Below, piece after piece: positions 1 through 50,697 of a stretch of 50,697 bases of DNA. This DNA is from a virus: IMG/VR virus record IMGVR_UViG_3300010148_003999, positions 1-50,697 of that record. One strand, given 5' to 3'. The stretch's first letter is position 1. Each line of letters starts with the position of its first letter. A program made the position numbers and the translations under genes. The notes beneath the pieces are model-generated. The model was not told the DNA's origin. It did not search any database and saw only the letters and a list, made by a program, of their open reading frames with translations.

Positions 1-773
1 TCTTTAGTAAAAAAATATTCTTTTTTTGCCGTATCTACCCAGAATTTAGCTTCTTCTGGACCAAGTTTCATATCATCTTTAAACTTATAATTCCAAAATA
101 AAGATTTATCTCTTTGGTTTACGTGTTTATAACCAACCTTAGGTATTGTCATAATTGTTGTGTCGTTATATGTAGCACGTAGTAAAAATTCATAATTAAA
201 AGTTAGTTTCATAGAAGATTTAAAACCACCTATTTCTTCAAACTTATCTTTTTTCATTATCATACCACTAACTTGGAAATTTTGGTATTTTAAAAGAGTA
301 TTGTTATCTAGAAATCCTATATCTTCTGAAAAACCCATAGCCCATAAGGCTTCATTGGTAAACCCTAAGAATTGACCTACTTGGTCGGTATCAACAACTA
401 AAGGTAGGAAAATATCTACTTCATTATAGTGTGGTACATACAAATCAAATTGTTTAAACCATATATTAGAATATTCATCATCGTACTCTAGTATAGAAAA
501 TAATTCTGTTTGGCATTTAGATACACCTAAATTAATTTGTCCACAGTATGTGGTATCTTTATCATTATAAATAATTTCAGTATCTATACCAGTAGTATTT
601 TCAAAATTATCCATGTATTCTTTTATTGGATTTTCGTCAGCACAAACTATTAATAGTTTACCTGGCTTTACTTGTGACTGCTCCAAACTCTTAAGTGATT
701 TAGGGAACCAGTTGTTAAAATCATCCGAAACATCATGTACCGGAAGTATAATTGTAATATCTTTACTATTCAT
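1..773 (-). CDS. GT-A glycosyltransferase (GT2-like), 3' end outside window
   Basis: The frame is open from an ATG at 773 to the window edge, so about 257 residues are visible and the C-terminus is missing. It starts MNSKDITIILPVHDVSDDF, the typical first beta strand of a GT2 family enzyme. An LEYDDEYS segment supplies the metal and nucleotide-sugar-binding acidic cluster, and a later GGFKSSMKLTFNYEFLLR stretch resembles the acceptor-side region of GT2 enzymes. It probably transfers a sugar from a nucleotide donor in the cytoplasm. It is the last visible gene of the minus-strand glycan operon, 13 bp after the neighbouring glycosyltransferase. The donor and acceptor cannot be told. Confidence 0.8.
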   Translation of the reverse strand, partial: MNSKDITIILPVHDVSDDFNNWFPKSLKSLEQSQVKPGKLLIVCADENPIKEYMDNFENTTGIDTEIIYNDKDTTYCGQINLGVSKCQTELFSILEYDDEYSNIWFKQFDLYVPHYNEVDIFLPLVVDTDQVGQFLGFTNEALWAMGFSEDIGFLDNNTLLKYQNFQVSGMIMKKDKFEEIGGFKSSMKLTFNYEFLLRATYNDTTIMTIPKVGYKHVNQRDKSLFWNYKFKDDMKLGPEEAKFWVDTAKKEYFFTK

Positions 774-786
774 TTTTTTTTATTTT

Positions 787-1848
787 TTAAGAATTTTCAC
801 CTACTGGTGTAAGTTTATTTATAGAAGCCTCAAATTCTGTAGTCTTTTCATTAAAAATAGACTCAAAGTAATCAACAACTTCTTTACGTTCACTATCCTC
901 TAAAAAATTAGAAGAAGTTTCTTTCATTTTGTCGTATATAGCTACGGGTACAGAATCCTCCAACCAATTCTTTAAGAAACCAGAAGTTATCTCAACCACT
1001 TTAGATTCATCAAAAACCCAAATACCATTACCCTCAGTTAACCAATCAGGTTTCATTATAGGTAAAGCTCCAATACAAGGAGTCCCACATTTCATAGATT
1101 CTAATGGGAAAGTACCAAAACTCGAAATTCTGTCCACCCAAATAGATGCACAAGATTCACCTAATGTTTTAGCAAATTCTTTTCTAGATAAACCTCTCAT
1201 ATCTCTAAATGTAACCCATTTAAATTGTGGGTTTTGTAAATAAAAAGATTTAATAATTTTCATAGTATCACGTTGGTCTCTAGTGTGTACAGCAATCATT
1301 GGTTTTTTTGGTTTTTCACTAGATTTAAAATATTCTGGTATTGAAGGTTCAATTACCGTAGACTCTACTGTTGGAAACAATTTTTTAATATATTCTTTTT
1401 GTGCTTTGGATGTTGTTATACATTTAGTAACACCGTAATTAGTCCAACCAAATCCCGGATTTAAGGTCTCCAAGATATAATCATAAGCTTGACTAAAAAC
1501 TATTTTAGTACATGGCATATTAACTATTTGTTCTAACACATGCCCATATAGTTCTGGTATAACAACTATATCAGCTGGGCCAACTTTTAATTCTCCTTCT
1601 TCTATATTAGCATGTGGTAATTCAGCATATTCTGAACTTAACCATTCTGACACTCCTTTATAATCTTTCTTTTCATATAAGATTTCTGCTTTGTATCCTG
1701 CTTCTCGTAAATATTTTACATACTGATATGTGGTTGCTACTGAAGCAGATGCAGCACCACCAGTATCTTGTGTTAGAAAGTAAATTTTAGATTCTTTGTT
1801 TTTAATTCTTTCTAAACCATTTTGTAATTGAGTCAATTGTTGTTCCAT
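787..1848 (-). CDS. GT-B glycosyltransferase (GT4-like)
   Basis: A 353-residue protein with the two-lobed pattern of GT-B enzymes. The N-terminal lobe opens with KIYFLTQDTGGAASAS (about residues 21-36), a glycine-rich loop followed by a helix. The C-terminal lobe has SSFGTFPLESMKCGTPCIG, matching the donor-binding segment of GT4-type enzymes, where a glutamate contacts the nucleotide sugar. It is slightly shorter than typical GT4 proteins (about 370-400 residues). It lies between a GT2-like gene and two small unknown genes in one transcription direction. Family is moderately sure; substrate unknown. Confidence 0.7.
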   Translation of the reverse strand: MEQQLTQLQNGLERIKNKESKIYFLTQDTGGAASASVATTYQYVKYLREAGYKAEILYEKKDYKGVSEWLSSEYAELPHANIEEGELKVGPADIVVIPELYGHVLEQIVNMPCTKIVFSQAYDYILETLNPGFGWTNYGVTKCITTSKAQKEYIKKLFPTVESTVIEPSIPEYFKSSEKPKKPMIAVHTRDQRDTMKIIKSFYLQNPQFKWVTFRDMRGLSRKEFAKTLGESCASIWVDRISSFGTFPLESMKCGTPCIGALPIMKPDWLTEGNGIWVFDESKVVEITSGFLKNWLEDSVPVAIYDKMKETSSNFLEDSERKEVVDYFESIFNEKTTEFEASINKLTPVGENS

Positions 1849-1854
1849 AGTTAT

Positions 1855-2157
1855 TTATAATTTTTTTATTATGTTATATTTTATTAGGGTATTTATAGCT
1901 ATCTTAGAGGAGACAGGTAATTTATTTAATGATATTACACCTAAATTATCATCTATATCATCTACCGTATTACAAACAGTATCTAACATTAATTTAAAAA
2001 ATTCAAACTTAGGTAAATTAAGTTCTAATTTTTCTTTTCCATCTTCAGTCAGTGTAAGCATATCTACATTATTTAGTAATTCATCTATATCTAAATATAG
2101 ATTTTCGTTACCTATATTAAGTTTTAAATTACTTATTGTATTTCTTTTATTTGCCAT
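1855..2157 (-). CDS. Small hypothetical protein
   Basis: A 100-residue protein that I do not recognise. It is rich in Leu, Asn and Asp, has no membrane segment or cysteine cluster, and ends in a basic hydrophobic tail (NTLIKYNIIKKL). Its start overlaps the end of the upstream 192-residue gene by 25 bp, suggesting translational coupling. It ends 6 bp before the GT4-like gene starts. An opposite-strand frame over the same bases looks like a shadow because this frame fits the operon. Confidence 0.55.
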   Translation of the reverse strand: MANKRNTISNLKLNIGNENLYLDIDELLNNVDMLTLTEDGKEKLELNLPKFEFFKLMLDTVCNTVDDIDDNLGVISLNKLPVSSKIAINTLIKYNIIKKL

Positions 2158-2711
2158 AAATTTTCGACATTTAAAGAGTCTAACTCTTTTATACTATTTA
2201 TTCTTAAATCACAATCATAAGAAGTGTTATAAGATTGGTCAATAATTATTAATTTTTTATCTTTTGGTTTTGATTCTATAACATCTATATCACTTGTTAT
2301 AAACACATTAGTGTCTTCCCATAAGTCATTTAAATTTTCAGTGTTATAAAATAATATTTCATCACAGACTAAACCATATTTTGCTAAAAACCAGAGAGTA
2401 GCCGATTTACCTCTACCCAAATCATCACTAACAATTCTTAACTTATAATTAACAGGTATTTCTTTATACAACTCAACTAAATGAGAAACAACACCATTCA
2501 TCATTTCTTTAGCCTGTCCAAATATTTCCATAGGAGCTTCTTCATATAAGAAATTATATAACTCATCTTCATTATTAAAATGTGTATATTGCATAAGATT
2601 GGGTGTTAAAACCTCAGACTTAACTTCTTTGTCTTCATATTTTTCATAAACCTCCTCAAATTTCAAAAGGACATTTCTTAACACACCATTTATATTAACA
2701 CTAATTTTCAT
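2133..2711 (-). CDS. Hypothetical protein, possibly HAD-like C-terminal half
   Basis: A 192-residue protein. The N-terminal half (1-95) is charged and unrecognised. The C-terminal half runs SDDLGRGKSATLWFLAKYG, then FYNTENLNDLWEDTNVFITSD, then KPKDKKLIIIDQSYN. That order (motif, helix, TD/SD strand, K-P then a strand) resembles phage HAD-like nucleotidase remnants, but the DxD nucleophile motif is not obvious, so it may be inactive or a different fold. It lies 21 bp after phoH and overlaps the next gene, so it belongs to the same transcript. Function unknown. Confidence 0.5.
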   Translation of the reverse strand: MKISVNINGVLRNVLLKFEEVYEKYEDKEVKSEVLTPNLMQYTHFNNEDELYNFLYEEAPMEIFGQAKEMMNGVVSHLVELYKEIPVNYKLRIVSDDLGRGKSATLWFLAKYGLVCDEILFYNTENLNDLWEDTNVFITSDIDVIESKPKDKKLIIIDQSYNTSYDCDLRINSIKELDSLNVENLWQIKEIQ

Positions 2712-2732
2712 ATTTAAAACTAATTACAAATA

Positions 2733-3470
2733 TTATTTTTGTAAAGAATCAAAAACTCTTTCTATTTTTGCTATTAAAGGATTTCTAACTACGTCTGATT
2801 TATTAAATTGTACACAACCAATTTCTTCTATGTCCATAAAATGGTCCATTAGAAAAGTTAACCCATTACCCCCTCTAGAATCTTGTTGTCTTTCATCACC
2901 TAAAAATATCATTTTAGAATCTTTACCTAAACGAGTCATAATAGTTCTTATGTTTTCTCTAGAAATATTTTGTGCTTCATCTATAATAATAATTGACCTA
3001 TCTAAATTAATACCCCTCATATAAGCGATAGGTAATTCTTCTATAGTTTTTAATTCTCTAAGTCTAGAGGTTATAGCTTGTCCCACTAACTTTTCAAAAT
3101 TGTGAACAAATGAAAACATAAAAGGTTCCATTTTTTCTCTTAAACCCCCTTTTAAAAAACCAATTTCTTCATTTTTTAAAGTTGTTACCGATTTTACAAT
3201 AACAATCTTTTTATATTTAGCGTAACGTTTAATTAATTTTAATGCTTCAGCACAAGCTAAATAAGTTTTACCGGTTCCAGCTGGTCCAGAACAAATAATA
3301 ACTTCTTTTTCTTTTATAGCATTTACTAAAGCTTTTTGATTTTCAGTTTTACATTTGACGTTGACTGTCATAGTATCTGAAATTCTTTTTTCTTCAGTAT
3401 TATTTTGGTAAATCCATTCTTCTACCTCCATTTGTTCTTCTCTACTTAATTTTTTAGTTCTTCTTCCCAT
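2733..3470 (-). CDS. phoH: PhoH-like ATPase
   Basis: A 245-residue P-loop ATPase. Walker A is GPAGTGKT (residues 62-69) and Walker B is SIIIIDEAQN in the second half, followed by a sensor-like segment MIFLGDERQQDSRGGNG. The order and the Q-motif-like lead (TENQKALVNAI) match PhoH, a family common in large phages and related to helicase superfamily 1 cores. Host PhoH is often linked to phosphate starvation; the role in phages is unresolved and may concern RNA or nucleotide metabolism. It is about the usual length for phage PhoH. It sits unexpectedly inside the glycan operon, 18 bp after the fucose-synthase-like gene. Confidence 0.92.
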   Translation of the reverse strand: MGRRTKKLSREEQMEVEEWIYQNNTEEKRISDTMTVNVKCKTENQKALVNAIKEKEVIICSGPAGTGKTYLACAEALKLIKRYAKYKKIVIVKSVTTLKNEEIGFLKGGLREKMEPFMFSFVHNFEKLVGQAITSRLRELKTIEELPIAYMRGINLDRSIIIIDEAQNISRENIRTIMTRLGKDSKMIFLGDERQQDSRGGNGLTFLMDHFMDIEEIGCVQFNKSDVVRNPLIAKIERVFDSLQK

Positions 3471-3488
3471 TATTAATAATTAAAATTT

Positions 3489-4439
3489 TTATTTTCTTGA
3501 TGATTCATAGTTTTTTATAAACCATCTAATTGTTTTCTCTAATCCAATTTCTATACTGGTAAATTTAAAATCAGGTAAATAGGATAATAATTTACTATTA
3601 TCACTAGGTTTTCTAAATTGTCCGTCAGGTTTGTCATCTTGCCAAACCACATCACCTTTAAAATCCATATACTTCACAATTAAATTTACCACCTCCCCGA
3701 TTGATACTTCTTCAGAAGTTGATAGTATAATCGGTTCTTCTTCGTCATAATTTTCTAATACCCATTCGGTTAATCTACCCACATCTTCCGAATAAATAAA
3801 TTCTCTTAGTGGTTTTCCAGACCCCCAAACCTTAAAATCTTCATTATTTTTTTTAGCTAAATAACATTTATGTATTAATGAGGGTATTACATGCCCATTT
3901 TTTAAATTAAAATTATCGTTTGGACCATATATATTTGTAGGTATTACTGATACGTAATTTAAACCATATTGTTCTCTATAAGCTCTTAATTGTATATCAG
4001 CCATTCTTTTCGCGTAAGCGTAAGGGTAATTGGAGTCATGTGGTTCACCTAAGTGAATCTTTTTTTCTGTTAGTGGGTATTTGACATTTGCGGGAAAAAC
4101 ACAAGTAGATAAAAAAGAAACAAGCTTTTTAACACCATACTTTCTACAGGACTCAATTACATTAGTATTAATCATTATATTGTCGTAGAAAAATTCACCT
4201 TTAAAATTCATATTACCACCTAAACCACCTACCTTTCCAGCACAATGAATCACATTTAAAGGTTTATTTTTAAAAAATAACTCATCACAAATTTCAGGAT
4301 TTCTCAAATCAAATTCACTACCAACCCTTAAATCACAATTAATAGTAGAACCAACTAAACCATTACCACCAGTCACCATTAACTTAGGTCTGGGAACATG
4401 AACCTCACCTACATCTAATATTTCTAAACTACTTTTCAT
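3489..4439 (-). CDS. fcl: GDP-L-fucose synthase-like epimerase/reductase
   Basis: A short-chain dehydrogenase-type enzyme expected to convert GDP-4-keto-6-deoxymannose to GDP-L-fucose by 3,5-epimerisation and NADPH-dependent reduction. The NADP-binding motif is TGGNGLVGS (residues 23-31). Catalytic residues appear as Ser111 and Cys113 in FLSTCVFP, and as Tyr140 and Lys144 in YPYAYAKRM. Segments such as DNFNLKNGHVIPSLIHK and KPLREFIYSEDVGR closely recall the animal FX/TSTA3 type. The start overlaps the end of gmd by 11 bp; an internal ATG at 4376 would remove a 20-residue leader. Because a ColD-like dehydratase is nearby, a ColC-like role in making GDP-colitose is an alternative. Confidence 0.85.
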   Translation of the reverse strand: MKSSLEILDVGEVHVPRPKLMVTGGNGLVGSTINCDLRVGSEFDLRNPEICDELFFKNKPLNVIHCAGKVGGLGGNMNFKGEFFYDNIMINTNVIESCRKYGVKKLVSFLSTCVFPANVKYPLTEKKIHLGEPHDSNYPYAYAKRMADIQLRAYREQYGLNYVSVIPTNIYGPNDNFNLKNGHVIPSLIHKCYLAKKNNEDFKVWGSGKPLREFIYSEDVGRLTEWVLENYDEEEPIILSTSEEVSIGEVVNLIVKYMDFKGDVVWQDDKPDGQFRKPSDNSKLLSYLPDFKFTSIEIGLEKTIRWFIKNYESSRK

Positions 4440-5403
4440 AATATTCTAACCAATATTCAATCATCTCATCCATCATACCTTCAAAAGTGTATTTAGGTTT
4501 CCAGGATAAAACGTCTTTTATTTTTGAACAGTCACCTTTTAAGTGCTTTAACTCTTCAGGTCTTAAATATTTATTGTCTATGACAACATATTTTTCCCAA
4601 TCTAACTCTAAAGATGAAAAAACATACTCAACTAAATCCTTTACTGTATGCGATATTCCAGTAGAACAAACAAAATCTTCTGATTTATTATGTTGTAACA
4701 TTAACCACATAGCTTCTACATAATCTTTTGCGTGTCCCCAATCTCTACTAGCTTCTAAATTACCTAATTTTAATTCATTAGATAAACCTAATTTTATTTT
4801 TACAGCTTCTTTAGCGACTTTATTAGTTACAAAATTAATACCTCTTCTAGGTGACTCGTGATTAAATAATATTCCATTAGAAATAAACATGTTATAAGAG
4901 TTTCTATAATTTCTACAAATATTATAAGAAAATACTTTTGCACAACCATAAGGGGATACTGGATTCATGGGAGTCGACTCTCTTTGAAAACCATCGTCGT
5001 CTATATTGTTACCAAACATTTCTGAACTACTTGCTTGATAAATTTTAATTTTTTTGTTTGTTAACCTTACAGCTTCCAACACATTTAAAGTACCTAAACC
5101 AGTTACTTGTGAGGTATATATTGGTTGGTCAAAACTAATTCTAACATGTGACTGTGCTGCCAAATTATAAATTTCATCTGGTTTAGATTTTTGTATAACA
5201 CTAATTATAGAAGACAAATCTGTAAGGTCACCATAAACTAAATTTAATTTTTTAAATACACTATCCGGTATCCTAGCAGTTTGATTTTCAGCTACAGAAT
5301 TTCTTTTTAGAATACCCCAAACTTTATATCCCTTACTTAATAATAATTCTGATAAGTAAGAACCATCTTGACCATTTATTCCTGTTATTAGTGCTGTTTT
5401 CAT
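4429..5403 (-). CDS. gmd: GDP-mannose 4,6-dehydratase
   Basis: Makes GDP-4-keto-6-deoxy-D-mannose from GDP-D-mannose, the branch-point sugar for fucose, perosamine, rhamnose and colitose. The NADP loop is TGINGQDGSYL (residues 7-17). The catalytic Ser127-Glu128 pair lies in ASSSEMFG, and Tyr152 with Lys156 in SPYGCAKVFSY. The segment ILFNHESPRRG is a strong Gmd signature. At 324 residues it is somewhat shorter than the Escherichia coli enzyme (about 370). Its start overlaps the Nudix gene by 4 bp (ATGA) and its end overlaps fcl, so gmd, fcl and the Nudix gene are probably translated together. Confidence 0.93.
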   Translation of the reverse strand: MKTALITGINGQDGSYLSELLLSKGYKVWGILKRNSVAENQTARIPDSVFKKLNLVYGDLTDLSSIISVIQKSKPDEIYNLAAQSHVRISFDQPIYTSQVTGLGTLNVLEAVRLTNKKIKIYQASSSEMFGNNIDDDGFQRESTPMNPVSPYGCAKVFSYNICRNYRNSYNMFISNGILFNHESPRRGINFVTNKVAKEAVKIKLGLSNELKLGNLEASRDWGHAKDYVEAMWLMLQHNKSEDFVCSTGISHTVKDLVEYVFSSLELDWEKYVVIDNKYLRPEELKHLKGDCSKIKDVLSWKPKYTFEGMMDEMIEYWLEYYEK

Positions 5404-5840
5404 TTAATTAATTTTTTAAAAATATTTTTTATTACTAAATGTGAATCTTTAGGAGCCTCCTTAAACCATCCCCATTTTTTGTGTTCATTATTTAATGATA
5501 ACTTACCATTTTTTATTTTTAAAGTAAAACATACATTAATTGTGTGTACAGGAATGTTACTTGGTCCTGTTTTAAAGTTTGTTTGGGTGATATCTAACAT
5601 TTCTATCACTTCACAAATTAAACCTGTTTCTTCTTTTACCTTTCTAATTATTGCTTCCTCTAATTTTTCACCCTTAAGTAGTCTTCCTCCAGGAAACCAC
5701 CATTTATTTTTTTCTGGCTCATTATCTCTTAATAATAACAATACACCACTATCATTTTCTATAATTCCATCTACACAAACTATAGGTATAGAATCTATAA
5801 TTTTGTCATATAGGTTTTGGGGTATAAAGTTAATACTCAT
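5400..5840 (-). CDS. Nudix hydrolase, GDP-mannose mannosyl hydrolase-like
   Basis: A 146-residue Nudix protein. The Nudix box runs from PGGRLLKGEKLEEAI through VKEETGL (about residues 70-95). It fits G-x5-E-x7-R-x-x-x-E-E-x-G but has Lys where the glutamate after Arg usually is. The leader IPIVCVDGIIENDSG followed by WWFPGGR is typical of GDP-mannose mannosyl hydrolases (Gmm), which cleave GDP-mannose to GDP and mannose and often lie beside gmd. It overlaps gmd by 4 bp and the upstream aminotransferase-fold gene by 1 bp. It may tune the GDP-mannose pool; another nucleotide-sugar substrate is possible. Confidence 0.78.
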   Translation of the reverse strand: MSINFIPQNLYDKIIDSIPIVCVDGIIENDSGVLLLLRDNEPEKNKWWFPGGRLLKGEKLEEAIIRKVKEETGLICEVIEMLDITQTNFKTGPSNIPVHTINVCFTLKIKNGKLSLNNEHKKWGWFKEAPKDSHLVIKNIFKKLIK

Positions 5841-6994
5841 TAGACTGTTGAGTTTAAAACTTCACAAATCTTTTTTATTTCGTCAGTATTCATTTCATGG
5901 TTATTTGGTAAGTATAGACCATTCTCGTCGATATCGTCCACATTTGGTAATTTCGCCAAATTAAATTTATTAAACCAATAAGGTTGTTTACCTAAAGAAC
6001 CAGCTAATAAAGGTCTATTTTCTATATTATTTTCATTTAAAATTTTTACTATATTATCTCTATTTTTATGTATTATAGGGAAAGCAAAATTAGAAATATA
6101 GTCTGATTCTCTAAGTTTAGGTTTCCAGAAAGAATCATCTAATAACTCATAGTATAATTTAAAGTTACTGTTTCGATTTTCTACCACCATAGGTAATTTT
6201 TCTAATTGGCCTATCCCTAAAAAAGCTTGTAAGTCTGTAGACCTAAGATTAAATCCAGTGTGGTAAAAAGTGTATTGAGCATTAAATTCATCAATATCAT
6301 ACTCCTTACGCAATTTTTTTTGTACATCTAAATCCATATCCCTATCCCAACCATGACTTCTAAGGGACTTTAATAAATTAGCAAATTTATCGTCGTTAGT
6401 GCAAACAATACCACCTTCAATAGTAGAAATATGGTGTCCAAAATATGTAGAAAATGTAGACATCAGACCAAAAGAACCTAATTTTTTGTTATTAAATGTT
6501 GAACCTAGAGACTCACAAGCATCCTCTATTAAAACAACATTATATTTTTCACATAGGTTCATTATTTTATCCATTTGAGGCACCAATCCTAGTATAGGTA
6601 CAACCATCATACACTTAGGTTTTTTATCTTTAATTAAACACTCTAAATGGTTTAAATCAACAGATAAATCCTCTTTGTTACAATCACACAAAATAGGATT
6701 AAGTCCAAATTGTATAGCTGGAGCTAAACTAGTAGACCAGGACAGTGACGGTATAATAATATCATCACCTATCTTTAAAATACCAGATTCTATCAAAGCA
6801 TAAACCATAATCAAATTAGCTGAAGAACCAGAATTAACAAATATAGAATGTTTAACACCCATAAATTTAGACCATAAACGCTCAAACTCTATCGTTAAAT
6901 CACCCTTAGTTAATCTAGGATATGTTTTTAACCACTCTATTAATTTGTCTATATCTTTTTTATCTATTGTATTTTTAACTAAAGGTATATTCAT
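5840..6994 (-). CDS. ColD-type PLP-dependent GDP-sugar 3-dehydratase
   Basis: A 384-residue DegT/DnrJ-fold protein. The PLP-phosphate and ring contacts are visible (NSGSSAN at 54-60; EDACESLGS at 157-165). Where aminotransferases have the PLP lysine, it reads TYFGHHISTIEGG, with histidines at 187-188. A histidine here marks 3-dehydratases such as ColD (GDP-4-keto-6-deoxymannose 3-dehydratase) and RfbH; E. coli ColD uses His188. The length also fits ColD (about 388) better than RfbH (about 437). The likely reaction removes the 3-hydroxyl from the Gmd product, leading to a 3,6-dideoxyhexose such as colitose. It shares a 1 bp overlap with each neighbour (stop and start codons). Confidence 0.8.
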   Translation of the reverse strand: MNIPLVKNTIDKKDIDKLIEWLKTYPRLTKGDLTIEFERLWSKFMGVKHSIFVNSGSSANLIMVYALIESGILKIGDDIIIPSLSWSTSLAPAIQFGLNPILCDCNKEDLSVDLNHLECLIKDKKPKCMMVVPILGLVPQMDKIMNLCEKYNVVLIEDACESLGSTFNNKKLGSFGLMSTFSTYFGHHISTIEGGIVCTNDDKFANLLKSLRSHGWDRDMDLDVQKKLRKEYDIDEFNAQYTFYHTGFNLRSTDLQAFLGIGQLEKLPMVVENRNSNFKLYYELLDDSFWKPKLRESDYISNFAFPIIHKNRDNIVKILNENNIENRPLLAGSLGKQPYWFNKFNLAKLPNVDDIDENGLYLPNNHEMNTDEIKKICEVLNSTV

Positions 6995-8091
6995 TATTTT
7001 TTAAAAAAATTTTTAATATTTTTTATTATATAATCTTGTTCATCATCTGTTAGATTATAACTTGACGGTAGTGATAATCCACGTTCATACATCTCTTTAC
7101 TAATATCAAAAGACCCACTAGTATCTATAATTCCTTTATAACAAGGTTGTAGATTTAAAGGATAAAAGAAAAATCTAGTCTGAATGCCTTTTTCTAAAAG
7201 ATAGTCAGAAAGTTCTGTTTTGTAACTAGTTAATAAGGATGTAAACCAATGAACAGGTCTTATAGATTTATTAAAATCAAAGAATTTTAAGTCCCCCACC
7301 CCAGATAATTCTTTTTTATATTTCTGATGACAGGTATTTTTTCTTTCTATTATTTTTTCTAATTTTTCCATTTGAGATATTCCTATAGCTGCTTGCATTT
7401 CTGTAAAAGAAAAATTATAACCTATGTGTTCATGTTCAAATATTCCCTTCCTGTCCCTACCGTGATTTTTTAATCGGTAACATTTTTTCGCTATTTCATC
7501 GTCATTTGTTAAAACAACACCACCCTCTCCACAAGTAATAGTCTTATTACCATAATATGATAATATTCCACAATCCCCAAAAGTACCAACATGTTTATTG
7601 TTTAAAAAAACCCCGACACCTTGAGCTGCATCTTCTAAAACTTTTAAATTATATTTTTTAGCTATTTCCATTATCTTATCCATATCAGCACTTTGACCGT
7701 ATAGATGTACAGGCATTATAACTTTAGTTTTTTTAGTTATACATTTTTCTAATTCTTCTGGGTCTAAACAAAGGGTGTCTTTAGTAACTTCACATAAAAC
7801 CGGAACACCATTTGCCATTAAAACAGCATTTGAACTCGCTATAAAAGTTAAGTTAGGCACTATCACTTCATCACCAGACTCAAGACCTAAAGCTAGTAAA
7901 CAAGAATATAAAGCCATGGTACCGTTAGTCATAGCAATAGCATGTTTAGAACCAGTATGGTTCCTTACGACACCCTCAAACTCTTTAGTGAGTTCATGTT
8001 CTACTACATAAGTAGAATCTATAACTCTTTTTAAGTGTTTTAGTTCATTATTATCTATCCAGGGTTCAATTTGCGGAATAAAGTCCCTCAT
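6994..8091 (-). CDS. GDP-perosamine synthase-like aminotransferase
   Basis: A 365-residue DegT/DnrJ/EryC1/StrS aminotransferase. It keeps the PLP lysine: Lys183 in SYYGNKTITCGEGG. EDAAQGVG (153-160) provides the ring-stacking and pyridine-nitrogen aspartate, and TNGTMAL (55-61) the phosphate loop. The FYGNKT(I/V)T-GEGG form is typical of GDP-perosamine synthase, which converts GDP-4-keto-6-deoxymannose to GDP-perosamine using glutamate. Location beside gmd supports this; other 4-amino or 3-amino sugars remain possible. It touches the ColD-like gene at one base and overlaps the upstream 128-residue gene by 26 bp. Confidence 0.82.
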   Translation of the reverse strand: MRDFIPQIEPWIDNNELKHLKRVIDSTYVVEHELTKEFEGVVRNHTGSKHAIAMTNGTMALYSCLLALGLESGDEVIVPNLTFIASSNAVLMANGVPVLCEVTKDTLCLDPEELEKCITKKTKVIMPVHLYGQSADMDKIMEIAKKYNLKVLEDAAQGVGVFLNNKHVGTFGDCGILSYYGNKTITCGEGGVVLTNDDEIAKKCYRLKNHGRDRKGIFEHEHIGYNFSFTEMQAAIGISQMEKLEKIIERKNTCHQKYKKELSGVGDLKFFDFNKSIRPVHWFTSLLTSYKTELSDYLLEKGIQTRFFFYPLNLQPCYKGIIDTSGSFDISKEMYERGLSLPSSYNLTDDEQDYIIKNIKNFFKK

Positions 8092-8452
8092 ATGATTTTT
8101 GCTCTTTAATGTTAGACTGACACACGTTATTTATTTCATTTTTAACTAAAAATCTTTCATCATTTAATTTAGCATCCAATCTAGCACATTTTATAAACTC
8201 CTCATCAAACAAGTCTTTATTTTCTCTATCTCGTATAACGTCTTCAGCATCCCATAATTTTAAATTAACATCTTTAAGTTTTTGTATTAATTTTTCAGGG
8301 ACTAAAATTTTAGAATTTTTTAGAGTAGACTCAAGAATAGTTAATTCTTTTTCTACATGTTCTAATTTTAATTCGTCTGATATTTTTTCTTTTTTAATTT
8401 GTAAAATAGTTATCTTATCTACTACTTCACCTATTGATACTTCTATTTTCAT
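8066..8452 (-). CDS. Small coiled-coil protein, DUF6165-like
   Basis: A 128-residue, strongly helical, charged protein. It begins MKIEVSIGEVVDKITILQIK, which I associate with the DUF6165 family, found beside glycosyltransferases and of unknown function. The middle (about 20-110) is heptad-like and rich in Lys and Glu. It overlaps the upstream glycosyltransferase by 4 bp and the downstream aminotransferase by 26 bp, so it is embedded in the sugar pathway. A structural or accessory role is plausible but unproven; family assignment is from memory of the N-terminal motif. Confidence 0.65.
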   Translation of the reverse strand: MKIEVSIGEVVDKITILQIKKEKISDELKLEHVEKELTILESTLKNSKILVPEKLIQKLKDVNLKLWDAEDVIRDRENKDLFDEEFIKCARLDAKLNDERFLVKNEINNVCQSNIKEQKSYEGLYSAN

Positions 8453-9357
8453 AATATTCCTTTTTCTTTTAGTCTTTTATTTGTTAATTGTTGTAATGCA
8501 TAAAATTTTGAACCTTGTTCAATAGGAAGATGTTTCTTACTAGAATTATGCCAATGCCAAGCAAAAGATTCCAAAAAAAGATATTTATCACCAATACCAT
8601 TATTTAAGAACCAACCACTCTCTACATCTTCACTTAGTTTTACAGATTTTTTACTTATTAACCATTCAGTATTAAAAAATGGAGATGGAAAAATAGTAAA
8701 ATTAGGCCATTTTTTCCATAAATTAGCAAATAAATCTTTACCCCAAATAGTAGTTGCTGGAATAATTCTAGATTCTACAATTCCTTCTAATAATTTAAAC
8801 ATAAATTCACTCTCTTTAAATCCGGAAAGTACGGTAGCACAAGCTCCCTGCGAAGCAAAATCAGTGTCACCACCCCACTGGTACATATATTCTTGGTCCA
8901 GAATAGGTTTAAAATCTCTAAGAAATATTATATCCATATCAACCCAAACACCACCATATTTGTATAGTACTAATATTCTTAAAAGGTCACTTTGTAGGTA
9001 GTGTTTATCGTCCATGGCTTCTAGATGTGGTATCCCTTCTAAAATTGTACCTTTAGCTTCCTCTTTAGCATTCCATAATCTTAAATCTAAGTATTTTTTA
9101 TACGGTTGGATTAGTGGGTTATCATTTATGTCATAATCTGACCATATTATTAACTTACATTTATCTAAGTTTTGTGTAGCTAAAAAAGATTTAAGACACT
9201 CAACCTCTTTATCAGTTCTAAATTCGGTATAGATGTGGAATAAAGTTACATTTTCAGGGTAACTATAATCTTCATCTTTTATGTTACCCAACATAGTTTG
9301 GCAAGCCTCAAAATCCTTATAAAGGATTGGGTTTTTTTCGAAAGATATATCTATCAT
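8449..9357 (-). CDS. GT32-like glycosyltransferase with DXD motif
   Basis: A 302-residue protein. The core motif is LVLYKYGGVWVDMDIIFLRDF (mid-protein), the GGxYxDxD signature of the DXD-sugar-binding family that includes GT32 and capsule-type enzymes. The leader TLFHIYTEFRTDKEVECLKSF and the later HWHNSSKKH segment fit that family. It would transfer a hexose or amino sugar from a nucleotide donor with a divalent metal held by the two aspartates. It overlaps the following DUF6165-like gene by 4 bp. Acceptor unknown. Confidence 0.8.
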   Translation of the reverse strand: MIDISFEKNPILYKDFEACQTMLGNIKDEDYSYPENVTLFHIYTEFRTDKEVECLKSFLATQNLDKCKLIIWSDYDINDNPLIQPYKKYLDLRLWNAKEEAKGTILEGIPHLEAMDDKHYLQSDLLRILVLYKYGGVWVDMDIIFLRDFKPILDQEYMYQWGGDTDFASQGACATVLSGFKESEFMFKLLEGIVESRIIPATTIWGKDLFANLWKKWPNFTIFPSPFFNTEWLISKKSVKLSEDVESGWFLNNGIGDKYLFLESFAWHWHNSSKKHLPIEQGSKFYALQQLTNKRLKEKGIL

Positions 9358-9364
9358 ATTAGTA

Positions 9365-10201
9365 TTATTTTATATTTTTAATTTTATTAAAATGATAATC
9401 TATAGTCAAGAAATCTCTACTGAATAAAAAGTCAAAAGAATTATTAAACATTTCTTCACTAATAGATGATAGGTTTGTTACTGGTAGGTCGTTATCTTTA
9501 AAAGATTTTAATAATGGACCATCTTCCATTATAGGTACAGAACCAACCAAAATAGATTCGTAATGGCGGTGACAATCCCAACCGGCACCACGAAGAGATA
9601 AAATATACTTATATTTACTCATTTTATCTAAATAATCTTTAAATGATAATCTATCAGGTTCGGTAACAACAAATTTATTTTTAGTTAACTTTGATATTAT
9701 TGTATTTCTATCTTTAAATGTGTTAGAATGGTAAGGAATGTATATCTTATCTTCTTTGTCTTCCCAAGCAATTTGATTATTATAAAAACTATTTAATATA
9801 TTTTCATTACCACCTTCTCTCTCAGGCTCCTCAAAACCAATAGGTAACCAAATTAATTTTTTATTATATTCACTTGGTGGGTTGGTACAAAACCATTTAA
9901 TTAAATTTGGGTTATTAAGTATGTTAAGATATGATGTATCACCCTCATCAACAGAAAAAGAAGATACCCCACTGACTAAAATAAATTTAGTTTTTATTAA
10001 TGGTAGTACTTGTTTTTGGAATAAACCATTGTAGATATAATCAGTTTTTACAAATATTATGTCGCCATCTTCTAGTTTATTTATATCAAAACCATTTTTA
10101 TTTCCTCTACTAACACCACATGATTTATAAAATTCTTCTGACTCATCTATACAATGATGAGCTGGTTTAGTCATAAAGTTATAATTTATTAATTTAACCA
10201 T
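9365..10201 (-). CDS. Exostosin-like glycosyltransferase
   Basis: A 278-residue protein. The C-terminal half carries YILSLRGAGWDCHRHYESILVGSVPIME, resembling the donor-binding helix and loop of exostosin-like and related GT-B transferases, where R-G-x-G-x-D-x-H-R precedes an E-x-x-x-x-G-S-x-P motif. The N-terminal half is less conserved (HHCIDESEEFYKSCG, WLPIGFEEPEREGGN). It overlaps the upstream gene by 8 bp. It may add one residue of the glycan produced by this operon. The specific CAZy family is uncertain (GT47-like or an unclassified phage group). Confidence 0.65.
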   Translation of the reverse strand: MVKLINYNFMTKPAHHCIDESEEFYKSCGVSRGNKNGFDINKLEDGDIIFVKTDYIYNGLFQKQVLPLIKTKFILVSGVSSFSVDEGDTSYLNILNNPNLIKWFCTNPPSEYNKKLIWLPIGFEEPEREGGNENILNSFYNNQIAWEDKEDKIYIPYHSNTFKDRNTIISKLTKNKFVVTEPDRLSFKDYLDKMSKYKYILSLRGAGWDCHRHYESILVGSVPIMEDGPLLKSFKDNDLPVTNLSSISEEMFNNSFDFLFSRDFLTIDYHFNKIKNIK

Positions 10202-10901
10202 ATTTAATTACATTCCATTTTTTGTGTGTTAGGTTACCTAACGGTTGATTCCTAAAATCGTGATAGAAAATTTTGTCTGTTTTAGCGTATAAATCTATTA
10301 GAGATTTCATAGAACTTTCCATACAATGTATTTCTTCAGCCTCTTCTATTACTTTTATAAAATGAAAAATATTTTCACTAACATCATTCTCTAATACTAA
10401 TAAATTTTTATCTAAAAAATGACTACGATTAACCTCAAAACCCCTAGACTTATCATCATGCACGAAAATAAATTTTTCTTTTTTTGGGTTCAGTTTATCC
10501 ATCAAACTATTTTCACCCACATCATCACGTTTAACATAAAACATACTTGTTCTAATATAGTATGGCACATTAACTTGTTCATAAAAAAATTCCCAACAAT
10601 TTTTATCATACAATTCTTCTTTACCAAAAGGGTAGTTTTCAAATCCAATTCTTAAAAATTTATTACATGTACTAGTTTTATAATATTCTTCCGCCTGCAT
10701 AACCTCTTGAGGTCCACCAGGAATCTCAACCACCACAATATTATCTTCATCTCTATACATGTAATCAATCATTTTATAATAGTTAGATTTAGAAAAAATA
10801 TGTACCTTATCATATTCTTTTAAATAATTTCTTACCATTCCATTCATATCAAAATGGTCACCTAAACCTAAATGGTGGTGTATACACAATTCATTTTTCA
10901 T
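10194..10901 (-). CDS. Putative GT-B-like glycosyltransferase
   Basis: A 235-residue protein starting MKNELCIHHHLGLGDHFDMNG. The GLGDHFDMNGMVR segment recalls the N-terminal glycine loop of heptosyltransferase-like GT-B proteins (L-G-x-G-D). Later VIEEAEEIHCMESSMKSLIDLYA resembles their end-of-protein donor loop (cess-S-x-x-x-L-x-D). The protein is short for a full GT-B enzyme (usually over 300), so it may be a minimal version. It overlaps both neighbours by 4-8 bp. Function inferred from motif and context only. Confidence 0.5.
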   Translation of the reverse strand: MKNELCIHHHLGLGDHFDMNGMVRNYLKEYDKVHIFSKSNYYKMIDYMYRDEDNIVVVEIPGGPQEVMQAEEYYKTSTCNKFLRIGFENYPFGKEELYDKNCWEFFYEQVNVPYYIRTSMFYVKRDDVGENSLMDKLNPKKEKFIFVHDDKSRGFEVNRSHFLDKNLLVLENDVSENIFHFIKVIEEAEEIHCMESSMKSLIDLYAKTDKIFYHDFRNQPLGNLTHKKWNVIKYG

Positions 10902-11497
10902 ACATTATTCATTTTATATTTTATTATTCTTTCTTCCCACCCCATATTAGTATTCCAACCATGTATCCATTTTTTTGGATGACCAATAGGTAGGTCATGT
11001 TCTAAATCGTAAGTATTCTCGAATAAAGATAATTTTTCTTTGGATAAAGTTAAAGGGGTTGGGTGTTTTATGGGATTAAACACAAATAACTTATCTATAA
11101 TACCTTTATTTTCTAATATAGATTTTACCGCTTCATGCACTTGGATATGATGGTAATGTCCGTACTCACCGGATTCACCGTGAGTTAAAATCATAGACCA
11201 TTCTTTGCTGTTTATTTTTTCTTTTATTGGTGTGATTATGTCACCGTTAATAGGATTAGCTTGATTATTACTTCTCCACCCCGTATCTACAAAATCTAAC
11301 ATGGTTGTATTACACTCTAAATAAGAACTTACATTTTTTAAAAACATAGGTATTCTAAACTTACTTTGATGGTCTGGTGTCACAACACAAAGTATATCCC
11401 ATTGTCCTTTTTCTTTTAGTAATTTTTCACCAGCCCAGATTAATTCATCATCAGCATGTGCTATCACCATTAACTTAGTTGTGTTTTTATAAATCAT
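10898..11497 (-). CDS. PIG-L (LmbE) family N-acetylsugar deacetylase
   Basis: A 199-residue protein with the family signature near the start: VIAHADDELIWAG, giving His14, Asp16, Asp17 and Glu18. The second zinc-ligand region is HGESGEYGHYHHIQVHEAV in the middle. These enzymes remove the acetyl group from N-acetylglucosamine or related sugars. It is compact compared with the usual 220-270 residues. It overlaps both neighbours by 4 bp (ATGA type), so it is translationally coupled with a methyltransferase-like gene and a glycosyltransferase-like gene. The substrate could be a sugar already attached to the glycan. Confidence 0.85.
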   Translation of the reverse strand: MIYKNTTKLMVIAHADDELIWAGEKLLKEKGQWDILCVVTPDHQSKFRIPMFLKNVSSYLECNTTMLDFVDTGWRSNNQANPINGDIITPIKEKINSKEWSMILTHGESGEYGHYHHIQVHEAVKSILENKGIIDKLFVFNPIKHPTPLTLSKEKLSLFENTYDLEHDLPIGHPKKWIHGWNTNMGWEERIIKYKMNNV

Positions 11498-12045
11498 TTT
11501 TTTTGTAAAAATCTAATATCCCAAATTGTACCCCATCTAGGACACTCCACAACTTCGTGAGAATTAAAACCCATAACGGAAACTAGTTCAAAATTAGGGA
11601 ATATAAACTCATCCACATTAATTTTATATTCCAAATCCTCCTCAACTCTATCCCCATGTAAAATATACAAACCACCAGGTTTTAATAATTTAAGTATAGT
11701 TTCGATATACTTCTTTTGTTCTTTTTGAGAAAATCTAATTCCATTCCAACCTAATACCCCAAAATCTAATATACAATCAAATTTATTTTCATTACCAGGA
11801 TATTTTTCTAAACATTCTTGTACCGTACAATGAAAAAAACCATCATTATTTTCACAAACTCTATAAGGTTCTAATTGCCAATATTTAACAGAGTCATTAT
11901 CAATAAACTTATTACAATCGAAATTGTAGTCCTCAACACCTAAATCTAGTATAGTTCCTTGATTGATATACGACCCTATATTATCGTATATTTTTTTAAT
12001 AAAAATTTTATCTGTGGCTGTTGACCAGTGTGAATGTGAACTCAT
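11494..12045 (-). CDS. Class I SAM-dependent methyltransferase-like protein
   Basis: A 183-residue protein. Motif I is degenerate: GTILDLGVEDYNFDCNKF rather than DxGxGxG. The acidic residue at the end of strand 2 appears in YWQLEPYRVC, and motif IV is FDCILDFGVLGWNG, followed by LLKPGGLYILHGD, a typical post-motif segment. It probably binds S-adenosylmethionine and methylates a sugar or lipid, but the altered glycine loop leaves this uncertain. It lies 3 bp after a glycosyltransferase gene and overlaps the PIG-L gene by 4 bp. Confidence 0.65.
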   Translation of the reverse strand: MSSHSHWSTATDKIFIKKIYDNIGSYINQGTILDLGVEDYNFDCNKFIDNDSVKYWQLEPYRVCENNDGFFHCTVQECLEKYPGNENKFDCILDFGVLGWNGIRFSQKEQKKYIETILKLLKPGGLYILHGDRVEEDLEYKINVDEFIFPNFELVSVMGFNSHEVVECPRWGTIWDIRFLQKK

Positions 12046-12047
12046 AA

Positions 12048-12803
12048 TTATTGGTAGTTACTCATTACAGGATAGGTTAAATCCTGGTCTATATTTTTAT
12101 GGTATTTTAAAGTTAGTGGGTGGTATACATGTCCGTGTAGTACCGCCCAAGGTATTGGATATTTAGATTTTTCTCCTGTATTTGGATTTACGTGGTTATA
12201 AGAGTCTCTAGGCCATTGAGATGGGTATTTTTTTAATTCTTCTAGATACCCATCCATCTTTTCATTTAATGCTTTCCACCAATCACGAGTAAAAGGGGTA
12301 TCTTTTTTACAAATCATTAAACCACACCCAATTAATTTAGTCCAGTTATTTCTTAAATGTTGTGATGTCCAAGAACTACCATCTTCACTAAGTGTATATT
12401 CTCTACAGTTTAGTGATTTTTTTGGGTCTAATCTACAGTCTTCTAGACAAGCTACATGATTTGGTTCTCTTTCTGCGTACCCTATAGCATATAGATTTTC
12501 GTTTTGATTTAATCTATCAAAGTATTCAGTCCAGGGTTTGGAGGTTTGTTTAATGTCACTATACCCACCACCATAGTGATGCATAAAATAACATTTTAAA
12601 TAATCTCCTTTTTGTATTGGTGAAAGGTATTGATAACCTTCATGTAATGGATAATCAGGTAAGATATAATCTTTTAAATTATCCTTATCTATAAATACAA
12701 TATTACCCCCAGGAGCTATTTTCATTGATTCTAAGGACCTTTTTCTATTTTCTGATAGTTCGTTATCACCAGTCCACCAACAGTACGTAGTGTAGTTTTT
12801 CAT
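12048..12803 (-). CDS. Capsule-type glycosyltransferase (GT32-like)
   Basis: A 251-residue protein with YLKCYFMHHYGGGYSDIKQTSKPW, the GGxYxD core of the DXD sugar-binding family but with Lys in place of the second aspartate. It begins KNYTTYCWWTGDNELSENRK. The middle part contains GCGLMICKKDTPFTRDWW, also seen in capsule-type transferases. Because the second acidic residue is changed, metal use may differ from the paralogue at 8449-9357. It is 2 bp from the next GT2-like gene upstream. Substrate unknown. Confidence 0.7.
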   Translation of the reverse strand: MKNYTTYCWWTGDNELSENRKRSLESMKIAPGGNIVFIDKDNLKDYILPDYPLHEGYQYLSPIQKGDYLKCYFMHHYGGGYSDIKQTSKPWTEYFDRLNQNENLYAIGYAEREPNHVACLEDCRLDPKKSLNCREYTLSEDGSSWTSQHLRNNWTKLIGCGLMICKKDTPFTRDWWKALNEKMDGYLEELKKYPSQWPRDSYNHVNPNTGEKSKYPIPWAVLHGHVYHPLTLKYHKNIDQDLTYPVMSNYQ

Positions 12804-12804
12804 A

Positions 12805-13455
12805 TTATAAATTATAATTCATTAATATTTCGTCATAGTAAAATACATTATATTCTTTTTTCATTAATTCACCAGCAAATTTACAATCTGCAGCTCTTCT
12901 ATCGTATTGATATTTTACTTTTTCTGATATTTCTTTTTTTATTGTTATGGGTCCATGTGCTATATTACATTCTGGGTTAGCACGAAGTTGGCCACCACCC
13001 AAACCATTATCAGGTTTCCACCAACACTTAAAAACACTAGAAGTTTTAAAATCTAAAGATTCAAATTTTTTATTATTTGTTTGATAACTGTGTACCAAGG
13101 CATCACAATTATAGTTATTAAAAACTTCTTTTGTCAGTTCAATTCTTTGTGGGTGAGGAATATCATCAACATCAAAAAATTGAATTATGTCCATATTTGA
13201 TTTTTTAGCTCCTTCATTTCTAGCTTTACCTTCTGAGTGTCTATCTAAAGAATTTGTGGTTACAACAGGTATATTTTTACCATTTATTTCTATGCTATCT
13301 ATGTCTAGTAATAAGTTTTCTTTCATTCCACTAGAAGATATTATTAATTCATCAGGAGCCACAGTTTGTTTTTTACACTCTTCTAATAAATTATTTAATA
13401 AATGATAATCACCATCATAACAAGTTATACATAAAGATAATGTTTTATTTCTCAT
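12805..13455 (-). CDS. GT2-like glycosyltransferase
   Basis: A 216-residue GT-A protein. LSLCITCYDGDYHLLNNLL (residues 6-24) is the first strand and helix. EGKARNEGAKKSNMDIIQFFDVDDIPHP contains the ARNxG helix and the DVDD acidic cluster that binds metal and nucleotide. It is short but complete for the catalytic domain. It overlaps the GalE-like gene by 11 bp. It likely acts in the same glycan pathway. Confidence 0.82.
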   Translation of the reverse strand: MRNKTLSLCITCYDGDYHLLNNLLEECKKQTVAPDELIISSSGMKENLLLDIDSIEINGKNIPVVTTNSLDRHSEGKARNEGAKKSNMDIIQFFDVDDIPHPQRIELTKEVFNNYNCDALVHSYQTNNKKFESLDFKTSSVFKCWWKPDNGLGGGQLRANPECNIAHGPITIKKEISEKVKYQYDRRAADCKFAGELMKKEYNVFYYDEILMNYNL

Positions 13456-14362
13456 TTTTTAAACTTACTTTTAACCAGTTATTTAAATCACCTTCAGCTG
13501 ACCAATTTAAATCTAAATCAATTTTAGCATTTTCAGCTATAGAATTTTTAGGTTCTATTCTTTTTTCACCATATTTTTTTTCACCACCAAACATAGAGGC
13601 TATTTCATTTACTGTGAATGCATTACCAGTACCCACATTATATATTTCCCCGTTAAATTTTTTTGTTGATTCTGCTGATAAAATATTAGCTTTTACAATG
13701 TCACTTACATGGACAAAATCTCTTTTTTGTTCACCATCATTTACAATATTAAGTGCCTGACCATTTTTATGTTGTTCCATAAAAATAGATATTACACTTC
13801 TATAAGCACCTTTATTAGGCATCCTATCACCATAGGCGTTGAAGTATCTTAGGCATACTGTATCTAACTCATATATACTAGAGTATAATTTACAATACTG
13901 TTCACCAACTAGTTTATGTAAAGCATAAGGACTTAAAGGATTTATAGGGTGATTTTCATCTATGGGTGTATATACAGGATTACCATAAACAGCTGAACTA
14001 CTACTAAATATAAATCTATTTACGCCTATATTTTTACTTAACTCTAACATATTAATTAAAGACTCTAGATTATTATTGTCTGTTGGATTTTCTATAGAGT
14101 ATTGTACTTGTGGAGTGGCCGCCAAATGAAAAACAGTATCTACCCCTTTAAAGTATTTCATTGGAAATAGTTGTGACTCTAATTTAGTCGTATCTATTTT
14201 ATTTATATCTAATTTTAATAGTAAAGAATTTTTATTTATATTTTTTTGTAAACCAGTAGACAAATTATCAAGAACAATAACTTGTATACCTTTATCGATT
14301 AAACTATCTACTAGGTGAGAGCCTATGAAACCAGCACCTCCAGTTACTATTACTTTTTTCAT
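13445..14362 (-). CDS. NAD-dependent sugar epimerase, GalE-like
   Basis: A 305-residue extended short-chain dehydrogenase. The NAD-binding loop is TGGAGFIGS (residues 7-15). The catalytic serine lies in FSSSSAVYG (119-127), with Tyr146 and Lys150 in SPYALHK. LRYFNAYGDR is also typical. The pattern fits UDP-glucose or UDP-N-acetylglucosamine 4-epimerases (GalE/WbpP/WbgU-type) more than dehydratases. It would give the pathway UDP-galactose, UDP-GalNAc or a related donor. It is 1 bp after the FkbM gene and overlaps the next gene by 11 bp. Confidence 0.85.
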   Translation of the reverse strand: MKKVIVTGGAGFIGSHLVDSLIDKGIQVIVLDNLSTGLQKNINKNSLLLKLDINKIDTTKLESQLFPMKYFKGVDTVFHLAATPQVQYSIENPTDNNNLESLINMLELSKNIGVNRFIFSSSSAVYGNPVYTPIDENHPINPLSPYALHKLVGEQYCKLYSSIYELDTVCLRYFNAYGDRMPNKGAYRSVISIFMEQHKNGQALNIVNDGEQKRDFVHVSDIVKANILSAESTKKFNGEIYNVGTGNAFTVNEIASMFGGEKKYGEKRIEPKNSIAENAKIDLDLNWSAEGDLNNWLKVSLKNEK

Positions 14363-14363
14363 A

Positions 14364-14987
14364 TTAATTATCTTTTTTACATAAACATTGATAGGACCTC
14401 TCCTCAGTATCTATATTCACAGGTGAATCATATTGTATGTCATAACAAGAAAATCCGTATTTAACCAGTAATAAATTTTTTATAATATCCCAGTCTTCAT
14501 CCATATGACACTCAACCAATAAATGTTTTACCTTTGACACAACACCCGATAAACCTTCTAAAACTTTTATTTCAGCACCTTCTACATCAATTTTAATTAA
14601 ATCAATACTATCTTCTTTGTTTAGTAGAGTATCTAACCTAATACTTTCTATTGAACCTATTTTATCGTTAATATTTCTATTCGCGTCAAAGCCTAATATA
14701 TTTGTAGTTTGTGTGTGTCCACCATCGTGATAGAAATCCACAACACTATTGGTATCAGAAACAGCTTTATTTAATAGAATAACATTTTTATTTACATTAA
14801 AGGTATTTTGTAATCGACTAAAAGTAGAAGGATTTAATTCTATAGAATATATTTTACCCTCATCCTTTATAATTTGGGTGAAAAAATTAGTGTAAACCCC
14901 AAGATGTGCACCGACATCTACAACTACACTACTTTCATTTAAAAGTTTACTTAGATACTCAAAATTTTTTACGTCATGATGGTCCAT
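14364..14987 (-). CDS. FkbM-family methyltransferase
   Basis: A 207-residue SAM-dependent methyltransferase. Motif I is VVVDVGAHLGVYT (about residues 19-31), with the ribose-binding glutamate in IYSIELNPSTFSRL. The FkbM hallmark DLIKIDVEGAEIKVLEGL follows. Family members O-methylate sugars in capsules, glycolipids and antibiotics. Upstream lie 38 bp of AT-rich sequence, one of the few visible gaps in the operon, with no clear promoter. It probably caps or modifies a sugar in the glycan made here. Confidence 0.88.
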   Translation of the reverse strand: MDHHDVKNFEYLSKLLNESSVVVDVGAHLGVYTNFFTQIIKDEGKIYSIELNPSTFSRLQNTFNVNKNVILLNKAVSDTNSVVDFYHDGGHTQTTNILGFDANRNINDKIGSIESIRLDTLLNKEDSIDLIKIDVEGAEIKVLEGLSGVVSKVKHLLVECHMDEDWDIIKNLLLVKYGFSCYDIQYDSPVNIDTEERSYQCLCKKDN

Positions 14988-15025
14988 ATTAAAATATATG
15001 TATTATTTACAATATCGTAAATATT

Positions 15026-15853
15026 TTAATCAAGAAATTCGGAACCAAAAGTTACTAAGTCTTTGTTATAATTTTCTTTTATAAATTTTAAATAACCTTT
15101 ATGTTCACACATTTTATCATACACACCACAATCAAATTTAATATTACCTAATATTTCTTTTGGTGTTTTAATTGACATGAAATCTAAGTTGTTAACTACG
15201 GGGTCATATCTTTGATTTATAAATGTAACTGGGTGATTGTATTTAACATATTCATAATGTTTGTACCATAATTGTTTTAAGGCATAAAATTTGGTGTTAA
15301 TTGATTGTAGATGAATTACACCGTAATCTTTGGTGAATTTTTTTTGTAAATTTACTTGTGGTGTTCTAGGTGTGTGATATTTCCACAAAGCTAAATTAAA
15401 TTTACCTGTATGTTTAAGGGGTAAAATAAAACTACGATGATTATTTATATAAGATGGGTCATTTCTAGTTTCGTTTAAAGTATTGTTAACTACGTTATAC
15501 CAGTATAGATAAGTGTCTTCTGTTTCATAACTGTTAATAACATCGGTAAAATTATTGACTAGGTTATCCGATAATAATTCATCACAATCCATAGCGATAA
15601 CATGAGTAGCACCATTATCTCTACTATACTCTAACATTCTAGACCTGTTATGAGACTCGTTGAACTCTTCTAAACCGTCATTAATTATAACAGCTCTATC
15701 ACCTAAATGATTTTTTATAATATTAACCGTATCATCTGTAGAATTATCATTATAAAATATGAATTTTTCTATAGGATAATTAACCCATGTAGGTAATAAT
15801 TCAGTTAACAATAACTCTTCATTTTTTGTCATTACATTAGCGTGTACTCTCAT
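15026..15853 (-). CDS. GT92/GT2-like glycosyltransferase
   Basis: A 275-residue protein starting MRVHANVMTKNEELLLTELL, where VMTKNE and the following FIFYNDNSTDDT match the first and second strands of GT92-like and GT2-like enzymes. ATHVIAMDCDELL gives a DxD cluster (DCDE). HTGKFNLALWKYHTP and GVIHLQSINTK resemble the late acceptor-side region and its metal-binding histidine. The gene overlaps the upstream transferase by 4 bp and is followed by the 38 bp gap before FkbM. Donor and acceptor unknown. Confidence 0.8.
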   Translation of the reverse strand: MRVHANVMTKNEELLLTELLPTWVNYPIEKFIFYNDNSTDDTVNIIKNHLGDRAVIINDGLEEFNESHNRSRMLEYSRDNGATHVIAMDCDELLSDNLVNNFTDVINSYETEDTYLYWYNVVNNTLNETRNDPSYINNHRSFILPLKHTGKFNLALWKYHTPRTPQVNLQKKFTKDYGVIHLQSINTKFYALKQLWYKHYEYVKYNHPVTFINQRYDPVVNNLDFMSIKTPKEILGNIKFDCGVYDKMCEHKGYLKFIKENYNKDLVTFGSEFLD

Positions 15854-16545
15854 AGTTTTATATTGTGTAAATTATTGTATACATAGTCAGTAAAATACGC
15901 ATCATCATCTAATATTTTATCGTCACCATCATAGGCTTGTCCTATGAAGTGTTTTGGGTCTCTTTTAAATTTATATGGATGAGCAGGACCAAAACGATTA
16001 GTTAATATTTCATCATGTACAAAAGAAGAGTCCTTAATTAAAGGCCAAATTTTTTCTCTTAAAAAGTTTTGGTCAACTTGCCAAAAATCACCTTTTACAT
16101 AATCAGATATTAATTCGTTTATATTAGTTAAAACATTACATTTAACACCCCACATACCACCTAAAATTTCAGTGGAATGATAAGGGTGGTCTCGCATTAT
16201 ATGAAAACCTTTATCACTCTTTAACCATTCATCTACGGCATGTGATTCTCTACTAGTTAATCTACTATCTGTATCTCGTGACAACATAACATCAACCGAC
16301 TTATCGGCCGCAGCAGAAAAACGCCAAAACATACCAGTCCAATCTCCCATTATACCCATTTCAACTATCTCCGTATTATCAAAAGAATTTAATTTTTCTA
16401 GTATTTTAGACGGTATACAATTAGACACATAATATCTACAAATCCAATCAGGATATACTAATTGAGCTAATTCAGCATTTCGTACAGCACCGATAGTATA
16501 CCGTGGGTTATCCCCCCACAAACTAAAACAAATTACTTTTTTCAT
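15850..16545 (-). CDS. Putative glycosyltransferase with DTD motif
   Basis: A 231-residue protein that starts KKVICFSLWGDNPRYTIGAV. A mid-protein DVMLSRDTDSRLTSRE segment gives an acidic DxD-like cluster with flanking Arg, and DHPYHSTEILGGMWGVK follows. This combination occurs in uncharacterised glycan-locus proteins of viruses and bacteria and looks like a GT-A transferase. It overlaps both neighbours by 4 bp. I cannot assign a CAZy family. Confidence 0.6.
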   Translation of the reverse strand: MKKVICFSLWGDNPRYTIGAVRNAELAQLVYPDWICRYYVSNCIPSKILEKLNSFDNTEIVEMGIMGDWTGMFWRFSAAADKSVDVMLSRDTDSRLTSRESHAVDEWLKSDKGFHIMRDHPYHSTEILGGMWGVKCNVLTNINELISDYVKGDFWQVDQNFLREKIWPLIKDSSFVHDEILTNRFGPAHPYKFKRDPKHFIGQAYDGDDKILDDDAYFTDYVYNNLHNIKL

Positions 16546-17237
16546 TTATATAATTTTCTTATTTCAGTGTCTTGTCTAACATGTTCTTGAAATGTAGAAC
16601 GGTCAGAACTAACACCTTTTGGGTTATCATAGTAAGTTCCTATGTAATCATTTAATTTTAAAAATTTACAACCTTTTTTTGATAATCTTAACCACATTTC
16701 ATAATCACCGGAAATAGTATACTTTGGGTTAAATAAACCATTATTAATAATTGTAGATTTTTTTAGTATTGGAAATGGACCAAATATACAATTAGCTAGA
16801 AGTGTTTGATGGGTATAATTAGGCCAATTTTGTATCCCCTTTATAACTGTATGTTTTTCATCACCACAAACTAAACTATTAGCATAAGTTATATCTATTT
16901 CTGGATTTTGAATCATTGTTTCGTGTAGTGTTAACAAAGCTCCTGGAAATAACCTATCATCAGTATTAAAATTTATAACAAATTCACTATCACTATTTTT
17001 AATAGCCATATTCCAAGCTTCGTAAATTGTAATTCTAGTATTATTTTCTATTACTTTTTTAGTTATACCACTTCTAAATTTATAATTTTTAATTGTTTTT
17101 AGTGAATGGTCGTTAGAGTTAGCATCTACAAATATAATAGTAAAGTTATCTAAAAGTTGGTTGTTAACTGATTCCAAATAACCATCAATCCACCTATCTG
17201 AATTATAATTTGAACATAAAACTGTTAATGTTTCCAT
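16542..17237 (-). CDS. GT2 glycosyltransferase
   Basis: A 231-residue GT-A enzyme. LTVLCSNYNSDRWIDGYLESV (residues 4-24) and FTIIFVDANSNDHSL are the first two strands. EFVINFNTDDRLFPGAL has the NTDD acidic cluster. ISGDYEMWLRLSKKG is the ED/DY-type motif that carries the catalytic base in GT2 enzymes. Family assignment is good; sugar specificity is not visible. It overlaps the downstream gene by 4 bp and lies 3 bp after the two-domain transferase. Confidence 0.87.
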   Translation of the reverse strand: METLTVLCSNYNSDRWIDGYLESVNNQLLDNFTIIFVDANSNDHSLKTIKNYKFRSGITKKVIENNTRITIYEAWNMAIKNSDSEFVINFNTDDRLFPGALLTLHETMIQNPEIDITYANSLVCGDEKHTVIKGIQNWPNYTHQTLLANCIFGPFPILKKSTIINNGLFNPKYTISGDYEMWLRLSKKGCKFLKLNDYIGTYYDNPKGVSSDRSTFQEHVRQDTEIRKLYK

Positions 17238-17240
17238 ATT

Positions 17241-18689
17241 TTATACGAATGAATTAAATGAAGTATTATTATTTGTTAAAGGTGTATAAATTGATGATTC
17301 TTCGAATACATTAGCTGGAATAATCTTATTTTTAACTAGTATTTTATTGTGTAGAGATTTTGTGTCTTTATTAGCTAATGTTGACACGGTACCTTCACTT
17401 TCATGATGAAAATAAATAAACATAGCCTGAGGAATTCTTTTACCTATATAACCAAATTGCATCATTCTTAACCACATATCATAATCTTCCCACCCTTTTA
17501 AATTTTCATCATACCCCCCTACAGAGTCAAAAGCTTCTCTACTAAACATAGAACAATTAACAATAAAAGGCCCCTGTACTAACCTATTTTCACTCCATTC
17601 AGGTCTCTTTTCAACACCTCTCATCTGTCCTTCATGAATAGTATCACAATATATAGGACTATATTTATTATTTTGTTGTATTACATTAACACAACTCTCC
17701 ACATACATGGGATGGATTAAATCGTCCGAATCTAAAGGTAAAATATATTTTCCTTTTGATGATTTAATTCCTTCATTCCTTGCTTTTGAAGGCCCACCAT
17801 TTTCTTGGAATATTATTTTAGTATTAGGTAAATTTAATGTTTTTAATTTTAAACGAGTAAATTCATCTGTAGAACCATCATCTATTATAATAATTTCTAT
17901 ATTTTTATAACTTTGATTAAAAACAGAAATAAGTGCTCTATCTAAGGTTTTACCATAATTATAAACAGGCATTATAATAGATACTAAAGGTTTATCCTTT
18001 TTATATTTAAGTTCTGGTTGAACTAAACTAACCATAAGTGGTAAACTATCATTATATTTTTCACTAAATATAATTCTATTTTTTTCCCACTCTTCGTTGG
18101 TTTGTCCTATAGAAAGATGAGTGATATCAATATTAGATATAACACCTATCTTTACGTCTTTTAAAAAGTTTTGTACACAAAAATTTAAGTCATAAAAATG
18201 AAAACCTTTTACATTTTCATCAAAATCTACCTTAATATTTTTTTTATTTACAGCAAAAAATAATCCATCTACTAGCACTGAGGGTAATATATTAGTACCA
18301 AATCTAGGATTATAAGTTGACAACCATCTTTTATCTTCATGTTCGTGATATACTTGGCCCATCATTTCAGAAGGTATTTCCCACCATTTTCCAGATTTAG
18401 GTAAATACCTACAACCAGCAACACCTAATATACCGTATTCTGTTTTTTGAAAGTGTTTAAGTAATTTTCTACCCCAGTTTTTAGTATCAAATTTTATATC
18501 ATCATGACAAAATAAAACAATATCATTTTTAGAATCCTTTAATCCCATGTTGTAGACTTCAGTTAGTGAATATTTACCTGGATTTTCATAAGGTAAAATT
18601 TCTATTTTGTGTACACCTGAAGTGGATTTTATTAAATCTACAAAATCTTTATTTATTTTTTTTGAACTAAATACTACTGATAATGACAT
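17241..18689 (-). CDS. Two-domain GT2 glycosyltransferase
   Basis: A 482-residue protein with two GT-A domains. Domain 1 (about 1-220) has NDIVLFCHDDIKFDTKNWG and an FYDLNFCVQNF segment, a divergent GT2-like pattern. Domain 2 (about 235-460) is classic: VSIIMPVYNYGKTLDRAL, IIIDDGSTDE, GGPSKARNEGI, LPLDSDDLIHP and GWEDYDMWLRM. Such fusions can add alternating sugars or extend a repeat unit. It is the first glycan gene after dUTPase (5 bp gap), so transcription may enter the cluster through dut. Confidence 0.88.
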   Translation of the reverse strand: MSLSVVFSSKKINKDFVDLIKSTSGVHKIEILPYENPGKYSLTEVYNMGLKDSKNDIVLFCHDDIKFDTKNWGRKLLKHFQKTEYGILGVAGCRYLPKSGKWWEIPSEMMGQVYHEHEDKRWLSTYNPRFGTNILPSVLVDGLFFAVNKKNIKVDFDENVKGFHFYDLNFCVQNFLKDVKIGVISNIDITHLSIGQTNEEWEKNRIIFSEKYNDSLPLMVSLVQPELKYKKDKPLVSIIMPVYNYGKTLDRALISVFNQSYKNIEIIIIDDGSTDEFTRLKLKTLNLPNTKIIFQENGGPSKARNEGIKSSKGKYILPLDSDDLIHPMYVESCVNVIQQNNKYSPIYCDTIHEGQMRGVEKRPEWSENRLVQGPFIVNCSMFSREAFDSVGGYDENLKGWEDYDMWLRMMQFGYIGKRIPQAMFIYFHHESEGTVSTLANKDTKSLHNKILVKNKIIPANVFEESSIYTPLTNNNTSFNSFV

Positions 18690-18694
18690 TTTAA

Positions 18695-19300
18695 TTAATT
18701 TATTCCTGTTGAGCCAAAACCACCATCACTTCTATTAGTTTCGCCTAATTTATTTTTTTTATTTAATTTACACCATCTACCAGAAATTACTGGTGATACT
18801 ACAGCTTGAGCAATTCTATCACCGTGACCAACTTTAAAATCGTCTTTACCTAAATTTATTAAAATAACTTTGATTTCACCGGTATACCCACGGTCTACAG
18901 TACCAGGAGTATTCAAAACAGTTATACCATTTTTTGCCGCTAAACCACTTCTAGGTCTTACCTGAATTTCCATACTCTCAGGTAATTCGAAATGTAACCC
19001 AGTAGGTATTAATTTTATTTCACCAGATTTAATAATAATATTATCATCTAGATTAGCTCTTAAATCCATCCCACTATCATCAAGATATTTGTGTTTTGGG
19101 TCTTCGTTATTTGATTTGTTAATAAAATTAACTTGAACTTTTAATTCTTCTTTGGCCGCGTTAAAAGAATCTTCTTCTATTTTTTTTATAGTGTCGTCAT
19201 CCAAACCAACACCTTTTAATATAGTAGTGTCATCCATTTTTTTTGGGTTGTTCTTAGCTAAAGACATTATTTCTTTCCAGGTGTTACTGTTTTTATCCAT
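18695..19300 (-). CDS. dut: dUTP diphosphatase
   Basis: Hydrolyses dUTP to dUMP and pyrophosphate. All five trimeric dUTPase motifs are present: DDSGMDLRA, RPRSGLAAK, NTPGTVDRGYTGEIKV, GDRIAQAVV and the C-terminal RSDGGFGSTG arm. I choose the ATG at 19300 (201 residues); an earlier ATG at 19354 would put 18 residues inside the preceding gene. Even so, an N-terminal extension of about 55 residues (charged, helical) precedes the core, longer than usual for phage dUTPases. It overlaps the upstream small gene by 8 bp. Confidence 0.94.
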   Translation of the reverse strand: MDKNSNTWKEIMSLAKNNPKKMDDTTILKGVGLDDDTIKKIEEDSFNAAKEELKVQVNFINKSNNEDPKHKYLDDSGMDLRANLDDNIIIKSGEIKLIPTGLHFELPESMEIQVRPRSGLAAKNGITVLNTPGTVDRGYTGEIKVILINLGKDDFKVGHGDRIAQAVVSPVISGRWCKLNKKNKLGETNRSDGGFGSTGIN

Positions 19301-19523
19301 AGTATTTTGGTGTAAGTTCTGGGTGTAATATATCCTCAAAGGGAGCCTTAACAATCGAAACTATTTCAGAATCTCTCGTATCTTCCGCTAGATAAGGAGC
19401 AAGTCTTTTATTTACCTCAAAAACAGATTCAGCTTCTACTATATATTTAAATTTTTTTACTTTTGCGTTACCTTCATTATCTAAAACTCCAGTCTCAAAC
19501 GCGATTATTGCTTGATAGTACAT
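19293..19523 (-). CDS. Small hypothetical protein
   Basis: A 76-residue protein from the ATG at 19523 (MYYQAIIAFETGVLDN). The longer open frame begins at 19616, inside the CDGSH gene, so I reject that start. The sequence alternates beta strands (AIIAFETG, KFKYIVEAES, SEIVSIVKAPF), which resembles small phage proteins of unknown function. Its end overlaps dut by 8 bp and it starts 4 bp after the CDGSH stop codon. I do not recognise the family. Confidence 0.6.
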   Translation of the reverse strand: MYYQAIIAFETGVLDNEGNAKVKKFKYIVEAESVFEVNKRLAPYLAEDTRDSEIVSIVKAPFEDILHPELTPKYYG

Positions 19524-19527
19524 ATTT

Positions 19528-19707
19528 TTATCCTTTAAATTTTTCTGATTTATGTGTTCCATCACACATTGGTTGGTTTTTACTTTTACCACATCTACAC
19601 AACGCATAATTTTCACTTACTGTTACTTTTTTACCACCTTTAGTTACTGTGGTTTCTCCTTTGACCAAAATAGGTCCATTTTCTATAATATTAATTTCTA
19701 CTGCCAT
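19528..19707 (-). CDS. CDGSH-type iron-sulfur protein, 59 residues
   Basis: A short gene starting at an ATG at 19707. The protein contains LCRCGKSKNQPMCDGTHK, an exact match to the CDGSH pattern C-x-C-x2-(S/T)-x3-P-x-C-D-G-(S/A/T)-H. Ligands are Cys37, Cys39, Cys48 and His52, expected to bind a redox-active, pH-sensitive [2Fe-2S] cluster. Bacterial proteins of this minimal size exist and act in electron transfer or cluster handling; a phage role is unknown. The N-terminal half is a short beta segment (EINIIENGPILVKGETTV). The gene lies between a small membrane protein (9 bp gap) and a 76-residue unknown. Confidence 0.85.
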   Translation of the reverse strand: MAVEINIIENGPILVKGETTVTKGGKKVTVSENYALCRCGKSKNQPMCDGTHKSEKFKG

Positions 19708-19716
19708 TATTTTTTT

Positions 19717-19902
19717 TCATTTCTTTGTTCTTTTATGTTTGTTCCATACATTAACTGGGTCATTCTTTGAGCGTCCACTATCCCATTTATTCATGTCTTC
19801 CATAAATTTCTTTTGTCGTTCTACTCTTACGCCTTCTTCTATCGCATATTTACCTAAAAAGTAAATTCCTAATATAACTGATATTAGTATGATTGTTGTC
19901 AT
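19717..19902 (-). CDS. Small single-pass membrane protein
   Basis: A 61-residue protein with one hydrophobic segment at the N-terminus (TTIILISVILGIYFLGKYA, residues 2-20), followed by a basic and acidic cytoplasmic-type tail (EEGVRVERQKKFMEDMNKW). It ends in a lysine-rich tail. Topology is probably N-out, C-in. It lies 1 bp after the acidic repeat protein and 9 bp before the CDGSH gene. It could be an inner-membrane effector or a host takeover factor; no family recognised. Confidence 0.6.
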   Translation of the reverse strand: MTTIILISVILGIYFLGKYAIEEGVRVERQKKFMEDMNKWDSGRSKNDPVNVWNKHKRTKK

Positions 19903-19903
19903 A

Positions 19904-20335
19904 TTACATATATTCGTTAACTGCTTCGTATATTAATTCTTGTTCTTCTTCATTAAAGTTTTCTTCCCCCTCTAAGAATGTAGCGTCACCACCATGGTCA
20001 TCACTATATTCTTCTACAATAAACTTATGTTCACCATAAGAACCATAAGCTTCGAACTTAAATGCGAACCAAGTTTCGTAATTATCCTCAACATAAACTT
20101 TATCATTACCAGCTTCATCAAGTGTGTCAACATAAGTCATATCATCCAACTGTTCAAAAATAACTTCTTTATCTTCATCAGTGAAATTTTCTTCACCTTC
20201 CATATAAACAAGTTCTCTTTCGTCGTTCATATCTTCTATACTAACTTTAAAATCTTTTCCTTTATACTTTCCAATGTAAGTGTGTTTGCCCTCTTCGTGG
20301 GTCTTTACTTTGTCATTAATTACTACTTCTGCCAT
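19904..20335 (-). CDS. Acidic protein with internal duplication
   Basis: A 143-residue, highly acidic protein. Two units resemble one another: one ends EGEENFTDEDKEVIFEQL (about residues 50-67), the other EGEENFNEEEQELIYEAV (about 121-138). Each is preceded by a beta-like stretch with lysine and aromatic residues (HTYIGKYKGKDFKVSIED; FKFEAYGSYGEHKFIVEE). This is an ancient or recent tandem duplication of a roughly 65-residue domain. I do not recognise the family. It is 11 bp downstream of a glycosyltransferase gene. A DNA-mimic or inhibitor role is only a guess based on charge. Confidence 0.65.
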   Translation of the reverse strand: MAEVVINDKVKTHEEGKHTYIGKYKGKDFKVSIEDMNDERELVYMEGEENFTDEDKEVIFEQLDDMTYVDTLDEAGNDKVYVEDNYETWFAFKFEAYGSYGEHKFIVEEYSDDHGGDATFLEGEENFNEEEQELIYEAVNEYM

Positions 20336-20346
20336 TTTTTTAATTT

Positions 20347-21582
20347 TTATGATTTTCTTATTAATTCTTTATACCATTCAGCTCTTTTTTCTGTGACTGT
20401 TTTTAGGTTATAGTGTGGTGCCATACTTTCATGAAGTTTTTCACCTAAGTCCTCAACTAAAGAAGGATTATCTATTAATCTTTTAATGTGTTTGACCCAT
20501 TGTTTATGATTTTTGTGACTCTCAACTAATAAAGCATTACCCTTAGGGTTAATTGTACCACCTCTTTGTACTGCATTTATACAATCTACAGTATATGGAC
20601 CATAGTCTTGAGCAATTAAAGCTTTTTTATGAAAAGCCGCTTCAATAACTTTTAATTGTGATTTTACTTTATTAAAAATGTGTTCTTTTAGTGGAGCAAT
20701 ACTAACATCAAAATAATTATAATTAGAAGCGTAGGTAGTAATTGGTTTTGTCCAAACTCTTCTATAAACAGAATCTAAATCTCCAGTAATATTTTTTTTC
20801 TGAAAACTTAATAATTCTTCTCTATAATCAGGGCTTAATATTTTATAATCATCAGTAAATAATTTTTCATATTTATACCAAACTGATTCTTTAGGTTTAA
20901 TAGGTCTTTGAGTTTGTTTACCCGTCCTTTCATCAAAAACTGTCATACTACCTCTTAAATCATAACCACATAAAACAAATTGGTATTTATCCTTTCTATC
21001 TGATTGAACTCTGCCGGCTACACCACGTAAAATATTTAAATCCTCAATGTGTGATGAACCACCTAACCACCCTATTCTAACTTTATCAGATTTAGTTGGG
21101 TTTGGAACATATTGTTTTTCTTCAACATCTATAGCGTTAGGAAAAATTTCCACATTTTTATTTTGTCTAGATATTTCTGAAGCAAAAACTTTTGTTGTTG
21201 TAGTTACATGTCCAGCTAGTCTTATATTTTCTTGTATTTTTTTATCAATACCATTTTTCTTAACTATATGATGTGCTGGGTGGTCTGGAGTGGGTAACCA
21301 ATAATCATCAATATCCATTATATGTGGTATACCCCAACCAGTCAGTCTTTTTGCTACAGCTTTAGAGGCATCGTAATCAGGACCAATACTTCTATGGTAA
21401 TGTACTAAATCATATTGTTTAAAAAACATATCATCATGATATGGTGGGTCATAAACAATATCAACCCAGAAATCTTCTGGATACATATTTTGTAGATAAG
21501 TATGTGGGTCTACAGACCTAAATTTAGATACACCAGTTCTATCACTTGGTAAAACGAGAATTTTGTATTTTGCTTTTTTCAT
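20347..21582 (-). CDS. GT4-like glycosyltransferase
   Basis: A 411-residue GT-B protein. KILVLPSDRTGVSKFRS is the N-terminal strand and loop, and YDLVHYHRSIG and HIMDIDDYWLP follow in the first lobe. The C-terminal lobe begins KVRIGWLGGSSHIEDL and contains FDVSIAPLKEHIFNKVKSQLK, the donor-site region where the lysine and following glutamate (IEAAFHKKALIAQ) bind the diphosphate and sugar. Similar genes are widespread in large T4-like phages. It stands apart from the main glycan cluster and follows a 51 bp gap with a weak host-type promoter candidate. Confidence 0.85.
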   Translation of the reverse strand: MKKAKYKILVLPSDRTGVSKFRSVDPHTYLQNMYPEDFWVDIVYDPPYHDDMFFKQYDLVHYHRSIGPDYDASKAVAKRLTGWGIPHIMDIDDYWLPTPDHPAHHIVKKNGIDKKIQENIRLAGHVTTTTKVFASEISRQNKNVEIFPNAIDVEEKQYVPNPTKSDKVRIGWLGGSSHIEDLNILRGVAGRVQSDRKDKYQFVLCGYDLRGSMTVFDERTGKQTQRPIKPKESVWYKYEKLFTDDYKILSPDYREELLSFQKKNITGDLDSVYRRVWTKPITTYASNYNYFDVSIAPLKEHIFNKVKSQLKVIEAAFHKKALIAQDYGPYTVDCINAVQRGGTINPKGNALLVESHKNHKQWVKHIKRLIDNPSLVEDLGEKLHESMAPHYNLKTVTEKRAEWYKELIRKS

Positions 21583-21633
21583 ACATCAATAATAAAGTAT
21601 TATATTGAATATGTCAAAGGGGTAGAGGGGTAA

Positions 21634-22242
21634 TTATTTAACAGTTTTACTTGATGTTATTTTTCCGTAAAAAATTTTATTTCCAACTCTAAATTGGAAA
21701 TTTTCGTCAGTATCTTTTTTAAGACCTATAGTCTCATTTAATAATTCTTTTACTGATTCTTTAATTATAGATTTTAAATTTTTAGAAGTTATTTTTTTAG
21801 TAGGTTGTGTTGTTACTGGTTGTGATACTTGTTGAGATACTTTTTGTGGTGTAGAAGAACTTAATCCCTGTTTAGACATTTGTTTTTGTACTCCAGATAA
21901 AAATTCTTCACTTAAACCAACACCACCACCATTAAATGGAATGTCTGGAATCGGATTTTCAATCATAGCTTTTTTAATAGCATCTGGTAATCTAGATTTA
22001 TTTATCCTATCTTCTGTTAAATTTGCTTTCGGTGACAAGTCCTGTCTACCAGAATTTACGTCAACAGTAGGTAATGACTGTGGTACGGACTGTTGTGGTG
22101 GTTGAGATAATAACCCCGTAGAATCTGTAACGCTAGATTGTGGTAGATTAACATTACCTTTTGTAAAATTACCATCAGAAACTTTATTCATTACTTTTTT
22201 AGCGTTTATTAAAGATTGTTGTAACGTTGTCATGTCTGCCAT
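21634..22242 (-). CDS. Hypothetical protein, low-complexity, possibly virion
   Basis: A 202-residue protein rich in Gln, Ser, Pro and Thr (VTDSTGLLSQPPQQSVPQS; TPQKVSQQVSQPVTTQP), hence probably partly disordered. A short helical module near the C-terminus reads KKITSKNLKSIIKESVKELL and resembles amphipathic modules in other proteins of this window. The last 30 residues (FQFRVGNKIFYGKITSSK) look beta. It lies 4 bp after a WYL-like gene. I infer a late or virion-related protein from neighbours; function unknown. Confidence 0.5.
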   Translation of the reverse strand: MADMTTLQQSLINAKKVMNKVSDGNFTKGNVNLPQSSVTDSTGLLSQPPQQSVPQSLPTVDVNSGRQDLSPKANLTEDRINKSRLPDAIKKAMIENPIPDIPFNGGGVGLSEEFLSGVQKQMSKQGLSSSTPQKVSQQVSQPVTTQPTKKITSKNLKSIIKESVKELLNETIGLKKDTDENFQFRVGNKIFYGKITSSKTVK

Positions 22243-22246
22243 AGTT

Positions 22247-22648
22247 TTAAAATTTTGAATTGTACATTACTCTACTCATAGAGTTGTCCCCTACAGGATT
22301 ATATAATGGAGGTTCATTAAAAGTCAAGAATAAACTGTCTTCACCTTTTTGTGGTTTCATACTTTTTATTCTATCTACCCTAAATAATCTCCAGTCAGGT
22401 AAAGGTATACCTTTTTCATTAACTTTTAAAGAGGGACCTGAGGTTTGGTAGGCTCTAATAACTGGATTATTTTTTTTAGAGTAACCATAAGCTACTGGTT
22501 GTATAACTCTTACTTGACTTCCTTGTGGTAATTTTTCATCATCCATATAACGTAACTCACAAGTATGTTTATTAGTAACAGCATCTTTTATGACACTATT
22601 AGAAACTTGTTCAGTTAATAAGTCTATTAAAGAGTTAAATAGGTTCAT
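22247..22648 (-). CDS. WYL-like small protein
   Basis: A 133-residue protein. After an amphipathic N-terminus (LFNSLIDLLTEQ), a beta-rich part reads CELRYMDDE, RVIQPVAYGYSKKNNPVIRAYQ and WRLFRVDRIKSMK. This order matches the small SH3-like WYL fold (basic contact, P-x-x-Y-G-Y, then R-x-F-R-x-D-R-I). WYL domains bind nucleic acids or ligands and regulate many systems, but stand-alone phage versions are uncharacterised. It is 2 bp after the next gene upstream. Confidence 0.5.
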   Translation of the reverse strand: MNLFNSLIDLLTEQVSNSVIKDAVTNKHTCELRYMDDEKLPQGSQVRVIQPVAYGYSKKNNPVIRAYQTSGPSLKVNEKGIPLPDWRLFRVDRIKSMKPQKGEDSLFLTFNEPPLYNPVGDNSMSRVMYNSKF

Positions 22649-22650
22649 TT

Positions 22651-23007
22651 TTAAGCGGGTGGAGTATTAGTTGATGCTACGAACCCCGGACCAGAATCTA
22701 AGTTTCCTGCACTATACTCATTTTTTTTACTAAAAAGATTAGTTTTTAGGTTATTATTTCTACCTGTATTAGCCTCTCCGTTACCAAAAATATCAGTACG
22801 AGTACCTATGTCTTCTCCAAAAACATCTAAATAGTTTGCGTTACCTCTACCTCTATCATCACCATCAGCTAAAGCGTTTGGATGGTTAACGCTATAACCA
22901 TCACTATCTGATGTAGGGTATACATTTTTAACTAAATTTTGTTTTCTAAATTTTGCAGCTAATTCTGTTAGTTTTTCACCTGGTTTGTTTTGTGTGTAAT
23001 CTGGCAT
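22651..23007 (-). CDS. Hypothetical protein
   Basis: A 118-residue, hydrophilic protein rich in Gly, Asn and Asp (NALADGDDRGRGNANYLDV; GNGEANTGRNNNLKTNL). It has no hydrophobic core segment and is probably disordered, like some virion or assembly proteins. It starts MPDYTQNKPGEKLTELAAKF and ends in NTPPA. Neighbours on both sides are also unknown and may share the late promoter upstream of 24307. No function can be assigned. Confidence 0.5.
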   Translation of the reverse strand: MPDYTQNKPGEKLTELAAKFRKQNLVKNVYPTSDSDGYSVNHPNALADGDDRGRGNANYLDVFGEDIGTRTDIFGNGEANTGRNNNLKTNLFSKKNEYSAGNLDSGPGFVASTNTPPA

Positions 23008-23013
23008 AATTTT

Positions 23014-23469
23014 TTATTTTAAAAGTTGTTTTATTCTATCTATTTCTTCATAAATAGCTCTATTATTATTTATATCATCACTTTTAGTGGCAATTTTTAT
23101 TTTTCTTATTTTAGTAGGGTTTTTTGACCTGTCCTTTGTGTGAGTTTTTTTAAAAACATTTTCTTCACCAGTATTCTGTCTAATTTTTTTAGATTTATAA
23201 ACATTATCTCTTCTTTGACCTAAAGAACTGTTAATGAAATTTAACATATCTTCACCACCTACAGTCTCATACTCCATACCTTCTAAATCATTTTCTAATT
23301 CATGTTTTAGTTTTTTAGCTTGTGAATAAGTAATGTATCCATCATTTACAATGTTATTACATCTACTATAACCCTTATCATTTTTATTTATAGAAGATAA
23401 ATTATCTTTTAACAATTCTAGTAAAGGTTCTGGGATAGAATACTTATCGTTTTTTAAATCCTTATTCAT
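23014..23469 (-). CDS. Hypothetical protein, basic and charged
   Basis: A 151-residue protein, mostly helical and charged. Residues near 95-130 are very basic (KTHTKDRSKNPTKIRKIKIATK), which may contact nucleic acid. Both ends are amphipathic (PEPLLELLKDNLSSINK; IYEEIDRIKQLLK). Its start overlaps the end of the 281-residue gene by 8 bp. I do not recognise it; a head-core or packaging-related role is only a possibility given position and charge. Confidence 0.55.
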   Translation of the reverse strand: MNKDLKNDKYSIPEPLLELLKDNLSSINKNDKGYSRCNNIVNDGYITYSQAKKLKHELENDLEGMEYETVGGEDMLNFINSSLGQRRDNVYKSKKIRQNTGEENVFKKTHTKDRSKNPTKIRKIKIATKSDDINNNRAIYEEIDRIKQLLK

Positions 23470-24307
23470 CCCAATAATTTTTTAATTCACCATAAAAAGA
23501 ATCTAGGTCTTTAATGCCCTCAGCTTTTATTATTTTAATTAATTTTTTAATAGAATTTTTTACCACACTAGAATTATTGTTATTTTTTTCTCGTAACTCA
23601 CCATCGTCAGATTTACTATTTAAAATAACTTCTAACATTTTTTTTACTTTATCTTCAGATATTTTTTTTAAACGTTCTTTTTCAGTAAGTCTTTGGTAGT
23701 TATCACCTTTTTTGTCTAGATTTTCTGTTTTACCCATATCTTCAGCTCTATCTTTAGCTTCTTCCGTATCCATATCGTGTTCTTTTTCAAAGTACTCTAT
23801 AGTTTCTTCAGCATCCATATTCTTAGTTTCTTCGTAACCTAAAGTTTTACTTAAGTCATTTTCTTCTATAGATTCACCATAATATCTTTTAAAGTAGTGA
23901 CCAGCACCAGTCCAAGTCCCAGCTTGTCTAGTTCCTTTAACAACATCGTCAGTTGTTTTTTTAGAACCAAGAGTCTTAACGTTTTCACTACCCATAGGAA
24001 TTTTACTACTTTGCATAGACCCATCAAAATCAATTAATTCATTAACTTCTTCCTCAGTATCGGTATTTTCATCTTCTTTTTCTAATATGTCATCTATTAA
24101 TTCTAAGTGTTTTTTCTTATCGGTAGTTTTAGATGCCTCATCTAAACAAATAGCTGTAAACCTATCTGATTTAGGTTCTATTTTAAATTTAAAAATTTCA
24201 GATAACATTAAAAAATCTAATGGTGATGAGTTATTACCACTTAATATATCCTCCTTAATTAACTTTAGTTTGCCCAATACTTTCTCTATCGCTGCGGTTC
24301 TTTTCAT
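23462..24307 (-). CDS. Hypothetical acidic protein, possible structural or scaffold role
   Basis: A 281-residue, strongly charged protein. It opens MKRTAAIEKVLGKLKLIKED, a basic amphipathic helix with an IKE site resembling T4-type prohead protease sites. The centre is very acidic (EKEDENTDTEEEVNELIDFD) and includes a GTRQAGTWTGAGHYFKRYY segment. It is first in a minus-strand block and has a TATTTATA element 13 bp upstream, so it is probably late-expressed. Scaffold or internal head protein is an inference. Confidence 0.55.
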   Translation of the reverse strand: MKRTAAIEKVLGKLKLIKEDILSGNNSSPLDFLMLSEIFKFKIEPKSDRFTAICLDEASKTTDKKKHLELIDDILEKEDENTDTEEEVNELIDFDGSMQSSKIPMGSENVKTLGSKKTTDDVVKGTRQAGTWTGAGHYFKRYYGESIEENDLSKTLGYEETKNMDAEETIEYFEKEHDMDTEEAKDRAEDMGKTENLDKKGDNYQRLTEKERLKKISEDKVKKMLEVILNSKSDDGELREKNNNNSSVVKNSIKKLIKIIKAEGIKDLDSFYGELKNYWDE

Positions 24308-24320
24308 TTTTACTTTTATA

Positions 24321-24328
24321 TATAAATA
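24321..24328 (-). promoter_or_regulatory. Putative late promoter element (TATTTATA)
   Basis: Sense-strand ATATTTATATATAAAAG, 13 bp before the ATG of the 281-residue gene at 24307. It matches the element shared by structural genes in this window. It lies back to back with an element serving the plus-strand gene at 24360. Confidence 0.55.
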
Positions 24329-24346
24329 TCTAAACCAATCAAATAG

Positions 24347-24354
24347 TATTTATT
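24347..24354 (+). promoter_or_regulatory. Putative late promoter element (TATTTATT variant)
   Basis: The element ends only 5 bp before the ATG at 24360, so the transcript would be leaderless or nearly so. The same arrangement, TATTTATT then ATATGGGA, occurs at 42553. Confidence 0.45.
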
Positions 24355-24359
24355 ATTAT

Positions 24360-26573
24360 ATGGGAACACAAAATTTAAATAACTTTTATTTTAATCGACT
24401 TGATGGTAAATTAGATTATAGTTCTTACTATGATATCTTTTTGGCTTCAGATGAAAAAGATTTTAATTCAGATGTAATTTGGTCTACAAATATAATTGAT
24501 TATAAAGATGGTAATAAACTACCGGTTTGGATAGATTTAAATACAACAGCTTCTACTCAACCAATAACTAGCTGTAACTATCAATATCCTACAGGATTAA
24601 CAGCTAGTTATTATACTGATAGTGGTTTTACACCTTTCGTTATTATAAGTAAAAATAAGTGGCCTCATGCTAAATCTAATTGTGATTGTCCTTACACAGG
24701 TTTTGCGTATACTATACGAGATATTCGTTGGACCGGGTTAGATAATGGACTACTTAACCCCAAAGAAGTATCAACAGGAAATTACTATATAGATTTATTT
24801 GACGAGCTACCCACATCATTAATATATGATAAACTATCATATGATAAAAGATTTAAAATGCATCAAGTAAAAGCCTATGGTTTTCCGTGGTGGGTTAATA
24901 CATTTTATACTGACACAACAATATTAAACAAGACAGATTATTCCGGTTACTACCAAGAATTAAAAGGTGGTTTTTATCAAGGATTTTATAAATTATATGG
25001 TTACCCTTATGAGGTGTTACCAACAAGACCTAAATGTGGGTGGTCGTTTGAAACCTACCTTAAATTAAATACTATTTGTACAGATATTAATGGACCGGAT
25101 TCACCTCTAATCAAAAAAGGACTGAGAACATATGGTCTTTATGGTAATTGTTACAACACTAGTGGGTGGTATAGAAATAATAATAGAACTACTGGAGTTA
25201 TAACTCCATTATGTAGTGCAAATCCAGCGTCTTACACATATAGTTCGGTTGGTCCAGAATATACTTTTAATTATAGTGCGTGGAATGGGTCGGGAATGAC
25301 TATAGGTAGAACAGATAAGTATGGTTTCTTTTTTTATAAAGGAATTAGAGCTGAAGATAAGTGGTTTCATGAAGATATGTCTTATTCTGCTTTTTCTGAG
25401 TGTGAAACTTTAACTGGTGAAACTAGTTGTTGTTATGAATGTGTAGAAACTGGTGTGGTTACTGATATATGTGATGGTCAAACAGGATTTACCGCTAGTT
25501 TAGAAGACCCAGTTAAATTAACAGGTGAAAATAAATCACCGACAGCTCAACATGATGTTTATAGTAATGCTATTGGATTTAGAATTACTGATGATATGAG
25601 AATTGGTTATAGAACTATTAGGTATACGGGTGCGTGTCAAACAACTGGAAGAACTATGATTGATTATAGTGTTGAGGATTCACCTACTCGTATACCATCT
25701 GAAATTATTTCCGACTGTTATACAGGTAGTAGTTTTGATTGTGGGTATACTATAGAAGAAAGTTACTCAGAGCCTATATGTGCTTTTATGACAAGAAGTG
25801 GTGATTGTTCATCAAACTGGATACAGGTTGATGTTGTATTTAAAAGAAATCTATGTTTAGAGGATTGTGAAATATACAATAATGGTGGGGTTAATGATTT
25901 AGTTAAGGTAAGAACAGACCAATTTCAAAGATATGGTAGACACGTAGAGAGTTCTAGTGGGCCTTATGGTTGTCACCCAGAAGAACCTTCACAACCAAAA
26001 CCAACCTGTAAAGACGAATACCCTTCTTTTATAGGTGAAGCTTATTTTGATTTTACATGTCATGGAGCAAATGTACAAAGTTGGTTTAATGAGAAAGAAT
26101 ATAGAATGGGTACATTAACTTTCTATGTTAATGGTAGGAGAGTACATGAAGTTAAAAATTATGAAGAGATAATACCTAGACAATTAAACACAAATAAACA
26201 AACTCAGGTTGGTGTAGCATATAATATGTCTTGGGGTGGTGGTGCTATGGGATTAAGAGAAAGTCTTATCACAGATATGGATGGATGTACTAGTGGTTGT
26301 TGTTCAGCTCTAACATCTAGTACTAGTAGTCTAATACAATGGTCAGGAGAAACTGACCAAAGATTAATTATGGAAAATTTTGCCGGGTCTTTTATAGGAG
26401 GAATTTCACAAATGATGTATTATATAAAACCTTTAACACCTGATGAGATATATCATAATTTTTTAATAAACAAAGGGAGATATAAACTTATAGATTGTGA
26501 AGAGTGTAAAAACTGTTACGACGGTTGTATAGACTGTAATTTAGAAAATAGTGCACCTCCCCGACCTTGTTAA
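24360..26573 (+). CDS. Cysteine-rich putative virion adhesin with LamG-like domain
   Basis: A 737-residue protein from the ATG at 24360 (MGTQNLNNFYFNRLDGKLDY); the longer frame upstream runs through another gene and is rejected. It is rich in Tyr, Gly, Ser and especially Cys, with CC and CxxC clusters in the middle and a CEECKNCYDGCIDC tail. Residues about 620-710 (GTLTFYVNGRRVHEV, then FAGSFIGGISQMMYYIKPLT) resemble a concanavalin/LamG-like jelly roll, often carbohydrate-binding. No signal peptide. It carries a late-type element, so I infer a tail or head-surface protein that contacts the cell. The cysteines could form disulfides outside the cell or bind metal. Confidence 0.65.
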   Translation: MGTQNLNNFYFNRLDGKLDYSSYYDIFLASDEKDFNSDVIWSTNIIDYKDGNKLPVWIDLNTTASTQPITSCNYQYPTGLTASYYTDSGFTPFVIISKNKWPHAKSNCDCPYTGFAYTIRDIRWTGLDNGLLNPKEVSTGNYYIDLFDELPTSLIYDKLSYDKRFKMHQVKAYGFPWWVNTFYTDTTILNKTDYSGYYQELKGGFYQGFYKLYGYPYEVLPTRPKCGWSFETYLKLNTICTDINGPDSPLIKKGLRTYGLYGNCYNTSGWYRNNNRTTGVITPLCSANPASYTYSSVGPEYTFNYSAWNGSGMTIGRTDKYGFFFYKGIRAEDKWFHEDMSYSAFSECETLTGETSCCYECVETGVVTDICDGQTGFTASLEDPVKLTGENKSPTAQHDVYSNAIGFRITDDMRIGYRTIRYTGACQTTGRTMIDYSVEDSPTRIPSEIISDCYTGSSFDCGYTIEESYSEPICAFMTRSGDCSSNWIQVDVVFKRNLCLEDCEIYNNGGVNDLVKVRTDQFQRYGRHVESSSGPYGCHPEEPSQPKPTCKDEYPSFIGEAYFDFTCHGANVQSWFNEKEYRMGTLTFYVNGRRVHEVKNYEEIIPRQLNTNKQTQVGVAYNMSWGGGAMGLRESLITDMDGCTSGCCSALTSSTSSLIQWSGETDQRLIMENFAGSFIGGISQMMYYIKPLTPDEIYHNFLINKGRYKLIDCEECKNCYDGCIDCNLENSAPPRPC

Positions 26574-26584
26574 AGTATTAATTA

Positions 26585-26592
26585 TATTTATA
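26585..26592 (+). promoter_or_regulatory. Putative late promoter element (TATTTATA)
   Basis: Sequence ATATTTATATAATAAAC, 10 bp before the ATG at 26603, in the 29 bp gap after the adhesin gene. Confidence 0.55.
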
Positions 26593-26602
26593 TAATAAAC
26601 AA

Positions 26603-26983
26603 ATGGAATTTTTTATAAGAAAAGACTCAATAGAACCAATACTTAAAATGCAACTTGTACAGGACGGGAGGAACGACTTCCAACACTTTCATGACAAGTT
26701 AAGTAATTCTAGTATATACTTTTCAATGAAAGATGAAGAAACAGGAATACCTAGAGTTTTAAATAGGACAGCTGGAATAGTAGCAAAAGAACCAACTTCA
26801 GTAAACTCACCAACAGAATACTATATATATTATCAGTGGACAAAAAAAGATGTTAAAAAAACTGGTAGATTTGAAGGACAGTTTGTTATATATTTTCATG
26901 ATGACAATACAGAGTTAATAGCTCCTATTAGAGAAAATTTGTATATTAATATATCCGATTCATTTGTTAAGTCACCCTGTTAA
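26603..26983 (+). CDS. Small virion-type protein, baseplate-upper-protein-like
   Basis: A 126-residue beta-rich protein. The organisation (FFIRKDSIEPILKMQLVQDG, IYFSMKDEETGIPRVLNR, YYIYYQWTKKDVKKTGRFEGQF, then a DNTELIAPIRENLYINI strand) resembles the N-terminal immunoglobulin-like domain of BppU-type baseplate proteins, where a polar strand follows a K-x-T-G-x-(F/Y) turn. It has its own late-type element and follows the adhesin, so a virion-surface or fibre-attachment role is plausible. Assignment is tentative. Confidence 0.5.
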   Translation: MEFFIRKDSIEPILKMQLVQDGRNDFQHFHDKLSNSSIYFSMKDEETGIPRVLNRTAGIVAKEPTSVNSPTEYYIYYQWTKKDVKKTGRFEGQFVIYFHDDNTELIAPIRENLYINISDSFVKSPC

Positions 26984-26989
26984 TTTTTA

Positions 26990-27020
26990 TTGATTACTTA
27001 AATTTCTTTACCTATCTTTG
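26990..27020 (+). promoter_or_regulatory. Bacteroidota-type promoter of the DNA polymerase gene
   Basis: TTG at 26990-26992, a 20 bp spacer, then TATCTTTG at 27013-27020, fitting the Bacteroidota primary-sigma pattern TTTG-N19-TAnnTTTG apart from one extra spacer base and an A before TTG. The ATG is 11 bp further on, so the leader is very short. The host polymerase probably reads it early in infection. Confidence 0.75.
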
Positions 27021-27031
27021 TATGTAATCAC

Positions 27032-29776
27032 ATGCAAGAATTAAATAAAGAAAATATGACAGAAAAAGCTACTCCAGAAGAGATAGAAGCGTTTTTACTT
27101 GGTAACGACCCAGAAAAATATATTGTAGCCTTAGAGTATGGGTGGAGAAGTAGTAAAATATATAAGATAAAGGAAGACCCAAAAAAAGGTAAAATAATTG
27201 AAACTGATACATTTATCCCTTTTTGTTGGGTTGGTGATTTGAGTAAAAAGAATTTTTATAACGGTAGTAAACAGGCCCAAAAAGAGGCTATATCTAAACA
27301 CGGTATTTTAATAGAAAAATTACATAGTGGTGATGATGAAAGATTAAATAATGGTTTAACTTATTTAATTAAAACCATAAAAACATATAGAGATTTAGTA
27401 AGTTTTTTTAGACAGGGTGGTATAAATCCTTGGGATAGTGACAATAGAGACGCAATTATGATTCTACCACCAATAGAACAATACTTGGTACAAAAAGAAA
27501 AAAGGTTGTTTAAAGGTTTTGAAGAATATGACAATATACATAGATTTGTTTTTGACTTAGAGACTACAGCATTAAATCCAGAAGATGGTAGAATTTTTAT
27601 GATTGGTATGAAAGATAATAGGGGGTTTGAAAAGGTTATAGAAATTGGTGAAAGTGAGACTGAAGAAGTTGAAGCTATATATGAATTTTTTGAAACTATA
27701 AATAATTTAAGACCAACAATCATAGGTGGGTACAACTCATCTAACTTCGACTGGAACTGGTTATTTAAAAGAGCAGAAATACTTCAGATGGATACCACAC
27801 AATTTAAAACACTAAATCCTAATGAAGGATATAAAATTAATGATGGTGTTTTAAAATTAGGTGCAGAAATTGAGGATTATAAACAAATAAAAATTTGGGG
27901 TTATAATTCTTTGGATATTGCACATGCTGTTAGGAGAGCACAAACAATTAATTCTGAAATAAAAAGTTGGGGATTAAAATATATAACACAATTTTCTAAA
28001 TCAGAAAAACCTAATCGAGTTTATGTTCCTGGGGATAAAATCGCTTCTACGTATAGAGAGAATAAGGAGTTTTATTTAAATGTTGAAAATGGAAAATATA
28101 AACCTGTTGGTGGGGAAGGACTGTTTGATATAGACAAGAAATTTCCAAAAGTATATAAAAAGGTTGGTGGTGCAGAAATAGTAGAACAATACCTAATGGA
28201 TGATTTATGGGAAACTATGGAAGTAGACGGACAATTTAATCAAGCATCATTTTTACTAGCAAGTATGGTACCAACATCATACGAAAGAGTGTCAACAATG
28301 GGTACAGCTACTTTATGGAAAATGTTAATGTTGGCGTGGTCTTATCATAAAGGATTAGCGGTACCATCAAAAGACTCTAAAAGGCCTTTTGTAGGTGGAC
28401 TTTCTAGACTTGTAAAAACAGGTTACTCCACTAATGTACTAAAGTTAGACTTTAGTTCACTTTACCCATCAATACAATTGGTTCACAACGTGTTTCCAGA
28501 ATGTGATATTACAGATGCTATGAAAGGTATGTTAAAGTATTTTAGAGATACTAGAATTATGTATAAAAACTTAGCCTCTGAATATTACAGTAAAGATAAA
28601 AAGAAATCGGAGTCTTATGGTAGAAAACAATTACCTATTAAAATTTTTATAAACTCTATGTTTGGTTCTTTGTCAGCACCACAAGTTTTTCCTTGGGGCG
28701 ATATGAATATGGGTGAAAAAGTAACCTGTACAGCTAGACAGTATCTAAGACAGATGGTTAGATTTTTTATGGATAAAGGTTATGACCCATTGGTGATGGA
28801 TACGGATGGTGTTAACTTTTCTTGTCCTTTAGATGTAGAGGATAGGTCTTATGTTGGTTTAGGTAATAACGAATTAGTTAAAAAAGGTAAGGAATATAAG
28901 GGTAGTGAGGCTGATGTTGCTGAATATAACGATTTATTTATGAGAGGTGAGATGGGGTTAGATACAGATGGTCAATGGCCTTCTTGTATTAATGTAGCTA
29001 GAAAAAATTATGCGTTATTAATGTCTAGTGGAAAAGTTAAATTAACTGGTAATTCTATTAAGTCTAAAAAAATACAAGGATATCTAGAAGAGTTTATAGA
29101 TAAAGGACTTAGAATGTTATTAGAAGGTAGAGGTGGTGATTTTGTAGAATATTATTATGAATACTTACAAAAAATCTACGATAGAGATATTTTACTTGCA
29201 AAAATAGCTAATAAGTCTAGAGTAAAACAAACAATAGAATCCTATAAAAAAAGATGTACACAAAGAACAAAAGCCGGAAATTTAATGGCTAGACAAGCAC
29301 ATATGGAATTAGTTATAGCTAATAATTTACAAGTATCTTTAGGGGATACGATTTACTATGTGAATAATGGTAAAGCTATGTCACATGGTGATGTACAAAG
29401 AAAAAAGAAAAAGGATGGGACAGAAGAAATTGTTTTAAATTCCTATCTAATTTCCGAAAATGATTTAGAAAATGGTATGAAAGGTGAATACAATGTACCT
29501 AGATATATAAACACTTTTAATAAACGTGTAGAACCATTATTAGTTTGTTTCAAAAAAGAAGTGAGAGACAGTTTATTAAAAAAGAAACCAGAAGATAGAG
29601 AATACTACACTAAAACTCAATGTACATTAATTAATGGAGTACCTAGGAAAGAAGGTGACCAAGACTCATTAGAGGAAATATTAACATTATCACCAGAAGA
29701 AAAAGATTATTGGATAAAAATGAATCTGAGTGAAAACTATTTTATGGAAGAATTAGGAATTTTTGAGTCCGTCTGA
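27032..29776 (+). CDS. Family B DNA polymerase with 3'-5' exonuclease
   Basis: A 914-residue replicative polymerase, close to T4 gp43 (898). Exonuclease motif I is FVFDLETTAL (about residue 172), Exo II is GGYNSSNFDWNWL, and Exo III may be YLMDDLWE. Polymerase motif A is LDFSSLYPSIQ (about 470), motif B KIFINSMFGSL (about 536), and motif C VMDTDGVNF (about 588), so both catalytic metal-binding sites look intact. Motif C has Gly after DTD where Ser is common. Start is the ATG at 27032; ATG at 27056 is an alternative. It carries a host-type promoter and its 3' end overlaps the convergent fibre gene by 24 bp. Confidence 0.95.
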   Translation: MQELNKENMTEKATPEEIEAFLLGNDPEKYIVALEYGWRSSKIYKIKEDPKKGKIIETDTFIPFCWVGDLSKKNFYNGSKQAQKEAISKHGILIEKLHSGDDERLNNGLTYLIKTIKTYRDLVSFFRQGGINPWDSDNRDAIMILPPIEQYLVQKEKRLFKGFEEYDNIHRFVFDLETTALNPEDGRIFMIGMKDNRGFEKVIEIGESETEEVEAIYEFFETINNLRPTIIGGYNSSNFDWNWLFKRAEILQMDTTQFKTLNPNEGYKINDGVLKLGAEIEDYKQIKIWGYNSLDIAHAVRRAQTINSEIKSWGLKYITQFSKSEKPNRVYVPGDKIASTYRENKEFYLNVENGKYKPVGGEGLFDIDKKFPKVYKKVGGAEIVEQYLMDDLWETMEVDGQFNQASFLLASMVPTSYERVSTMGTATLWKMLMLAWSYHKGLAVPSKDSKRPFVGGLSRLVKTGYSTNVLKLDFSSLYPSIQLVHNVFPECDITDAMKGMLKYFRDTRIMYKNLASEYYSKDKKKSESYGRKQLPIKIFINSMFGSLSAPQVFPWGDMNMGEKVTCTARQYLRQMVRFFMDKGYDPLVMDTDGVNFSCPLDVEDRSYVGLGNNELVKKGKEYKGSEADVAEYNDLFMRGEMGLDTDGQWPSCINVARKNYALLMSSGKVKLTGNSIKSKKIQGYLEEFIDKGLRMLLEGRGGDFVEYYYEYLQKIYDRDILLAKIANKSRVKQTIESYKKRCTQRTKAGNLMARQAHMELVIANNLQVSLGDTIYYVNNGKAMSHGDVQRKKKKDGTEEIVLNSYLISENDLENGMKGEYNVPRYINTFNKRVEPLLVCFKKEVRDSLLKKKPEDREYYTKTQCTLINGVPRKEGDQDSLEEILTLSPEEKDYWIKMNLSENYFMEELGIFESV

Positions 29777-30784
29777 ACTAGTAATGACCCAACAAGATAA
29801 TTCTTTAACGAATACTAATTCAACACAACTATCACCATCTAGTTCTATAGAATCCCACTTACTATCTATTTTACCAACATCAGATACGATAGTAACTTTA
29901 GATAATGATTTAACTTTTACTTTTGTGTCATTATTTGAATCTAGTGTAAGTTTACATTCACCATTAACTACAATTAAATGTTCTCCGTTGGTGGTGTAAT
30001 CTTCACTTATAACCTTTGTTACGGTATCAACTTCCTTACCTTCATCATAAACATTAATATCGTTTTTGTGTAAAGTTTGTATTAAATTTAATAAAGCAAC
30101 AGATAACAATTTATATTGTATGTTATCTGGTCTTCCTTGACCATCATAAATAACTAACTCCCTATAACCCATTTCATGTAGGTCTTCAGCCATTAAACCA
30201 AAACTATCTACACCATTTTCTAAGTATTTAAAGAAATAACTATTTAAATTTAATAATTTATTGTAGTGAGATAATTTTATCTTTTTTAAAGATTGTTTAT
30301 ACCTTATAGATGATGAAGCTCCTTTAACGACATTACCATTTTCATCTAATTGTAAATCTACAACACCACTCATAAGATTGGCATCTACTAAACCTAATTT
30401 ATTTATCTGAAGAGTACTTGCACTTATACCCGGAGCAAAAGTAGCACCACTAAGTATTTCCATTGGTGCTTGATTTAGTGCTATTACAGAAGACATACCT
30501 GTTACAGCTGAAAAAGCGGTTATTGTAACATTACATGACGCAGAAGTTGATGAGTAGGCCCCAACCACAAACGTATATCCAGTTGTACATGCACTACAAC
30601 CACAAGCTGCCCCACCCTCCTCAATCCAAGAAGCTGGTTTATAAACAGCAAATGAACCATCACCAGTAATACCGGAATAAACATTTAAATTTTGTTCCAT
30701 TAAAGTAGAACCAGAAAATCTAGCCGTAGTTTCTGATGGTTGTCTTAATTGTCTTGAGTAGTCTACTTTAGTATAAAAAGGCAT
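29753..30784 (-). CDS. Tail fibre protein with S74-type intramolecular chaperone
   Basis: A 343-residue protein. Residues 1-150 include a repeat-poor, Gly/Ser/Cys-containing fibre-like part (GGAACGCSACTTGYTFVVGAY). From residue 157, SSIRYKQSLKKI through FGLMAEDLHEMGYRELVIYD and YKLLSVALLNLIQTL fit the S74 chaperone fold, which helps trimerisation and cuts itself off. The usual SDxRxK reads SSIRYK here, so autocleavage is likely but the Asp is changed. About 100 extra residues follow the chaperone. It overlaps the convergent DNA polymerase end by 24 bp. Likely a receptor-binding or short fibre; it may be released as a trimer. Confidence 0.8.
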   Translation of the reverse strand: MPFYTKVDYSRQLRQPSETTARFSGSTLMEQNLNVYSGITGDGSFAVYKPASWIEEGGAACGCSACTTGYTFVVGAYSSTSASCNVTITAFSAVTGMSSVIALNQAPMEILSGATFAPGISASTLQINKLGLVDANLMSGVVDLQLDENGNVVKGASSSIRYKQSLKKIKLSHYNKLLNLNSYFFKYLENGVDSFGLMAEDLHEMGYRELVIYDGQGRPDNIQYKLLSVALLNLIQTLHKNDINVYDEGKEVDTVTKVISEDYTTNGEHLIVVNGECKLTLDSNNDTKVKVKSLSKVTIVSDVGKIDSKWDSIELDGDSCVELVFVKELSCWVITSSDGLKNS

Positions 30785-30785
30785 A

Positions 30786-31922
30786 TTAAATAACGAATAT
30801 AGAACCAGGGTTAACAGGACGATACCCTAGAGATTTATTTAAATTTTCGGCTTCCAAAGCTTTTCTTTCTAACATTTTATCATTCCTTAAACGTTCAAGT
30901 CTAGTCATTAATTCTTCTATTAGTTTAGCCACTTCATCTTTAGATTCTGATAATAAATCAGAGTATTCCATGGTTAATTCTGAATCAGGTGTTTTTAGAT
31001 TACCTTGGAATTTACCTCTAACTCTACCTAACATTTCTTTAGCTTTAGCAAAAAAGTATCTTCTTACCCATGCTTGTGCTGGTGGGTTAAGTCTAGTATA
31101 AGTCATTTCTTCTAAGTCTACGTCACTTGGTAGTAGTACAACATCTTTATTTGCATCTAAACAATCATCTCTATTTGCTGGACCTGAATCATAATACCAA
31201 TACCAAACACGTTCTTGGTTATACATAATATCACCAAAATCAAATCTACCACCAGGAACATTATATAGATGTAGGTATTTAGGTCCATGTACACCACCAG
31301 CTCCAGCAGTTATCCTATATGTTAAATCACCACCAATCAATCTATTTTTAAGATTCCTATCTTGCATTCTTAAAAGAATATCAAAAGCCGGCATTAAAAA
31401 GTAGGAACCTTGTATACCCATTTGTGCAAAACCTCCAGGACCACCAAGACCAAAACCACCACCTAAACCACCAAAAGCTCCTAAAAATGGGTCTATAAAA
31501 GATTCATTTAATTCTGCCCTACTATACCACATAATTTCATTTATTTCTCTACCAGCAGGAATTTCATATATTTGTGTACCTGCAGTTAAGGTTATATAGT
31601 CTTGTTTTAATTGGTATGGACCTCCAGCTTGTAAACCAACTATTTTAGAATATGCGTAAGTAAAAGAAGTCTCAAAATCTAGGTCTCGTGTTAAAAAAGC
31701 GTTAGTTAATGAAATGACATCTAAATCTTGACCATAAATAGATGACCATTGATTCTCAATTAACCAATCTTGTACGTATTGTCCATAATCTAGTATAGAA
31801 ATTTCTAATGCTGTATCTAACATTTCATCTTCTAGTTCCACACCTCGTAAGGGTGCACCTAGCATATGTCTAACTTGTGTAAATAATTTTTCTCTTTTTG
31901 CGGGTTCTATTGTTGCTGGCAT
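30786..31922 (-). CDS. Neck or head-tail connector-like virion protein
   Basis: A 378-residue protein. The start (KLFTQVRHMLGAPLRGVELEDEMLDTALEISILDY) has the G-A-P-x-x-x-V-E-L-x-D-E-x-(L/I)-D-x-x-(I/L) helix seen near the start of neck proteins in large myophages. The centre includes a glycine-rich loop (FGGLGGGFGLGGPGGF), and the C-terminus a long charged helix (LIEELMTRLERLRND). It has a late-type element and a ribosome-binding leader (AAAAGGACACATTA) shared with the gene at 34262. I infer a neck role; alternatives are another virion connector. Confidence 0.6.
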   Translation of the reverse strand: MPATIEPAKREKLFTQVRHMLGAPLRGVELEDEMLDTALEISILDYGQYVQDWLIENQWSSIYGQDLDVISLTNAFLTRDLDFETSFTYAYSKIVGLQAGGPYQLKQDYITLTAGTQIYEIPAGREINEIMWYSRAELNESFIDPFLGAFGGLGGGFGLGGPGGFAQMGIQGSYFLMPAFDILLRMQDRNLKNRLIGGDLTYRITAGAGGVHGPKYLHLYNVPGGRFDFGDIMYNQERVWYWYYDSGPANRDDCLDANKDVVLLPSDVDLEEMTYTRLNPPAQAWVRRYFFAKAKEMLGRVRGKFQGNLKTPDSELTMEYSDLLSESKDEVAKLIEELMTRLERLRNDKMLERKALEAENLNKSLGYRPVNPGSIFVI

Positions 31923-31935
31923 AATGTGTCCTTTT
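31922..31935 (-). promoter_or_regulatory. Ribosome-binding leader AAAAGGACACATTA
   Basis: Sense-strand leader immediately before and touching the ATG at 31922. AAAGGA is a Shine-Dalgarno-like core, rare in this window. The identical 14 bases precede the gene at 34262 on the other strand. Confidence 0.55.
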
Positions 31936-31937
31936 TA

Positions 31938-31945
31938 TATAAATA
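31938..31945 (-). promoter_or_regulatory. Putative late promoter element (TATTTATA)
   Basis: Sense-strand GTATTTATATAAAAAGG, 15 bp before the ATG at 31922 and 16 bp after the terminator-like hairpin. Confidence 0.6.
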
Positions 31946-31960
31946 CTTGGAAGTTGGCAT

Positions 31961-31984
31961 TAAAAAAGGTCCCTTAGGACCTTT
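31961..31984 (-). terminator. Rho-independent terminator-like hairpin
   Basis: Perfect 8 bp stem AAAGGTCC / GGACCTTT with loop CTTA. On the minus strand the stem is followed by a short T run. It lies after the stop of the 138-residue gene (32007) and before the promoter of the neck-like gene. Confidence 0.6.
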
Positions 31985-32006
31985 AATAAAATATGGGGTT
32001 AAATGT

Positions 32007-32423
32007 TTATTTTTGTTCTATAATAACACGTTTAACTATTCTTTTTAATGTATCTTCATTAATTTTAACAACTTTATCTTCTCTAATACCTTCTAGAGCA
32101 TTATACATTTTTCCGTGGCCTTCAGATTGTTCATTTTTCTTTTCCACCTTTTTTTCCTGGTCCTTTTCTTTTTTAGTCATTTCTTCATCAACCATATCCT
32201 CATAAATGTCTTCTATATTACGAGCAGCAGTTTTAATTTTTTTCAAATCGGAAAAACTTAAAGTATCTTCACCAGATTTATGACCAACTAACATAGATTT
32301 AAGTGTTTTTAAAGCTTTAAAAGCTTTTTTTAGTTCTGATTTAATATTCGAGTCAACTTTTTCTTCTGTTAACACAGTTAACTGTTTTTTAAGTTGTTTT
32401 TTAGTAAATTCTTTTTTGTTCAT
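32007..32423 (-). CDS. Small charged protein, possible head-core protein
   Basis: A 138-residue, highly charged protein (Lys, Glu). KKEFTKKQLKKQLTVLTEE opens it and KINEDTLKRIVKRVIIEQK closes it, with a lysine- and glutamate-rich helix between. The end module resembles short amphipathic modules in the proteins at 39678, 40262 and 42565. It carries its own late-type element and terminator, so it is a single-gene late unit. A head-core or scaffold role is only an inference from composition. Confidence 0.6.
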   Translation of the reverse strand: MNKKEFTKKQLKKQLTVLTEEKVDSNIKSELKKAFKALKTLKSMLVGHKSGEDTLSFSDLKKIKTAARNIEDIYEDMVDEEMTKKEKDQEKKVEKKNEQSEGHGKMYNALEGIREDKVVKINEDTLKRIVKRVIIEQK

Positions 32424-32437
32424 AACAATTGTTTCTA

Positions 32438-32445
32438 TATAAATA
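32438..32445 (-). promoter_or_regulatory. Putative late promoter element (TATTTATA)
   Basis: Sense-strand ATATTTATATAGAAAC, 14 bp before the ATG at 32423. Confidence 0.6.
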
Positions 32446-32462
32446 TAACAAAAACATGGTTT

Positions 32463-34196
32463 TTACAAACCACTTAAAATTTCACCTAAAATATCCTCTT
32501 CATTTATATTATCACCCATTACAGTATCTATAACAGATTTCTTTTTATTAACTATTTCATATATAGTTCTTTCTATCGTATTGTCGTATATTGGGTACAT
32601 ACATGATACTTTTTTATCTTGTCCTATTCTAAAAGCTCTATCTTCACATTGGGACATATCCGAAGGTACAAAAGATAAATCATTAAATATAACTACTTCA
32701 GCAGCAGTTAAAGTAATTCCTACACCAGCCGCTTTAACATTACCAATAAAAACTTTTACTTTATCATCGTTTTGAAATCTGTCTACGCTTTCTTGTCTAT
32801 CTTCTTTTTTCATAGTACCATTAAGAATTACAGATTCTTTTTTGTATTTTTCATGTAGTGTCATTAGTGGTTCGGTGAAATTAGTAAAGACTATAACTTT
32901 TTTATCCTGTTGTAGACATTGTTCTATTAACTGTATAGTTTCTTTAACTTTTTCTAAAGCTATAATTTGTCTGACCTTCATTAGTTTAGATAATTGTATA
33001 GATAACCCCCTATTTCTATTTTGTCTACGCCAATCTAAATATTCACCCATTTCTTCTTCATAGGTTTTAGATTTTAATTCCATATGTATGGGTGTTATAA
33101 TTTTATCTGGTAAATCCAAAACATCTTCTTTTAGTCTCCTCAAAACTTTATCATTAGTTTTATCACGAAGTTCTTCTAAGTTAGTAGCACCAAAAGTTAA
33201 CCAAACTTTTCGATACCCTCTAAAAATTTGTTTACCATCACAATATCTTCTAACATAATTAATCCAGTTGTTAGCAACTCTAGACCCAACTAATTTTAAT
33301 AAGTTATAATAATTCATGGGTCTAGAAGTCATAGGTGTACCTGATAATAACCATAACCTATCTATTTTAGAGGTTAAATTGTTAACTAATTTAGTTCTTT
33401 GTGCTTTACCGTTTGAGACGTAGTGAGCCTCGTCTATGATAACCAAATCAAATTTAGATTCTAAAATTTGTTTTTTCTTGTCTTTGTCTACGGGTAAAGA
33501 ATGAAAATTTTTAAGTATATCATAATTTATAATAACATATTTACTATCCTCCCATTTTTTACCTTCAACTATGCCTACAGTTGCACTTGTATAGTTTTCT
33601 ATTTCTCTTTTCCAGTTAACTTTTAAAGATGCTGGACAAATAATTAATATTTTTTTTGCCTTACAACTTATACTAGCCATTATAGCTGAACTAGTTTTAC
33701 CTAAACCCATGTCATCAGCTAGTATGTATTTTTTATTTGAAACTAGTTTTGTTATAGCTTTTTCTTGGTGTTTAAATGGGGGTCTATGTGCAAATTCAGT
33801 AAAGTCAACTTTTAAGTCTGGGTTGGCTCTAGGAATTATCTGATTTTTAGGTACCCAAAAAGCATTTAAATTATCAGACTTAAGTATTTTACCCCACACA
33901 TGATATGCTTTATCAGTTTCAGACAATAACTTCTCAATCCAAATAGATTTAGGTGGTGACTGTAAAAGTTTTGTAGACATGTATTCTTTAGATAAATAAT
34001 CATCTATTTCCATCCATAACCTAACAACTTTAGGTTTTTCTTTATAATTTTTATTTATATAATCTGCTTGTGAACGAGTTAATTTAAAACTTTTATTATT
34101 AAGCATAGTATTTTTGAGGCCTATAATATAGTTATTGGCCCCACTATAATCAGCTAAAGAATTCTTAGCTTTAATTTCTGGTGGGAAATTTTCCAT
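32463..34196 (-). CDS. SNF2-family ATPase, SMARCAL1-like
   Basis: A 577-residue superfamily 2 ATPase. Motif I is DDMGLGKT (161-168), motif II DEAH (255-258), motif III LWLLSGTPMTSR, then IVFTNFTEP-like VIVFTNFTEPL (motif IV), GVGITLTAAEVVIFND (V) and QCEDRAFRIGQDKKV (VI). The DRxxRIGQ form and GLGKT loop define SNF2-type proteins; the compact size recalls SMARCAL1-like annealing translocases. T4-like phages use UvsW-type helicases for fork remodelling, and this protein may fill that role. The N-terminal 130 residues are a separate, unassigned domain. It is divergent from the tail genes, with 65 bp between starts. Confidence 0.88.
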   Translation of the reverse strand: MENFPPEIKAKNSLADYSGANNYIIGLKNTMLNNKSFKLTRSQADYINKNYKEKPKVVRLWMEIDDYLSKEYMSTKLLQSPPKSIWIEKLLSETDKAYHVWGKILKSDNLNAFWVPKNQIIPRANPDLKVDFTEFAHRPPFKHQEKAITKLVSNKKYILADDMGLGKTSSAIMASISCKAKKILIICPASLKVNWKREIENYTSATVGIVEGKKWEDSKYVIINYDILKNFHSLPVDKDKKKQILESKFDLVIIDEAHYVSNGKAQRTKLVNNLTSKIDRLWLLSGTPMTSRPMNYYNLLKLVGSRVANNWINYVRRYCDGKQIFRGYRKVWLTFGATNLEELRDKTNDKVLRRLKEDVLDLPDKIITPIHMELKSKTYEEEMGEYLDWRRQNRNRGLSIQLSKLMKVRQIIALEKVKETIQLIEQCLQQDKKVIVFTNFTEPLMTLHEKYKKESVILNGTMKKEDRQESVDRFQNDDKVKVFIGNVKAAGVGITLTAAEVVIFNDLSFVPSDMSQCEDRAFRIGQDKKVSCMYPIYDNTIERTIYEIVNKKKSVIDTVMGDNINEEDILGEILSGL

Positions 34197-34235
34197 ATTA
34201 AAAATATAATAAAAAGAGAAAAGAAAGACAAATTA

Positions 34236-34243
34236 TATTTATA
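34236..34243 (+). promoter_or_regulatory. Putative late promoter element (TATTTATA)
   Basis: Sequence TTATATTTATAATAAAAGG, 18 bp before the ATG at 34262, in the gap divergent from the SNF2 gene. First late-type element of the tail module. Confidence 0.6.
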
Positions 34244-34245
34244 AT

Positions 34246-34259
34246 AAAAGGACACATTA
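34246..34259 (+). promoter_or_regulatory. Ribosome-binding leader AAAAGGACACATTA
   Basis: Identical to the leader of the neck-like gene at 31922 on the other strand. The AAAGGA core lies 9 bp before the ATG at 34262. Confidence 0.55.
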
Positions 34260-34261
34260 AT

Positions 34262-34777
34262 ATGGCAAATAAAAAAATACCAATTACAAGAATATCTAAA
34301 TTTTTTGGTTCTGAGGATTTTAAGTTAGAACAGAGTATGGGGATGGAGTGGTTACATGGTGATATGCATTTTACTTTGGTATTATTTAGAGTAGACTCTA
34401 AGCTTTCAGATGTAGATGATGTTTATGGTGAGTCGGGTCCTGAAGAAATTAGATATAAACCACCTGTGGAGTTTAATGCCTATGTAAAAATAGACCCACC
34501 AAGACTAGATAGTTATGCTACTGGTTTAGTTAAGGATTTAGAACCTGGTAACATGACTCTAGGGGTTTACCTAAAACATCTAGAAGAATTAGATATAGAT
34601 ATTAATTATGGTGACTACATAGGTTATCCGGAAAAAGAAGATAAGATGAGATACTATACTGTAACTAATGATGGTAGGGTAACATCAGATAATAAACACA
34701 CAATAGGTGGGTATAAGGCTTTTTATAGGACAATAGTTTGTGCTTATGTAAGTCCAAACGAATTTAAAGGAATATAA
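34262..34777 (+). CDS. Virion structural protein, neck/tail region
   Basis: A 171-residue protein. MEWLHGDMHFTLVLFRVDSKLSDVDDVYGES followed by IRYKPPVEFNAYVKID has the pattern V-(D/Y)-x-x-x-(S/T)-x-x-D-D-V-Y-G-E ... P-P-V-E seen in structural proteins of large myophages. It ends in a beta-type region (GGYKAFYRTIVCAYV). It overlaps the next gene's ATG by 1 bp and precedes the sheath, so a tail-completion or neck role is plausible. I cannot match it to a specific T4 protein. Confidence 0.6.
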   Translation: MANKKIPITRISKFFGSEDFKLEQSMGMEWLHGDMHFTLVLFRVDSKLSDVDDVYGESGPEEIRYKPPVEFNAYVKIDPPRLDSYATGLVKDLEPGNMTLGVYLKHLEELDIDINYGDYIGYPEKEDKMRYYTVTNDGRVTSDNKHTIGGYKAFYRTIVCAYVSPNEFKGI

Positions 34778-35850
34778 TGTCATTACCTAAAAAAATAAAA
34801 AAACACTTAAATATAGCACCAGGACCTATACAACCACATTACCCACAAGGTTATGATGGTACACAAGTACCTAATCGAAGAAAAGAATTATTTGATTTAA
34901 TCAATGATGATGGTACCTTTTTACCAAAATCTTTATTACACGCTGATTTAGATAGAGGAATGTTAGATTTTGTACAAAATGAATTACAAACCGTAACTAA
35001 TGGTAAAAAGATAAATGTAATAGATAGAATATTAACGTTACAAAGATGGGCAGAATTTTCACAAACTTGGCAATTTAGTACTTCAGATAAAAATGTTGAT
35101 TTACCATTTATAGTTGTGGTTAGGAATCCAGATGTACAATATGGTAGTAACCCAGCTTTACAATACACAATACCTGATAGAAAACAATTTCATTATGCAA
35201 AAGTACCTACTTGGGATGGGAATAGAAAAGGTTACGATGTCTACACCATACCACAACCAGTACCTGTAGATATTATATATGATGTAAAAATAATATGTAA
35301 TAGAATGAGAGAATTAAATACCTTTAATAAAATCACACTACAAAAATTCACATCTAGACAAGCTTATACTTTTGTTAAAGGTCATTACATACCTATAGTT
35401 ATGCAATCAATTGGTGACGAAAGTAAAATAGATACCGAAGAAAGGAGATACTATCAACAAAGTTATCAATTTCAACTACAAGGATTTTTACTAGACGAGG
35501 AGGAGTTTGAGGTTAAGCCAGCTATTAACAGAAGTTTAGTTTTATATGGTTTTGACGAACAAAATAGAAAAAGAGAAAAGAAAAATTTGGGTGAAAAAAA
35601 TCCTGATAAAGTTAGGACTGTTATTGAGTTTGATGATGTAACAACTATAAAGACAATAGATTATGTTTATAAAAATGACATTACTGTTATGAGGACTAGT
35701 AATATTGATAGTGTTACTTTTACTATTGATGGTGTAACTTTAGATAGTCCAGTTCAGGTAAATGGTGGTAATACTTTAACAATTACAATAACTAAAACAA
35801 ATCCCGGGAGTCCCTCTAAACTAATAATTCAAGAAAAATTAGTTAGATAA
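34777..35850 (+). CDS. Virion structural protein, tail-completion candidate
   Basis: A 357-residue protein. It contains RILTLQRWAEFSQTWQFSTSD, then IPQPVPVDIIYDVKIICNRMRELN and SRQAYTFVKGHYIPIVMQSIGDES, features I associate with conserved tail or neck proteins of large myophages. The C-terminal 80 residues (TTIKTIDYVYKNDITVMRTSNI) look like an added beta domain. It is read with the 171-residue gene and lies 327 bp before the tail sheath, with a small antisense gene between. Sheath terminator or tail-completion is an inference from position. Confidence 0.55.
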   Translation: MSLPKKIKKHLNIAPGPIQPHYPQGYDGTQVPNRRKELFDLINDDGTFLPKSLLHADLDRGMLDFVQNELQTVTNGKKINVIDRILTLQRWAEFSQTWQFSTSDKNVDLPFIVVVRNPDVQYGSNPALQYTIPDRKQFHYAKVPTWDGNRKGYDVYTIPQPVPVDIIYDVKIICNRMRELNTFNKITLQKFTSRQAYTFVKGHYIPIVMQSIGDESKIDTEERRYYQQSYQFQLQGFLLDEEEFEVKPAINRSLVLYGFDEQNRKREKKNLGEKNPDKVRTVIEFDDVTTIKTIDYVYKNDITVMRTSNIDSVTFTIDGVTLDSPVQVNGGNTLTITITKTNPGSPSKLIIQEKLVR

Positions 35851-35851
35851 A

Positions 35852-36019
35852 CTATTCCATGTATATACCTTTTTTAGGTTTACATTTTTCAGTTATTAAT
35901 TTTTCTACAAAAGCAAACATCTTTAACCCATTATTTTTACAATACTCTTTTAGTAAAGAATGAGACTTAACACTAATCTTTATATTTTTAATTTTTTGTT
36001 TTTTACTTTCTGAACGCAT
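35852..36019 (-). CDS. Small ribbon-helix-helix-like DNA-binding protein
   Basis: A 55-residue basic protein from the ATG at 36019 (MRSESKKQKIKNIKISVKSH); the longer frame to 36085 reaches into an operator-like repeat and is rejected. KIKNIKISVKSHSLLKEYCKN followed by LKMFAFVEKLITEK fits one beta strand plus two helices of an Arc/CopG-type domain. It is antisense in the 326 bp gap between two structural genes. A GTATGAA repeat cluster 33-61 bp upstream may be its operator, suggesting autoregulation. Confidence 0.6.
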   Translation of the reverse strand: MRSESKKQKIKNIKISVKSHSLLKEYCKNNGLKMFAFVEKLITEKCKPKKGIYME

Positions 36020-36051
36020 ATAGTAAGGGTTTTTACAATAAATAACGTATA

Positions 36052-36080
36052 GTATGAAAAAAGTATGAATATTTTCATAC
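36052..36080. promoter_or_regulatory. Operator-like repeats, GTATGAA inverted repeat
   Basis: GTATGAA at 36052-36058 and 36063-36069, then TTCATAC at 36074-36080. The last two form a perfect 7 bp inverted repeat with a TATT centre; the first is a direct copy 11 bp away. The cluster lies upstream of the small RHH-like gene, between a minus-strand TTTG and a weak TAnnTTT-like element, as an autoregulatory site would. Confidence 0.5.
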
Positions 36081-36130
36081 AACAATCAAAATATCCACTT
36101 TTACTACGTAACTTTTGTGATTACCTGATG

Positions 36131-36138
36131 TATTTATA
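36131..36138 (+). promoter_or_regulatory. Putative late promoter element (TATTTATA)
   Basis: Sequence GTATTTATAATAAACG, 38 bp before the ATG of the sheath gene at 36177. Confidence 0.6.
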
Positions 36139-36176
36139 ATAAACGAAAATAAATAATTTTTTAAAAAATATATAAA

Positions 36177-39100
36177 ATGGCAGACGGTAATAAGGTATTT
36201 GTTTCTCCTGGTGTATACACATCGGAGAAAGATTTAACATTTGTAGCACAAAGTGTTGGTGTTACAACACTAGGTTTGGTTGGTGAAACTTTAAAAGGAC
36301 CAGCCTTTGAACCAATATTTATATCATCTTATGATGATTTTGTAACTAGATTCGGTGGAACGTCACCAGAATTGTACGTAGATTCACAAATCCCTAAATA
36401 TGAGTTAGGGTATATTGCAAAATCATACTTAAGTCAATCAAATCAACTATTTGTAACTAGAGTACTAGGTTTAAGTGGTTATGATGCTGGACCTTCCTGG
36501 TCAATTCAGACTATAGGTCAGTTAGAACCATCAGGTCTTGAACATTCGTATTCAGCTTTGACTTCTACATCAGGTAATACAGCTTTACCTTTTTTCATCC
36601 CACTTACAGGGGATAGTTATTATTCTGGTTCTACTGTTGGTGCCGATGCTTTTACAACTGCTGCCCTCTCAACACCGTTTTGGACAAGTATACCTTCAGA
36701 ATTAACAGGTATTGATTTTGGTTCTTGGTCTGAAACAGGACAAACAATCACATTAAATGACGGCTCAACACTTTCATCATTTAATCAATCATTTTTAAAT
36801 TGGGCACAGGACTCAATTATACTTAGTAGTGACACTCAATTTAACGACGCTTTATCCTCTGGTGATACTGGTGGATGTACATTTGGTGTATCTCCGTGTA
36901 TACCAGTAGCCTTAGACGGTACTGTATACCAATATGGATGTATACCACAATATCTAACTAATACAGCAACTGGTATAACAACAGATTCGTTATCTGCTTT
37001 TACATTTGCAAATTCAACCACAGGCTCTAGTTCTTCAATAACAAATGTTTTATCAACTAATTGTGCAGACCTAACTTCTTATGAAAACGACCCTTGGTAT
37101 TATGGTTTATTTGAATATACTGGAAGTACTCAATGTTGTACGGGTACAACATATAGTGGGTTATCATACCAACTATATTCAAGTGGATATACTTCAGGAC
37201 AAGGAGTTCCAATGGAACAAGCTACTGGTACAACACTTGATAGTACTGGTGGTACAATTGTTGTTTTATCTGGATATGCTGTATTCGACATTATAAATTA
37301 CCAAGGAGTAACAGCTAATACTGAGTGGGATGGTATGGACATACTAACATTTAGGTCTAGAGGTTTAAGTTCTCTAGGTAGTGGTGGTCCAGTATACGCA
37401 ATAAGTGGAAATACAGTAGGAAATGTAGAATTTGATTGTAGTGGTTCTTATGAATCTGTACTTGAAGACCCATTTGCTACATTTGGAATTAGTGCAAGAA
37501 CTGATGAGGGTAACGTTTATACTTTTGAAGCTTCTATGTCTAATACGGCTCAAAATTTTGCACCTAGAGTATTTGGTAGAAGTCCGTTTGATAAAAAAGA
37601 AGTTGAGGTTCCTATCTTTGTTGAGGAGGCTTATCCAACACTATTAAATATAGGAAGAAAATTAGGAAAAGTTAGGGGACTTCAATGTTGTCTACAATTC
37701 CTACCAAGTGCAAGAGCTACAGTAAACACGAACACTATAGCTTGGTACATGAATCAATTTGAAACACCTGAAACACCTTATATTGTATCTGAATTACAAG
37801 GTAGTGATGTATTTAGATTGTTTAAATTTGTGTCTATATCAGATGGTTCAGCAGCTAATAGAGAATATAAAGTTTCTATAGTTAATCTTTCTTTTGAAAG
37901 AGCAGAATTTGATATCCTAGTTAGAGACTTTTTTGATACTGACGCAAACCCAGTAGTTTTAGAGAAATTTACTAGATGTAGTCTAGACCCAACAAAAGTA
38001 TCATTTGTTGGTAGAAAAATAGGTACGTCAACTGGAGAATTCGAGTTAAAATCTAAATATACAATGATTTACCCAACAGAGGCTTTACTAGATGGAACTT
38101 TTACTGGTTCTTTACCGGCTGGTTTTGAGGGTTATAGATTTAGAAGATATGGAAATTGTGGTGTAAACCCAAAAATTATATATAAAACAAAATATTTTAA
38201 TCCTGGTGAAATAGTATTTGACCCACCATATGGTTCAGCTACAGGTAATAATGTAATAAGAAGTGGTGGTGACAAAGTTAGTAAAGTTTATTTAGGTATT
38301 TCCGATAGTACTGGAGCTGGATTTGACGCTGATTTCTTTGATTTTAAAGGTTATATCCCACCAACTAATATTTGTACTGGAACCGCTGGTTCACAGTGGG
38401 AGGTTGTAACTAAAGGATTCCATATGGATTCTGGAGCAACTGTTGTTATTGGGGGTGTTGGTACTTACCTAGACTGGTCATCTACAACATTGGCTGGTGA
38501 GTCTATTTTTGAAGTTGGAGCTGGACAATTTAACACAGAACCTACTTTAAGTACCGAACCATATAAATCACTGAGGTCACGTAAATTTACAATTGCACCA
38601 AGTGGAGGTTTTGATGGCTTTGATATCTATAGAAAAACAAGGTCTAATACTGACGATTATAGAATGGGACTTACTGGTTTCCTAAACGGAGCTTGTACAA
38701 GTGCTGATTTTCCTACGGCAACTGGTGATGGTTCATTTAAAAAATTAAGTACTAGTGAAGCTAATACAGACTATTTCGCTTATTTAAGAGGTATAAATGA
38801 GTTTAGTAATCCAGAGTCTGTAGATATAAATGTATTTGCAACACCAGGAATTGATTATGTTGATAATTTAGGTTTAGTAAATGAATCTATAGACATGGTA
38901 GAAACTGATAGAGCTGACTCTCTTTACATTACAACAACACCAGACTTTAATATGTTCGTCCCAACAAATTCAGACCCAGTCAATCAAGTAACACCAGATG
39001 AAGCTGTGGATAATATAGAGGATTCTTTAATAGATTCTAACTATACAGCAACTTATTATCCTTGGGTTCAGATAAGAGACGCGGCTAACAATAAACAAGT

Positions 39101-39656
39101 ATACATACCACCAACTGCGGAGGTAATGAGAAATATAGCTCTAACAGATAATATATCATTCCCATGGTTCGCATCAGCTGGTTATACAAGAGGTTTAGTT
39201 AACGCTGTGAAAGCTAGAAAGAAACTTACGTTAGATGAAAGAGATACATTATACGTTGGTAGATTGAACCCAATCGCAACATTTAGTGATACAGGCCCAA
39301 TTATCTGGGGTAATAAAACTCTACAAATTAGAGAGTCTGCTTTAGATAGAATTAATGTTAGAAGATTATTACTACAAACTAGAAAATTAATATCAGCGGT
39401 AGCAGTAAGATTAATATTCGAACAAAATGATGATGTGGTTAGACAACAATTCTTAGACTTGGTAAATCCAATACTAGATTCTATTAGAAGAGACAGAGGT
39501 TTAACAGACTTTAGAGTTGTTCTTTCAAATGACCCAGAAGAAATAGATAGAAATGAAATGAATGGTAAGATATATATTAAACCAACAAGAGCTTTAGAAT
39601 ATATATTCGTTGAATTCCTAATAACACCTACTGGGGCCTCTTTTGAAGATATATAA
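36177..39656 (+). CDS. Tail sheath protein
   Basis: A 1159-residue contractile sheath. The start VFVSPGVYTSEKDLTFVAQSVGVTTLGLVGETLKGPAF is the sheath signature (S-P-G-V-Y, then G-x-V-G). The last 170 residues (RDTLYVGRLNPIATFSDTGPIIWGNKTLQ, then NVRRLLLQTRKLISAVAVRLIFEQND) match the conserved C-terminal domain that wraps the tube and links subunits. It is much longer than T4 gp18 (659); the extra mass lies in the centre (about 100-400 and 700-950) and is Gly/Ser/Thr-rich and probably surface-exposed. It carries its own late-type element and precedes two acidic proteins. Confidence 0.93.
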   Translation: MADGNKVFVSPGVYTSEKDLTFVAQSVGVTTLGLVGETLKGPAFEPIFISSYDDFVTRFGGTSPELYVDSQIPKYELGYIAKSYLSQSNQLFVTRVLGLSGYDAGPSWSIQTIGQLEPSGLEHSYSALTSTSGNTALPFFIPLTGDSYYSGSTVGADAFTTAALSTPFWTSIPSELTGIDFGSWSETGQTITLNDGSTLSSFNQSFLNWAQDSIILSSDTQFNDALSSGDTGGCTFGVSPCIPVALDGTVYQYGCIPQYLTNTATGITTDSLSAFTFANSTTGSSSSITNVLSTNCADLTSYENDPWYYGLFEYTGSTQCCTGTTYSGLSYQLYSSGYTSGQGVPMEQATGTTLDSTGGTIVVLSGYAVFDIINYQGVTANTEWDGMDILTFRSRGLSSLGSGGPVYAISGNTVGNVEFDCSGSYESVLEDPFATFGISARTDEGNVYTFEASMSNTAQNFAPRVFGRSPFDKKEVEVPIFVEEAYPTLLNIGRKLGKVRGLQCCLQFLPSARATVNTNTIAWYMNQFETPETPYIVSELQGSDVFRLFKFVSISDGSAANREYKVSIVNLSFERAEFDILVRDFFDTDANPVVLEKFTRCSLDPTKVSFVGRKIGTSTGEFELKSKYTMIYPTEALLDGTFTGSLPAGFEGYRFRRYGNCGVNPKIIYKTKYFNPGEIVFDPPYGSATGNNVIRSGGDKVSKVYLGISDSTGAGFDADFFDFKGYIPPTNICTGTAGSQWEVVTKGFHMDSGATVVIGGVGTYLDWSSTTLAGESIFEVGAGQFNTEPTLSTEPYKSLRSRKFTIAPSGGFDGFDIYRKTRSNTDDYRMGLTGFLNGACTSADFPTATGDGSFKKLSTSEANTDYFAYLRGINEFSNPESVDINVFATPGIDYVDNLGLVNESIDMVETDRADSLYITTTPDFNMFVPTNSDPVNQVTPDEAVDNIEDSLIDSNYTATYYPWVQIRDAANNKQVYIPPTAEVMRNIALTDNISFPWFASAGYTRGLVNAVKARKKLTLDERDTLYVGRLNPIATFSDTGPIIWGNKTLQIRESALDRINVRRLLLQTRKLISAVAVRLIFEQNDDVVRQQFLDLVNPILDSIRRDRGLTDFRVVLSNDPEEIDRNEMNGKIYIKPTRALEYIFVEFLITPTGASFEDI

Positions 39657-39664
39657 TATTTATA
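39657..39664 (+). promoter_or_regulatory. Putative late promoter element (TATTTATA)
   Basis: Sequence ATATTTATAATAAAATAG, 13 bp before the ATG at 39678, overlapping the last base of the sheath stop region. Confidence 0.6.
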
Positions 39665-39677
39665 ATAAAATAGTGAG

Positions 39678-40256
39678 ATGAAATTTACAAAAAAAATATT
39701 GGTTGAATCTTTAAATAAGAAATCTACTGGTAATAAAACTTTTACTAATGGTAAAAAACAAAATGTAATTATTAGTGAAGAACAGTTAGAAAGAGTTCTA
39801 TCAATTATTCAAGAACAATGGCAAGAAATAAAATTAGAAGAAGACGCTAAACCAGACTTTTTAGATTTAGATGGTGATGGGGACAAAAAAGAAACCATGA
39901 AAAAAGCAGCTAAAGATAAAAAGGAAATGGAAGAAGGTAAGAAAAAAGACCATGATGGTGATGGTGATATAGATTCTGATGATTATTTAGCAGCAAAAGA
40001 TAAAGCTATTAAAAAGGCAATGAAAAAAGATGTAAAAGAAGATAGTGAAGGTGAGGAAACATATAACTATGGTGAAGATGAAGGTGCAGATGAAAAACAT
40101 ATTAAGGATTTAGAAAAAGATATGGCTTATGATGAAGACCACGAAGATAGACGTGAAAAAGGAACTCACTTTGAGTCTGAGGATGAAAAAGAAAAATTAA
40201 TTCAAGAAGACATTAAAAGAATGAAACAAATAATAAAACCAATAGCAAAAATTTAA
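39678..40256 (+). CDS. Acidic protein with two EF-hand-like loops
   Basis: A 192-residue, very acidic protein. Two calcium-binding-type loops stand out: DLDGDGDKKETM and DHDGDGDIDSDD (about residues 58-69 and 91-102). The N-terminus MKFTKKILVESLNKK is amphipathic with an LVE site resembling T4-type prohead targeting and cleavage sequences, and NVIISEEQLERVLSIIQEQ repeats a module found in neighbours. The C-terminal third is Glu/Asp-rich. It lies 21 bp after the sheath gene and 5 bp before another acidic gene. Calcium-binding or scaffold is inferred from motifs. Confidence 0.7.
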   Translation: MKFTKKILVESLNKKSTGNKTFTNGKKQNVIISEEQLERVLSIIQEQWQEIKLEEDAKPDFLDLDGDGDKKETMKKAAKDKKEMEEGKKKDHDGDGDIDSDDYLAAKDKAIKKAMKKDVKEDSEGEETYNYGEDEGADEKHIKDLEKDMAYDEDHEDRREKGTHFESEDEKEKLIQEDIKRMKQIIKPIAKI

Positions 40257-40261
40257 TAACT

Positions 40262-41350
40262 ATGGAAAAAAATATTTTAAATGAGTTAAATAGAGCTCGT
40301 GAAATAATGGGGTTAGATTTAATTAGTGAAGAACAATTAAATGAAAATATAGGTAATGGAAATGGCCAAAATTTCGGTCTAATGGGTACACCTACAGCAA
40401 AATATAAAGACCTTACAGAAAAAGAAGATATGGAAGAAAAAGACATGGAAGAAGGTCATAAAGAAGACCATGTTGAAGGAAAAGAAGACGAGGTAAAAGA
40501 AAATGGTAAAAATCCACCTATGGAAGGTGTTGAAGAGGGTAAGGTTGTTAAAGAACAAGAAGAGGAAGAAGAAGAAGAGGGGGAGGAAGAAGAAGTAGTA
40601 GACCCTAATGCTGTAGTTACAAGATATAAAAGAGTATTATTCGGTCAAGATAATGTAAATATAGGAGCTGAACTAGTCTACAAATATAACAAACAAAAGC
40701 AAAAACCAGTAAAGGGTAGTGCGATTGTAAGATGGGCAGATTTTGGTGACCTTATTTCTGATAGGGATAAACGTAAACCAGTAAAAGACTGGAGATATGA
40801 TTATAATAAAGATAGGCAAATGTACGATACATTAGCAAACCAATACCCAAAAAAGTACAAGAGTGGAATTTCTACAATATTAAAGAGAATAGTAGCAAGG
40901 AGAGCCGAAGAGTTAGGTGTTGATGTGGGTGATTTGAATCAGTTATTTGCTTCATTCTCAGAATTTGACCCATCACGTTACAAAGTAAGAACAAGTGAAA
41001 GAGCAGGTAGTTCCAAAAGAAGTGATGGTGAGAAAGGAAGTTATATAGGTTATCAGTTGAATAAAAGTAAAAGAGAAAATGAACAAGATGCACCAGACAA
41101 GTTTAGTAATTTTGTTTTAACATACATGCCAAAAGGTGGTGACCGACAAACAGTATATTTTTATAAAAATGGTAACGTTGAGGGCTCAAGTAGCCGTTGG
41201 GAACAAATGGTACAGGGGGTTGTAGATAGAAATGAAAAATATGAGTTATGTCAAGCATTACCAGATGAACTAAAAAATTCTAAAAACTGGTCAAAAACTA
41301 GTAGTAATGTTCGTGGAAGTTATAATCGTTCAAATTCAATAAAATGTTAG
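40262..41350 (+). CDS. Acidic N-terminus, putative virion protein
   Basis: A 362-residue protein. The N-terminus (EKNILNELNRAREIMGLDLISEEQLNE) shares the ISEEQL module with the previous gene. Residues about 55-115 are Glu-rich (a run of glutamates near 100-113). From about 120 to the end the protein is basic and folded-looking (VVTRYKRVLFGQDNVNIG, GISTILKRIVARRAEELGVDVG). Acidic tail plus basic domain suggests a processed head or tail protein. It shares a leader with no late-type element of its own, so it is probably read with the gene at 39678. No family recognised. A terminator follows 20 bp later. Confidence 0.6.
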   Translation: MEKNILNELNRAREIMGLDLISEEQLNENIGNGNGQNFGLMGTPTAKYKDLTEKEDMEEKDMEEGHKEDHVEGKEDEVKENGKNPPMEGVEEGKVVKEQEEEEEEEGEEEEVVDPNAVVTRYKRVLFGQDNVNIGAELVYKYNKQKQKPVKGSAIVRWADFGDLISDRDKRKPVKDWRYDYNKDRQMYDTLANQYPKKYKSGISTILKRIVARRAEELGVDVGDLNQLFASFSEFDPSRYKVRTSERAGSSKRSDGEKGSYIGYQLNKSKRENEQDAPDKFSNFVLTYMPKGGDRQTVYFYKNGNVEGSSSRWEQMVQGVVDRNEKYELCQALPDELKNSKNWSKTSSNVRGSYNRSNSIKC

Positions 41351-41370
41351 TATAAAACTTAATATAAATT

Positions 41371-41401
41371 AAAAAACTCCCTTTTTAGGGAGTTTTTTTT
41401 T
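41371..41401. terminator. Bidirectional terminator between convergent genes
   Basis: Stem CTCCC / GGGAG (41377-41381 and 41388-41392), extended by A6/T6 pairing, loop TTTTTA, then a T run to 41401. The A run on the left gives a T run on the minus strand, so it can end both the tail operon and the exported-protein gene. Confidence 0.85.
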
Positions 41402-41846
41402 ACAAGATAATTGAACGTAATTTATTTTCTTTATTGATTCCAAAATCTATATAGTTATTTACACCATACATATTTGTTACTTTAACTCTGAACCACACGC
41501 CCCATTTACAACAATCTTTTTCTATTACGGTTACTGTAGTAGGTAAGTAATCACAAGACCTATTGATTGTTGGTGCAAACCACTCTTCTATAGCTTCAGA
41601 CACACTAAAGTCATCATCAAGTGTCCCTAAACCAGATAACACATAAACTTCACTACAAGACAAATCTACTAATTGGTTTACTATAATAGTATCTTCACCA
41701 TAAGTATTGTATAAACCCTCAACAACTTTAACAACTTCATTCATTTTTATTAAATAATCTTTTTGTGAATATGGAAAATCAGAGTTTTGTGATTTAACAG
41801 AAAAACTAGTTAGTAAAATAAGTAAGGATAAGAATAAATTTTTCAT
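41400..41846 (-). CDS. Exported protein with signal peptide, probable moron
   Basis: A 148-residue protein beginning KNLFLSLLILLTSFSVKSQNS, a clear signal peptide whose end (SVKSQ) is typical of flavobacterial secreted proteins. The mature part is small, with several cysteines (CSEVYVLSG, SCDYLP, DCCKWGVWFRVKVTN) and probably periplasmic. It is antisense inside the late tail operon, ends in the shared terminator, and has its own host-type promoter (41888-41918). That combination suggests cargo expressed independently of the lytic program. I do not recognise the family; superinfection exclusion is one option. Confidence 0.75.
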   Translation of the reverse strand: MKNLFLSLLILLTSFSVKSQNSDFPYSQKDYLIKMNEVVKVVEGLYNTYGEDTIIVNQLVDLSCSEVYVLSGLGTLDDDFSVSEAIEEWFAPTINRSCDYLPTTVTVIEKDCCKWGVWFRVKVTNMYGVNNYIDFGINKENKLRSIIL

Positions 41847-41887
41847 TTTTTTTATTTTTAGTGGTTAGAATTCGTTTAATTATAGTA

Positions 41888-41918
41888 CAAAGATAAGAAA
41901 TTTTTTTTAAACTACAAA
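41888..41918 (-). promoter_or_regulatory. Bacteroidota-type promoter of the exported protein
   Basis: Minus-strand TTTG (41918-41915), exactly 19 bp spacer, TATCTTTG (41895-41888), a perfect match to TTTG-N19-TAnnTTTG. The ATG of the exported protein lies 41 bp downstream of the element. Confidence 0.85.
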
Positions 41919-41935
41919 GTTATTTCGTTAACATT

Positions 41936-42508
41936 TTAATTTTTTTTAAATTTTAGTTTTGAGTAGTATCTACAGTTGTACCCATTTATGTTTTCATATG
42001 ATTCTTGTACGTGTATCATTATTATTTTGTTCTCAAAATCCAATATTTCGTATAAAATAGGTCTCCCAGACCCACCTAATAGTAGATAAGAACCAACAAG
42101 AGGTTCTGTTATTGTCATGTTATTGTGTGTTACAGACAAACCATAAGGTTGTAAAGTATCACCATCCAATGTAAAATGTCCCATACCTGGTACATTATCA
42201 GGTAAATAAAAACACCAAGTAGTAACATTTTTAATTAGGTCTTCAAACTCATACATACTACTATCATATCTTAAACTACTACTATCACTAATAGTAAAAT
42301 GATTTGTCATCTCTATTTCATCTGTTTCTAGATTCTCTAAGTACATTTCACCATCAACCAATAGCCAACAATCATCTATAAAATAATCATCAACGTAAGG
42401 TACCGGATTTTGTGTTGTCGGGTACGTATTTTCACAAGGAATTATTAAGGTTTCTTTTTCACAAGAAACTAATAATATAACACAAAGTAATTTTAATAAT
42501 TTTTTCAT
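41936..42508 (-). CDS. Lipoprotein, probable moron
   Basis: A 190-residue protein with KKLLKLLCVILLVSCEKETLI: a lipoprotein signal peptide with a VSC lipobox. The acidic residues right after the cysteine (CEKE) resemble the export signals that take Bacteroidota lipoproteins to the cell surface, so surface display is possible. The mature part is beta-rich and polar (HFTISDSSSLRYDSSM, GSYLLLGGSGRPILYEIL, IMIHVQESYENINGYNC). A perfect host-type promoter lies 4 bp upstream of the ATG, so its mRNA would be nearly leaderless. Beside another exported protein, it may alter the host surface, for example to block other phages. Confidence 0.8.
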   Translation of the reverse strand: MKKLLKLLCVILLVSCEKETLIIPCENTYPTTQNPVPYVDDYFIDDCWLLVDGEMYLENLETDEIEMTNHFTISDSSSLRYDSSMYEFEDLIKNVTTWCFYLPDNVPGMGHFTLDGDTLQPYGLSVTHNNMTITEPLVGSYLLLGGSGRPILYEILDFENKIIMIHVQESYENINGYNCRYYSKLKFKKN

Positions 42509-42512
42509 AATA

Positions 42513-42543
42513 CAAAGATAACTAAAAATAGTGAATAAACAAA
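42513..42543 (-). promoter_or_regulatory. Bacteroidota-type promoter of the lipoprotein
   Basis: Minus-strand TTTG (42543-42540), exactly 19 bp spacer, TATCTTTG (42520-42513), a perfect match to TTTG-N19-TAnnTTTG. The ATG at 42508 is 4 bp past the element, so transcription probably starts at or near the start codon. Confidence 0.88.
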
Positions 42544-42552
42544 ATTAATTTG

Positions 42553-42560
42553 TATTTATT
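42553..42560 (+). promoter_or_regulatory. Putative late promoter element (TATTTATT variant)
   Basis: Sequence GTATTTATTGTATATGGG; the element ends 4 bp before the ATG at 42565. It parallels the site at 24347 and implies a leaderless transcript. Confidence 0.45.
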
Positions 42561-42564
42561 GTAT

Positions 42565-43425
42565 ATGGGAAGAAACATTATTATAACACCTAAACAATTA
42601 AGTATTTTTAAGTCTTTAATTAAAGAAGAATCAACAGGTAAAAATGTTAGAGCTTATTCTTTTGATTGGGACGATAATATTCTTAAAATGCCGACCACCA
42701 TAAAAATGTTAAAGAAGACAAATGGTAATTGGAAACCTGTCGATGTAGGTACTGAAGACTTTGCGTTTTTTAGAAATAATACTATGTACAAATTAGACGA
42801 TGGAGCTTTTGATAACTTTATAGACGATGAGGCATTTATAAAAGACCTAGAAAAAGCTTTAAATAATAAATCTTATGCACCATCATTTAATAAGTTTAAG
42901 GAAGCACTTATTTACGCAAATCCAATATCAATCATAACAGCTAGAGGTCATAAACCAGAAACACTTAGAAAAGGAATGGACCTAGTCGTATCTTATACTT
43001 TTACTGAAAATGAATTAAATGATATGATTGATAATATCCAACAAGAAACACCTGAATTAGATGGTGTGGACGCTGAAACAGTATTAAAAACTTATTTAGA
43101 TAGTCATGAATATCATCCAGTAACTTCAGAGTCTTTTATGGGACAGTTTGGTTTAGATGGTGGTTCTGCTATAAGTCCAGAAGAAAATAAAAAAATAGCA
43201 TTAAGAGACTACGTAACAAAAATTGTTAGTAAAACTAAAGAAATGGTTAATACAGATTACAATAAATTATCTGTTGGGTTTAGTGATGATGATTTAGGAA
43301 ATATAAATGCTATTGTAAGATTTATAAAAAATGTATTACAATCAGAGTTTCCTGATGTTGATTTTGTTGTTTACGACACTTCAGAAGGTGGAATGAATAA
43401 AATTATATTAAAACAGTTAAATTAA
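42565..43425 (+). CDS. HAD-like hydrolase in the tail module
   Basis: A 286-residue protein from the ATG at 42565; a TTG at 42550 is in frame but less likely. RAYSFDWDDNILKMP supplies Asp34, Asp36 and Asp37, the HAD motif I region; PISIITARGHKPETLR gives the motif II threonine and a downstream Arg; LSVGFSDDDLGNI supplies motif IV acids. The N-terminus IIITPKQLSIFKSLIKEES repeats the amphipathic module seen in neighbours. HAD enzymes act on phosphate esters, but inside a tail operon this may be an adapted structural or maturation factor. Confidence 0.72.
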   Translation: MGRNIIITPKQLSIFKSLIKEESTGKNVRAYSFDWDDNILKMPTTIKMLKKTNGNWKPVDVGTEDFAFFRNNTMYKLDDGAFDNFIDDEAFIKDLEKALNNKSYAPSFNKFKEALIYANPISIITARGHKPETLRKGMDLVVSYTFTENELNDMIDNIQQETPELDGVDAETVLKTYLDSHEYHPVTSESFMGQFGLDGGSAISPEENKKIALRDYVTKIVSKTKEMVNTDYNKLSVGFSDDDLGNINAIVRFIKNVLQSEFPDVDFVVYDTSEGGMNKIILKQLN

Positions 43426-43446
43426 ACATTTTTTTCATTACCCATA

Positions 43447-43454
43447 TATTTATA
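43447..43454 (+). promoter_or_regulatory. Putative late promoter element (TATTTATA)
   Basis: Sequence ATATTTATAGATATAATAAA, 37 bp before the ATG of the tube gene at 43492. Confidence 0.55.
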
Positions 43455-43491
43455 GATATAATAAAAAACTAAAATTAAAAATTAAAAAGAT

Positions 43492-43980
43492 ATGGCTGAC
43501 TTATTAATGAAAATGCCTATACCTTATGAACCAAAGAAAAAGAATAGGTTTATTTTAAGATTTGATTCATCTTTGGGGATTAATGAATGGTATGTAGAAA
43601 GTACTTCTAGACCACAAGTAACAATTAATTCTGTGGAAGTACCGTTTCTTAACACGTCTACGTATGTTGCGGGAAGATTTGTTTGGAACACCATAAACGT
43701 AACTTTTAGAGACCCAATTGGACCATCCGCTGCACAAGCACTTATGGAGTGGGTTAGATTACACGCAGAGTCAGTAACAGGTAGAATGGGGTATGCAGCA
43801 GGATACAAAAAGAATATAGACTTAGAATTATTAGACCCAACAGGTGTTGTTGTAGAAAAATGGATAATGCAGGGAACATTCCTTACAGATGTTAATTTTG
43901 ATAGTTTAGGATATAGTGATGATGGGTTAGCAACAATTTCAGCCACGTTGCGACCAGATAGATGTATCTTAGTTTACTAA
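43492..43980 (+). CDS. Tail tube protein, gp19-like
   Basis: A 162-residue protein that stacks as hexamer rings inside the sheath. NRFILRFDSSLGINEWYVESTSRPQVTIN is the diagnostic start of the T4 gp19 family, followed by VTFRDPIGPSAAQALMEWVR, a conserved strand-helix pair, and the end strand VEKWIMQGTFLTDVNFDSLGYSDDG. Length matches T4 gp19 (163). It is read from its own late-type element and followed by a terminator, which may explain high, separate expression. It sits before the chaperone and tape-measure genes, as in most tailed phages. Confidence 0.93.
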   Translation: MADLLMKMPIPYEPKKKNRFILRFDSSLGINEWYVESTSRPQVTINSVEVPFLNTSTYVAGRFVWNTINVTFRDPIGPSAAQALMEWVRLHAESVTGRMGYAAGYKKNIDLELLDPTGVVVEKWIMQGTFLTDVNFDSLGYSDDGLATISATLRPDRCILVY

Positions 43981-43998
43981 TTAACACCAAAAAATAAG

Positions 43999-44023
43999 AA
44001 AAGTCCTAAGGGACTTTTTTTTT
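43999..44023 (+). terminator. Rho-independent terminator after the tube gene
   Basis: Perfect 8 bp stem AAAAGTCC / GGACTTTT with loop TAAG, followed by a T run. It lies 18 bp after the tube stop codon and would isolate tube transcription from the downstream chaperone gene. Confidence 0.85.
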
Positions 44024-44146
44024 GCTTTAAAAAACCCTTTACTTTATAATTTTAAATGTTGATGCTTATTATATAATATAATAATAGCAATATTTACTAT
44101 AAAATAAAAAGCTATATATTTAAAATTATAATATAAAATATAATAT

Positions 44147-44908
44147 ATGTTGCAAGATAATTTAAAACCAGACACAGAAACAATGTTACCGTACGACATG
44201 GTAACACTACCTTCAGAGGGTATCTTCTATAAAAGTAAGAAAAAAAGTGTAAAAGTAACTTATTTAAATGCCTCTGATGAAAACCTACTAGCATCACAAT
44301 CATTACAAGGTAGTGGTGAACTAGTTAACCAACTAATAACTAGAAAAATATTAGATAAGGACATTAATGTTGTAGACATGCCTGAGTGTGATAAACAAGC
44401 TATTTTAGTTTTTTTAAGAAATACAGCTTTTGGTTCTGAATATAAAGTACAATTAACTGACCCAAAAACAGAAGAACTGTTCGAAACAAGTATAGATTTA
44501 TCAATATTAAAAACTAGAGATATAGGTGTCGAAACCGATGAAAAAAACGAGTTTGAGTTTTATTTAGAAAAATCCAAGAAAAAAGCAAAGTTAAAATTCT
44601 TAACCCCAACAGACGAGGAGGAACTTAGAAAAATTGATGAAAAACACAAAAATGACCCTATAAATCCTTTTATGACCAAACAACTAGAAAAAATGTTAGT
44701 AGAAATAGATGGTGTTAGAGATAGAATGACAATAGCACAATTTATTCAAACAATGCCTATAAAGGACTCACAAGATATTAGAAAAATTGTTAGAAATAAT
44801 ACTCCAGCATTAGATTTAAATGCTACCGTAACTACACCCTCAGGAGAAGAAATGAAAGTTGGTATTTCATTGGGTGTTGAGTTTTTTCGTCCTTTCTACG
44901 GGCTATAG
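44147..44908 (+). CDS. Tail assembly chaperone, upstream part (gp26-like)
   Basis: A 253-residue protein between the tube and tape-measure genes, the usual place for tail assembly chaperones. The start YDMVTLPSEGIFYKSKKKSVKVTYLNASDENLL resembles the LPSxG-x-(F/Y)-Y domain of T4 gp26-like proteins, and the rest is helical and charged. It stops at a TAG at 44906 in the middle of a conserved-looking region; the continuation lies in the +1 frame (next entry). The preceding 120 bp are very AT-rich and contain only a weak promoter-like TATTTAAA. The short product is probably one of two made. Confidence 0.75.
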   Translation: MLQDNLKPDTETMLPYDMVTLPSEGIFYKSKKKSVKVTYLNASDENLLASQSLQGSGELVNQLITRKILDKDINVVDMPECDKQAILVFLRNTAFGSEYKVQLTDPKTEELFETSIDLSILKTRDIGVETDEKNEFEFYLEKSKKKAKLKFLTPTDEEELRKIDEKHKNDPINPFMTKQLEKMLVEIDGVRDRMTIAQFIQTMPIKDSQDIRKIVRNNTPALDLNATVTTPSGEEMKVGISLGVEFFRPFYGL

Positions 44909-45086
44909 GAATGCCCTTTTGCAAGAGTTTTACTTCTTAATGCGTCACTTACACGTACCCTACAGAGATTTATTACACATGCCTACTTTTGAAAGAAGAT
45001 TCTATATTGGCAAATTAATAGAAGAGTTTGAAAAGAAAAATGAAGCTATAGAACAGGCAAAGAACAAAAGTAAAAACAGATTCTAA
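44856..45086 (+). CDS. Chaperone C-terminal extension, reached by +1 frame change
   Basis: A 77-residue stretch in the +1 frame, open from a TGA at 44853 to the stop at 45084. The meaningful part is YRNALLQEFYFLMRHLHVP through LLHMPTFERRFYIGKLIEEF, a helical region with the MP-x-x-x-R-x-F/Y-Y pattern seen near the end of gp26/gp51-like hub proteins in related phages. Inside the 53 bp overlap with the upstream frame are TTTTTTC (44882-44888) and GGGC (44900-44903), possible +1 slip sites, and the upstream stop UAG follows. Alternatively, an ATG at 44940 could start an independent 48-residue gene, or the break may be a mutation or sequencing error. Confidence 0.65.
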   Translation, partial: KLVFHWVLSFFVLSTGYRNALLQEFYFLMRHLHVPYRDLLHMPTFERRFYIGKLIEEFEKKNEAIEQAKNKSKNRF

Positions 45087-45087
45087 C

Positions 45088-45095
45088 TATTTATA
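45088..45095 (+). promoter_or_regulatory. Putative late promoter element (TATTTATA)
   Basis: Sequence CTATTTATAATAAAATAG, 15 bp before the ATG at 45111 and just after the chaperone stop codon. Confidence 0.6.
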
Positions 45096-45110
45096 ATAAA
45101 ATAGTTAACT

Positions 45111-47015
45111 ATGCCAAATAATGGAGATATAAGAGTAAGAAATGGCCAACGTGAGGTTTGGATTAATAATAAGTGGGAACCCTATGGTACCCCCCAAAAC
45201 AATACACAACAACCTCAAAGGACAACTACACAACAATTTAAAATACCAGAAACTTTACTAGAAGAAAGAGTACCAAAAAACAGACTAGAACTATCTGATT
45301 TAGAAAAAATGCAGTCTGTAATGACAGATATACAAAGTGGTACTATAGACACACAAAAATCTATGTCAGTAATTTTAGATATGCTGGCTATGGAAGATAC
45401 TATAAGGGTTGATATTTCCAAGAGTATTGGGATGTCAAACCAACAATTATTTGACACTATAGAAGAGTTAAATGAAGCAGGCGCGTCAGCTTCAAGATTT
45501 GCGTTAACTGTAAATGAATTATTCGAAACATTTAAAAATATAACACTTGAGGTTGGTAGAAAATTAAGAATATCACCTGAAGTTACTGAAAGAGCAGCAT
45601 TATTAACTAAGACTTTAGAAGGTTTTGATGCAGCAGATTTTGCCGCAGCATTTGACACCATAGGTTTTAGTTTAGATACAGCAATAGGTAAAGTAGATGA
45701 CTCTAATAACGCTATGAGTGAAATAATTACCACTGGACAACAATTTGGTGTTGTTATGGAAAAATTCTTAGGTAATGTATCATCAAATCTTAAATTAGTT
45801 AATACATATGGTTTTGAAAGAGGTGTTGAAGGATTAGCTAGAATGGTTGCTAGAGGACAAGCGTTAGGTTTAGAGATGAGTACTGTAAGTTCTTTAGCTG
45901 ATAAATTCTTTGACCCTGAAGGTGCTATAGACTTTGCTGCGAGAATGCAGGTAATTGGTGGTGCTGTAGGTGACCTACAAGACCCTTTTAAATTAATGTA
46001 TATGGCAACTAATGACCTAGAGGGTCTACAAGAAGCTATAATAGACACTGCCGCTGCAGCTGTAACATTTGATGAAGAAAAAGGAAAATTTGTAATATCA
46101 CCAGAACAAAGACGACAATTAAAAGATATGGCGGAGGCTATGGGTATGTCATATCAAGATTTAGCAGATACAGCAGTTAAATCAGCTAGACGTGCTGAAG
46201 TTTTTGCTGAAATGAAGTTTCTAGATAATGTAACTGAGGATGACAAAGAACTTATAGCTGGAATGGCTCAGATGGGTAAAGGGGGTGAAATGCAAGTTAA
46301 AATACCTAGTATTGATAGAATGGTTGATGTAGATAGATTAACACCTGAACAAATAGAAGAATTAAAAGCTGTTGGTATGTCTGATAGTGAGGTCTACAAA
46401 CAACAATTAACTGTAGCAGAAAAATCAAATCAATATTTAGCTACAATTGATACGGGTATTAGAGCGTTGGTTAGACAACAAGGTGGTGATACAACAGATA
46501 TGGTCGCAGCAAGTCTAAGTCAACAAATAGGTGAAAGTATAAATTTATTATCTGAAGAAGACCTTAGTGCGATAGCATCCGGAGATAAAGACGCTATACA
46601 AGACGTTCTTGCAAATTTACCAGATAAAGCTACTGACGCAGCTCAAAAGCAAATAGTAGAAGCATTAAAAAACATGGGAATGATTGGACAAGGTCAAATT
46701 ATACAAGCAAACGATTTTATATTAAGACCAGGAGAGGCACCTATTAGATTTAATGAAGATGACATTATATTAGGTGGTACACAATTATTAGGGGATACAG
46801 TTACGGATATGAGTAATAAAATTAACACAACCAATACAAATCTTACAACCACTAATGTGGGTGGTGGTCAAACAGGCCCTATAGAACTTACTGGTACATT
46901 AACAGTTAAAGGTGAGGGAGAAAATGCAACAGTAAATGTTAGAAGATTATTAGCTCAAATGAATTCTGGGGATTTACAAAGTCTTAGTATGATGTTAGCT
47001 AATGCAACAGCATAA
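45111..47015 (+). CDS. Tape-measure protein candidate
   Basis: A 634-residue, mostly helical protein directly after the tube and chaperone genes. After a Gln/Thr-rich start (NNTQQPQRTTTQQFK), long helices follow, rich in Ala, Asp and Glu (TKTLEGFDAADFAAAFDTIG; FAARMQVIGGAVGDLQDPF), with an extended C-terminal part of beta character (PIELTGTLTVKGEGENATVNV). At about 0.15 nm per residue the length predicts a tail near 95 nm, close to T4 (tape measure 590, tail about 98 nm). No transmembrane segments are visible. It has its own late-type element. Confidence 0.7.
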   Translation: MPNNGDIRVRNGQREVWINNKWEPYGTPQNNTQQPQRTTTQQFKIPETLLEERVPKNRLELSDLEKMQSVMTDIQSGTIDTQKSMSVILDMLAMEDTIRVDISKSIGMSNQQLFDTIEELNEAGASASRFALTVNELFETFKNITLEVGRKLRISPEVTERAALLTKTLEGFDAADFAAAFDTIGFSLDTAIGKVDDSNNAMSEIITTGQQFGVVMEKFLGNVSSNLKLVNTYGFERGVEGLARMVARGQALGLEMSTVSSLADKFFDPEGAIDFAARMQVIGGAVGDLQDPFKLMYMATNDLEGLQEAIIDTAAAAVTFDEEKGKFVISPEQRRQLKDMAEAMGMSYQDLADTAVKSARRAEVFAEMKFLDNVTEDDKELIAGMAQMGKGGEMQVKIPSIDRMVDVDRLTPEQIEELKAVGMSDSEVYKQQLTVAEKSNQYLATIDTGIRALVRQQGGDTTDMVAASLSQQIGESINLLSEEDLSAIASGDKDAIQDVLANLPDKATDAAQKQIVEALKNMGMIGQGQIIQANDFILRPGEAPIRFNEDDIILGGTQLLGDTVTDMSNKINTTNTNLTTTNVGGGQTGPIELTGTLTVKGEGENATVNVRRLLAQMNSGDLQSLSMMLANATA

Positions 47016-47030
47016 AAATAATTAATAATC

Positions 47031-47038
47031 TATTTATT
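47031..47038 (+). promoter_or_regulatory. Putative late promoter element (TATTTATT variant)
   Basis: Sequence CTATTTATTTAAAAAAG, 11 bp before the ATG at 47050, after the tape-measure stop codon. Confidence 0.45.
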
Positions 47039-47049
47039 TAAAAAAGATA

Positions 47050-49923
47050 ATGGCAACACCAAATAACAACAATTCACAAAATCCATACGGACTAGGTAAT
47101 TATAAAATATCTATTGCTAGTACGGAAATTTTACGAAAGTTTTTATTGGGTAAAAATTTACAAAGTTCTTATCTCGCAGACTCTAACCCAATAACACCCC
47201 CATTTGGTGTACAACAACCAGGAAGTACTGACTATAACACCCTTTCAGATAATTTTGTAAAAGACCAAGATACTGTACAAGAAGAAGCTACTAAACCACA
47301 AACAAATTTATTTTTGGATAATAAATATGGACCTATGGGTGGGTATCAAGACGTTAGACTAATTGATGTTGATAAAGTACTACCTCGTACAGGTCAAGGT
47401 TATGTCGTACCTAATACAGTGACACCACAATCATTTGTATCATCCACTTACACACCTAAAGAAATATTAGAGACAGTTAATATAACAAATGGTTTAACAA
47501 ATACTTTAAATAACAAAATATTAAATGATAGTATATTAACTGAGGTTTCTGTTGGATATTTAAGAAAAAATTTAGGTTACATACAATCACAATATGATTT
47601 TGATGTTAGTGTTGAAGGTTCAGCTATAGCCAACATCAGTAGAACACCAGGCGAAAAAATATTAGAAGGTACAGACTTTATATCAAGAATTACAAATCTA
47701 TATTATGGGTACTCAAATATCCCAGGTAATTATTTTCAAGAAACTTTCGTACCCGATATAAACGCATTAAAGTTAGACCAAATTAATTTTGTTGGTGGTC
47801 TAGCACCTAATATTACAGCAACAGCTGATGCTTTACAAAACTCTATATTTTCTAGTGGTTTAGGTATACCAACTAGTCCTGGAACAATGCCTATACCTAG
47901 TGATATATTTTTACAATATGCGGGTGAAGAACAACAATCCGCTTTATTCGAAGCACTTAAATATAATATTTATCGTCCTGATTATAGTAAGGTACCTATA
48001 CCTAGTAATATAGATAAAGTTGTACCATTTTACTATGTTGGTTCTAAAGAATCAGAACCAGGTAAAATACAAAGTCCACTAGATGCGGTACCACAAGATG
48101 AGTTTGGTAGAAGTACTGGTGCTATCGTATACGGACCCTCAACACTAGCAAAAGAATTAGAAACAGTAAATGGTAGAGCATTGTGGTTATTTCAAACGTT
48201 TGGTTTACTAGGTAAAACATATATGGATGGTGGTGGTCTGTCTGGTGGTTGGACGTGGTTTGGTAATAAATCTTTCGCGTCTTTAAATGCACCACCACAA
48301 ATGTTAACAACCAAGTCTTCAGAAAAACCTAAAAGAAAAGGTGGTCTATTAGATGAAACACAAAGACTTATAGATTCAGCACCTCTTATGGGTGGAGCAC
48401 GTAGACAACATGCTGGACATGCTATAGACCAAACATCTAAAATATTTAATGATGGGTATAAACAAATTTCTAAAGGGTCAGGTGCAAGATTTGTTGATGA
48501 GGGTATATTTGGTGCTTTACAAACTAGAGAGTTTTGTCGTACTTGGACTAAAGATAATCCATATTATAAATTTAGTAATATGGTTAGATTTGAAGGTAAT
48601 CAACTAGGGAAAGAAAGTTCTGTATTAGATAATACATTTAATTTAAATATAGCACCTAATATGGGTGTTAATGTTGATACTGAAGCAAAAGAAAAAAACG
48701 TAAAAAAATATATGTTTTCTCTTGAAAATTTAGCTTGGAGAGGTAGTGAAGAACTATTAGGACTACCTAAAGCAGAAAAAGGACCTAATGGCGGTAGAAT
48801 AATGTGGTTTCCACCATATGACCTACAAATAGGGGACACAAATTCAGCACAATGGAATTCAATAAACTTTTTAGGTAGACCAGAACCGGTTTATGCTTAC
48901 AATTATACCGAAAGAATTGGTACATTAAGTTTTAAAGTTGTTGTTGACCACCCATCGATATTGAATGTAATTGCTCAAAAAGAATTAGTTGATACACCAG
49001 ATAGTGTTGCAGACGCCGCTTTAGAGTCTTTCTTTGCTGGATGTAAAAAGTATGATGTATTTGAGTTAGCTGAAAGATATGAATTTTTAACTCCTGATGA
49101 AATAAATGAAGTTATAAATAGTAATGAAAATAATCCACCACCAGCAAATACAGACCCAGGACCAGATACAGCTGTAGAATCAAATGAAGAAAACTCTAGT
49201 GACCCAACAACATTTTGGGACACATGGGTAGAAACAGCCGAAGCTTCTGCTTTAGATGAGGCTACCAATTTTAAAAATACAATTAATAATAATTTGAATA
49301 ACCAAGAAGAAAATCAGGCGAAATTAAAAACTAAGATTTTAAGTAAACTATTGGGTGAACAAAATTACTTTAAACATTTAGAAACAACAGATGAATTTGT
49401 TTACAGTTCTTTAAAAAGAAAATTACAATATTTTCATCCTGCATTTCATTCTACCACACCAGAAGGTTTAAATAGTAGATTATCTTTCCTATTACAGTGT
49501 GTAAGACCAGGAAAAACAATACCAACAGTAACAGAAGAAGGTGTAGCTGATGTCGATGCGGAAAACACAGCATTTGGACCACCACCTATTTGTGTATTAA
49601 GAGTGGGTGATTTTTATCACACTAAAATAGCTATTGATTCCGTAAGTTTTAGTTATGACCCTTTAATATATGATTTAAATCCTGAAGGCATCGGTGTCCA
49701 ACCTATGATAGCTAATGTATCAATCAACTTTAAATATATAGGTGGTCAAGGGTTAAAAGGACCAATATCACAATTACAAAATGCACTATCAAATAATTAT
49801 TTTGCTAACACTGAAATGTATAACCCAAATAGTTTAGTTAATTCAGGAGAAGAAGAAGAATTTAATAGTTTTGATTGGATTAAGGATAAAGCAACCGATA
49901 AAATAAATGATTGGTTTTCTTAA
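47050..49923 (+). CDS. Large baseplate-type virion protein
   Basis: A 957-residue protein. Residues about 520-660 are the recognisable part: YMFSLENLAWRGSEELL, then GGRIMWFPPYDLQIGDTNSAQW and FLGRPEPVYAYNYTERIGTL through VVVDHPSILN, a set I associate with baseplate or tail-tip proteins of large myophages. A polar, acidic linker follows (NNPPPANTDPGPDTAVESNE), and the last 150 residues (PPPICVLRVGDFYHTKIAIDSVSFSYDPL) resemble a beta-type tail-end domain. The first 500 residues are unassigned. Position after the tape measure supports a baseplate role; the exact T4 equivalent is unclear. Confidence 0.65.
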   Translation: MATPNNNNSQNPYGLGNYKISIASTEILRKFLLGKNLQSSYLADSNPITPPFGVQQPGSTDYNTLSDNFVKDQDTVQEEATKPQTNLFLDNKYGPMGGYQDVRLIDVDKVLPRTGQGYVVPNTVTPQSFVSSTYTPKEILETVNITNGLTNTLNNKILNDSILTEVSVGYLRKNLGYIQSQYDFDVSVEGSAIANISRTPGEKILEGTDFISRITNLYYGYSNIPGNYFQETFVPDINALKLDQINFVGGLAPNITATADALQNSIFSSGLGIPTSPGTMPIPSDIFLQYAGEEQQSALFEALKYNIYRPDYSKVPIPSNIDKVVPFYYVGSKESEPGKIQSPLDAVPQDEFGRSTGAIVYGPSTLAKELETVNGRALWLFQTFGLLGKTYMDGGGLSGGWTWFGNKSFASLNAPPQMLTTKSSEKPKRKGGLLDETQRLIDSAPLMGGARRQHAGHAIDQTSKIFNDGYKQISKGSGARFVDEGIFGALQTREFCRTWTKDNPYYKFSNMVRFEGNQLGKESSVLDNTFNLNIAPNMGVNVDTEAKEKNVKKYMFSLENLAWRGSEELLGLPKAEKGPNGGRIMWFPPYDLQIGDTNSAQWNSINFLGRPEPVYAYNYTERIGTLSFKVVVDHPSILNVIAQKELVDTPDSVADAALESFFAGCKKYDVFELAERYEFLTPDEINEVINSNENNPPPANTDPGPDTAVESNEENSSDPTTFWDTWVETAEASALDEATNFKNTINNNLNNQEENQAKLKTKILSKLLGEQNYFKHLETTDEFVYSSLKRKLQYFHPAFHSTTPEGLNSRLSFLLQCVRPGKTIPTVTEEGVADVDAENTAFGPPPICVLRVGDFYHTKIAIDSVSFSYDPLIYDLNPEGIGVQPMIANVSINFKYIGGQGLKGPISQLQNALSNNYFANTEMYNPNSLVNSGEEEEFNSFDWIKDKATDKINDWFS

Positions 49924-49933
49924 AAAATAGTTT

Positions 49934-50697
49934 ATGACAGGAACAACTAATTATAAAAACACTATAAATAACTTTGTAGATAATAGCAAAGCCTATAGTT
50001 TAGATGTTAAAAATAGATTAACTAACCTATTTTTATTTAATAATATGGGTTTAGTTGAAGAAGTTATGCATTCTAGAACATTTAATTTGGGTAAATTAGG
50101 TGGTGACGAGTCTATAGGTGGGTTAACAACCAATCTAGTAGGGGTACCAAAAGAACTATTCCAAAGAATAATAAATTATTACACAACAATTAAAACAGCT
50201 ATTAGTGCTGAAACAACCTCGATACAAACAAATTTTAATACACTATCACCAACAAATAATGAAAAATTATACATAAAAGAGGTACTAAATAAAACATTAG
50301 ACCAACAGTTTGAATACATAAATAATAACTTAATGGAAGTTGTTAATAGTTTAAGAAAATCACAATTTGATTTAACAAAAGTTGTCGATAAATTAAATTT
50401 TATAACACTAAATAGTTATGATGGATACTACCAAAATACATTTGGTGGGTTAGTTACTGTACAACAATTAACATCTTCTACAACAACACTTATACAAGCT
50501 TATACTGGTGATAGTTTAAGTTTAAGTAATTTTATTGGTGAATATGTAAATCCTACATTTAATAGAAATTATCCCGCAGCAACATTAATAAGAGGAATAG
50601 AATACTTATTCTTTTCTAATCAGGTATACACAAATAATAGTTTATCGTTTACTTTTGATGGGTATATAAATGATAGTTATCAAGAAGAGTTGAAAAA
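49934..50697 (+). CDS. Virion or baseplate protein, 3' end outside window
   Basis: The frame is open from an ATG at 49934 to the window edge (about 254 residues visible). The start MTGTTNYKNTINNFVDNSKA is polar, and a helical region follows (PKELFQRIINYYTTIKTAI; NEKLYIKEVLNKTLDQQFE), then a beta-rich part (TFGGLVTVQQLTSSTTTLIQ). It begins 11 bp after the baseplate-type gene stop, with no promoter element of its own, so it is probably read with it. I do not recognise the family. Confidence 0.6.
   Translation, partial: MTGTTNYKNTINNFVDNSKAYSLDVKNRLTNLFLFNNMGLVEEVMHSRTFNLGKLGGDESIGGLTTNLVGVPKELFQRIINYYTTIKTAISAETTSIQTNFNTLSPTNNEKLYIKEVLNKTLDQQFEYINNNLMEVVNSLRKSQFDLTKVVDKLNFITLNSYDGYYQNTFGGLVTVQQLTSSTTTLIQAYTGDSLSLSNFIGEYVNPTFNRNYPAATLIRGIEYLFFSNQVYTNNSLSFTFDGYINDSYQEELK

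What the first reader, a model, noticed from the sequence alone, without database searches (positions are those of the whole stretch)
41400..42543. Moron pair: exported proteins inside the tail operon
Two minus-strand genes with signal peptides (one a lipoprotein with an acidic tail after the cysteine) interrupt the plus-strand tail module. Each has a perfect TTTG-N19-TATCTTTG promoter and the pair ends at a bidirectional terminator. They look like independently expressed cargo that alters the host envelope, perhaps excluding competing phages, though no family is recognisable.
Basis: partly seen in the sequence, partly recalled or inferred. Interest (0 to 1): 0.72.

Follow-up and report, generated by a model that had tools for sequence, protein, structure and literature searches.

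The report
Phage early-expressed envelope-protein slot
Inside its late tail-gene block, this phage (probably of a Bacteroidota host) keeps a conserved, host-type promoter facing the other way that switches on exchangeable exported proteins, here an outer-membrane lipoprotein and a second secreted protein, most likely to alter the cell surface early in infection and keep other phages out.

Summary
Two minus-strand genes, a 190-aa lipoprotein (41936-42508) and a 148-aa signal-peptide protein (41400-41846), interrupt a tail operon. Each has a perfect TTTG-N19-TATCTTTG promoter (0 expected by chance), and the pair ends at a bidirectional terminator. 'Moron pair' is only half right. The second gene is a true accessory: it occurs in two near-identical contigs and is absent from the closest other relatives. 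The lipoprotein is a clade gene: 37 contigs (about 46-96% identity, dN/dS mostly 0.04-0.2), always in the same place, and in 37/37 the promoter's -7 box ends exactly 4 nt before the ATG, predicting a leaderless mRNA. In other relatives the same promoter drives different envelope cargo (a beta-barrel secreted family, a CAP-like protein, a small two-TM protein). So the conserved unit is a promoter slot with exchangeable exported cargo. Late genes in the window carry another motif (TATTTATA). The only other host-type promoter sits on the DNA polymerase gene, so the slot is probably early. Known protein libraries, bacterial genomes and cultured phages hold no relatives; the predicted folds are weakly lipocalin/TbpB-like. 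Best function: superinfection exclusion or early envelope modification in the manner of T5 Llp. This is inferred and untested.

The parts
41936..42508 (-). lipoprotein gene (called mA here), 190 aa, lipobox LVSC, Cys16 lipidation site, predicted all-beta mature domain
   Evidence: 23-sequence alignment with invariant S15-C16, C25, W48, GGS-RP motif; dN/dS mostly 0.04-0.2
42513..42543 (-). host-type (Bacteroidota sigma-ABfr) promoter TTTG-N19-TATCTTTG of the lipoprotein gene, 4 nt before ATG (predicted leaderless)
   Evidence: conserved in 37/37 lipoprotein loci with exactly 4 nt to ATG
41400..41846 (-). exported-protein gene (called mB here), 148 aa, signal peptide ending KSQ; accessory
   Evidence: relatives only in two near-identical contigs
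41888..41918 (-). host-type promoter TTTG-N19-TATCTTTG of mB, 41-nt leader
41371..41398 (.). bidirectional intrinsic terminator between the convergent acidic-protein gene and mB
42550..42564 (+). late-type promoter TATTTATT (TATTTATA in most relatives) of the divergent gene, back-to-back with the lipoprotein promoter
42565..43425 (+). divergent neighbour: conserved 286-aa gene with HAD-like FDWDDN motif, constant marker of the site

Best explanation
The locus is a conserved early-expression slot for envelope proteins inside the late tail operon of large contractile-tailed phages, probably of Bacteroidota. Shown by sequence: a host-type promoter sits back-to-back with the late promoter of the next tail-region gene, and the first gene behind it nearly always encodes a protein with a signal peptide, a lipobox or membrane spans. 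In this phage that gene is a clade-conserved lipoprotein, followed by a second exported protein with its own promoter. Inferred: the host RNA polymerase transcribes both on DNA entry, before the late sigma acts; the lipoprotein mRNA is leaderless; the lipoprotein is lipidated and placed in the outer membrane; mB goes to the periplasm or outside. Most likely function: they change or block surface structures used by incoming phages (superinfection exclusion, and protection of progeny from dead receptors) as T5 Llp does. This would explain why the first gene is swapped among unrelated exported proteins while promoter and site stay fixed.
For: Perfect promoters, none in 100 shuffles. In 37/37 lipoprotein loci TTTG-N19/20-TATCTTTG ends exactly 4 nt before ATG; Flavobacterium transcripts start 4-5 nt after the -7 element (PMC6847099). 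The same promoter persists where the lipoprotein is replaced: S1 secreted family (L096, L230, L231, L243, L244), CAP-like (L251), two-TM protein (L029, L093, L245, L112). Nine window genes, including sheath and tube, carry upstream TATTTATA instead; the only other host-type promoter lies before the family-B DNA polymerase gene. In six of seven long contigs (60-156 kb) the perfect promoter occurs once; in L021 (G001) and L115 (G004) it is confirmed to lie at the lipoprotein. Purifying selection. Distances of the lipoprotein track those of the neighbouring gene (Mantel r 0.67, 0/2000 permutations). Phage T5 makes a small outer-membrane lipoprotein early for superinfection exclusion (PMC9586334).
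Against: No homologue of known function, no defence-library match, and no receptor is known. Conservation within a clade is unusual for a fast-evolving exclusion factor. The fold match to lipocalins could equally mean ligand binding. Early timing and leaderless start are inferred from motifs, not from RNA data. Surface exposure is uncertain: C-X-K-E is only part of the lipoprotein export signal (PMC5080379).
Confidence: 0.5

Rival explanations
1. Early host take-over or auxiliary function: the lipoprotein and its partners bind a ligand or a nutrient transporter (lipocalin/TbpB-like barrels) or adjust envelope stress and uptake to help replication, without acting on other phages.
For: Weak structural matches of the lipoprotein and of the S1 family to lipocalin-like and TbpB/NHBA barrels; strong within-clade conservation; early-type promoter shared with the DNA polymerase gene.
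Against: Frequent swapping of unrelated exported proteins behind one promoter fits an arms race better than a fixed metabolic role; fold scores are low (TM 0.3-0.44).
Confidence: 0.25
2. True morons of a temperate phage: the genes are expressed in a lysogen by host RNA polymerase and protect or alter the lysogen (lysogenic conversion).
For: Independent host-type promoters and terminator are the classic moron layout; mB is accessory.
Against: No bacterial genome of 84,980 species carries a detectable lipoprotein relative. The relatives are large contractile-tailed phages carrying their own family-B polymerase, a type that is usually lytic. No integrase was seen in the window ORFs, but integrases were not specifically searched for.
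Confidence: 0.1
3. Lysis-related envelope module (outer-membrane lipoprotein as o-spanin-like or lysis-timing part, with a small two-TM partner in relatives).
For: Lipoprotein plus small two-TM protein in many relatives.
Against: The promoter class is not the late one; the two-TM gene is missing in this phage; the lipoprotein is a 190-aa beta domain rather than a short proline-rich o-spanin.
Confidence: 0.08
4. Virion-associated or assembly proteins that happen to sit in the tail operon.
For: Position between sheath and tube genes.
Against: Opposite strand, non-late promoter, signal sequences, and absence from most relatives with the same tail genes.
Confidence: 0.03

Closest known systems
Phage T5 Llp (and Cor lipoproteins of T1-like phages), superinfection-exclusion lipoproteins
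   Same: Phage-encoded outer-membrane lipoprotein, own promoter, early expression (inferred here), located near tail genes.
   Different: No detectable sequence relation; 190 aa with a beta-barrel-like domain against a small Llp; different phage lineage and host phylum; target unknown; the site holds exchangeable cargo in relatives.
T4 Imm/Sp superinfection-exclusion pair
   Same: By analogy only: early membrane protein of about 80 residues (as the 78-83-aa two-TM protein of relatives) and an exported partner (Imm and Sp features recalled, not tested).
   Different: No PHROG match; the two-TM gene is absent in this phage; genomic setting differs.
Prophage morons (lambda Lom/Bor type)
   Same: Own promoter and terminator, opposite strand inside a late operon, exported product.
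   Different: The lipoprotein is clade-conserved and not found in bacterial genomes; no sign of lysogeny.
Lipocalin-like/TbpB-NHBA barrel lipoproteins
   Same: Predicted all-beta domain after a disordered tether; best fold hits are of this type.
   Different: E-values 0.002-0.05 and TM 0.3-0.4; no Pfam lipocalin match for any of 23 members.

Membership tests
Superinfection-exclusion lipoprotein (T5 Llp/Cor kind) | Lipidated exported protein | tested here: met
   Lipobox and Cys invariant in 23 aligned homologues; lipidation itself untested
Superinfection-exclusion lipoprotein (T5 Llp/Cor kind) | Early expression in infection | tested here: inconclusive
   Host-type promoter, distinct from late motif, shared with DNA polymerase gene; no RNA data
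Superinfection-exclusion lipoprotein (T5 Llp/Cor kind) | Sequence homology to Llp/Cor | tested here: not met
   No PHROG, Pfam or NCBIfam match and no tblastn match in 50,697 phage records
Superinfection-exclusion lipoprotein (T5 Llp/Cor kind) | Blocks receptor and superinfection | not testable with these tools
   needs expression and adsorption assay
Moron | Own promoter and terminator, off-operon strand | tested here: met
Moron | Sporadic presence among close relatives | tested here: inconclusive
   met for mB (absent in L166-L168); lipoprotein present in 37 contigs but replaced in others
Moron | Expressed from a prophage | tested here: not met
   no relatives in bacterial genomes
Bacteroidota sigma-ABfr promoter | -33 TTTG, spacer about 19-21, -7 TANNTTTG without G at N | tested here: met
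   37/37 loci TATCTTTG, spacer 19 or 20
Surface-exposed Bacteroidota lipoprotein (LES) | C-X-K-(D/E)2 after the Cys | tested here: inconclusive
   C-X-K-E in most homologues, second acidic residue missing
Lipocalin | Eight-stranded barrel fold | tested here: inconclusive
   AF2 pLDDT 77.8, all-beta; best viral hits E 8e-5 (unnamed) and 2e-3 (lipocalin-like)

The most novel reading that the evidence does not exclude
A previously undescribed, site-specific locus in large Bacteroidota phages: a fixed leaderless host-type promoter, back-to-back with a late promoter inside the tail operon, acts as a docking slot through which unrelated superinfection-exclusion or envelope-modifying proteins are exchanged, while the promoter itself is kept.
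Probability: 0.4. Interest if true: 0.66.

Novelty: new variant of a known kind. Interest (0 to 1): 0.55.

Why it matters
Superinfection exclusion and envelope control are well studied in coliphages but hardly known in phages of Bacteroidota, which dominate many waters and guts. If right, one fixed and easily found site (divergent from the FDWDDN gene, next to the tail tube) yields a catalogue of envelope-acting proteins. It also marks early and late promoter classes in this phage group, and gives a conserved natural example of leaderless early mRNA in a phylum where short leaders are rare.

Tried and rejected
Sequence families for both proteins and replacements (Pfam, PHROGs, NCBIfam, PADLOC): nothing above cut-off. 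Cultured phages by tblastn: none for lipoprotein, mB, S1 or the two-TM protein. Bacterial genomes with the lipoprotein profile: none. Solved structures by sequence: chance hits only. A common origin of lipoprotein, S1 and mB by profile comparison: no, beyond the signal peptide. The idea that TATAAATA upstream of the lipoprotein is a T4-type late promoter for it was dropped: on the other strand it is TATTTATA, the motif in front of the window's late genes, so it belongs to the divergent gene. Lysis module and virion part judged unlikely because of promoter class and distribution.

Full report
What is there. The window is a 50.7-kb virus contig of a contractile-tailed phage: sheath 36177-39656, tail tube 43492-43980, baseplate hub-like 44147-44908. 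Its tail tube is closest among cultured phages to Microcystis phage Mel-JY01 (42%), Rhodothermus phage RM378 (41%) and Flavobacterium phage immuto (36%). Two of five weak matches in bacterial assemblies are Bacteroidales. With the promoter grammar this points to a Bacteroidota host (inference). Both have exact TTTG-N19-TATCTTTG promoters, the only two in the window, none in 100 shuffles. A terminator at 41371-41398 folds strongly on both strands.

Comparative anatomy. Searches with the lipoprotein, the divergent neighbour and the tail tube brought in about 190 related viral contigs, and a search with the two-TM family a further set. The lipoprotein is found at the same site, minus strand, 56-57 bp from the divergent gene, in 37 contigs, some near-identical, with about 46-96% identity to the window protein. 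It evolves under purifying selection (dN/dS mostly 0.04-0.2, one very close pair 0.64), and its distances track those of the neighbouring gene (Mantel r 0.67). The second protein is found only in two near-identical contigs; the next relatives, L166-L168 (sheath about 94% identical), have the lipoprotein alone. Other members carry, behind the lipoprotein, a secreted family of about 140 aa (S1), a 78-aa two-TM protein, or a CAP-like secreted protein (L012).

The constant element is the promoter. In 37 of 37 lipoprotein loci the -33 and -7 boxes are perfect, the spacer is 19 (15 loci) or 20 (22 loci), and the -7 box ends exactly 4 nt before the ATG. In F. johnsoniae the transcript starts 4-5 nt after the -7 box and 87% of leaders exceed 10 nt (PMC6847099); in B. 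thetaiotaomicron only about 3.7% of leaders are shorter than 10 nt (PMC7366714). A conserved leaderless mRNA is therefore predicted. Three further perfect promoters in one related contig (94 kb) also lie 4 nt before an ORF. The promoter survives where the lipoprotein is absent: it then drives S1 (L096, L230, L231, L243, L244; also 4 nt), a CAP-like secreted protein (L251) or the two-TM protein (L029, L030, L093, L245, L248, L112). In two more distant contigs (L129, L132) the place holds an exported protein with a sub-threshold SprB-repeat match plus a TM protein. In many wider relatives nothing is inserted.

Timing. Nine window genes, including sheath and tube, have TATTTATA upstream, usually 18-26 nt before the ATG (45-46 nt for sheath and tube). 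The divergent gene has TATTTATT/A next to the lipoprotein promoter. Apart from the pair, the only gene with the host-type promoter is a family-B DNA polymerase gene (27032-29776), a typical early gene. In two relatives the polymerase, the lipoprotein and one 177-aa gene share this class. Early expression by host RNA polymerase is thus the best inference; no RNA data exist.

Structure and function. AlphaFold gives an all-beta mature domain for the lipoprotein (pLDDT 77.8) and a well-defined beta barrel for S1 (pLDDT 85.3). The best matches are weak and of the lipocalin/TbpB/NHBA kind. Nothing matches in Pfam, PHROGs, NCBIfam, PADLOC, cultured phages or bacterial genomes. The residues after the lipidated Cys (C-X-K-E) resemble, but do not complete, the surface-export signal C-X-K-(D/E)2 (PMC5080379). 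The best-supported function is early modification of the host envelope, most likely superinfection exclusion, by analogy with T5 Llp (PMC9586334). The analogy concerns how it would work; there is no homology.

Verdict. The anatomy is firm (about 0.9). That this is a dedicated early envelope-protein slot is likely (about 0.75). That its job is superinfection exclusion is plausible, not shown (about 0.5).

Noticed in passing
26990-27020(+) and 27032-29776(+): Family-B DNA polymerase gene with the third host-type promoter (TTGA..TATCTTTG), 11 nt before the ATG; orthologues in G001 and G004 share this promoter class.
   Followed up: partly
window, e.g. 26585(+), 34236(+), 36131(+), 39657(+), 43447(+), 45088(+), 24321(-), 31938(-), 32438(-): Candidate late-promoter motif TATTTATA upstream of nine genes, mostly structural; it is the reverse complement of the T4 late box TATAAATA.
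   Followed up: partly
42565-43425(+): HAD-like (FDWDDN) gene between sheath and tube, conserved down to about 30% identity in uncultured huge phages of 634-735 kb; role in tail assembly unknown.
   Followed up: partly
1-18689(-): Long run of about 20 genes that read as glycosyltransferases and sugar-nucleotide enzymes (GDP-mannose dehydratase-like, GDP-fucose synthase-like, aminotransferases) by eye; may decorate virions or the host surface.
   Followed up: no
39678-40256 and 40262-41350(+): Very acidic repeat proteins with EF-hand/dockerin-like DxDxDG stretches and a shared N-terminal 'LNE..R.REI/EEQL' motif, variable between relatives.
   Followed up: no
L205:1560-1982(-), L205:4377-4904(+): A related phage carries an outer-membrane beta-barrel-like exported protein (sub-threshold OMP_b-brl match, E 3e-4) and a CAP-like secreted protein elsewhere in its genome, so exported cargo also sits outside the slot.
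   Followed up: partly
L129:2677-3678(-), L132:6144-7151(-): Exported protein with a sub-threshold match to the SprB repeat of the gliding adhesin, in the same place between sheath and tube.
   Followed up: partly
36177-39656(+): Tail sheath protein is unusually long (1159 aa); the sheath domains are in the C-terminal quarter, with a long variable insert.
   Followed up: no
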